From Syntrophaceae bacterium (lineage in GTDB: Bacteria > Desulfobacterota > BSN033 > UBA1163), in assembly GCA_013388645.1 (NCBI GenBank), contig JACAEV010000070.1, positions 1 through 35,136 on the forward strand: a stretch of DNA of 35,136 nucleotides. The letters are read 5' to 3'. The notes under the pieces are model-generated. The model was given only the letters and a program-made list of their open reading frames with translations. It searched no databases and was not told the DNA's origin. Of the stretch, positions 1-35,136 are shown piece by piece. Both the position numbers and the translations under genes were made by a program. Every line of letters begins with the position of its first letter. The first letter of the stretch is position 1.

Positions 1-5
1 AAAAT

Positions 6-97
6 GTCATTCCTGCGGAAGCAGGAATCCATAAGCTTTTGAAATTACTGGACTCCCGCTGGAGTTTACCCCGTACCTGATACGGGGCGGGAGTGAC
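6..97. repeat. MITE-like intergenic inverted-repeat element
   Basis: The ends are imperfect terminal inverted repeats: GTCATTCCTGC on the left, and GCGGGAGTGAC on the right, whose complement is GTCACTCCCGC. Inside are two perfect hairpins: ATTCCTGC/GCAGGAAT around GGAA, and CCCCGTA/TACGGGG around CCTGA. Small non-coding elements with GTCATTCC-type ends are common between genes in many bacteria; that family assignment is from general knowledge. It lies downstream of queH, so its stems could also act in transcription termination for that gene. Confidence 0.6.
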
Positions 98-143
98 GAA
101 TTAGGAATTATTAGAGGTTGCCTTAAATTTTAAATTGGTCATT

Positions 144-695
144 TTATTTGTTTGATTTCATAAATCTTTCTTTTTCGCTGTAAATACACCCACAATATTG
201 CTGACGATACAATCCCATCGCTTTCGAGACTTCGACTCCCCTCCTCCATCCCTGTCGAAAATCATCGTAGTAGAAGGGAATTCCAATCACCCGGGCCACA
301 TGTTCTCCGGTCTCCCTGATCAGACCATGATTTTGATGGGTACTTTGAAGGAGAGTTGTTGAAAATCCATCGAACCCTTCTTTTTTCGCCTCCTGTGCTG
401 TGGCTTCGAGCCGAACTGAATAGCAATATTGACATCTTTCCCTGACTCGATGAGACACATTTCTTAAAAACTCCTCAAGAAGATATTCATCTCGGTAGAT
501 CACTTTCAGCCCAACCTTTTCTGAAAATACTTTTAATGCTTCAAGTCTCTTCTGATATTCTTGATAGGGGTGAATATTGGGATTAAAAAAATAGCCAACG
601 ATCTCCTCCCCTTTCCCTTTCAATTGTTCAAGAGGATAAATCGCACAGTTGGCACAGCAGATGTGAAGAAGGATCTTCATTCGAACAGACATCAT
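144..695 (-). CDS. queH: Epoxyqueuosine reductase QueH
   Basis: QueH (COG1636/DUF208 family) performs the last step of queuosine synthesis, reducing epoxyqueuosine in tRNA to queuosine in the cytoplasm. It is an iron-sulfur alternative to the cobalamin enzyme QueG. The protein has the family signature near the N-terminus, KILLHICCANC, followed by the FFNPNIHPYQEY segment, a central CQYC pair, and a C-terminal QQYCGC motif. These cysteines are the expected cluster ligands. Length (183 aa) is normal. Two nearby ATG codons (695, 692) follow a purine-rich GGGGGAGA, while ATG 680 (MKILLHICC) is where many homologues begin, so the start is uncertain by five codons. The apparent ribosome site lies within the adjacent repeat element at 700-802. 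A QueG-like protein occurs at 28,087. Confidence 0.9.
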   Translation of the reverse strand: MMSVRMKILLHICCANCAIYPLEQLKGKGEEIVGYFFNPNIHPYQEYQKRLEALKVFSEKVGLKVIYRDEYLLEEFLRNVSHRVRERCQYCYSVRLEATAQEAKKEGFDGFSTTLLQSTHQNHGLIRETGEHVARVIGIPFYYDDFRQGWRRGVEVSKAMGLYRQQYCGCIYSEKERFMKSNK

Positions 696-699
696 TATG

Positions 700-802
700 A
701 AAATCTCCCCCTCCCCCTCTTTGCCTGTCTACAAACAGGAAAGGGATTACCAAAGAGGGGAATTGTCCCTCCCTTTGGCAAAGGGAGGGCAGGAGGGATT
801 TT
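700..802. repeat. Inverted-repeat element, AAAATC-ended family (copy 1)
   Basis: The element starts AAAATCTCCCCC and ends GGAGGGATTTT, giving matching terminal inverted repeats. It contains CCCTCTTTG/CAAAGAGGG enclosing CCTGT/ACAGG, then a ten-bp stem CCCTCCCTTT/AAAGGGAGGG with loop GGC. A second element with the same kind of ends and the same CTTTGG/CCAAAG-rich interior is at 31,797-31,897. It sits between the start of queH and the 3' end of the PEP synthase gene. Confidence 0.6.
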
Positions 803-853
803 ATTAATCAATGCAGCCGTTATTATAAGGCTGTTAATAAATCAAACATCCGT

Positions 854-3337
854 CTAACTTGCGGCTAACTTTAATTCTTCAGGCTCTTTTCTTCGTGGAA
901 TTCCCAGCTCCTTCTCCACTTGCAAGATTCGATCGGTCGTCTTCACGACGGTATCTGGATTGAGAGAGATGCTATCAATTCCGCATCGAACTAAAAACTC
1001 GGCGAATTCTGGATAATCGCTTGGGCCTTGGCCACAGATACCTATCTTTTTGCCATTCTTTTTGGCACTTTCGATAACCGATTGAACCATCCTTTTGACA
1101 GCCAAGTTTCGTTCATCGAAGATCTGGGAAACCTTCTCTGAATCACGATCCAGTCCCAATACCAATTGGGTCAAATCATTCGATCCGATGGAAAACCCAT
1201 CAAACACCTCAGCGAATTCATCCGCCAAGATCACATTGCTGGGAATCTCACACATCATATAGATTTCAAGACCATTCTTTCCCTGGATGAGGTCATGCTT
1301 CCTCATTTCGGCCACTACCAGTCTTCCTTCTTCCACGGTTCGGCAAAAGGGGATCATCAATTTAACGTTAGTCAAGCCCATTTCATCCCGTACCTTCTTC
1401 ATGGCTCGGCATTCGAGAGCAAACCCCTCCTGGTAAGACTCATCATAATAACGGGAAGCTCCCCGAAAACCGATCATGGGATTATCCTCCACAGGTTCGA
1501 ATTCGCTTCCCCCAATAAGATTGGCATACTCATTGCTTTTAAAATCGCTCATCCTGACAATGACATCTTTGGGATAGAATGCGGCTGCAATCTTGGCTAC
1601 GCCTTGAGCCAGTCGATCAACGAAGAAGGCTTCCTTATCTTCATATCCAATGGTCAAATGCTCAATTTCTTTCTTTGCATGACCATCATTCAATGACTCA
1701 TATCGCACCAGTGCCATGGGATGAATTCGTATAAAATTATTGATAATAAATTCCAGCCTGGCGAGGCCCACCCCATCATTAGGGATGAAGGAGAGGTGAA
1801 AGGCATTGTTTGGATCTCCGACATTCATCATGATTTTCGTTTGGGGCTTTTCTAAATGGGCCATATCGAATCGCCTCACCTCATAATCGAGGATTCCTTC
1901 ATACACCAACCCCGTCTCTCCTTCCGCACAACAGACGGTGGCGCTTCGATAATCCTTCAAAATTTCACTCCCATTACTGGTCCCGACGACACAGGGAACA
2001 CCCAGTTCCCGGCTGATAATGGCTGCATGGCAAGTCCTTCCCCCTCGGTCCGTCACGATACCGGAGGCGATCTTCATGATGGGCTCCCAATCCGGATCGG
2101 TCATTTGGGTCACCAAAATCTCGCCCTTTTTAAACTTCCCTATCTCTCTCGCACTGGTGATGACATTGATGGGACCTGCACCAATCTTCTCGCCAACACT
2201 CTTCCCCTGAACCAGCACTCTCCCTTTCTCTTTCAGGGAATAGGTTTCCAAGACATTCTTCACCCCCTGGGATTTCACCGTCTCTGGTCTTGCCTGAAGG
2301 ATAAAAAGTTCTTGGGTTATTCCATCTTTCGCCCACTCAATATCCATCGGTCTGTAAATCCCTGCCTTTTTCGAATAGTGTTCTTCAATCGTTATCCCCC
2401 ATTTCGCCAGCTGAATAATCTCGTCATCGTTGAGGATGAAATCTGCCCTTTCCTGTGCAGACACAGGGACATTTTTGGTCGACCCCTCCCCTTCCAGGGT
2501 ATAAATCATTTTGATCTCTTTGGTCCCCAGGGTTTTCTGAATAATCGGTTTGTAGTTTCCCTTAATGCAGGGCTTGAATACATAGAATTCATCAGGGTTG
2601 ATGACCCCTTGAACAATATTCTCCCCTAATCCATAGGCTCCAGTGATATAGACCACATGTGGAAAGCCGGACTCCGTATCAATGGTAAACATGACTCCTG
2701 AACAGGCCTTATCCGATCGCACCATCTTTTGAATTCCTATGGAGAGAGCAACCTGAAAATGGTCAAATCCTTTATGGGTCCGATAGGAGATAGCTCGGTT
2801 GGTAAAAAGGGAGGCAAAACAACGCTTACAGGCTTGGACAAGAGCATATTCTCCACGGATATTCAGATAAGTTTCTTGCTGACCTGCAAAGCTCGCACCA
2901 GGAAGGTCCTCGGCAGTTGCACTGCTCCGGACCGCCACATCCGTATCCTCACCATATTCCTTGCACAATTTTCGATAAGCTTTAACAATTTCATCAACAA
3001 TTTCTCGGGGGAACTCAAGGCTGTAGATCAGCCGTCGAATACGACTTCCTCTCTCGGAAAGGGCTTCCACATCTTCAACATCCAGACCGCTGAGTATCTC
3101 TTTGATATTATCTTTAGCTTTTAATTTACCTTTGGTATCGTGCCAGTCTTGTACCATCCCCTCCTCTAACAGGGTATGGTATGCATTGACGGTAACTGCA
3201 AAACCATTCGGGACGTTCACCCCTTGGCTTGTCAGTTCTTTTCGCATTTCTCCCAAGGAGGCATTTTTCCCTCCTACAATGGGAATATCATCCAGCCCAA
3301 TTTCATCAAACCAAAGAATGTAAGGTTTTTTGCCCAT
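854..3337 (-). CDS. ppsA: Phosphoenolpyruvate synthase
   Basis: PEP synthase (pyruvate, water dikinase) converts pyruvate, ATP and water to PEP, AMP and phosphate, feeding gluconeogenesis. Domain order is typical: an N-terminal pyruvate/ATP-binding domain starting with GGKNASLGEM, including RSSATAEDLPGASFAGQQ; a central swivelling domain with the phospho-accepting histidine in GGRTCHAAIISRE (His437); and a C-terminal PEP-binding barrel with GFSIGSNDLTQLVLGLDRD. The 827-aa length is close to the family norm of about 790. The ATG at 3337 follows GAGGAGGGG at a good distance. It is divergent from pyruvate phosphate dikinase across about 227 bp. PEP synthase rather than rifampicin phosphotransferase is favoured by the intact C-terminal PEP-binding barrel. 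Confidence 0.95.
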   Translation of the reverse strand: MGKKPYILWFDEIGLDDIPIVGGKNASLGEMRKELTSQGVNVPNGFAVTVNAYHTLLEEGMVQDWHDTKGKLKAKDNIKEILSGLDVEDVEALSERGSRIRRLIYSLEFPREIVDEIVKAYRKLCKEYGEDTDVAVRSSATAEDLPGASFAGQQETYLNIRGEYALVQACKRCFASLFTNRAISYRTHKGFDHFQVALSIGIQKMVRSDKACSGVMFTIDTESGFPHVVYITGAYGLGENIVQGVINPDEFYVFKPCIKGNYKPIIQKTLGTKEIKMIYTLEGEGSTKNVPVSAQERADFILNDDEIIQLAKWGITIEEHYSKKAGIYRPMDIEWAKDGITQELFILQARPETVKSQGVKNVLETYSLKEKGRVLVQGKSVGEKIGAGPINVITSAREIGKFKKGEILVTQMTDPDWEPIMKIASGIVTDRGGRTCHAAIISRELGVPCVVGTSNGSEILKDYRSATVCCAEGETGLVYEGILDYEVRRFDMAHLEKPQTKIMMNVGDPNNAFHLSFIPNDGVGLARLEFIINNFIRIHPMALVRYESLNDGHAKKEIEHLTIGYEDKEAFFVDRLAQGVAKIAAAFYPKDVIVRMSDFKSNEYANLIGGSEFEPVEDNPMIGFRGASRYYDESYQEGFALECRAMKKVRDEMGLTNVKLMIPFCRTVEEGRLVVAEMRKHDLIQGKNGLEIYMMCEIPSNVILADEFAEVFDGFSIGSNDLTQLVLGLDRDSEKVSQIFDERNLAVKRMVQSVIESAKKNGKKIGICGQGPSDYPEFAEFLVRCGIDSISLNPDTVVKTTDRILQVEKELGIPRRKEPEELKLAAS

Positions 3338-3415
3338 GATCCCCTCCTCGGGATTATTTATTTTTACTGTTATTTGTAAATGTAAATATTACGATAGGTT
3401 ACTGATATGAATTTA

Positions 3416-3444
3416 AATTTATCCGAACACGACTCCAATGTCAA
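3416..3444 (-). promoter_or_regulatory. Sigma70-type promoter for ppsA
   Basis: On the minus strand, TTGACA (plus-strand 3439-3444) is followed after 17 bases by TAAATT (3416-3421). The -35 box is perfect, and the -10 box matches four of six consensus positions. It would give a leader of about 70-75 nt before the ppsA start at 3337. No equally good promoter was found for the divergent dikinase gene in this spacer. Confidence 0.5.
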
Positions 3445-3564
3445 GAACGATTCATGAGTGAAAAACTGCTTTTCGGTCTCTCCCTTTAACACCGATGCGG
3501 AATTGAAGATTGATTTTTCAATAGATTACCATTAACATGAATAGTTAAAAAGGAAGGAAGACTC

Positions 3565-6393
3565 GTGAAAAGCTCAAAATATGTTTACCTTTTTGAAGAG
3601 GCGGATGGCACGAACAAGAAGCTGTTTGGAGGAAAGGGAGCAGGTCTGGCTGAGATGACCCGAATGGGGCTGCCTGTCCCACCCGGATTTATTGTCACCA
3701 CAGAGGCCTGCCTTCATTATTACGAGAATAAAAAGAGACTTCCCAAAGGCCTGATGGAAGAGGTTCATGCAACATTGAAAACCGTTGAGGAAAAAACAGG
3801 TAAACATTTTGGAAGTTCTCAAAACCCACTCTTCTTCTCCGTCCGGTCTGGTGCAGCGATCTCTATGCCCGGGATGATGGACACGATTCTCAACCTGGGT
3901 TTAAATGATGAGACCCTTGAGGGTTTGATCCAGATTACCATGGATGGAAGATTTGCTTATGACGCTTACCGTCGCTTGATTCAACTCTTTGGGAAAGTTG
4001 CCTTGGGAGTGGATGAAAAAGAGTTTGATCAGATCCTCTATAAGGCGAAAGAAAGGGTGGGGGCCAAGGAGGACACTGATCTCAGTGGTGATCATCTTAA
4101 GGATATTTGTCATCAATATCTGGCACTTGTTAAAAAGAGGACAGGAGACCCTTTCCCCCAGGATCCGATGGTTCAGTTAAAACTTGCCATCGAAGCCGTA
4201 TTTAAATCCTGGATGGGAAAGCGGGCAGTGGACTATCGAAAAGAATTCAATATCACTCCTGAAAGGGCCAATGGAACCGCCGTCAACGTATGCATGATGG
4301 TTTTTGGGAATATGGGTGTTGACTCAGCCACCGGGGTTGCCTTCACCCGAGACCCAGGAACTGGAGAAAACGTCCTTTTCGGTGAATATCTCGTAAATGC
4401 TCAGGGAGAAGATGTGGTGGCTGGGATTCGAACACCGAAATCCATTCAAGAGATGAAAAAGGAGATGCCAAAAATCTATCGGGAATTGGAACGTGTCAGA
4501 AAGACGTTGGAAGAACATTTCCATGAAGTTCAGGATTTCGAGTTTACGGTGGAGAAAGGGACTCTTTATATCCTTCAAACCCGAAATGGAAAAATGAATG
4601 CTCAGGCGATCGTTCGTACTTCCAAAGAGATGGTCTCTGAGAAATTGATTGACAAAGAGAAGGCGGTCCTGAGATTGAAACCACAGGAGCTGGAACAACT
4701 TTTGCACCAACGGATTGATCCAAGCTTCAAAGGGAAACCGATCACCGTCGGCCTTCCTGCCTCACCGGGAGCGGCCTCTGGAAAAGCCATATTGGATGCG
4801 GATGAAGCTGAACGAGTGGGAAAACTGGGCGATAAGGTCATTTTGGTCCGAGAAGAAACCAAGCCCGAGGATATCCACGGTTTTTTTGCCTCTCAGGGAA
4901 TCTTGACCAGCCGTGGAGGAAAAACCTCTCACGCTGCTGTTGTCGCAAGGGGCATGGGAAAACCATGTGTCTCTGGATGTGAAGATCTCCGGATCGATCC
5001 GAAAGGGAAAGAAGCCATCATCAAAAATGTTCGCCTCAAAGAAGGTGATTTCATCACCATTGATGGGTCGAGGGGAGAGGTCTACTTGGGGGAGGTCCCT
5101 ACAGTTGATCCTGAAATCAGCAAAGATCTTCTGACACTTCTGAATTGGGCTGATGAGATCAGGACCATGGGCGTTCGTGCTAATGCGGATACCCCTGAAT
5201 CAGCGATCAAAGCACGGCAATTAGGGGCCGAAGGGATCGGTCTATGCCGAACGGAAAGAATGTTCAATGCAGTGGACCGGCTGCCCATTGTCCGGGAGAT
5301 GATTTTGGCAGGATCCAAGGAAAAGAGAGCAGAGGCCATCGAAAAACTCCTCCCCATGCAAAAAAACGATTTCAAAGAGATCTTCAAAGCCATGAAGGGA
5401 TTGCCGGTGACCGTCCGCCTTCTTGATCCACCGCTTCATGAATTTCTCCCCTCTGCCGAAGAATTGGCATCGGAGCTTAGAAATTTGAGAGATTTGGAAT
5501 CTGCCTTCGCCTCGATGGAGACCATTTCCGATGCCATGAAGTTTTTAGACCCCTCCTCCCGTGAATCCTTAAAGCTTCTTGAACATACCGTATCAGAAAT
5601 TACTGAGATTAAAGAAAAAAAACTTGACAAGAAGTTAATCCGTAAAGAGCAGGAGACTCTGAAAAAAGTGAAAGAGATGATGGAGGTCAACCCCATGTTG
5701 GGCCATCGCGGGGTCAGGCTGGGAATTACTTATCCCGAAATCTACAAAATGCAAATTCAAGCCATTCTTGAATCAGCAGCCGAGCTCATTAAAGAGGGAG
5801 TCGACATACAACCTGAAATCATGGTCCCTCAAGTCTGCACAGCCCAAGAATTAAAATGGGTTTATGAGTTGGTCAAAAAGGTACAAAAGGAAGTTGAAAA
5901 AAAATATGGAGTTAAAATCCAATTTAAATTTGGGACCATGATCGAAGTCGTCAGGGCCTGCATGAGAGCTGGGAGACTGGCTGAAGTGGCTGATTTCTTC
6001 TCTTTCGGGACCAATGATCTCACCCAGGCCACTTTTTCTTTCTCAAGAGAGGATGCTGAAAATAAATTCCTACCCCTCTACAACCAGAGGAAGATTCTTC
6101 AGGACAATCCTTTTGAAGTGTTGGATGTGAAAGGGGTGGGAAGGTTAATGATGATCACCATTGAATGGGGAAGGAGGACAAAGCCGGACCTCAAGATCGG
6201 AATCTGCGGAGAACATGGGGGGCACCCCGAATCGGTTGAATTCAGTCATAATATTGGGCTCTCCTATGTCAGTTGCTCAGTTCCGCGTCTCCCGATTGCA
6301 AGGCTCGCCGCCGCCCATGCCAAGTTGAAAGAAAAAGATAAAAAGCCTTCAAAAAAGTATGACCCGGATGATGTACATAGTCTCCTCTTTTAA
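3565..6393 (+). CDS. ppdK: Pyruvate, phosphate dikinase
   Basis: PPDK interconverts pyruvate + ATP + phosphate with PEP + AMP + pyrophosphate. In anaerobes it can run in the glycolytic or gluconeogenic direction. The N-terminal nucleotide-binding domain begins GGKGAGLAEM and includes SVRSGAAISMPGMMDT. The swivelling domain carries the catalytic histidine in GGKTSHAAVVARG (His456). The C-terminal PEP domain has GTNDLTQATFSFSREDAE and the catalytic cysteine in GICGEHGG (Cys881). The GTG start at 3565 follows AAGGAAGG. At 942 aa it is longer than usual (about 880-910). About 80 residues separate the FLP and NPMLGHRG motifs (residues 627-709), roughly twice the usual spacing, and the extra stretch is charged and helical-looking (rich in K, E and L). 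Convergent with adenine deaminase downstream. Confidence 0.96.
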   Translation: MKSSKYVYLFEEADGTNKKLFGGKGAGLAEMTRMGLPVPPGFIVTTEACLHYYENKKRLPKGLMEEVHATLKTVEEKTGKHFGSSQNPLFFSVRSGAAISMPGMMDTILNLGLNDETLEGLIQITMDGRFAYDAYRRLIQLFGKVALGVDEKEFDQILYKAKERVGAKEDTDLSGDHLKDICHQYLALVKKRTGDPFPQDPMVQLKLAIEAVFKSWMGKRAVDYRKEFNITPERANGTAVNVCMMVFGNMGVDSATGVAFTRDPGTGENVLFGEYLVNAQGEDVVAGIRTPKSIQEMKKEMPKIYRELERVRKTLEEHFHEVQDFEFTVEKGTLYILQTRNGKMNAQAIVRTSKEMVSEKLIDKEKAVLRLKPQELEQLLHQRIDPSFKGKPITVGLPASPGAASGKAILDADEAERVGKLGDKVILVREETKPEDIHGFFASQGILTSRGGKTSHAAVVARGMGKPCVSGCEDLRIDPKGKEAIIKNVRLKEGDFITIDGSRGEVYLGEVPTVDPEISKDLLTLLNWADEIRTMGVRANADTPESAIKARQLGAEGIGLCRTERMFNAVDRLPIVREMILAGSKEKRAEAIEKLLPMQKNDFKEIFKAMKGLPVTVRLLDPPLHEFLPSAEELASELRNLRDLESAFASMETISDAMKFLDPSSRESLKLLEHTVSEITEIKEKKLDKKLIRKEQETLKKVKEMMEVNPMLGHRGVRLGITYPEIYKMQIQAILESAAELIKEGVDIQPEIMVPQVCTAQELKWVYELVKKVQKEVEKKYGVKIQFKFGTMIEVVRACMRAGRLAEVADFFSFGTNDLTQATFSFSREDAENKFLPLYNQRKILQDNPFEVLDVKGVGRLMMITIEWGRRTKPDLKIGICGEHGGHPESVEFSHNIGLSYVSCSVPRLPIARLAAAHAKLKEKDKKPSKKYDPDDVHSLLF

Positions 6394-6410
6394 TGGGATG
6401 CCTCACCTGA

Positions 6411-8147
6411 TCAGACTTTTAGGGGAAGGACTCTTCTGTCTTTCAAATTCACATAACCATTGTGGGTAATTCTCAGGTGAGGGATGGCAGGGGTTCCAAG
6501 AGTATCGATCGTGAGAACAGGTTTTCCAAGTTTCACACCATTTTTCTTTAGGGATTCTTCAAGTTTTTTGACCTCAGAGTTTAGTATTTCCATTGGTTTT
6601 TGTGAATAGAAACCACAAAGAGGGGCCGGAAATTCTGAGATGATCTCTTTTCCGATTGCGTAGACCCCTCCCCCTCCAATCTCCTTGAGCCGCTCGATGA
6701 CCGTCTCCATGGAGTGGAAATCACATCCGACAACGAACATGTCGATGGTATCCCAAGACATGGTGGTTCCATAAGCACCTCGTTCAAGCCCAAACCCTTT
6801 TAGAAATCCCATAAAGGCCCCACCACCACCCACTCGATCTATGGCAAGTGCCATCATGACATCTTTGGATTCCCCAGAAAGGGTGAGATCGATAATAACC
6901 TCTTTGGTCACAAGCTCTGTCACCAACTCCATCGCTCGAACTTTCCCCTCCTTTGCTAAAGATCCGGTGGGGCCGACCAAGGCAATATGGTTTGAGGAAA
7001 ATTTACTCGGTAGAATATTGATTGTGTGAAACATGCTCTCCGGAAAAAAAACTTTTTTAGGCTCAGTCAAAGTTCTTCCATTCCTGAAGATGACCTTTCC
7101 CTCGCGCATCACCCATTGGGGGGAGTATTCCTTGGCCGAAGGAATGGCCAAGATATCGGCCACCCTTCCGGGTGAAAGAGACCCGAGGAGGTGATCGAGG
7201 TGGAAGTGCTCTGCCACATTGATCGTCACCATCTGATAGGCACGCTCAGGAGATAGTCCGAGTTGCAATGCTGTCTTTAAAGAGGCATCAAGATAGCCCT
7301 CTTCTATGAATGATTGAGGATCCATCCCATCGGTGGTAAGAGCCATCCTACGAAAATCAATCTTCTTATCAAAAATACCCTTGATGCCAGAAAGCTCTTT
7401 CCTGATAGACCCCTCTCTGATCATCACCCAATAACCCAGTCTCAGTCTTTCCATCACTTCTTCTTCGGTAATCGGTTCATGGTCAGAGGAAACACCAAAA
7501 TGAGTGTAGGCCTGAAGTTTTTTCCCGGAAGCCCCTGCCGTATGTCCTTCAACCATCTTCCCTAATTTGAGAGCCATGGAAGCGAGGCCCTTCACCCTTT
7601 CTCCTTGTTTCTCTTTCAGAAAAATATTCCCCCAATAAATCTCCCCTACCCCAAGACATTTGGGATCTTTTAAAAAAGATAGAAATTCTTCGTTCTGAGG
7701 AGCATTGATTTCCTCAGAGGGAAGGAGACTGCATAAGGGAGGAACGGTATAATAGAATCGTATGGGTTGGTCCTCGAGCCCCTTCACAAAATATTCGATT
7801 CCCTTCTTTCCAGCAATCATCCCCACGTCGATCGTCTCCATGACGACAGTTGTAACCCCACTGGGGATCACATATTTCACGTACTCCTCTATTCCGGACC
7901 TGCTGAGGTGGGTATGCCCTTCAATCAACCCGGGAAGGAGAACCATCTCCTCCGCATCGATCACCTGTGTTTGATTGTCCCCATGGGGATGAGGATCCGG
8001 ACCCACATAAGCAATTCTTCCATCCTTGATCCAGATGGATTGGTTCTTAATAAACTCCCCTGTGAATACATTAAAAGCAGTCCCGTTTGTGATCACCGTA
8101 TCAGGAGGTATGTTTCCCAAAGCCACTTCACTGAGAATTCTTCTCAT
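6411..8147 (-). CDS. ade: Adenine deaminase
   Basis: This amidohydrolase-superfamily enzyme hydrolyses adenine to hypoxanthine and ammonia in purine salvage or catabolism. The N-terminal part has the small beta-sandwich (NGTAFNVFTGEF) and the metal-binding GLIEGHTHLS motif. The middle carries further metal-site histidines (EGHTAG; SSDHEPITEEE; LTTDGMDPQ). The C-terminal adenine-deaminase domain includes DRVGGGGAFMGFLKGFGL and PAPLCGFYS. An upstream ATG at 8174 exists, but it lies inside a promoter-like element. ATG 8147 has GAGGG eight bases upstream and gives MRRILSEVALG, so I chose it (578 aa). The neighbouring molybdoenzyme operon runs divergently. Adenine deaminase would suit a purine pathway, but the cofactor signature of the neighbour points to aryl-CoA instead. 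Confidence 0.88.
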   Translation of the reverse strand: MRRILSEVALGNIPPDTVITNGTAFNVFTGEFIKNQSIWIKDGRIAYVGPDPHPHGDNQTQVIDAEEMVLLPGLIEGHTHLSRSGIEEYVKYVIPSGVTTVVMETIDVGMIAGKKGIEYFVKGLEDQPIRFYYTVPPLCSLLPSEEINAPQNEEFLSFLKDPKCLGVGEIYWGNIFLKEKQGERVKGLASMALKLGKMVEGHTAGASGKKLQAYTHFGVSSDHEPITEEEVMERLRLGYWVMIREGSIRKELSGIKGIFDKKIDFRRMALTTDGMDPQSFIEEGYLDASLKTALQLGLSPERAYQMVTINVAEHFHLDHLLGSLSPGRVADILAIPSAKEYSPQWVMREGKVIFRNGRTLTEPKKVFFPESMFHTINILPSKFSSNHIALVGPTGSLAKEGKVRAMELVTELVTKEVIIDLTLSGESKDVMMALAIDRVGGGGAFMGFLKGFGLERGAYGTTMSWDTIDMFVVGCDFHSMETVIERLKEIGGGGVYAIGKEIISEFPAPLCGFYSQKPMEILNSEVKKLEESLKKNGVKLGKPVLTIDTLGTPAIPHLRITHNGYVNLKDRRVLPLKV

Positions 8148-8171
8148 CTCTAATTCCCTCACGAATGATTC

Positions 8172-8202
8172 CATAACAAAAACATCAACTTTTTGTCAAA
8201 TA
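8172..8202 (-). promoter_or_regulatory. 31-bp promoter/operator element upstream of ade
   Basis: Read on the minus strand this is TATTTGACA, 12 unrelated bases, then TTTTGTTATG. It contains TTGACA and TGTTAT separated by 15 bases, which can be read as -35 and -10 boxes or as an imperfect inverted repeat. The same element with identical spacing precedes the thioesterase gene (13,890-13,920). Transcription would start just upstream of the GAGGG ribosome site that serves ATG 8147. Confidence 0.55.
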
Positions 8203-8317
8203 CCCCACAGATGACGTAGCTTTTAATCATTTTTCAATAAATTTGTAATCTGTGCAATCGTTTCATCATCATGTCATCCGAGACCTTTGGATTTTTTCAG
8301 AATCTCGATATTACTCC

Positions 8318-8347
8318 TTGACAAGATAAATCTTTAGCCATTAGAAT
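8318..8347 (+). promoter_or_regulatory. Sigma70-type promoter for the molybdoenzyme operon
   Basis: TTGACA (8318-8323) and TAGAAT (8342-8347) are 18 bases apart, matching consensus at 6/6 and 5/6 positions. The predicted start near 8354 leaves a leader of about 100 nt before the beta-subunit ATG at 8452. The leader shows no recognised riboswitch. Confidence 0.55.
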
Positions 8348-8451
8348 TTTTAAAAATGGGTCGCCGTTCCGTCTCACTCCATGATACCATTTAAAATATT
8401 CAGCTTGTGCGGTGCCCAAGGCGCTTTACGCATTCCATAAAGGAGAACACG

Positions 8452-9426
8452 ATGCGTCTTCCTAAATTTGAATACCTGGAACCGAGATCACTTAAAAAGG
8501 CTTCTGAAGCGCTCACCGCCGATCCTAAAGGGACGTTCCTTCTCGCCGGAGGGACCGATCTCCTCGTCAACATGAAGCATGGAGTCATTCAGCCTAAACG
8601 TCTGATCAACCTCAAGGCCATTCCTCATCTCAATTATATCACGGAGGGAAAGGATGGATTAAGGATCGGAGCCCTGACTACACTTCATGACCTCGCTTCT
8701 TCCACTCTGGTCCAAGACAAATACCCTGTTCTTGGTCAATGTGCGCTGGAGGTAGCCGCTTATACGCATCAGGTGATGGGAACGTTGGGGGGGAACCTCT
8801 GTCAGGAAAACCGTTGCCGTTACTATAACCAATCCGTTTTCTGGAGAAGTGCGAGAGCTCCATGTTACAAGGTGGGAGGGGAAATCTGCCATGTGGTTCG
8901 AAAATCGAAAGAATGCCATTCGACTTATCGTGGAGATATGGCTCCTGTTCTCATCGCCATGGATGCCAAGGTGAAACTCGTGGGTTGGATGGGCAACCGG
9001 ACCATTCCTCTTAAAAGGCTTTATACTCAGATTGGGAAAAAACCTCTCTCGTTGAGGAAAGGCGAAATTCTAAAGGAAATTTTTATTCCCTCACCCTCTG
9101 GTCAAACGCTCTACCTTAAATGGAGACTGAGAGGGACACTCGAATTCCCTATGGTTTCCTTAGCCCTTCATCTTGAAAAAAACGGAGAGGGGAACATTGA
9201 TCGGGCAAAGGTCATCCTGAGTGGATTGGGCACAGGCCCTTTGGAGGCGTTTGAGATAGAAAAAATGCTTAAGGGCGTATCCCTTGACGATGGGGTGATT
9301 GAAAAAATCTCCAATCAGATGGTCAAAGAGATCTCTCCCATGCGAACCTCCATCGCCTCCCCTAATTATCAAAGAAAGATGGCAGGAATTTTATTGAGAC
9401 AAGGATTAGAGAAATTCAAGTCCTAA
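8452..9426 (+). CDS. hcrB: 4-hydroxybenzoyl-CoA reductase-type beta subunit (FAD, [4Fe-4S])
   Basis: FAD-binding medium subunit of a xanthine-oxidase-family enzyme. The FAD motifs are LLAGGTDLLVNMKHG near residue 31 and the GTLGGNLCQ segment near 110. Directly after this lies a cysteine-rich insertion with Cys117, 122, 138, 146 and 155. Such an insertion, holding an extra [4Fe-4S] cluster, is the hallmark of the 4-hydroxybenzoyl-CoA reductase beta subunit. The spacing 122/138/146/155 fits the ligand positions I recall for the Thauera enzyme. ATG 8452 is chosen over GTG 8407 because AAAGGAGA precedes it and MRLPKFEYLEP is a normal family start (324 aa). It is first in an operon beta-gamma-alpha. 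An alternative is another aryl-CoA or purine substrate in the same family. Confidence 0.82.
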   Translation: MRLPKFEYLEPRSLKKASEALTADPKGTFLLAGGTDLLVNMKHGVIQPKRLINLKAIPHLNYITEGKDGLRIGALTTLHDLASSTLVQDKYPVLGQCALEVAAYTHQVMGTLGGNLCQENRCRYYNQSVFWRSARAPCYKVGGEICHVVRKSKECHSTYRGDMAPVLIAMDAKVKLVGWMGNRTIPLKRLYTQIGKKPLSLRKGEILKEIFIPSPSGQTLYLKWRLRGTLEFPMVSLALHLEKNGEGNIDRAKVILSGLGTGPLEAFEIEKMLKGVSLDDGVIEKISNQMVKEISPMRTSIASPNYQRKMAGILLRQGLEKFKS

Positions 9427-9497
9427 GTTCGGAGTTACTGGATCAATTGTTCTGAACGATGAACGAGGTACTTCGAGCTGTTTCAAGGGAGACCTTC

Positions 9498-9962
9498 ATG
9501 AAACACATCCTTAAACTTCATGTGAACGGAGAAGATTTTGAAATCTTTACTGAGATGAATAAGACACTTCTTGAAGTATTACGGGAGGATCTTGGTTTTA
9601 CTGGGACCAAAAGAGGTTGTGATCTGGGTGCCTGTGGAGCGTGTACGGTCCTCATTGACGGGAAACCTTACCTTTCCTGCCTAACCTTAGCGATAGCGGT
9701 CCAAGGAAAGAAGATCGTGACGATCGAAGGCTTAGCCCGAGAAGGAAAACTCCATCCTCTACAGAAAGCGTTCATTGAAAAAGGGGCCATTCAGTGTGGG
9801 TTCTGTACGCCCGGGATGATCTTGACAGCCAAGGCCTTTCTTGATGAACACCCTTATCCTTCTGAAGAAGAAACGAAGAGGGCCATCTCCGGAAATATCT
9901 GCCGTTGCACCGGTTATGTCAAAATTGTGGAAGCCATTTTATCAGTAAATGAAAATCAGTAG
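9498..9962 (+). CDS. hcrC: 4-hydroxybenzoyl-CoA reductase-type gamma subunit ([2Fe-2S])
   Basis: Small electron-transfer subunit with two [2Fe-2S] clusters. The N-terminal plant-ferredoxin-type cluster uses Cys41, 46, 49 and 61 (GCDLGACGACT...C). The C-terminal helical domain uses Cys100, 103, 135 and 137 (QCGFCTPG...NICRCTGY). All eight ligands are present. ATG 9498 follows AAGGGAGA and starts MKHILKLHVNGED, a standard family N-terminus (154 aa). The upstream ATG at 9459 has no such site. It lies 71 bp after the beta subunit and is followed by a repeat-containing spacer before the large subunit. This subunit passes electrons between the molybdenum centre and the FAD/[4Fe-4S] chain. Confidence 0.87.
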   Translation: MKHILKLHVNGEDFEIFTEMNKTLLEVLREDLGFTGTKRGCDLGACGACTVLIDGKPYLSCLTLAIAVQGKKIVTIEGLAREGKLHPLQKAFIEKGAIQCGFCTPGMILTAKAFLDEHPYPSEEETKRAISGNICRCTGYVKIVEAILSVNENQ

Positions 9963-9965
9963 GAT

Positions 9966-10067
9966 TCGAGGGGCCAAGGGTTCCAGGGTTCAAGTGAAAT
10001 AAACGAAGTACCATAAATCTGATAAGAAACCTCGAACCCAGGAACCCTCCAATCCCTGAACCCTTTT
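9966..10067. repeat. Repeat element inside the molybdoenzyme operon
   Basis: The left part carries AAGGGTTCCAGGGTTC. The right part carries CGAACCCAGGAACCC and CCCTGAACCCTT, the same motif on the opposite strand, so the two halves could pair into a long imperfect stem. The 128-bp spacer between the gamma and alpha genes consists mostly of this element. Its end is only about ten bases from the ribosome site of the alpha gene. Confidence 0.5.
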
Positions 10068-10090
10068 GTTTCAGGATGAAGGAGACCTTA

Positions 10091-12361
10091 ATGGATAAAT
10101 TGAATGTGGTTGGGAAAAGAGAAGTGATGCTCGATGCTTGGGAAAAAGCCACTGGCCAGGCCAGATTTACGGATGACCTAAGCTTTCCTGGAATGCTCTT
10201 TGGAAAAATTCTTAGAAGCCCTTATGCCCATGCAAAAATCCTTCAGGTGGACCTCACTCAAGCCCTGAACGTTCCGGGAGTCAAGGATGCCATCACCGGT
10301 AGAGATATCCCCAAGAAAATGTATGGGATTGTTCCCATGGCAAAAGATGAATATGCTCTGGCCATTGAAAAAGTGCGTTACATTGGTGATGAAGTCGCAG
10401 CCGTCGTCGCAACTTCGGTTGAAGCTGCAGAAGAGGCGATTTTAAAAATTCGAGTGGACTACGAAGAACTCCCCGCTGTTTTCGACCCCTTTGAGGCAAT
10501 GAGACCAGGCGCCCCCATCCTCCACAGCAACGTCCCCAATAATGTGAGCGCCTCGATCCGAAAGGAGTTTGGAAATGTGGCCAGAGCCTTTAGCGAATCG
10601 GACGTTGTTTACGAAGATACTTTTGAGACTCAACCGGTCAATCACTCGCCTCTCGAACCACAGGCTGCCTTGGCAATCGTGGATCTATCCGGAAAAGTCA
10701 CGCTTTGGTCCTCTACCCAAATTCCTTTTTTTCTTCGCAGAAATCTCGCCACCACTCTGGATATTCCCGAAAGTAAAGTTCGGGTCATCAAACCCAAGGT
10801 GGGAGGAGGATTTGGTCAGAAGATCGATCTCTACGCCAAGGATTTCTGCGCCGCTTTTTTTGCCATGAGAACAGGAAAACCGGTTAAGTTTGTTTACGAA
10901 CGCGAAGAAGTCTTCACTTCAACAAGACAACGCCACCCCATGCATATCCAACTCAAGACCGGAATGAAAAAAGATGGAACCCTCCTGGCTCAGCAGTTCA
11001 AAGTCGTTGCAGACGGTGGGGCCTATAATAGCACCGCCCCTCTGATGATCACCCTCGCCTGCTATTTCATTATGCTGCCTTATCGCCTCGAAAATCTTCT
11101 CTTCGAAGGCTATCACGTCTATACGAATAAACCTGTGGGAGGAGCGATGAGGGGTCATGGCATTCCGCAAGTCCGCTTTGCTGTGGAAACCCAGCTCGAT
11201 ATGATCGCTGAGAAAATGGGAATCGATCCCTTGGAGCTTCGGCTGAAGAATGCTTTCTTAGCCGGAGAGCCTCACCCCGGAAAACTTCTGGTCCAGAGCT
11301 GTGGTTTTAGTGATACGTTAGTGAAAGCGGCGGAGGGAATTGAGTGGAAAGAAAAAAGAGGGAAGCTCCCATTTGGTCGAGGGGTCGGTCTGGCAGGGGC
11401 CAGTTTTCCGAGTGGGGTGAGCAACATGAGTCATATCTCCTCCGGTGCCATTGTGAAGATCGAACGGGACGGAGCGGTGACATTATTGACAGGTGCTGCA
11501 GATATTGGCCAGGGGGCAGAGACCGTGATCTCCCAGATTGTTGCTGAAGAATTAGGGGTAACTCTCGAAGATATCCGAATCACTGCTGCAGATACAGAAA
11601 TCACTCCCCTCGATCCAGGGACTTTCGGGAGTGGCGTCACATTGAGGGCAGGCAATGCAGCCAAAATGGCTGCTCTGGCTGCTAAAGAAAAGCTCTTTGA
11701 GGCAGTGGCCGAGAAGATGGAGGTCCATTCCAAGGACTTAGAAGCAAAAAATCGTCGAATCTATATGAAAGACCAACCTGAAAAGGGAATGTCTCTTATC
11801 GAAGCCATTAAAATTTATCAATATTCGGATCGACCCATGCCGATCATTGGCCGTGGCTCTTACCTCCCTCCAGCGAAAGAACCCACTACCCTTTTGAAGG
11901 AAGACGGAAATTTTTCTCCGGCCTACTCCTTTATGACCCAGGCGGCTGAAGTGGAGGTAGATACTCAAACGGGAAAAATAAAAGTTTTGAAGATGGTGGC
12001 GAGCCACGATTGTGGAAGGGCAATCAACCCAATGCTGGTGGAAGGTCAGTTAGAGGGGTCTGTGGTGGGAGGGATGGGCCAGGCACTTTACGAGGACGTG
12101 ATCACGGACAAAGGAGAAGTCGTTAACCCCTCCTTTCTGGATTATGGTATCCCAACGGCTATGGAAGTTCCTTCAATTGTCTCGATAGAAGTTGAAACGA
12201 ATGATCCGGAAGGTCCCTTTGGCGCAAAAGAATCAGGTGAGGGAACTCAATTAGCCCCTGCCCCCGCGATCGTCAACGCCATCTATGATGCCATTGGAGT
12301 GCGCTTCAAAACCCTTCCTGTGACGCCGGAAAAGGTTTTGGAGGCTTTATGGAAAAAGTGA
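10091..12361 (+). CDS. hcrA: 4-hydroxybenzoyl-CoA reductase-type alpha subunit (molybdopterin)
   Basis: Catalytic large subunit of the xanthine-oxidase family, binding molybdopterin cytosine dinucleotide. Seen are the N-terminal domain (KATGQARFTDDL), the GGGFGQK cofactor loop near residue 240, GGAMRGHGIPQ near 355, GAADIGQGAETVISQ in the C-terminal half, and the catalytic glutamate in FGAKESGEG near 714. At 756 aa it is full length. ATG 10091 is preferred over ATG 10076 because the latter forms part of the AAGGAGA ribosome site. In the aryl-CoA type, the enzyme removes a phenolic hydroxyl from 4-hydroxybenzoyl-CoA, giving benzoyl-CoA. The substrate here is inferred from the beta subunit's cluster loop, not from this chain. 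Its TGA overlaps the ATG of the ligase remnant (TGATG), showing translational coupling. Confidence 0.82.
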   Translation: MDKLNVVGKREVMLDAWEKATGQARFTDDLSFPGMLFGKILRSPYAHAKILQVDLTQALNVPGVKDAITGRDIPKKMYGIVPMAKDEYALAIEKVRYIGDEVAAVVATSVEAAEEAILKIRVDYEELPAVFDPFEAMRPGAPILHSNVPNNVSASIRKEFGNVARAFSESDVVYEDTFETQPVNHSPLEPQAALAIVDLSGKVTLWSSTQIPFFLRRNLATTLDIPESKVRVIKPKVGGGFGQKIDLYAKDFCAAFFAMRTGKPVKFVYEREEVFTSTRQRHPMHIQLKTGMKKDGTLLAQQFKVVADGGAYNSTAPLMITLACYFIMLPYRLENLLFEGYHVYTNKPVGGAMRGHGIPQVRFAVETQLDMIAEKMGIDPLELRLKNAFLAGEPHPGKLLVQSCGFSDTLVKAAEGIEWKEKRGKLPFGRGVGLAGASFPSGVSNMSHISSGAIVKIERDGAVTLLTGAADIGQGAETVISQIVAEELGVTLEDIRITAADTEITPLDPGTFGSGVTLRAGNAAKMAALAAKEKLFEAVAEKMEVHSKDLEAKNRRIYMKDQPEKGMSLIEAIKIYQYSDRPMPIIGRGSYLPPAKEPTTLLKEDGNFSPAYSFMTQAAEVEVDTQTGKIKVLKMVASHDCGRAINPMLVEGQLEGSVVGGMGQALYEDVITDKGEVVNPSFLDYGIPTAMEVPSIVSIEVETNDPEGPFGAKESGEGTQLAPAPAIVNAIYDAIGVRFKTLPVTPEKVLEALWKK

Positions 12362-13079
12362 TGATGTATCAACCGAAGCTGGAGACGATGCCACGGGAGG
12401 CACTCCAAGAATATCAGCTCAACCTATTTAGAAAGCAGATGGCTTATGTCTATGAACGAACCCCCTTCTACCGAAGGAAGTTTGATGAGGCTGGCATCAG
12501 GCCTGAACAGATTAAGAATTCTGAAGATCTCAGGAGAATTCCATTCACGGTCAAGGAGGAGTTGAGGCAAAGCCAGGAGAAATATCCTCCCTTTGGAGAC
12601 TTTCATTGCATCTCTCAGGAACAAGGAGTGAGGGTCTTCCAAACGACTGGGACGACCGGAATACAATGCCTTTGATCCGATGGAGGATGGGCGATATCGT
12701 TAAATTCGACGATAAGAGGTGCGATTGTGGTCGAACGTTCCTCCGATTAGAGAGAGGCATTATTGGTCGAGTAGACGACATGTTCCAATTTGGGAGGGTG
12801 AACATCTTCCCTTCAGCCATCGAAAATTTTATTCGAGACACAAAAGAATTTTCAAATGAATATCAAGTCATCGCCCCTAAAATGGGCACAGGAAAACATC
12901 TCAGGATTCGCATCGAACCTTCTTCCCCTTCCTTTTCAAGAGAGGAAATGGACCGAGCGGTGAAGCATTTCAAAGAAATGTTTAAATTTCGAATCGGGGT
13001 GACCCCAGAGGTGGAAGTCATGAAGATTGGCCAACTTCCCCGATTTGAGGGTAAGGCACGGCGTGTGATTCGGGAATAA
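12361..13079 (+). pseudogene. Phenylacetate-CoA ligase (PaaK)-like gene with internal deletion
   Basis: The first reading frame (to 12675) encodes the N-terminal 100 or so residues of a PaaK-type aryl-CoA ligase: AYVYERTPFYRRKFDEAGI, then LRRIPFTVKEELR, ending at the nucleotide-binding motif TTGTTG. From about 12,658 a different frame encodes the C-terminal part: MPLIRWRMGDI, GIIGRVDDMFQFGRVNIFP, and the PRFEGKARRVI tail, to 13,079. Intact family members are about 430 residues; roughly 200 central residues are missing and the two parts are out of frame. The activating and adenylating core is therefore lost. It follows the large reductase subunit with overlapping stop and start, as expected for a ligase that made the CoA substrate of the reductase. 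A sequencing or assembly deletion is the main alternative. Confidence 0.8.
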
Positions 13080-13098
13080 TCTCCTTCCTCATCTTGAT

Positions 13099-13881
13099 TT
13101 AATGGGATTCTTTCGCCTCTATCCCATCCACCCTTTTCCATCCGGTTCTTGCCCGGCAGAGTTCCCGGCCATCCTCTTTTCTAAAAACACTATGAAAAAA
13201 AGTGGGGGGAGAGGTTTTCAGAATCTCTGTATGGATCGAGATGATATCTCCATGAGAAGATTCCGCGAGGAAGTTGATCACAAAGGTATGGATTTGATGG
13301 GTCTGGTTTATCTCAAAAGGGCAACTGTCTAATATCCATTCAATATATTTGATGTTATTTACATGATGATGCATATCGATATCGCTGTAACGGACGGTAT
13401 GAGACTTTCCCATTTTAGACTGAACAGGAGAAGGAAGTTTTTCAGGTTCCCCGTTGGTCGGTAGGTCATTGAACAAATGCAAAATATGTTTGAATACCGG
13501 TTCAATCTTTTGAGGTCTGCGGCTCTTCAGGTCAAGGACCAACCAAGCACTCTTTGCTGTCCCAAGGACATCTCCCGCTGACCCCATAATTGAAAACTGA
13601 CGAAAGGCAAACAAGCGACCGATTCCTGTCAACCAAGTCTTTATCTTTATCCGATCTCCCCACCGGGGATAGCCCACCATTTGAATGGCCAAACGGGATA
13701 AAACCCAAAAATGCTGATGTTCTTCCAAATCCGAATAACCCAACTTTAAATGGTGGGCATGGTGCCAGGCTGTCTCCTGCATCAAACTCCAGAGGACGGG
13801 CAGGAACACTTTATTTTTTGTGTCTACCTCATAAAAGGAAATTCTATATTCCTCTTCCCAGCTTCTTTTCATCTCTCTCAT
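13099..13881 (-). CDS. Acyl-ACP/acyl-CoA thioesterase, FatA family
   Basis: Two hot-dog domains of the plant-type acyl-ACP thioesterase family (PF01643), 260 aa. Domain one begins with the EEEYRISFYEVDTKNKVFLP segment. The second holds the active-site stretch DIDMHHHVNNIKYIEW (residues 167-182). In plant FatA/FatB the catalytic trio begins D-x-N-x-H; here the middle Asn is His171, while Asp169 and His173 are present. Bacterial members hydrolyse fatty acyl-ACP or acyl-CoA, and the substrate here is unknown. ATG 13881 and in-frame ATG 13872 are both possible; neither has a strong ribosome site. It is convergent with the ligase remnant and divergent from the acyl-CoA synthetase alpha chain. Confidence 0.8.
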   Translation of the reverse strand: MREMKRSWEEEYRISFYEVDTKNKVFLPVLWSLMQETAWHHAHHLKLGYSDLEEHQHFWVLSRLAIQMVGYPRWGDRIKIKTWLTGIGRLFAFRQFSIMGSAGDVLGTAKSAWLVLDLKSRRPQKIEPVFKHILHLFNDLPTNGEPEKLPSPVQSKMGKSHTVRYSDIDMHHHVNNIKYIEWILDSCPFEINQTHQIHTFVINFLAESSHGDIISIHTEILKTSPPTFFHSVFRKEDGRELCRARTGWKRVDGIEAKESH

Positions 13882-13889
13882 TTTGTTCT

Positions 13890-13920
13890 CATAACAAAAT
13901 CAAAAGATTCCTGTCAAATA
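13890..13920 (-). promoter_or_regulatory. 31-bp promoter/operator element upstream of thioesterase
   Basis: Minus strand: TATTTGACA, 12 bases, TTTTGTTATG. This is the same sequence blocks and spacing as the element before adenine deaminase (8,172-8,202); only the 12 central bases differ. TTGACA-N15-TGTTAT could act as -35/-10, placing transcription start a few bases before the thioesterase ATG, so its mRNA would have a very short leader. Confidence 0.55.
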
Positions 13921-14074
13921 ACCGATTCTTGAATAAAATGATTTGATCATAATCGATATTTGGTTTAAATTAATACAAATGCCATTTTCATTTTGAAAAT
14001 CGGTACGAACACCCATCACCTTTGACGACCGGCAGATAGGGATAGGAAGGGTGGAAGGTGAGGAAAGGAATTTT

Positions 14075-15463
14075 ATGCAGAAAAATTGGGTGGCACTGGA
14101 TGCGATCTTTAATCCGAAGGCTGTTGCAGTCATTGGCGCTTCAGACAACCCAGGTAAGTTAGGTTCTCATGTAATGAGGAGTCTCACTGAGGGGAGATAC
14201 CCGGGTTTGATCTATCCGGTTAATCCAGGAAAAGAAGAAATCCTTGGGATAAAAACCTACCCTACCCTTTCCAGAATCCCCGATGCCGTTGACCTCTCAA
14301 TCATCGTCCTCCCCGCGGATCAGGTCCCAAAAATAATAATGGAATGCCAAGAAAAAAGGGTGAGAGGGATTGTTCTGATCACCGCTGGGTTTAAAGAGAT
14401 CGAAGATAAAAGGGGCGAGCGTTTGCAGAGAGAGATCACGGAACTGGCAAGCCAGTTTGGCATCAAGATCATCGGTCCCAACACCTTTGGAATGGTGAAC
14501 CTTCACCTCCCAATCAATGCTTCATTTACACCAGAATTTTCTCTGGTGGAAAAAGGGGGAATCAGTTTTATCAGTCAGAGCGGGGGAATGTCTCACCTGA
14601 TGGGTTTTCTGTCTCTTCAATATAAAGTGGGATTTAGCAAGATCGTTGGTTTGGGAAATCGTTGCAATGTCGATTTCGCTGAGATGGTAGAATATTTAAT
14701 CGAAGACTCTCAAACCAAGGTGATTGCCCTGTATATGGAGGGAATCGATCATCCAAAGAAATTGATGGAGATAGTTAGAACAAGAGGCAGAGAAAAACCG
14801 ATCCTTGCTTATAAGGTAGGGCGCTCTCATACGAGTGACCGGGCCTCTCAATTTCATACGGGTTCACTGGCAGGAAAACATGAAATCTATGAAAGTGCTT
14901 TTAGACAGACCGGGATTTTGACGGTTGGAAGTTCAGAAGAACTTCTGGATACGGCAAAGGCTCTAAGCAGGTGTTCCCTCCCAAATGGAAATCGCGTGGC
15001 CGTACTTTCAGGCCAGGCCGGGCCTGGAATGGCAGCCTGTGATGTATGTGAGATGGAGGGATTATCCATCCCCCCTTTTACCCCCAACACTCAAAAAAGG
15101 GTGGAAGAATTACTCCCTCCCCTTGCGATCAGGACCAATCCTGTGGATATGGGCCCAGCCTGGTATGACTCGGAAGCGATTAAAGGAATAGTTCATACCG
15201 TCATGGATGATGGAAATATCGATGCCCTCGTCATTTGCATCATGTTTGCATCGGCCAATCGATCTGCTGTCAGAATTCTAACAGACCTGTTAATCGAAAA
15301 AAGAGTGAACAAGCCGATTTTATGCTGTTTTTCTGCCCCCGCTGGAATTTGGGACAATGAAATCAAACAACTTGAAGGAGCGGGCATTCCAAATTATCCG
15401 ACCCCGGAAAGGGCTGCAAAAACTCTGGTGAACCTTTTTCGTTTCAAAAAGATGAGAAAATAG
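14075..15463 (+). CDS. NDP-forming acyl-CoA synthetase alpha chain (CoA-binding/ligase domains only)
   Basis: Alpha-type chain of ADP-forming acetyl/acyl-CoA synthetase, which converts acyl-CoA, ADP and phosphate to acid, CoA and ATP. Seen are the N-terminal CoA-binding fold (FNPKAVAVIGASDNPGKLG), the KIIGPNTFGMVN and SFISQSGGMSHLM succinyl-CoA-ligase motifs, and the phospho-accepting histidine in FHTGSLAG (His261). The chain ends after the second ligase-like domain (462 aa), the normal length of a separate alpha subunit. No ATP-grasp beta subunit is present in this window, so it depends on a partner elsewhere or has another function. ATG 14075 follows GAGGAAAGGA and is preferred over GTG 14051. 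Its divergent neighbour is a thioesterase. Confidence 0.82.
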   Translation: MQKNWVALDAIFNPKAVAVIGASDNPGKLGSHVMRSLTEGRYPGLIYPVNPGKEEILGIKTYPTLSRIPDAVDLSIIVLPADQVPKIIMECQEKRVRGIVLITAGFKEIEDKRGERLQREITELASQFGIKIIGPNTFGMVNLHLPINASFTPEFSLVEKGGISFISQSGGMSHLMGFLSLQYKVGFSKIVGLGNRCNVDFAEMVEYLIEDSQTKVIALYMEGIDHPKKLMEIVRTRGREKPILAYKVGRSHTSDRASQFHTGSLAGKHEIYESAFRQTGILTVGSSEELLDTAKALSRCSLPNGNRVAVLSGQAGPGMAACDVCEMEGLSIPPFTPNTQKRVEELLPPLAIRTNPVDMGPAWYDSEAIKGIVHTVMDDGNIDALVICIMFASANRSAVRILTDLLIEKRVNKPILCCFSAPAGIWDNEIKQLEGAGIPNYPTPERAAKTLVNLFRFKKMRK

Positions 15464-15464
15464 A

Positions 15465-15623
15465 ATGGTTTTTTTTAACTCCCTTCTGATACGGGTGACC
15501 CTGGCCATTGTCGGAGGAGCATTTTATGCCTTCCTCCCCTACCTGATTGTTCTATTCCTCAATCTTTCTTATGAATTAACCATGACGGCAATATTTTTCT
15601 TGACAATTTTCAAAATATGTTAA
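15465..15623 (+). CDS. Small hydrophobic protein, uncertain
   Basis: A 52-codon reading frame begins one base after the synthetase alpha stop. It encodes a strongly hydrophobic peptide with one or two likely membrane segments: VTLAIVGGAFYAFLPYLIVL, then a second stretch MTAIFFLTIF. No ribosome site is clear and I recognise no family. It may be a real small membrane protein translated by coupling, or a remnant of a larger membrane protein. Its 3' end overlaps the promoter region of the downstream regulator. Confidence 0.25.
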   Translation: MVFFNSLLIRVTLAIVGGAFYAFLPYLIVLFLNLSYELTMTAIFFLTIFKIC

Positions 15624-15654
15624 ATATTACTCAACAAGTTGACAAATAGTTAAC
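15600..15654 (+). promoter_or_regulatory. Promoter/operator cluster of the XRE-cupin regulator
   Basis: Two perfect TTGACA boxes occur (15600-15605 and 15639-15644). The stretch also contains GTTAA (15619), TCAAC (15631), GTTGAC (15638) and GTTAAC (15649). TCAAC-AA-GTTGA and GTTGAC-N5-GTTAAC form two overlapping dyads, and TTGACA-N12-TGTTAA a third. Such closely packed dyads just before a regulator gene suggest autoregulation. The first TTGACA has a poor -10 box, so exact promoter placement is uncertain. Confidence 0.45.
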
Positions 15655-15657
15655 TTT

Positions 15658-16224
15658 ATGATCGAAATTAAGATTGCAAAAAAGATTCGGCAACTCCGCC
15701 AGGAGAGTCAAATGACCCAAGACATGTTGGCAAGAAAGGTTGGGTTCTCCAAAGCCTTCATTTCCAAAATCGAAAATCACGCCACCTCCCCTTCCATTGC
15801 AAGCCTCTCTAAAATTGCTACTGCCTTAGGGGTCAGTATTTCTGCATTATTGGATGAAGTTCCAGAAACAAATCAGGATATCATCTTAGTAAGAAAGGGA
15901 CAGAGGAAGAAGATCGTTGGGCCAGGGTCCAATATTGGCTTTGCCTATGAGTCTCTTGCCTTTAAGAAAAAGAAGAAAACCATGGAGCCCTTTATTGTCA
16001 AATATCCTCCAGGAAGTCATGTCAAAAGGCTTTTCGAACATGAAGGGGAGGAAATGGTGTTTATTCTCCAAGGAAAAATCAAACTCATTTATGGAAGCAA
16101 GGTATTTATCCTCAAGGAAGGGGACGCAGCCTATTTTAATCCAGCAATCCCTCACCGGGGAGAAAGTATCGGAAATAAAGAAGGAGTTGGCCTATGCGTA
16201 CTGGTGCCTCCGAGCAAGAGATGA
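15658..16224 (+). CDS. XRE-family regulator with C-terminal cupin domain
   Basis: A 188-aa transcription factor. Residues about 8-64 form an XRE helix-turn-helix (KIRQLRQESQMTQDMLARKV, then FISKIENHATSPSIASLSKI). A linker leads to a cupin sensor at about 110-180 (HEGEEMVFILQGKIKLIYG, then LKEGDAAYFNPAIPHRGES). Regulators of this build often sense a small metabolite and control the adjoining catabolic operon. Its TGA overlaps the next gene's ATG (ATGA at 16221), so it is co-translated with the dehydrogenase complex it probably regulates. No ribosome site is visible before ATG 15658. The upstream sequence has several GTTGA/TCAAC half-sites. Confidence 0.9.
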   Translation: MIEIKIAKKIRQLRQESQMTQDMLARKVGFSKAFISKIENHATSPSIASLSKIATALGVSISALLDEVPETNQDIILVRKGQRKKIVGPGSNIGFAYESLAFKKKKKTMEPFIVKYPPGSHVKRLFEHEGEEMVFILQGKIKLIYGSKVFILKEGDAAYFNPAIPHRGESIGNKEGVGLCVLVPPSKR

Positions 16225-17225
16225 AAGGGAAAAAAACGAAGCCAATAAACCACATAAAGGCTTATGATTCTGAAACGTTACTCGCTCTCTATCAGAAGAT
16301 GGTGACGATCCGCAAATTTGAAACTCTTGCCGGTGAGCTGTTTGCCGCTGGGAAAATCCCTGGCTTCATCCATTTATCCATCGGTCAGGAAGGATCGTCG
16401 ACCGGTGTCTGCTCGATACTTCGACCAGACGACTATATCATCACGACTCATCGTGGCCACGGCCATGTCATTGCTAAGGGAGGGGATCTGAAGAGGATGG
16501 TCGCAGAACTGATGGGGCGTAGAACAGGATATTGCAAAGGCAAAGGTGGATCGATGCACATCGCTGATTTTTCATTGGGCATCCTGGGTGCAAACGGTGT
16601 AGTAGCAGGTGGGTTTCCCATCATCGTAGGAGCTGGTCTCTCCATCAAACTTCGCAAAACAGATCAAGTGGCTGTCTGTTTCTTCGGGGACGGTGCCTCT
16701 AATCGAGGACCGTTCCACGAGGCCTTGAATATGGCAGCGATCTGGAAGCTTCCTATCTTATTTGTTTGCGAAAACAATTGTTATGCATCAACCACAAGGA
16801 CCTCCTATGCCTGTTCCGTCATCGATATTGCTGCCAGGGCAAAAGGTTACGACATCCCTGGCGTAAGTGTGGATGGGAACGATGTATTAGCTGTGAGGCA
16901 CGCTGCTGCTGAAGCTGTGGATCGGGCTCGACGGGGTGAGGGGCCCACGCTGCTTGAGAACAAGACTTACCGCCGCCGCGGCCACTTTGAGGGAGATCCC
17001 CAGAGGTATCGGGATCAGAAAGAGGTGGTGGAATGGGAGCAAAAAAATGATCCCATCCTCCGCTTCGCCTCTATCCTCAAAGAAAAAAAGTTATTGACAC
17101 AAGACCTGGAGGATAAGATCGCTGCCGGGATCGATGCCGATCTTAAAGAAGCGCTTCAATTCGCCGAACAGAGTGAGTGGCCCAAACCAGAGGAGGCGTT
17201 GGAGGATCTGTTCTTTAACTTCTAA
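16221..17225 (+). CDS. acoA: Acetoin/2-oxoacid dehydrogenase E1 alpha subunit
   Basis: Thiamine-diphosphate-dependent alpha chain that, with E1 beta, cleaves and decarboxylates or oxidises an acetoin- or 2-oxoacid-type substrate. The TPP-binding motif runs from GDGASNRGPFHEA to CENN, with the usual spacing of about 30 residues. HRGHGHVIAKG and GKGGSMHIAD are also characteristic. The tail motif RRRGHFEGDPQRYR resembles acetoin-dehydrogenase-type chains more than pyruvate dehydrogenase, so I favour the Aco type, though pyruvate cannot be excluded. ATG 16221 overlaps the regulator stop and is preferred over ATG 16194, giving 334 aa. It is first of the four enzyme genes. Confidence 0.85.
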   Translation: MKGKKTKPINHIKAYDSETLLALYQKMVTIRKFETLAGELFAAGKIPGFIHLSIGQEGSSTGVCSILRPDDYIITTHRGHGHVIAKGGDLKRMVAELMGRRTGYCKGKGGSMHIADFSLGILGANGVVAGGFPIIVGAGLSIKLRKTDQVAVCFFGDGASNRGPFHEALNMAAIWKLPILFVCENNCYASTTRTSYACSVIDIAARAKGYDIPGVSVDGNDVLAVRHAAAEAVDRARRGEGPTLLENKTYRRRGHFEGDPQRYRDQKEVVEWEQKNDPILRFASILKEKKLLTQDLEDKIAAGIDADLKEALQFAEQSEWPKPEEALEDLFFNF

Positions 17226-17243
17226 CGCAATAGAGAGGATGCC

Positions 17244-18224
17244 ATGTCAGAGAGAATCATAAGCTGTTCCGCCGCCATTGCAGAAGCTCTCACCGAAGAG
17301 ATGTCCCGAGATGATAGGATCTTTGTCATCGGTGAAGATTTGGTTTATCATGGCGGCATTTTTGGCCAGTTCAAAGGCCTTCCTGAAAAATTTCCTGGTC
17401 GAATCATCGACACGCCCATTTCCGAGACCTGCATCGTGGGATCTGGTTTGGGTGCTGCCCTGACAGGCATGCGACCTCTGGTTGATTTACACTTTGCCGA
17501 TTTTACGACCTGTGCGATGGATGAGATTGCCAATCAATCCGCAAAGATCCGATACATGTTTGGAGGACAGGTTAAGATTCCTCTCGTCATCTGGGCACCG
17601 GATGGAGCCGGGTTGGGAGCAGCTGCTCACCATTCTCAATCATTGGAGAGCTGGTTCATCCACACCCCAGGATTGAAGGTGGTGGTACCGAGTGAACCCG
17701 CCGATGTGAAAGGACTTCTAACGGCGGCACTTCGGGATGATGATCCGGTTATCTTTTTCCAACACAAGAAACTTTTTGCAAAGGAGGGCCCTGTGCCTGA
17801 AGGAGAGTATGTCATTCCCCTGGGGAAAGCAGCAGTCAAACGCAGTGGGGGTGATGTAACCATTTTAACTTACGGCTCTGGATTTTATTTAAGTACAGAG
17901 GCGATGAAGGAACTCTCTGGGATGGGTATTGAAGCCGAGTTGATTGATCTTCGCACTTTAAAACCTCTTGATTTTGAAACGATCGCCGAGTCCTTGAAAA
18001 AAACCTATAGAGCGGTGGTGGTCCATGAGGCGTGCCTGACAGGGGGCTTCGGTGCTGAATTAGTTGCGAGGATTAGCAGCGAACTTTTTGATTATCTGGA
18101 CGCTCCTGTACTTCGTGTGGCAGCGAAGGATGTCCCCATCCCCTTCTCTCCACCTCTGGAGAAGTTTGTCCTTCCCAGTGTGGAAGACATTGTTAAGGCC
18201 GCCAGACAAGTGACCTACCGTTAA
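17244..18224 (+). CDS. acoB: Acetoin/2-oxoacid dehydrogenase E1 beta subunit
   Basis: Beta chain of the heterotetrameric E1 component, 326 aa. The N-terminal pyrimidine-binding domain shows VIGEDLVYHGGIFGQFKGL, TPISETCIVGSGLGAALTG and LHFADFTTCAMDEI. The C-terminal transketolase-like domain shows DVTILTYGSG, IEAELIDLRTLKPLD and VVVHEACLTGGFGAEL. ATG 17244 follows AGAGAGGA, 18 bp after the alpha stop. With the alpha chain it forms the TPP active site at the subunit interface. Annotation as pyruvate dehydrogenase E1 beta would be equally defensible from sequence alone. Confidence 0.9.
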   Translation: MSERIISCSAAIAEALTEEMSRDDRIFVIGEDLVYHGGIFGQFKGLPEKFPGRIIDTPISETCIVGSGLGAALTGMRPLVDLHFADFTTCAMDEIANQSAKIRYMFGGQVKIPLVIWAPDGAGLGAAAHHSQSLESWFIHTPGLKVVVPSEPADVKGLLTAALRDDDPVIFFQHKKLFAKEGPVPEGEYVIPLGKAAVKRSGGDVTILTYGSGFYLSTEAMKELSGMGIEAELIDLRTLKPLDFETIAESLKKTYRAVVVHEACLTGGFGAELVARISSELFDYLDAPVLRVAAKDVPIPFSPPLEKFVLPSVEDIVKAARQVTYR

Positions 18225-18257
18225 CGAACCGAGATTTTTTTAAAAGGAGTAGGCCCT

Positions 18258-19670
18258 TTGGAAAAAGAAGTTAAAAAATTTGATGCGATCATCATTGGGA
18301 GCGGCCCTGGCGGTTATCTTGCGGCTATTTTAGTTACTCAAAAGGGACAATCTGCAGCCATCATTGAAAAAGGCGATTTCGGTGGAACGTGTTTAAACCG
18401 TGGTTGCATCCCAACCAAAGCACTGTTGAGAGAGGCCAACCTTTTAAATGAAATGATTAAATCCGGAGTCAGGAATAATAAAGAGGAGATCCACATTTTT
18501 TTTAAAAAGGCGATGGAGAAGAAGGATATGGCTGTTCAGCAAGTTGTGGGCGGCCTCCGGAATCTCCTAAATCGTGATCGCATGACGGTTTTCCAGGGAG
18601 AAGCCTCATTTACTGATCCCCATACCCTCCGGGTTTTAAGAGATGGGACAACCTTAGACACGATCCGCTCCAATCAAATCATCATTGCCACGGGGGCCAT
18701 GTTAAAAGAAGAATCCCAATTCAGAAGGGATGGACAAAAGGTTCTCGGAAGCGATGATCTTTTGAAAATGACGGAACTTCCAACAAGCATGGCTGTTGTC
18801 GGAGGGGGGAGACGGGGGGTGGAGTTTGCAACCTTCTTTAACACCTTTGGGGTGCAAGTGACCCTGATTGAAAAGCAGAATCGTATCCTTCCAAAGATGG
18901 ATCGAGAAATCTCTGTTCGATACAAAAGCCTTTTGGCCAAAAGCAATATAAAAGTACTAACCGATACAGAGGCCATCGGCATGGAAATCTCAAGCGATCA
19001 AAAAACAGTCCGTCTTCAAGTAATTTCCAAACATAAATCAGAGGTCATTCACTGCGAAAAAATATTATGGGTGGGGGATCGGCAGGGATATGTGAGTGGG
19101 CTCAATCTCGAGAAGGCCTCGCTCACTTTGAAGGATGGATTTATACCGGTCAATTTGCACATGAAAACAACATCTCCTGGAATTTATGCTGTAGGGGATG
19201 TGGTCGGCCGAGACTGCCTAGCCCACAAGGCCTTTATGGAAGCAAGAATTGCTGTAGAAAATATGCTGGGTCAAACTACCCAGATCGATGATCGGTTGAT
19301 CCCCATTTGCCTTTATTCTAATCCGGAAGCTGCATCCATCGGTCTCTCAGAGGAAGAGGCAAAAAAGGAATGGGGTGAGGTGAATATTGGGAAATTTCCT
19401 TTTATGGCATGTGGTCAATCGATTGCCACACAAAACCAGGAAGGGATGGTAAAAATCATCTCTGAGAAAAAGTATGGGGAGATTTTAGGGGTCCATCTCC
19501 TTGGTCCCCGGGCTTCTGACCTCATCCATTTGGGTGCCATGGCGATGAGGCATGAAATTGGAATAGAGGGGATCAAAGAGATGATCTTTGCCCACCCCAC
19601 TTTTTCAGAGGCCTTCTTTGAGGCAGCCCTGGATACCTCCGATGAAGCGATTCACATGATGAAAGGATAA
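18258..19670 (+). CDS. lpdA: Dihydrolipoyl dehydrogenase (E3)
   Basis: FAD flavoprotein that reoxidises the dihydrolipoyl arm of E2 and reduces NAD. The FAD-binding motif is IIIGSGPGGYLAAI (residues 11-24). The redox disulfide is in GGTCLNRGCIPTK (Cys45, Cys50). The NAD-binding loop is VVGGGRRGVEFATFF, the second FAD motif GIYAVGDV, and the catalytic dyad His446-Pro...Glu451 lies in AHPTFSEAF. 470 aa is standard. The start is TTG at 18258 with AAAGGAG upstream; no closer ATG fits. The usual Gly-x-Gly-x-x-Gly of the NAD loop reads GGGRRG. It lies between E1 beta and E2, as in aco-type operons. Confidence 0.93.
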   Translation: MEKEVKKFDAIIIGSGPGGYLAAILVTQKGQSAAIIEKGDFGGTCLNRGCIPTKALLREANLLNEMIKSGVRNNKEEIHIFFKKAMEKKDMAVQQVVGGLRNLLNRDRMTVFQGEASFTDPHTLRVLRDGTTLDTIRSNQIIIATGAMLKEESQFRRDGQKVLGSDDLLKMTELPTSMAVVGGGRRGVEFATFFNTFGVQVTLIEKQNRILPKMDREISVRYKSLLAKSNIKVLTDTEAIGMEISSDQKTVRLQVISKHKSEVIHCEKILWVGDRQGYVSGLNLEKASLTLKDGFIPVNLHMKTTSPGIYAVGDVVGRDCLAHKAFMEARIAVENMLGQTTQIDDRLIPICLYSNPEAASIGLSEEEAKKEWGEVNIGKFPFMACGQSIATQNQEGMVKIISEKKYGEILGVHLLGPRASDLIHLGAMAMRHEIGIEGIKEMIFAHPTFSEAFFEAALDTSDEAIHMMKG

Positions 19671-19757
19671 GTTTGAGTGTCGCTGACCTGCAGTGTTGTG
19701 GTGCTAAAGTTGAAATGAGTAGATCTAAATGATAGAGGGATAACCTGGAGATCGATT

Positions 19758-20954
19758 ATGGCGACAACCGTTGTGATGCCCAAATTGGGCCTGACCATGA
19801 CAGAGGGGACAATTGAGAAATGGTTAAAACAAGAAGGAGATCGAATTGAAAAGGGAGAGCCCTTGGTCGAAATCATCACAGAAAAGATCAATTTTCAATA
19901 CGAGTCTCCGGCCTCCGGCATTCTACAAAAAATTCTCCATCATGAAGGGGAGGTTGTCCCTGTGACCACACCCATCGCCATCATTGCCGAAGAAGAGGAG
20001 GCCGTAGTAGAGGTTGAAGGAATGAAACCCGAAGTTTCGGTAGAGAAGCCCATTTTTGTTGCCGCAAGGAAAGAATCGAAGGAACCCACTAAAAGAATTT
20101 TTGCCTCCCCCATTGCCAGGAAGATCGCTCAGGAAAAAGGGGTTGATCTTTCCTCTCTGAAGGGTTCTGGTCCGGGAGGAAGAATCATTAAGATAGACGT
20201 GATGAAGGCTCCCGAAAAGGTGGCTATAAAAGAGATGGAAATTCCTCAACAGGTTCCGAAAGCGGCAGAAAAAATCATTCCGCTCAAGGGGATCAGGCGA
20301 ATCATCGCCAAGAGGATGACCGAGAGTTTTCAGAATATTCCTCATTTCTACCTCTCTCTTGAGGTCGATATGACCGCCTGTCTGTTGCTAAGAGAACAAT
20401 TGAAAGAGGAGGTAGAGAAACGGACTCAGGTCCGGTTAACACTTACAGACCTATTGGTTAGAATGGTGGCATCGGCGATCAAAGATCATCCCATCATCAA
20501 TTCCCGCGTCGAAGGGGATCGAATCCATCTCTTAGATGAGATCAATATTGGTGTGGCGATCGCGATCGAAAATGGTCTGATCGTCCCAGTGGTCCATCAT
20601 GCGGACCGGAAATCGTTGACCGAAATTGCCATCACGATGAGAGACCTGACGCAAAAGGCGAGGGAGGGAAAACTCTCTCTCGAAGATGTGGAAGGAGGAA
20701 CTTTTACCCTTTCCAATATGGGGATGCTCGGAATCGATAAACTGAATCCCATTATCAATCCTCCGGAATGCTCAATCTTAGGGGTTGGGAGAACGATTGA
20801 AAAACCAATCGTCATGGGCGGGGAGATCAAGATCCGGCCCATGGCCTGGTTCAGTTTATCCTCGGATCATAGGATCGTCGATGGCGCTACAGCCTCACCC
20901 TTCTTGAATCGCATTAAAATGTTGATTGAAAATCCCTCACTACTTCTTCTTTGA
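19758..20954 (+). CDS. acoC: Dihydrolipoamide acyltransferase (E2)
   Basis: Core of the dehydrogenase complex that transfers the acyl group from lipoamide to CoA. It has a single lipoyl domain (residues 1-78) with the modified lysine Lys43 in ITEKINFQYESPASG; a linker; a peripheral-subunit-binding domain at about 114-150 (FASPIARKIAQEKGVDLSSL, GSGPGGRI); and a C-terminal catalytic domain ending in the active-site motif SSDHRIVDGA (His371, Asp375). The TEKI context of the lipoyl lysine is a variant of the usual TDKA. GGAG lies before ATG 19758. 87 bp separate it from E3. 398 aa is normal for a one-lipoyl E2. Confidence 0.92.
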   Translation: MATTVVMPKLGLTMTEGTIEKWLKQEGDRIEKGEPLVEIITEKINFQYESPASGILQKILHHEGEVVPVTTPIAIIAEEEEAVVEVEGMKPEVSVEKPIFVAARKESKEPTKRIFASPIARKIAQEKGVDLSSLKGSGPGGRIIKIDVMKAPEKVAIKEMEIPQQVPKAAEKIIPLKGIRRIIAKRMTESFQNIPHFYLSLEVDMTACLLLREQLKEEVEKRTQVRLTLTDLLVRMVASAIKDHPIINSRVEGDRIHLLDEINIGVAIAIENGLIVPVVHHADRKSLTEIAITMRDLTQKAREGKLSLEDVEGGTFTLSNMGMLGIDKLNPIINPPECSILGVGRTIEKPIVMGGEIKIRPMAWFSLSSDHRIVDGATASPFLNRIKMLIENPSLLLL

Positions 20955-20962
20955 GAAAGATT

Positions 20963-21457
20963 ATGGAAAATAAGATAAGAGTAAAATGGGCAAAGGGGAA
21001 AACACGGAAGATCGTTTCAGCCAGGGTTCTCCCAGGAACAGACCTCATCTCAGGGATCGAAAAGATTTGTTTCGAGAACAAGATTGAAAGTGGAGCCTTC
21101 AGTGTGATCGGAAGCCTTGAAAAATCGACCTTCGTCCTCCCTGTCATAAAAAAAGGAACAAAGAAAGGGGTCAGTTATGGAGAACCCCAGACGGTCCTAG
21201 GACCACTCGAAATCCTTTCCGGCAAGGGATTCATAAGCCAAGACCGGGAAAGCAAGAACGGACTCTTCATCCACTTCCATGCCATTTTTAGCGATGCAAA
21301 GGGAAAGGTTTACGGGGGTCATTTCCTCCCAGGGGGAAATCCGGTCCTTTTGACTCTTGATGTCATCATCATGGAATTTGATGAGGTCTCTCTCTCAAGG
21401 GAGGAAGACACGGAAATTGGAATAAGGGTGATTACCCCATCAGAAAAAGCAAGGTAG
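20963..21457 (+). CDS. PPC/DUF296-domain protein
   Basis: A 164-aa single-domain PPC (DUF296) protein. These small trimeric domains occur alone in prokaryotes and fused to AT-hooks in plants; the bacterial role is poorly defined. The family's metal-site-like signature is seen: LFIHFHAIFSDAKGKVYGGH (two spaced histidines and a GGH loop), and the N-terminal RVLPGTDLISGIEKICFENK. ATG 20963 is only eight bases after the E2 stop, so it is co-transcribed and probably co-translated with the dehydrogenase complex. A start TTG at 20951 is possible but less likely. The linkage suggests sensing of an intermediate or complex assembly; this is inference only. Confidence 0.85.
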   Translation: MENKIRVKWAKGKTRKIVSARVLPGTDLISGIEKICFENKIESGAFSVIGSLEKSTFVLPVIKKGTKKGVSYGEPQTVLGPLEILSGKGFISQDRESKNGLFIHFHAIFSDAKGKVYGGHFLPGGNPVLLTLDVIIMEFDEVSLSREEDTEIGIRVITPSEKAR

Positions 21458-21530
21458 AAAAATGAGTTCAATTTCCATGAAGACGAAAGACTTACTTATA
21501 CAGACCTAATACAAACGAATTAATTTATTT

Positions 21531-21582
21531 TACCCCCCACCCTCCCCTCCCCCCTCAAGAGGAGAGGGGTAGGGAGGGGGTT
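21531..21582. repeat. G/C-tract inverted-repeat element
   Basis: A C-rich half (ACCCCCCACCCTCCCC) and a G-rich half (GGGGTAGGGAGGGGGTT) meet at CCTC-AA-GAGG, giving a long near-perfect stem. It lies between the PPC gene and the alcohol dehydrogenase and may double as a bidirectional terminator, though no T-run follows. Similar C-tract intergenic elements are found in many related genomes (general knowledge). Confidence 0.5.
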
Positions 21583-21628
21583 GCGTAAAATTCGCTCATT
21601 TTAAAGAAACCCTGAAAGGAAAAAAACC

Positions 21629-22702
21629 TTGAAAGCCAAGGCAATGGTGCTCGTGGAGCCGGGGCGTCTGGAGCTTCAAGAGTTCGATGTGCAGCCACCA
21701 GCCCCGGAAGAGATTCTGATCAAGACCCGAATCACCTCAATCTGTTCAACGGACATTAAAGTCTTTCATGGTCAGGTAAGTTCAGCGCATTATCCGCTAA
21801 TCATGGGGCATGAGTTTACCGGCGAAGTGGTAGAGATCGGATCTCAAGCGGTTAAAAAATACTCCATTGCAGTGGGTGACCGGGTAACTCCGGAGCCATA
21901 TATCCCGTGCGGCCACTGTGCTTGGTGTCGAACGGACTATCATTATCACAACTGCGCAACAGTTGGACTCTATGGAATATCTCTGGCCTGCAACCAACCA
22001 CCCCACTTGTTGGGAGGCTACTCGGAGTATGTGTATTTGATAGCCGGGACAATCTTGCATAAGTTGGCGCCAGCTACACCCGATCTTGCCGGCAGCCTTT
22101 CCTCTGTGGTGGGTAATGGGGTACGCTGGGTCAAAACCTTGGGACAGATGAGCTTTGGTCAGAGCTTGGTGATCAGTGGAGCGGGCTCTCAGGGTTTATG
22201 TGCTTTGGCGGCCGCCCGAGAAGCCGGCGTGAGTCCCATCGTCATGTTAGGACTGTCTTCCGATCAGGCACGCTTTGCCTTGGCCAAGGAAATCGGGGTG
22301 GATCACATTGTTGAGGTGGACCGTCAGGACCCTCTTCAGTCGGTGCCGGATCTCCTGAGCGGGGCGCCTGATGTGGTCATCGAAACTTCGGGTGTACCAA
22401 TAGCCATTCAGACCGCTATCAAAATGGTACGACGATCCGGCCGAGTGGTTTCCATAGGTTTGTCCGGCGGCAAGCTGACCCCTATTGTTTTCGATGATCT
22501 CGTCTGGCGGGACATCACATTGGTATGCGGTAAAGGACAGGCTGGAAATGTAGTCGATGCCATGCATCTCATTAATTCTGGCAAATACCCCTTTGATAAG
22601 ATCAACAACTTTCAATATCAGCTGCCGCAATTGGGACGCGCTTTGGCTGAAACCGAGAAACCGCCACCCGGTTTCATCAAGGGAGCAGTGGTTTTTGGGT
22701 AG
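21629..22702 (+). CDS. Zinc-dependent alcohol/polyol dehydrogenase (MDR family)
   Basis: Medium-chain NAD(P)-dependent dehydrogenase, 357 aa. The catalytic zinc ligands appear as Cys in TSICSTDIKVFHG and His-Glu in MGHEFTGEVVEIG. The structural zinc loop is CGHCAWCRTDYHYHNC, with four cysteines. The Rossmann motif is VISGAGSQGLCALAAA. The family includes threonine, sorbitol and 2,3-butanediol dehydrogenases; the substrate is not determined by these motifs. TTG 21629 with GAAAGGA upstream gives the expected N-terminus; ATG 21644 is an alternative. The gene looks richer in GC than its neighbours, which hints at separate acquisition. It precedes the TRAP genes on the same strand with a 139-bp gap. 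Confidence 0.85.
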   Translation: MKAKAMVLVEPGRLELQEFDVQPPAPEEILIKTRITSICSTDIKVFHGQVSSAHYPLIMGHEFTGEVVEIGSQAVKKYSIAVGDRVTPEPYIPCGHCAWCRTDYHYHNCATVGLYGISLACNQPPHLLGGYSEYVYLIAGTILHKLAPATPDLAGSLSSVVGNGVRWVKTLGQMSFGQSLVISGAGSQGLCALAAAREAGVSPIVMLGLSSDQARFALAKEIGVDHIVEVDRQDPLQSVPDLLSGAPDVVIETSGVPIAIQTAIKMVRRSGRVVSIGLSGGKLTPIVFDDLVWRDITLVCGKGQAGNVVDAMHLINSGKYPFDKINNFQYQLPQLGRALAETEKPPPGFIKGAVVFG

Positions 22703-22841
22703 TAAGGAAGGAGGTGATTCATAAAAGAAAAATGCAAAACGATAGGAGAGGTAGGAAAGAATTAATGGAAACGAAAATGATGATGACGACTTGAAAGGTA
22801 AATTTGCTTTACCAGATGTGAAATTTGAAAGGAGGCCTGAA

Positions 22842-23888
22842 ATGATAAAGAAACAATGTGCCGCTTATATCGTATTAGTGGTCGTGATTGGATTTTTAAT
22901 CACTGCCGGGCAGAGTCATGCCCAACAGGTTAAGTGGAAAGGCCAGGGCTGCTTCCCGCTCAATAACCCACTGGGTAAACTGACCATCGCACTCTGGAAA
23001 GAAAATGTAGAAAAAATGAGTGGCGGTAGGATGACCATTCAACTCCATGACGCGGGTGAGATCGTTCCTCCCACAAAGATATATGATGCTGTCCGCGATG
23101 GGCTTCTCGATTTCGGGATGAATACTCCCGCATGGCAGAAGGGAAAATACCCGGCAGGAGATCTTTATTACACCCTTCCGGGAGGAGTATTGGAGTTTAA
23201 CGACCTGATCATCTGGATGTATGCCGGGGGAGGGAAGGAGCTGGCTCAGGAAATGTATAAAGAAGAGCTTATTGTATTTCCATTAGGATTGACCCCTCCG
23301 GAAGAAGTTTGGTCTAAGAAGCCCGTCAAAAGCCTGGCGGACATAAAGGGTATGAAGATTAGAGCGGCAGGCCTCAGCATGGAACTCTGGGAGAAATTAG
23401 GTGCTTCTGTGGTTTTGCTTGCTGCTGGAGAGGTGGTGCCCGCTCTTCAGAGAGGGTTGATCGATGGAGTTGAATTTTTAGAGGCATCCGCAGATTATAC
23501 AATTGGCCTCCATGAGGTTTGCAAATATCGGTTCGGTCCGCCCGTGCACATGTCCAACAATATATTCCAGTTGATGATCAAGACGAAGTCTTGGAAGGAA
23601 CTGCCTGCTGACCTGAAGGCGGTTGTTGAAGGAGCTGCGATGGCAGCGACGTTCCAGGGGTATACAAAGTGGTGGGTAGAAACAATTGAATTTGATAAGA
23701 AGATCCGAGACTACGGGGTCGTCACAACCAAGCTCTCACCAAAGGACCAGGCTAAAACCAGAGAGCTCACAATGCAAATACTGGATGAAAAATCAAAACA
23801 AGATCCCTTCTTCGCCAAAGTATGGAAGTCGCAAAGAGACTTTATTCAAAGATATAAACCTTACTATGACTTAACCAAATTCGATTAA
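22842..23888 (+). CDS. dctP: TRAP transporter solute-binding protein
   Basis: Periplasmic receptor of a tripartite ATP-independent transporter (DctP family), which captures organic acids for sodium- or proton-coupled uptake. A signal peptide is clear: a lysine-containing start, a hydrophobic stretch to about residue 20, and cleavage after SHA (Ala27). The mature chain has the family features EMSGGRMTIQLHDAGE-like (here KMSGGRMTIQLHDAGE), LADIKGMKIRAAG with the carboxylate-binding Arg, and ALQRGLIDGVEF. ATG 22842 is preceded by AAAGGAGG; an upstream TTG at 22791 would only extend the signal region. 348 aa. It is followed by a strong hairpin and then dctQ. The ligand is unknown. Confidence 0.93.
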   Translation: MIKKQCAAYIVLVVVIGFLITAGQSHAQQVKWKGQGCFPLNNPLGKLTIALWKENVEKMSGGRMTIQLHDAGEIVPPTKIYDAVRDGLLDFGMNTPAWQKGKYPAGDLYYTLPGGVLEFNDLIIWMYAGGGKELAQEMYKEELIVFPLGLTPPEEVWSKKPVKSLADIKGMKIRAAGLSMELWEKLGASVVLLAAGEVVPALQRGLIDGVEFLEASADYTIGLHEVCKYRFGPPVHMSNNIFQLMIKTKSWKELPADLKAVVEGAAMAATFQGYTKWWVETIEFDKKIRDYGVVTTKLSPKDQAKTRELTMQILDEKSKQDPFFAKVWKSQRDFIQRYKPYYDLTKFD

Positions 23889-23923
23889 GATTTGTTCACA
23901 TAGTCCACACCATAGATCGTTTT

Positions 23924-23953
23924 GCCAAATTACCCCCTAAGGGGTAATTTGGC
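23924..23953 (+). terminator. 30-bp perfect hairpin between dctP and dctQ
   Basis: GCCAAATTACCCC, loop CTAA, then the exact complement (13-bp stem with no mismatch). No T-run follows, and the dctQ ribosome site GAGGGA begins 7 bases after it. It is better viewed as an mRNA-stabilising or attenuating stem that raises receptor output relative to the membrane subunits than as a full terminator. Confidence 0.6.
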
Positions 23954-23972
23954 ATTCGATGAGGGAGCATGA

Positions 23973-24518
23973 ATGAAAGTTCTTAACTATATTGATAAGA
24001 TTAGCGAATGGACGGGAATCGTTGTTTCATGGATCATCGTCCCCCTCACCTTTGTGGTCGTTTACGAGGTCATCATGCGACACTTCTTCAATGCCCCCAC
24101 TGGATGGGGATATGACACGTGTTGGATGCTTTACAGCGCCCAGTTTATGATTGGAGGGGCCTATACCCTTCTCAAAAAGGGCCACGTCAGGATAGATATT
24201 GTTTACAATACACTCTCCTTACGAGGGAAGCTTATTTTCGATACAATTGTTTACGCTGTGGTGTTTTCTTTCATCGCGATCCTATTCACCTGGGCCGGTG
24301 TGAGATTTGCCTACGAGGCATGGGCCACTAACGAAAAGCTCTCCACTACGAACTGGTTCTTCCCTTCCGGTCCAATTAAAACAGTCATCCCTATTGCATT
24401 CTTTCTGCTGAGTCTCCAATCTCTGACTGAACTCATTCGAAGTATTTCAACTCTCTTTAACCCCGTTAGAAACTCCAACGGGGGCATTAAACTCCGCCCG
24501 AATGATTCTAAGATCTAA
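23973..24518 (+). CDS. dctQ: TRAP transporter small permease subunit
   Basis: Four-helix small membrane subunit (DctQ) that pairs with DctM. Hydrophobic segments are ISEWTGIVVSWIIVPLTFVV, the MLYSAQFMIGGAYTLLKKGH region with the family's GGAYxLxxxxHVRID signature, VYAVVFSFIAILFTWAGVRF, and VIPIAFFLLSLQSLTELI. ATG 23973 follows GAGGGA. At 181 aa the chain carries about 20 extra C-terminal residues (NPVRNSNGGIKLRPND) encoded by a stem-loop sequence that looks like an inserted repeat, not conserved protein. Confidence 0.92.
   Translation: MKVLNYIDKISEWTGIVVSWIIVPLTFVVVYEVIMRHFFNAPTGWGYDTCWMLYSAQFMIGGAYTLLKKGHVRIDIVYNTLSLRGKLIFDTIVYAVVFSFIAILFTWAGVRFAYEAWATNEKLSTTNWFFPSGPIKTVIPIAFFLLSLQSLTELIRSISTLFNPVRNSNGGIKLRPNDSKI
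24461..24483 (+). repeat. Hairpin within the 3' end of dctQ
   Basis: CCCCGTT and AACGGGG form a seven-bp stem around AGAAACTCC, inside the last codons of dctQ. The sequence reads NPVRNSNG in frame, unlike a DctQ tail. It resembles the short CCCCGTTAGAAA-type intergenic repeats found in related genomes. Confidence 0.45.
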
Positions 24519-24540
24519 CCCCGGTCGTAGAAAAGCGGGG
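24519..24540 (+). repeat. Hairpin between dctQ and dctM
   Basis: CCCCG and CGGGG with a 12-base loop containing GTAGAAAAG, in the 55-bp dctQ-dctM spacer. A weak stem, but it is similar in make-up to the hairpin 58 bases upstream. Confidence 0.35.
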
Positions 24541-24573
24541 CATTATTTCTAAAGGGGTAAAGGGGAAAGCGTT

Positions 24574-25908
24574 ATGAGCATTGATCAGGTTGCTGCAATT
24601 GTCATGTTTTTCCTCCTCCTGGCCATGGTGATCGGGGGGGTGCATCTGGCTTTCTCTTTGATGTTCGTCGGCGTCATTTTCGGTCTCATCTTTCAGGGCC
24701 CCTCCATCTTTCCCATGTCTATGTTACAGATTTATGATGTCATGGAAAGTGAAATTCTTATTGCAGTCCCTCTGTTCGTTTTTATGGGAACCATCCTCGA
24801 GAAAACTGGGGTCGCCGAAAAGGTTTACCAAGGTCTATATGAACTCTTCGGCCCGGTGAGGGGAGGACTCGCCATTGCCACCATTGTGACCTGCACGATT
24901 TTTGCCGCATGCACGGGCGTCATTGCCGCCACCGTAACCACCATGACCTTATTGGCGATTCCATCCATGCTTAAGCGAAAATATGACAAAGGATTAGCCA
25001 CTGGGGTCGTCTGCGCTGGAGGAAGCTTAGGGATTCTCATCCCTCCGAGTGTGATGCTGGTCATGTACGGACCTTTGGCAAATCTATCGGTGGCGAAACT
25101 TTTTGCAGGGGCCCTAATCCCAGGACTTCTTCTGTCTGCCCTGTACCTGGGCTATATTCTTATACGATCTTGGCTTCGACCGAGCACCGCACCTGCTATA
25201 TCCACCGAAGAGAGACCTCCCATTGATTTAAAGCTGCTCAAGAACGTTGCTATTCATATGCTGCCTTCCTTTTGCTTGATTGTTGCAGTCTTGGGGTCTA
25301 TTATCGCAGGGATCGCCTCCCCCACCGAGGCATCAGGAGTCGGAGCATTTTGCGCCCTGGTTTTGGCCGCTGGGTACCGTAAGTTAACCCTTCAAAATGT
25401 GAAGGAAGCTGCCTACACCACCCTGATTGTTACAGCAATGGTCTTTTTCATCATTGTTGGCGCTGGAATATTTAACGCTGTATTTATTTATTTGGGAGGG
25501 GGCGAAGTGGTAAGAAATGCCCTCCTGAGCCTTCCATTTGGCAGGTGGTTCATTCTGGGCACCATGATGTTCATCCTCTTCATCGGGGGCTTTTTTATCT
25601 CATGGCAGGGGCTTCTCTACATGCTTGTTCCCATCTTTCTGCCCGTGGTTTCGGCATTGGGCTTCGATCAATTGTGGTTTGGATTGCTCGTATGCGTCAA
25701 CTTACAAATGTCCTTTTTGACTCCTCCCTTTGCCTATGCCATCTTCTTTGTCAAAGGAGCTGCCCCTCCTGAAATCACCACATGGGATATTTACAGAGGG
25801 GTTGTTCCATTCGTCACTCTCCAGGCAATCGGACTTTTTCTATGTATCGTCTATCCAGAGATCATCTTATGGCTTCCCAGGGTTACTCTCGGAGGAGGCG
25901 GAAGGTGA
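24574..25908 (+). CDS. dctM: TRAP transporter large permease subunit
   Basis: The 444-aa DctM channel subunit, about a dozen membrane helices, which moves the solute delivered by DctP using an ion gradient. Recognisable motifs are IAVPLFVFMGTILEKTGVAE, CTIFAACTGVIAATVTTMTL, ATGVVCAGGSLGILIPPSVM and GIASPTEASGVGAFCALVLA. These include the GxLxxLIPPS and PTEAxG signatures of the family. ATG 24574 follows AAAGGGGAAA. It completes the dctPQM set, followed after 39 bp by an SDR dehydrogenase on the same strand. Confidence 0.95.
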   Translation: MSIDQVAAIVMFFLLLAMVIGGVHLAFSLMFVGVIFGLIFQGPSIFPMSMLQIYDVMESEILIAVPLFVFMGTILEKTGVAEKVYQGLYELFGPVRGGLAIATIVTCTIFAACTGVIAATVTTMTLLAIPSMLKRKYDKGLATGVVCAGGSLGILIPPSVMLVMYGPLANLSVAKLFAGALIPGLLLSALYLGYILIRSWLRPSTAPAISTEERPPIDLKLLKNVAIHMLPSFCLIVAVLGSIIAGIASPTEASGVGAFCALVLAAGYRKLTLQNVKEAAYTTLIVTAMVFFIIVGAGIFNAVFIYLGGGEVVRNALLSLPFGRWFILGTMMFILFIGGFFISWQGLLYMLVPIFLPVVSALGFDQLWFGLLVCVNLQMSFLTPPFAYAIFFVKGAAPPEITTWDIYRGVVPFVTLQAIGLFLCIVYPEIILWLPRVTLGGGGR

Positions 25909-25947
25909 AAGATGGATTAAATGGAATCAACGAGTAAAGGAGAAAAA

Positions 25948-26748
25948 ATGGGGGAACGCTTAAGAAATAGAGTGGCCATTGTTACAGGAGCTGGATCCGT
26001 AGGGCCGGGCTGGGGAAATGGAAAGGCCACTGCGGTATTATTCGCACGTGAAGGGGCAAAGATTTTTGCTGTGGATATTAATCCTGCTGCAGCCGAGGAG
26101 ACGAAATCGATCATAAATCAAGAGGGTGGGATTTGTACGGTGATGAAGGTCGATGTTTCTAAGTCTGACGAAGTCAAATCCATGGTTGATCAATGCATCA
26201 AGACTTACAGCCGGATCGATATCCTACACAATAATGTAGGCATCGTTGTGCTCGGTGGATTGGAGGAAACCAGCGAGGAAACCTGGGACCGTGTGTTGGC
26301 GATTAATCTCAAGAGCATGTTTTTGACATGCAAATATTGCCTTCCACACATGGAAAGTCAAGGGGGGGGTGTGATCATCAACATCGCTTCCGTTGCTGCG
26401 ATTCGTTATACGGGTATCCCTTATATCACCTATTATGCGAGCAAAGCAGGAATTCTTGGATTAACCCAAGGGATTGCGCTACAATACGCAGCTAAAAATA
26501 TTCGTGCCAACTGTATCTTGCCGGGATTGATGGATACTCCATTGATTCGTGAACCGCTGAAGGATTTCTATGCCGCTGGGGATATAGACAAAATGCTTGA
26601 AATCCGAAATCAGCAGTGCCCGACAGGGAAAATGGGAGAGGCTTGGGATGTGGCCCATGCTGCTCTGTTTTTGGCATCGGATGAGGCAAAATATATCACC
26701 GGTGCACAACTGATTGTCGATGGCGGACTCACCTGTAAATTTATCTGA
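25948..26748 (+). CDS. SDR-family NAD(P)-dependent oxidoreductase
   Basis: Classical short-chain dehydrogenase, 266 aa. The nucleotide motif TGAGSVGPGWGNGKATA has an unusual inserted GPGWGN. Further on are ILHNNVGI, the serine in INIASVAA (near residue 147), the catalytic pair in YYASKAG (Tyr near 163, Lys near 167), and a C-terminal ITGAQLIVDGGLTCKFI. ATG 25948 follows AAAGGAGA and is chosen over ATG 25921. It is probably the last gene of the TRAP operon, where it would oxidise or reduce the imported hydroxy- or oxo-compound. The real substrate cannot be read from the motifs. Convergent with ilvC, 12 bp away. Confidence 0.9.
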   Translation: MGERLRNRVAIVTGAGSVGPGWGNGKATAVLFAREGAKIFAVDINPAAAEETKSIINQEGGICTVMKVDVSKSDEVKSMVDQCIKTYSRIDILHNNVGIVVLGGLEETSEETWDRVLAINLKSMFLTCKYCLPHMESQGGGVIINIASVAAIRYTGIPYITYYASKAGILGLTQGIALQYAAKNIRANCILPGLMDTPLIREPLKDFYAAGDIDKMLEIRNQQCPTGKMGEAWDVAHAALFLASDEAKYITGAQLIVDGGLTCKFI

Positions 26749-26760
26749 ATCGAAGAAAAA

Positions 26761-27816
26761 TTACGTCTTCTTCCAATTTTCCGGCCGAAGTTCCCGAACC
26801 TTTGCCCCTGCCCGCCACATTTCAGAATTTCCCATTTCAGCAAGCTCAGTATTCAATTTTTCTCGATAGTCCGGCTGACTATTTTTTTCAAGCACGATTT
26901 TGGCTTCAGTCCCGTTGGCAACGCGTTCATAAAGATCAGAAAACAAAGGAGCGACAGCATTCCGGAATTTCCCCTTCCAATCCAAAGCGCCCCGTTGGGC
27001 CGTTGTGCTACAGTTTGCATATAACCAGTCCATCCCTTTTTCGGCAATGAGCTTAATCAGACTCTGGGTGAGCTCTTCGACCGTCTCATTAAAGGCTTCA
27101 CTGGGACTATGACCATGTTTTCTTAGCTCGTGATACTGTGCCTCCATGATTCCGGCAATCGCTCCCATTAAAACACCCCTCTCTCCCACTAAATCACTAA
27201 AGACCTCTTTCTCAAAGGTGGTATGAAAGAGATATCCTGACCCCATCGCAATCCCTAAGGCGATCGCCTTTTCTTCCGCTTTTCCAGTGTAATCCTGGAA
27301 CACCGCAAAACTGCTATTGATGCCACTTCCCTCCAGGAAGTTTCGCCTCACAGAAAGTCCTGACCCTTTGGGAGCGACCAAGACTACATCCACATTTTGA
27401 GGTGGGATAACGCCCGTCAATTCTTTGTAAGTAATAGAAAAACCGTGAGAGAAAAAAAGGGTTTTACCTTCAGTGAGATAGGGTTTTAGGGTTGGCCAGA
27501 ACGCCTTCTGACCTGCATCTGAAAGCAGATATTCAATCACCGTTCCTTTTGCAGAGGCTTCCTCTAAAGGGAAAAGTGTCACACCGGGAACCCACCCATC
27601 TTTCAAAGCTTTGTTCCACGAGGCCGTATCTTTTCGCTGTCCGACGATCACGCGAATCCCATTGTCCCGCATATTAAGACTCTGCCCCGGTCCTTGAACA
27701 CCATACCCCAGTACAGCAACGATTTCTCCTTTAAGCACCTGCTGGGCTTTTGAAAGGGGAAACTCTTCACGGGTGACGACTCTCTCTTCCACTCCACCAA
27801 AATTAATCATAGTCAT
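26761..27816 (-). CDS. ilvC: Ketol-acid reductoisomerase
   Basis: KARI, 351 aa, catalyses the second step of valine/isoleucine synthesis: NADPH-dependent rearrangement and reduction of acetolactate or acetohydroxybutyrate. The NAD(P) motif is VLGYGVQGPGQSLNM (Gly37-Gly44) followed by VGQRKDTASW, where Arg61/Lys62 suit NADPH. The metal-ligand region EVFSDLVGERGVLMG and the ETVEELTQSL segment carry the conserved acidic residues. AAGGAGG lies seven bases before ATG 27816. No ilvB, ilvN, ilvD or leuA is adjacent, so it stands alone here. It is divergent from the 28,087 gene across about 270 bp, which contains a TATAAT at about 27,979 but no convincing -35. Confidence 0.93.
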   Translation of the reverse strand: MTMINFGGVEERVVTREEFPLSKAQQVLKGEIVAVLGYGVQGPGQSLNMRDNGIRVIVGQRKDTASWNKALKDGWVPGVTLFPLEEASAKGTVIEYLLSDAGQKAFWPTLKPYLTEGKTLFFSHGFSITYKELTGVIPPQNVDVVLVAPKGSGLSVRRNFLEGSGINSSFAVFQDYTGKAEEKAIALGIAMGSGYLFHTTFEKEVFSDLVGERGVLMGAIAGIMEAQYHELRKHGHSPSEAFNETVEELTQSLIKLIAEKGMDWLYANCSTTAQRGALDWKGKFRNAVAPLFSDLYERVANGTEAKIVLEKNSQPDYREKLNTELAEMGNSEMWRAGAKVRELRPENWKKT

Positions 27817-28086
27817 GATCGATCCTCCTTATGTAAAAATAGAATTAATCCTAATTTATAAAACACAAAAAAGCAACCCTTTGAAAAACGATTCACCATT
27901 CTATATCCTTCGCCCTTGATCCTAAGTCCGGACTTCAGCCAAAAGAAGCTAACGAAGTTTTGCTTCCAATCGAGCGTTATAATATAATTGGAGAAATCCG
28001 ATGGATCGCAGAAAGATGTTATCAGAGAATAAAAAATGCGAATGGGAATGGAATGCCATAACGGAGTATGAGAATGGAGGAGACGG

Positions 28087-28848
28087 ATGAAAGAAAAAAT
28101 CAAAAAATTTGTTTTAAGTTTGGGGATCGACGATGTGGGAATTGCTTCAGTGAAAGACTATAAAAGCCCAAAGTCTCCAGATTTGCAAGGCACCTTTCCC
28201 GGAGCCAAATCGCTGATTGTCCTTGCCTATAAAGAGCTTTCAAATTGTGAGAGTGAAAACATGCAGATTGCCATGGGTGGGCGGCTCGATGCCTTAGAAT
28301 TCTCACGCTCTTCGAATTACCAGGTAGCCCGATTTCTTGAAAGGGAATTCAAGGCGAAAGCCATGACCGTGCCTCCCTCCTATCCTCTTCATATGAGTTA
28401 TGAAACGAAAGGTACATTGGGAGATGTTTCTCTCCGCCACGCCGCCGTGGCTGCTGGTCTCGGCAACTTTGGCAGACATAACTTAGTGATCCATCCCCAA
28501 ATAGGGTCCAGGGTGGTATTTACAGCCGTCATCACAAATCTGGATCTACCCTCAGACCCTCCTGTTTCTGAAAGGCTCTGCACGGATTGTAATATCTGTG
28601 TTGAGAACTGCCCTGCCCATGCGCTGGATGAAGAAGGTAAAACGGATGACATGAAATGTCTTAAGCACAGCCAGCCTTATGGCATCGGAAGTGCGATTCG
28701 TTTCTGGACCAAATTTGCAGAGAGTCCAGCCGAAGAACAAAAAAAGATGGTAAGAGATGTAAATTTCTGGCGTCTCTACCAAGCTGGCTTTATTGGATTC
28801 CAATATTTTTGCTTTAATTGTGTGAAGTCCTGCCCGATCGGCCAATGA
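28087..28848 (+). CDS. Double-[4Fe-4S] protein, QueG-like
   Basis: A 253-aa iron-sulfur protein of the COG1600-like group. The N-terminal half resembles the QueG/reductive-dehalogenase substrate-binding fold (GTFPGAKSLIVLAYKELSN; RHAAVAAGLGNFGRHNLVIH). The C-terminal part has one full ferredoxin cluster motif CTDCNICVENCPAHAL and a second set made up of MKCLKH plus YFCFNCVKSCPIGQ. It ends right after the second cluster, lacking the HEAT-like C-terminus of QueG (about 350 aa), so I do not call it QueG. The function is unknown; a redox partner or a reductase of a small molecule is plausible. GGAGGAG precedes ATG 28087. QueH is encoded separately at 144-695. Confidence 0.75.
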   Translation: MKEKIKKFVLSLGIDDVGIASVKDYKSPKSPDLQGTFPGAKSLIVLAYKELSNCESENMQIAMGGRLDALEFSRSSNYQVARFLEREFKAKAMTVPPSYPLHMSYETKGTLGDVSLRHAAVAAGLGNFGRHNLVIHPQIGSRVVFTAVITNLDLPSDPPVSERLCTDCNICVENCPAHALDEEGKTDDMKCLKHSQPYGIGSAIRFWTKFAESPAEEQKKMVRDVNFWRLYQAGFIGFQYFCFNCVKSCPIGQ

Positions 28849-29131
28849 AAAAGGATAGGGTATTATCCACAACTTTTACCTTAACGCTCTTAAAGTGATT
28901 TCGATTCCTCTTTGACCTTTTCCATCCTTATATAATTTGGAGTAAACATCAGAAGATGAAATTTCAAACTGACTTTTTGACAGGCGAGGTTTTGGGGAAA
29001 TTGTGGCAATCAATATCGTAAGATTCCACTTTCTTGACAGTGAGCTATAGAACATAATGACCGATTTGGTATATTTTCAACTTTCGTTTTTCTTGTTGAC
29101 GTTTGCGTGCCTAATCAGTAGATTGCTTATT

Positions 29132-29737
29132 ATGTTTGAGTCGCCTTCGTTCATAAATCACTTCCCTTATTTGGGAATCTTTCTGCTCCTGATCCTTGGA
29201 GGAATTGGATTACCTTTCCCAGAAGATACAACACTTCTATTAAGCGGGTTTTTGATGGCCCACCATATCATCAAACCGCTGCCAGCATTTTTAGTCGTCT
29301 ATTTCGGATTATTAATAACTGATTTTTCACTCTATTTAGTCGGTAAAAAATATGGCAGAAGGATAGTGGAACATAAAAGATTTCGGAAAATGATTTCACC
29401 CAATAGACTATCCAAACTCGAAGATAGTTTTAAAAAATGGGGAAGTTTAGTGGTGTTTTTTGGAAGGCATATTTTTGTCCTTAGGGCACAGATATTTCTT
29501 GTATCGGGTGTGATGAAAATGTCTGCAACAAAATTTCTCGTTGCGGATGCCATCTCAGCATTATTTACAATCGGTTTATGGGGAGGGGTAGGCTATCTGG
29601 GCGGAAACAGTGTTCAAGTGTTGAAGAAAGATATAACGAGAGTTGAACATATTACAATTATAGTTTTTGTAATATTGATTTCCAGCGGAATCATTTTCTG
29701 GTATCTAAGAAGCATTAAGAAATTTAGAAAAACCTAA
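29132..29737 (+). CDS. DedA-family membrane protein
   Basis: DedA (SNARE-associated/VTT) protein, probably a flippase for lipid carriers or phospholipids in the inner membrane. Characteristic are LGIFLLLILGGIGLPFPEDT at the start and GRHIFVLRAQIFLVSGVMKM, where the usual Arg in the FxGRFxPxxR motif is Arg at RHIFVLR. About five hydrophobic segments follow each other. ATG 29132 gives the usual N-terminus (201 aa). An in-frame ATG at 29057 would add a hydrophobic 25 residues; neither has a clear ribosome site. Neighbours are unrelated. Confidence 0.85.
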   Translation: MFESPSFINHFPYLGIFLLLILGGIGLPFPEDTTLLLSGFLMAHHIIKPLPAFLVVYFGLLITDFSLYLVGKKYGRRIVEHKRFRKMISPNRLSKLEDSFKKWGSLVVFFGRHIFVLRAQIFLVSGVMKMSATKFLVADAISALFTIGLWGGVGYLGGNSVQVLKKDITRVEHITIIVFVILISSGIIFWYLRSIKKFRKT

Positions 29738-29879
29738 AGGGAAAAAGACATCCTTTTTCAACCTCAGGCAGTAGCTTAATCATCATCACCTAACGAACCA
29801 CTGAGGGTTAAACCATCCAGGGCTAAGCATCGATGAGCTACTGTTAATTATAAATAGGTATTGAAGAGGCGAAAATATC

Positions 29880-30372
29880 ATGGCAAACAAGCAACAAGAG
29901 ACTGTTTTATGTTAAATCTTTAAAGAACAAAAGAGACGTAGAGAGGCCCTACTTGCGGAATTGATCCGAGAACCTATTTCTGAGATCATTCGAAAGACCC
30001 ATCCTGATTGGTCCCCCAGTGGTTATATTTGTATTGTTGACCTTAATCAGTTCCGGGCGAAGTATGTCAAGGATGTTCTCGAAACGGAGAAAGGGGAACT
30101 TTCAACATTAGAAAAACAGGTACTGGAAGTTCATTCTCAGTTTTTCAGGCGTGTTTCTTTTATGGATAGCGATAAACTACTTCGCATTCATTCGGAAGCC
30201 ATTCTATCCATTCCCATTTATTCTTCTCAATTTGGCCCTTTCATGTCTTGCTGCATTACAAGCACCCATCATTATGATGAGTCAAAACCGGCAGGAGGCC
30301 AAAGATCGTTTACGGTCCGAGCATGATTATAGTGTCAATTTGGACATTGTTCTCCTCATTGATTTATCTTAG
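29880..30372 (+). pseudogene. DUF1003-family membrane protein, decayed
   Basis: ATG 29880 starts MANKQQETVLC, then TAA at 29913 stops the frame after eleven codons, where the family typically has Gln. The same frame continues with ELIREPISEIIRKTHPDW and YICIVDLNQFRAKYVKDVLE to about 30,140. The membrane part appears in another frame from about 30,150 (FLLWIAINYFAFIRKPF, LAALQAPIIMMSQNRQEAKD, RLRSEHDYSVNL). The FGxR-FGGSWTFI region between them is missing. After the NL at the end, the sequence diverges and stops at 30,372. A nonsense codon, an internal deletion with frameshift and a lost 3' end all argue for a pseudogene. It overlaps the convergent DUF1634 gene by nine bases. Confidence 0.8.
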
Positions 30373-30759
30373 AAAAAGGCTGTAAGTCAAAACACAGAAG
30401 ACAAAACCTGTAAACAGAGTATATTTCCAGTTTCGTTCTTTGAGAATAAAGTAGAATACCGAAGCCAGTACTCGCACAAAAGGCGTTAACATTAAAATAC
30501 CGATTCCCAAATTGAGGATAAAACGAGGACGGATTTCATGAGAAGACACCTGACGAAAGGTGGATAATATGAATTCAAAGAAATTCATCCCGGTAATTGA
30601 ATGTTCGAATCGTAGGTCCCGCCATCTCGCCCAATGCCAAACCAGGCCAACAGCAAGTAACGCTGAACTGATGAGGACACCTGCCAACAGGATATAGGCG
30701 ATTAGGATCTCCATATCGAAAGACTCAACTCTTCTGTTTTTCTTCACCCGATGATCCAT
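30364..30759 (-). CDS. DUF1634 membrane protein
   Basis: Small integral membrane protein of the DUF1634 family, 131 aa, with about three hydrophobic segments (ILIAYILLAGVLISSALLAV, NLGIGILMLTPFVRVLASVF and a C-terminal LFTGFVFCVLTYSLFL). Such proteins commonly accompany TauE/SafE permeases and probably form part of the transporter. ATG 30759 overlaps the permease stop (TAATG) and has GGGGAG just upstream; a TTG at 30771 would extend it by four residues. Its 3' end overlaps the DUF1003 pseudogene. Confidence 0.8.
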   Translation of the reverse strand: MDHRVKKNRRVESFDMEILIAYILLAGVLISSALLAVGLVWHWARWRDLRFEHSITGMNFFEFILSTFRQVSSHEIRPRFILNLGIGILMLTPFVRVLASVFYFILKERNWKYTLFTGFVFCVLTYSLFLR

Positions 30760-31586
30760 TAGGCTCCCCAAATACCTCGAAGAATCATCTCAATTCCTAA
30801 AATGAATAACACTAACAGGAAGAAGAGGCGTACGGTCTGATTGGTTAACCGAACAAGAAGACGTGTACCCAGGGCAGCTCCCAAAACAACACCCAGGATG
30901 ATTGGCGCTGCCAACCCGGGGTCGATCATTCCCGCTGCCAAGTAGACGCTGGTTCCCGCCAGAGCGGTCACACCAATTATTAGATTACTGGTGGTCGTCG
31001 ATACTTTCGGTGGAAGCCCCATGACCAAGTCATGGATCAGCACCTTCAAAGCTCCTGCGCCGATGCCTAAGAGCCCCGCAACCATGCCAGCTCCGAACAT
31101 AAGAGGGCCACCCAGATAAGCTCGGGAGCCGCGATACTCTATCATTTTTCCAACCGATGGATCGTAGTATTTTCCTTTCAATTCCAACCAATGTGAGAGG
31201 GAATCTTGATGAATTATTTGTCGCCAACTATCGTGTCGTTGCCGAAACAATGCGGCCCATGAAGAGAGTAAAACCATACCAAATAGGATGAAGAGGAACT
31301 TTCTCCCTGATATGAGTGTGATGGAGGCTCCTGCCAGAGCTCCCACAATCGTGAACATTTCGAGAAACATACCGACCTTCAGATTGGTAATGCGATCCCT
31401 CACATAGGCTGAAGCTGAACCACTCGATGTCGCAATCACAGAAACGATACTCACCGCGATCGCATGTTTGATGTCCATTCCAAAGAATGTGAGAGCTGGT
31501 ATCAGGATAATACCACCCCCCATTCCACTCATGGCACCCACAAATCCAGCAACAATGGAGATCAAGAATAAGAGATGAAAAGACAT
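30759..31586 (-). CDS. TauE/SafE-family sulfite/anion permease
   Basis: 275-aa membrane protein of the TauE/SafE (DUF81) family, implicated in export or import of sulfite, sulfoacetate and other small organosulfur anions. N-terminal motif GFVGAMSGMGGGIILIPALT and internal repeat GMVAGLLGIGAGALKVLIHD show the two-fold family repeat; SATSNL-like (here TTTSNLIIGVTALAG) follows. A hydrophilic loop of about 50 residues (residues 115-160) lies between the halves. GAGGAG precedes ATG 31586. It is co-transcribed with the DUF1634 partner. The substrate cannot be assigned. Confidence 0.88.
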   Translation of the reverse strand: MSFHLLFLISIVAGFVGAMSGMGGGIILIPALTFFGMDIKHAIAVSIVSVIATSSGSASAYVRDRITNLKVGMFLEMFTIVGALAGASITLISGRKFLFILFGMVLLSSWAALFRQRHDSWRQIIHQDSLSHWLELKGKYYDPSVGKMIEYRGSRAYLGGPLMFGAGMVAGLLGIGAGALKVLIHDLVMGLPPKVSTTTSNLIIGVTALAGTSVYLAAGMIDPGLAAPIILGVVLGAALGTRLLVRLTNQTVRLFFLLVLFILGIEMILRGIWGA

Positions 31587-32029
31587 TTAACTCCTCTTAT
31601 AGAACCCACTTTGGCCATCGTTTAGGGCCTGGACCTTTTAAATCTTAGGGTGTAAATATATTCCTTCCAAGTAAAAATCTTCTCCCATCATTTTCGTTCT
31701 ATTTTAACCCATTTTGGACTGGTTTAAAAAAGTTTTAACAATATAGCTTTATGGAAAAACTAATTTCAAACCTAATGAAATCTAAAGAATCACTATAAAA
31801 TCCCCCTTAATCCCCCTTTTCCAAAGGGGGAAATAATCATCTCCTCCCTTTGGAAAAGCCTGCCTGCCGGTAGGCAGGGGAGGTCGGGAGGGATTTTCAA
31901 AAAGCTAAAATTCTATTAAAAGCTTAGTCCCAGTCATTTGACAAACTTTCAGAAACTGGATAGTTATTGTAAAATGATAGACAATTATAAACGACATCCG
32001 CATTAACCTTATACCAAAAGTTGTTCTCT
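31587..32029. other. 443-bp intergenic region between permease and response regulator
   Basis: Apart from the AAAATC-ended repeat at 31,797-31,897, this spacer between two divergent genes holds no convincing reading frame. A perfect TTGACA occurs at 31,938-31,943 on the plus strand, but no good -10 box lies 16-18 bases downstream. The stretch to 32,029 is AT-rich (GTAAAATGATAGACAATTAT). It probably contains promoters for both genes; no operator could be defined. Confidence 0.4.
31797..31897. repeat. Inverted-repeat element, AAAATC-ended family (copy 2)
   Basis: Begins AAAATCCCCCTTAA and ends GGGAGGGATTTT. The interior has CCCCCTTT/AAAGGGGG around TCC, a CTCCCTTTGG segment and a GCCTGCC/GGTAGGC-type stem. 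It is the same family as the element at 700-802. It occupies part of the 443-bp gap between the permease gene and the response regulator. Confidence 0.6.
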
Positions 32030-32707
32030 ATGCGAATCTTATTAGTTGAAGATGATCTAAAAATCGCTTCTTTTATTGAAAAGGGCCTAAGAGCTGCGGG
32101 TTATGCAGTGGACCATACCACAGATGGAGAAGATGGCCTCCATCTGGCTTTAACCCAACCATATGACACAGCCATTATCGACATTATGTTACCCAAACTG
32201 GATGGTTTAACGCTGATTGAAAGAATGCGTAAAGAAAAAGTCCGTACTCCTGTCATCATCCTGAGCGCGAAAGATTCGATTGATGATCGGGTCAAAGGAC
32301 TCCAGACAGGGGGAGATGATTATCTCACCAAACCATTTGCCTTTTCCGAACTTTTGGCTCGTGTTCAGGCTTTAATAAGGAGAGCAAGTGGTCTTGTTGA
32401 ACCAACCTGCCTGACTGTAGGGGATTTATCGATGAATCTCCTCACACGGGAGGTGATAAGGGGGGGAAGGAAGATTGAACTCAAGCCGATCGAATTTTCC
32501 TTACTGGAGTATCTTATGCGAAGTGCGGGACGGGTTGTTTCAAAAATCATGATCATGGAACATGTATGGGATTACAATTTTGATCCCCAGACCAATGTGG
32601 TGGAGGCGAGAATCTGTAGACTGCGAGACAAAATCGATAGGGATTTTGATAAGAAATTGATCCATACTGTCCGGGGAGTAGGATATGTCCTTAAGGAAAT
32701 GGATTAA
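32030..32707 (+). CDS. OmpR/PhoB-family response regulator
   Basis: A 225-aa DNA-binding response regulator. The receiver domain has the acidic pocket Glu7/Asp8/Asp9, phospho-accepting Asp51 (IIDIMLPKLDG), and the conserved Ser79 and Lys101 (LTKPFAFSELLARV). The C-terminal winged helix runs from about 128 (LTVGDLSMNLLTREVIRGGR, LKPIEFSLLEYLMRSAGRVV) to the tail VRGVGYVLKEMD. It most resembles the CusR/CopR-like subgroup. ATG 32030 has no obvious ribosome site. It overlaps the sensor kinase gene by 23 bases, and so is co-translated. Confidence 0.93.
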   Translation: MRILLVEDDLKIASFIEKGLRAAGYAVDHTTDGEDGLHLALTQPYDTAIIDIMLPKLDGLTLIERMRKEKVRTPVIILSAKDSIDDRVKGLQTGGDDYLTKPFAFSELLARVQALIRRASGLVEPTCLTVGDLSMNLLTREVIRGGRKIELKPIEFSLLEYLMRSAGRVVSKIMIMEHVWDYNFDPQTNVVEARICRLRDKIDRDFDKKLIHTVRGVGYVLKEMD

Positions 32708-34100
32708 CTTTCGAAACTCCCTCGCCTTTCGATTAACCCTTTGGTATGCAGGGGTCTTCACCATTTCGTCTTTTGTCGCTTTTCTTCTGTTTTACATCCT
32801 GATTACATCGTTTATCCAAGGACGCACCGATGAGGAACTCTTAAACCAAGCCAATCGCTTTTCAGCGCTCTTTATTGCAGAAGGGGTGGAAGCAGTCAAA
32901 AACGATGCGGTGATTGAAGCCCAGGCAGCAGGAATAAAAAAGGTGTTCTTTCGATTCCTTTCCATGAATGGGCAGGTCTTTTCCTCATCTAACATTTCTT
33001 ATTGGAAGGACATCCATATTAATGAAACGGCTATCAAGAAGTTGCTTCAAGGTAGCAGCCATGTTTTTGAAACCATCACCATCCCAGACCACAAGGATAA
33101 AGTCCGTATACTTTATGCCTTCCTGAGCCCAAGAATCATCTTGCAGGTTGGCCAGGCCATGGAGAGTTATTCCCGATTTCTTGATGCCTTTAAGGGAATC
33201 TTCATCACCACCATGACCTTCCTCATTGTGATCGCCACAGGCGTAGGTTGGTTCATGGCCCGACGGGCGGTTTCTGGGGTTGAGGCGGTCACTCGAACGG
33301 CTCGGAATATAACCGGAGGGACTCTCGAAGAGCGAGTTCCCGTCAAAGAAAGAGGGGATGAGATCGATCAACTTGCAATGACCTTCAATCAAATGCTCGA
33401 TCGCATTCAAACCCTGGTAATAGAGATTAAAGAGATGAGTGACAATATCGCTCATGACCTGAAAGGTCCCATCACCCGAATAAGGGGGATCGCAGAACTG
33501 ACCCTAACTAACGGGAAATCTATGAATGAGTATGAAAACATGGCCGCCAGCACTATAGAGGAATGCGATCGCCTTCTGGACATGATTAATACGATGCTGC
33601 TGATTTCAAAAACGGAGTCGGGTGCAGGTAAACTCTCTCGTGAGCAAATCAACCTTGCAGGTCTTCTTCGGAGGGCATGCGAATTGTTTGAACCCACCGC
33701 TGAAGATAAGAGGGTAACCCTGAGCTGTGATGTGCCCAACGAGTGTCATCTCATGGGAGACAATCGAATGATTCAAAGAATGCTTTCCAATCTTCTTGAC
33801 AATGCCGTCAAATATACTCCTTCAGGGGGAGCAGTTAAGATTTCACTATCAGAAAATGATGAAAAAGAGGTTGTCATCATTGTCAGAGATACTGGCGTTG
33901 GCATCTCTCCCGTCGATCTTCCAAGAGTGTTTGAACGATTTTATCGATGCGATCAGAGTCGATCTGAGCCTGGCATTGGTTTGGGACTCAGTCTGGCGAG
34001 GGCGATTGCCCGGGCTCACGGTGGTGACATCACAGCCACGAGTACCCCGAATCAGGGAAGCACTTTTACTGTCATGCTTCCTAAATCTGCAAAGAAGTAA
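32685..34100 (+). CDS. HAMP-domain sensor histidine kinase
   Basis: Partner of the preceding regulator, 471 aa. TM1 (about 20-44), a periplasmic sensor of about 125 residues, TM2 (about 170-191), HAMP linker (192-245), and the dimerisation box with phosphorylated His257 in DNIAHDLKGPITRIRG. The ATPase has N box MLSNLLDNAVKYTPSGG, G1 VRDTGVGIS and G2 IGLGLSLARAI, ending QGSTFTVMLP. The layout resembles CusS-type metal sensors, but no histidine-rich metal patch is evident in the periplasmic part. The start is preceded by GGGGAGTAGG. Confidence 0.93.
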   Translation: MSLRKWINFRNSLAFRLTLWYAGVFTISSFVAFLLFYILITSFIQGRTDEELLNQANRFSALFIAEGVEAVKNDAVIEAQAAGIKKVFFRFLSMNGQVFSSSNISYWKDIHINETAIKKLLQGSSHVFETITIPDHKDKVRILYAFLSPRIILQVGQAMESYSRFLDAFKGIFITTMTFLIVIATGVGWFMARRAVSGVEAVTRTARNITGGTLEERVPVKERGDEIDQLAMTFNQMLDRIQTLVIEIKEMSDNIAHDLKGPITRIRGIAELTLTNGKSMNEYENMAASTIEECDRLLDMINTMLLISKTESGAGKLSREQINLAGLLRRACELFEPTAEDKRVTLSCDVPNECHLMGDNRMIQRMLSNLLDNAVKYTPSGGAVKISLSENDEKEVVIIVRDTGVGISPVDLPRVFERFYRCDQSRSEPGIGLGLSLARAIARAHGGDITATSTPNQGSTFTVMLPKSAKK

Positions 34101-34147
34101 GGCGGGTAAACTTTTTTCATATAATGCGGCTGAAACGATGACGTTGC

Positions 34148-34468
34148 TTAAAACGTGGCCTGGTCGCGGGCAGTGGGTGGCTTCGCCACGTAGCGCTTAA
34201 CCTTGATCTCTGCCTCCCTGTTGCGGGCCTCGGCAATCTCATAGGCGGTCTGCATGCGAAGAAGAGTATCCATCTTCGGGCCGAAAGCCTTCTCGATCCG
34301 AAGCGCCATATCAGGGGAGAGCGCGGCGCGGCCGTTGAGAAGGGCAGAAAGAGCGGACCTGGTTACGCCAAGAACCTTGGCAGCCTGGGTAACGGAGAGA
34401 TCAAGAGGCTTGATCACCTCCATCCTAATGAATTGTCCCGGATGGGCCGGGCGTGCCATACGTATCAT
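34148..34468 (-). CDS. higA: HigA-family antitoxin
   Basis: A 106-aa XRE-type antitoxin. HTH: LDLSVTQAAKVLGVTRSALS, followed by ALLNGRAALSPDMALRIEKA. The N-terminal MARPAHPGQFIRMEVIKP is the HigA/VapI signature. It neutralises HigB and represses the operon. It lies 14 bp after the toxin gene with GAAAGG upstream; ATG 34459 is an alternative start. Its higher GC than the adjacent kinase gene suggests transfer. Confidence 0.9.
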   Translation of the reverse strand: MIRMARPAHPGQFIRMEVIKPLDLSVTQAAKVLGVTRSALSALLNGRAALSPDMALRIEKAFGPKMDTLLRMQTAYEIAEARNREAEIKVKRYVAKPPTARDQATF

Positions 34469-34482
34469 GCTTTCATTTCCTT

Positions 34483-34773
34483 TCAGTGGTAATCCTCATA
34501 ATCCAGGTCAAGGATTTCCCCTTCGGTCTGGTCGATTCTGAACGTGATCCGCCAATTGCGGGTGACGGTGAGACTCCATGTTCCCTTGCGGTTGCCAGTA
34601 AGCTGATGCCCTTTCCAGCTCGGTACATCGTGGAGCTCCTTAGCGTCTTCCATTTCCTGGAGGAAGGTCACAATGTTGCGGACCCTCTCCACAACAGTGG
34701 GGGGTAACCCGGAAGCATCGTTATGCTGAATGAAGCGTCTCAGTCCCCGATGGACCACGTTTCGAATCTTCAT
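34483..34773 (-). CDS. higB: HigB-family toxin (RelE/ParE fold)
   Basis: A 96-aa ribosome-dependent mRNA endonuclease-type toxin. The chain has the family N-terminus MKIRNVVHRGLRRFIQ, the KGHQLTGNRKGTWSLTV segment, and TRNWRITFRI with the basic residues expected at the active site, ending LDLDYEDYH. It precedes the antitoxin gene, as is typical for higBA. The start ATG 34773 sits only seven bases after a good -10 box, with no ribosome site, suggesting a leaderless message. Confidence 0.9.
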   Translation of the reverse strand: MKIRNVVHRGLRRFIQHNDASGLPPTVVERVRNIVTFLQEMEDAKELHDVPSWKGHQLTGNRKGTWSLTVTRNWRITFRIDQTEGEILDLDYEDYH

Positions 34774-34780
34774 AAGTAAG

Positions 34781-34815
34781 ATTATCCCAAAAAGTGTCGT
34801 GTGTCAAGCTACACT
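34781..34815 (-). promoter_or_regulatory. higBA promoter and dyad operator
   Basis: On the minus strand: TTGACA (plus 34802-34807) and GATAAT (34781-34786) with 15-bp spacing. A 23-bp dyad (34793-34815) with outer half-sites AGTGT and ACACT and inner TG-N-CA covers the -35 box. The layout fits repression by HigA. Confidence 0.55.
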
Positions 34816-35136
34816 TTACAGTTTCTAAATTAGGACCTGGGACGTTGTTCAAAGTCTTCAAATCACCCTCCCCTTACTTATTTCCTTATTGGTATTGTGA
34901 ATTTTCCTAATGAAGGACTTTAATCATTTTGATCTTCGGTTCCCAAGACCTCTCCCCCTGGATCTCAAAGGCAGCAAAATCGAGAACTTGCTAAGTAGGA
35001 GATTAGAGGTTTGACAAATTTTCGGGTAAAAGGTGACAGGAATTTGGGCTTTGTCCCTTTGCGGTTTTCACCTACAAAGAGTGAGGATCGGTCTACATCA
35101 AAGGTTGATGATTACCATTTGAAAGAATGAATAACG
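34816..35136. other. Terminal 321-bp region, no gene identified
   Basis: No reading frame with family resemblance. A short 34-codon frame (34,910-35,014) has no ribosome site. AGGTGA and TCACCT about 35 bases apart could pair. The region may be the upstream region of a gene beyond the window. Confidence 0.35.

Follow-up and report, generated by a model that had tools for sequence, protein, structure and literature searches.

A PPC/DUF296 subfamily recurring with TRAP transporter and acetoin-dehydrogenase-like genes: a likely role in organic-acid degradation and a tentative decarboxylase assignment

What does a PPC/DUF296 protein do when its gene follows the E2 gene of a lipoamide-dependent dehydrogenase complex after only eight bases? 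The question arises from a contig of a Syntrophaceae bacterium (JACAEV010000070.1, assembly GCA_013388645.1), whose 35,136 nucleotides, the whole stretch analyzed, are called the window here. Many bacteria and archaea encode PPC/DUF296 proteins; structures have been solved, and no settled function was found for them in the literature searched. A sequence-only reading had tied the gene to the complex and had offered metabolite sensing or regulation of the complex as its function. As argued below, it is likely that the protein plays a role in a degradation pathway for organic acids fed by a TRAP transporter.

The eight-base spacing read earlier is borne out by the open reading frames (Table 1), and the PPC product matches PF03479 (PCC) with 82.8 bits over residues 18-140 (Pfam; cut-off 25). 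An alternative in-frame start, a TTG, lies at position 20951. The E2 carries a lipoyl, an E3-binding and a 2-oxoacid_dh catalytic domain (Pfam), and the XRE-cupin regulator has two relatives in the PPC locus L059/L083. The PPC gene had been taken for the last member of the operon, which it need not be: a zinc alcohol dehydrogenase (ADH), the TRAP genes and an SDR dehydrogenase all follow on the same strand from position 21629, after a gap of 171 bases. The predicted hairpin in this gap has weaker related copies on two other contigs.

Table 1. Features of the PPC operon and its surroundings in the window.
Feature	Position	Strand	Basis
XRE-cupin regulator, probable operon regulator	15658-16224	+	HTH_3 and Cupin_2
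E1 alpha	16194-17225	+	PF00676; uncertain start codon, overlap with the 3' end of the regulator ORF
E1 beta	17244-18224	+	PF02779/PF02780; NF006667 354.5, cut-off 321; tree placement
E3, dihydrolipoyl dehydrogenase	18258-19670	+	TIGR01350 468.8 bits, cut-off 408.8
E2, lipoyl acyltransferase	19758-20954	+	PF00198 293 bits, PF00364, PF02817
Spacer between E2 stop and PPC ATG, 8 bases	20955-20962	+	E2 stop ends at 20954
PPC/PCC/DUF296 protein, 164 aa	20963-21457	+	ORF from ATG; PF03479; AlphaFold model
Motif HFHAIFSDAKGKVYGGH, codons H104 to H120, proposed metal site (H104, H106, H120)	21272-21322	+	Conservation
Strong predicted hairpin between PPC and ADH, lacking a T-run	21527-21591		-36.2 kcal/mol, z -3.4
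Zinc alcohol dehydrogenase, L-threonine 3-dehydrogenase kind	21629-22702	+	TIGR00692 best, 160 bits, below the cut-off of 458
TRAP substrate-binding protein DctP	22791-23888	+	PF03480; NF037995 78.2, cut-off 50
TRAP small permease DctQ	23973-24518	+	tblastn vs. annotated TRAP small permease of L020, 1.9e-9
TRAP large permease DctM	24574-25908	+	tblastn vs. annotated TRAP large permease of L020, 4e-24
SDR dehydrogenase, perhaps another member of the pathway	25921-26748	+	PF13561; homologue in same-genus locus L025

The closest relative, of the same genus (L025/L079), has the order regulator-E1a-E1b-E3-E2-PPC-DctP-DctQ-DctM as in the window. The spacing is repeated as well (E2 match ending at 5612, PPC starting at 5624), and at the ADH position, the match to the window ADH covers 25 residues only. 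The genome assembly, ~95% complete, holds one PPC gene and two E2 genes; hence, the chance of an accidental E2-PPC adjacency is, by our own estimate for a 3.95-Mb genome, about 1 in 1000. An acetolactate link of the operon through KARI was considered and rejected. The KARI gene (26764-27816, minus strand; TIGR00465 ilvC 323 bits, cut-off 226), the sole one found in the genome, is convergent with the operon and stands tail to tail with the SDR gene. Of the loci scanned by tblastn with this gene, none gave a match apart from L025/L079, L027 and L093, which is the window's own locus, and in L027, an ABC-ATPase-like ORF separates KARI from PPC. KARI is therefore not counted as part of the system.

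PPC genes were searched for in 17 genomes of the window's order and 395 of its phylum, in further draws from the phyla of Sedimentibacter (398), Borrarchaeum (119) and an actinomycete (246), and in one genome-contig scan (14 loci) and a plasmid collection (19 records). A PPC match was present in 166 of the 395 genomes of the window's phylum and in 88 of the 119 of the archaeal draw. The window's subfamily was delimited with a profile built from 20 members: among the fetched loci, members score at least 122 bits and other PPC proteins at most 103, the line of 120 bits having been set after this gap in the scores was seen. A FastTree tree of 123 rows places the 34 subfamily members together inside one group of 37 rows with 96% local support; its other three rows are the first PPC proteins of the Variovorax and Roseomonas tandem pairs described below and one archaeal row.

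Gene linkage was compared for 80 distinct PPC proteins (34 of the subfamily, 46 others) within 10 kb, many flanks being shorter. At least two of E1a, E1b and E2 accompany 18 of the 34 subfamily members vs. none of the 46 other PPC proteins (Fisher 6e-9), TRAP genes 24/34 vs. 4/46 (Fisher 8e-9), and complex or TRAP genes 28/34 vs. 4/46; the p-values are descriptive only, as the subfamily members are related. Clustered at 70% identity, the subfamily has E1/E2 genes in 12, TRAP genes in 19 and either in 21 of 27 clusters. The nearest E1/E2 gene is at most 250 bases from PPC in 12 of the 34 members. L082, L088, L089, L091, L169 and L172 have their nearest complex gene at a distance of 7.2-7.8 kb, on the opposite strand in L082, L169 and L172. 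Within 10 kb of the sequence examined, 16 of the 34 members have no E1/E2 pair. By BLAST, neither complex nor TRAP genes were found in the examined flanks of six (L081, L178, L087, L090, L064 and L177): L081 and L178 sit near contig ends, L087 comes from a spirochaete, L090 from an actinomycete, and L064 may have two tripartite tricarboxylate transporters, as read from ORF sizes.

The 46 control rows are from loci chosen by score and size of contig and are not dereplicated; L026, L027, L028 and L066 are exceptions, having already been without complex genes in their 1.5-kb flanks when chosen. Four further rows are exceptions too, being plasmid matches taken with their annotation seen (L022 and L023), and these are the only controls with TRAP genes. 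On these Roseomonas and Variovorax plasmids, the PPC genes stand in tandem (L022, 5433-6393; L023, 5430-6378), with thiolase, acyl-CoA ligase and TRAP genes nearby. In the tree, the window's subfamily is joined by the first PPC of each pair, the second falling with the other PPC proteins.

The order of the genes varies. PPC follows E2 in the window and in L171, precedes it in L065, L166 and L173, and directly adjoins it in all of these and in L079. It adjoins E1a in L024, L085 and L020; in archaeal loci (L080, L092, L175 and L176, the last apparently being the same contig as L092), PPC and E1a are divergent. In the loci outside the window's genus, the PPC identity to the window member is 30-47%, and this varied order at such identity argues for a working link over the inheritance of one block. 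Among carriers with a name, the complex accompanies PPC in Deltaproteobacteria, in Bacillota (Sedimentibacter, with Sedimentibacter saalensis DSM 13558 as L089, and Vescimonas) and in archaea; Borrarchaeum (L080) and Sifarchaeum are placed among the Asgard archaea. On a Sinorhizobium plasmid (L021), TRAP genes lie 5.9-7.3 kb from PPC. TRAP and ADH genes were sought in the archaeal loci L080 and L092, with no match; these loci and the six members lacking both complex and TRAP count against the pathway reading, as do the six loci with a distant complex gene and the short ADH match of L025.

In Deltaproteobacteria and Bacillota, the recurrent companions of the subfamily are TRAP, dehydrogenase and acetoin-dehydrogenase-like E1/E2 genes; in archaea, they are E1/E2 genes. 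The link between PPC and the complex had been said to depend on the gene pair being found outside close relatives; it is found far outside them, so that the link stands on this count. A chance adjacency of E2 and PPC is rejected on the contrast between the subfamily and the other PPC proteins. As for what PPC is tied to, the lipoamide complex holds as a recurrent gene link, but the catabolic pathway, including its transporter, fits better as the partner than E2 itself: TRAP genes are present without an E1/E2 pair in 10 of the 34 members (within 10 kb of the sequence examined), and some of these ten have other catabolic enzymes encoded next to PPC.

Pfam families were assigned to 144 neighbours of subfamily members, namely 138 of 233 proteins and six annotated L020 genes (near-duplicate loci, some antisense ORFs and four large proteins were dropped), and to 129 of 224 control neighbours. 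Around the subfamily, DctP (16), DctM (14), DctQ (11), ADH_N (9), 2-oxoacid_dh of E2 (8) and Transket_pyr (8) are followed by FCD (6), E1_dh (5) and NAD_binding_2 of the 6PGDH type (5), the rarest listed being sigma-54 activators and SBD_N of the DUF1537-type kinases (3 each). None of these is among the 25 families listed for the 129 control neighbours, of which the commonest has 7 members and the last 2; hence, each occurs at most twice in the controls. All seven ADHs compared (window, L082, L166, L089, L168, L024 and L063) have threonine 3-dehydrogenase as their top NCBIfam match, and those of L082 and L089 exceed the NF003808 cut-off. A dehydrogenase of the 2-hydroxy-3-oxopropionate reductase type is encoded in L084 (TIGR01505 356, cut-off 341) and, below this cut-off, in L089 and L063.

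Other neighbours differ from locus to locus. In L063, an acetolactate-synthase-like TPP enzyme (below cut-off) is encoded directly 3' of PPC. L168 has a split transketolase, two ADHs and a glycyl-radical enzyme near PPC, and the array of L170 resembles it in size and BLAST matches. L084 combines a PF01261 TIM barrel and the 2-hydroxy-3-oxopropionate reductase with an IlvD-type dehydratase and a 3HCDH, the second gene 3' of PPC. A 3-oxo-tetronate-kinase-like gene (below cut-off) adjoins PPC in L090 and L165, and in L165, an Aldolase_II gene, which we take to belong to the OtnC-like decarboxylase family, is next to PPC as well. Thiolase, acyl-CoA ligase and SDR genes lie near PPC in L174, and a class-III aminotransferase gene in L061. 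Regulators in other loci are of the FCD/GntR and sigma-54 activator kinds. Judged from these families, the shared theme would be an acid importer, a 3-oxo-acid-making dehydrogenase and, often, a TPP enzyme for a ketol or 2-oxo acid. A PanB-like ketopantoate hydroxymethyltransferase gene stands directly 5' of PPC in L082 (9083-9931), and a PanB 63% identical to it is encoded ~4.3 kb from an other-clade PPC in L028.

The AlphaFold model of the window PPC protein (mean pLDDT 93.8, pTM 0.87) has the PPC fold, overlaying 2h6l with a Z of 18.6 over 140 residues at 1.9 Å. Among the best 50 Foldseek matches listed, eight PPC chains come first (E 1.5e-9 or better), acetolactate decarboxylases next (E 8e-4 to 7e-3, probability 1.00), and the matches after them have probabilities of 0.66 and less. 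With VIA-align, PPC chains reach a Z of 17.3-18.6 and acetolactate decarboxylases one of 7.5-9.1; PTD012 follows with 4.6, and no other match exceeds 4.3. The overlay with acetolactate decarboxylase is moderate (rmsd 3.9-5.0), where a Z below 8 may mean only a common arrangement; that with PTD012 (1xcr; 118 residues, 4.0 Å) is close to the unrelated matches.

The proposed metal site is an HxH...GGH triad, and every one of the 34 subfamily rows has all three histidines. Among the 94 rows of other PPC proteins, histidine is found in 91 at position 104, 91 at 106 and 84 at 120; the third is absent from ten rows (one being a gap) and the first two from three each. In hhalign, HFH...GGH of PPC falls on HLH...GGH of acetolactate decarboxylase, at a probability of 4-8% that is not significant, and neither PF03306 nor PF08925 matches the window protein at E 0.001. 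The core letters of an AT-hook, GRP or RGR, were sought in the window protein and are absent. With a pI of 9.2, the window copy is basic; the median pI across the subfamily is 5.6, and one of 34 members exceeds 8.5. On the missing core and this median, DNA binding by an AT-hook or by a basic subfamily is rejected. A trimer is suggested for prokaryotic PPC proteins in an excerpt of PMC4209074.

The kind of complex is suggested by the E1 trees. In those of E1 alpha and E1 beta, the PPC-linked E1s stand with references from loci read here as acetoin operons, apart from one PDH and one BCKDH reference, and the window E1 alpha is on the acetoin side of what is a small tree. The PPC-linked E1s form several separate groups, four unlabelled references are also on the acetoin side, and in the E1 alpha tree, the long PDH and BCKDH branches, with one reference each, meet. 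Two of the acetoin reference loci carry acetoin reductase and butanediol dehydrogenase genes; the Klebsiella acetoin locus is our own reading and was used in the E1 beta tree only. No PPC match was found in the ten reference E1 loci (L212-L221, 5.9-11.0 kb) or in the three loci read as classical acetoin-dehydrogenase operons. PPC is therefore not a general part of such complexes, and a subunit of every lipoamide complex, with 0 of 10 reference loci carrying PPC, is rejected.

Metabolite sensing or regulation of the complex, as offered by the sequence-only reading, is thus not favoured: classical acetoin operons do without PPC, PPC occurs without the complex, its place in the operon varies, and the closest non-PPC structural matches, among the best 50 listed, are decarboxylases. 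An enzymatic step fits better because of this varied place, the other catabolic neighbours and the decarboxylase matches. Tentatively, and at somewhat short of an even chance, we propose that the PPC protein uses a metal to decarboxylate 2-hydroxy-3-oxo acids and would hand a ketol to the acetoin-dehydrogenase-like complex, rather than acting as a regulator. The TRAP system would import a hydroxy or dihydroxy acid, and the threonine-3-dehydrogenase-like ADH would oxidize its C3 hydroxyl to give the 2-hydroxy-3-oxo acid; elsewhere, this oxidation may fall to the 2-hydroxy-3-oxopropionate-reductase-like enzyme, an SDR or 3HCDH. Acetolactate decarboxylase is thought to work via a metal-bound enediolate. 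The PPC protein would likewise hold its 2-hydroxy-3-oxo acid on the metal and remove CO2 through a metal-bound enediolate, and the ketol would be split by the E1-E2-E3 complex into an acyl-CoA and an aldehyde. As a worked example that is only a guess, 2,3-dihydroxy-2-methylbutanoate would give acetolactate, then acetoin and, finally, acetyl-CoA and acetaldehyde.

Several points stand against decarboxylation. Sequence profiles alone do not support a relation between PPC and acetolactate decarboxylase, L165 already has an Aldolase_II gene next to PPC, and an other-clade PPC by methylthioadenosine phosphorylase (L186) has no evident decarboxylation step. The strongest rival is isomerization. Here, the metal-bound enediolate would be reprotonated, turning the 2-hydroxy-3-oxo acid into a 3-hydroxy-2-oxo acid that E1-E2-E3 would process like any other 2-oxo acid. 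An isomerase is needed in the 3-oxotetronate pathway (roles OtnI and OtnC). The fold and the metal motif would serve it equally, the 3-oxo-tetronate-kinase-like genes of L090 and L165 adjoin PPC, the Aldolase_II gene of L165 could supply the decarboxylation, and a 2-oxoacid-type complex is near 18 of the 34 members. However, L084 has a separate TIM-barrel gene (PF01261), presumably of the isomerase kind, next to PPC, the relatives by fold with a known function are decarboxylases, and the E1s group with acetoin-dehydrogenase references, few as these are, which use a ketol; a ketol isomerase is accordingly judged unlikely. A metal enzyme of another chemistry, such as retro-aldol cleavage of hydroxy-oxo acids, hydrolysis of a lactone or ester, or detoxification of the aldehyde released by the complex, is improbable as well: PTD012 was earlier reported to hydrolyze p-nitrophenyl acetate (PMC12435205), and the partners vary by locus (thiolase and ligase in L174, transketolase and glycyl-radical enzyme in L168, aminotransferase in L061), but the commonest neighbours are an acid transporter and 3-oxo-acid-making dehydrogenases rather than a source of esters or lactones.

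A sensor or regulator that binds a pathway metabolite or the metal and regulates the complex or the operon is suggested by the basic window copy, by database records that call relatives 'PPC domain-containing DNA-binding protein' and by the plant PPC domains, which, according to an excerpt of PMC4209074, belong to DNA-binding AHL proteins. This is quite improbable in view of the missing AT-hook core, the low pI of the subfamily, the invariant His triad and the occurrence of PPC without the complex, and the loci encode regulators of other kinds (XRE-cupin in the window, FCD/GntR and sigma-54 activators elsewhere). That PPC is a mere passenger, adjacent by accident or through the shared ancestry of one block, would suit the members without pathway genes nearby and the single arrangement shared by close relatives. 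As the sole explanation, it is largely refuted by recurrence in varied order, with PPC proteins of such low identity outside the genus and a strong contrast with other PPC proteins, and its probability is very small.

Other PPC clades stand in other gene contexts. In L186 (7417-10990), the PPC gene directly adjoins that of methylthioadenosine phosphorylase, L187 and L188 being similar by ORF layout; Aldolase_II, PNP and SNF-symporter families number three each among the control neighbours, and the three loci may hold a methylthioadenosine salvage operon. The alpha subunit of citrate lyase (citF; 7307-8842, minus strand) is encoded ~0.9 kb from an other-clade PPC in L200. In L222 (2450-4549, minus strand), a protein of 699 residues ends in a PPC domain; its N-terminal part is thioredoxin-like by eye, with no NCBIfam match at E 1e-30, and the genome of L223 reportedly has a similar open frame. 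It appears doubtful, though worth stating, that all prokaryotic PPC/DUF296 proteins would be metal-dependent enzymes, a third branch of the acetolactate decarboxylase/C11orf54 superfamily that decarboxylates or isomerizes hydroxy-oxo acids, and that the plant AHL domain would descend from such an enzyme.

For the window's subfamily, the link to catabolic operons narrows the candidate substrates to a short list and allows a direct enzyme assay, making an old family testable. If the proposal is true, acid-degradation pathways of bacteria and some archaea gain a new enzyme step, the database label 'DNA-binding protein' would be corrected, and an enzymatic origin would be suggested for a plant transcription-factor domain. 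In the literature searched, with subscription journals mostly outside its reach, no paper pairs the DUF296/PPC domain with acetolactate decarboxylase, and none joins a PPC DNA-binding protein with a TRAP transporter and a dehydrogenase. The titles and starts of abstracts, mostly of plant AHL papers, mention no enzyme function of a bacterial PPC protein.

Compared with acetoin dehydrogenase operons (acoABCL), the window has the same E1a-E1b-E2-E3 set, and the PPC-linked E1s are on the acetoin-dehydrogenase side of the trees; the classical loci, on the contrary, lack PPC, and the window adds the TRAP genes and the threonine-dehydrogenase-like ADH. The solved prokaryotic PPC/DUF296 proteins, AF0104 (2h6l), PH0802 (2dt4), those of Salmonella (2hx0, 2nmu) and VCA0587 (2p6y), have entry titles that call them hypothetical, metal-containing, PPC or putative DNA-binding proteins. 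They belong to the same Pfam family, have the same fold (Z 17.6-18.6) and carry the His motif where the alignment was displayed, whereas their identity to the window protein is 20-28%, and the window's subfamily has an operon context of its own.

Alpha-acetolactate decarboxylase (ALDC; PF03306; 1xv2, 4bt2, 6inb) is the best non-PPC structural match among the best 50 listed, shares the HxH...GGH motif and acts on a fitting class of substrate. Its chains are longer (209-238 residues), and the window protein has neither PF03306 nor a significant profile similarity to it. In an excerpt of PMC10048662, the zinc ligands of the Bacillus subtilis enzyme are H191, H193 and H204. PTD012/C11orf54 (PF08925) is a weak structural match to the PPC model and differs by its 313-residue chain, its Pfam family and its mainly eukaryotic occurrence, the weak likeness of fold being its only tie to PPC. 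According to a 2025 commentary, it has been identified as a 3-dehydro-L-gulonate decarboxylase with a three-His zinc site and a fold related to acetolactate decarboxylase, its substrate is likened to acetolactate, and it occurs in fusions with dehydrogenase domains of the 3HCDH group, which includes a 3-oxo-acid-making enzyme (PMC12435205). Plant AHL transcription factors share the PPC domain, as stated in the excerpt of PMC4209074, and the window protein differs from them in lacking the AT-hook core.

AF0104, ALDC and PTD012 are grouped together in SCOP, in a fold superfamily of three branches. The two branches with a known function act on 2-hydroxy-3-oxo acids, and the prediction made here for PPC would extend that to the third.
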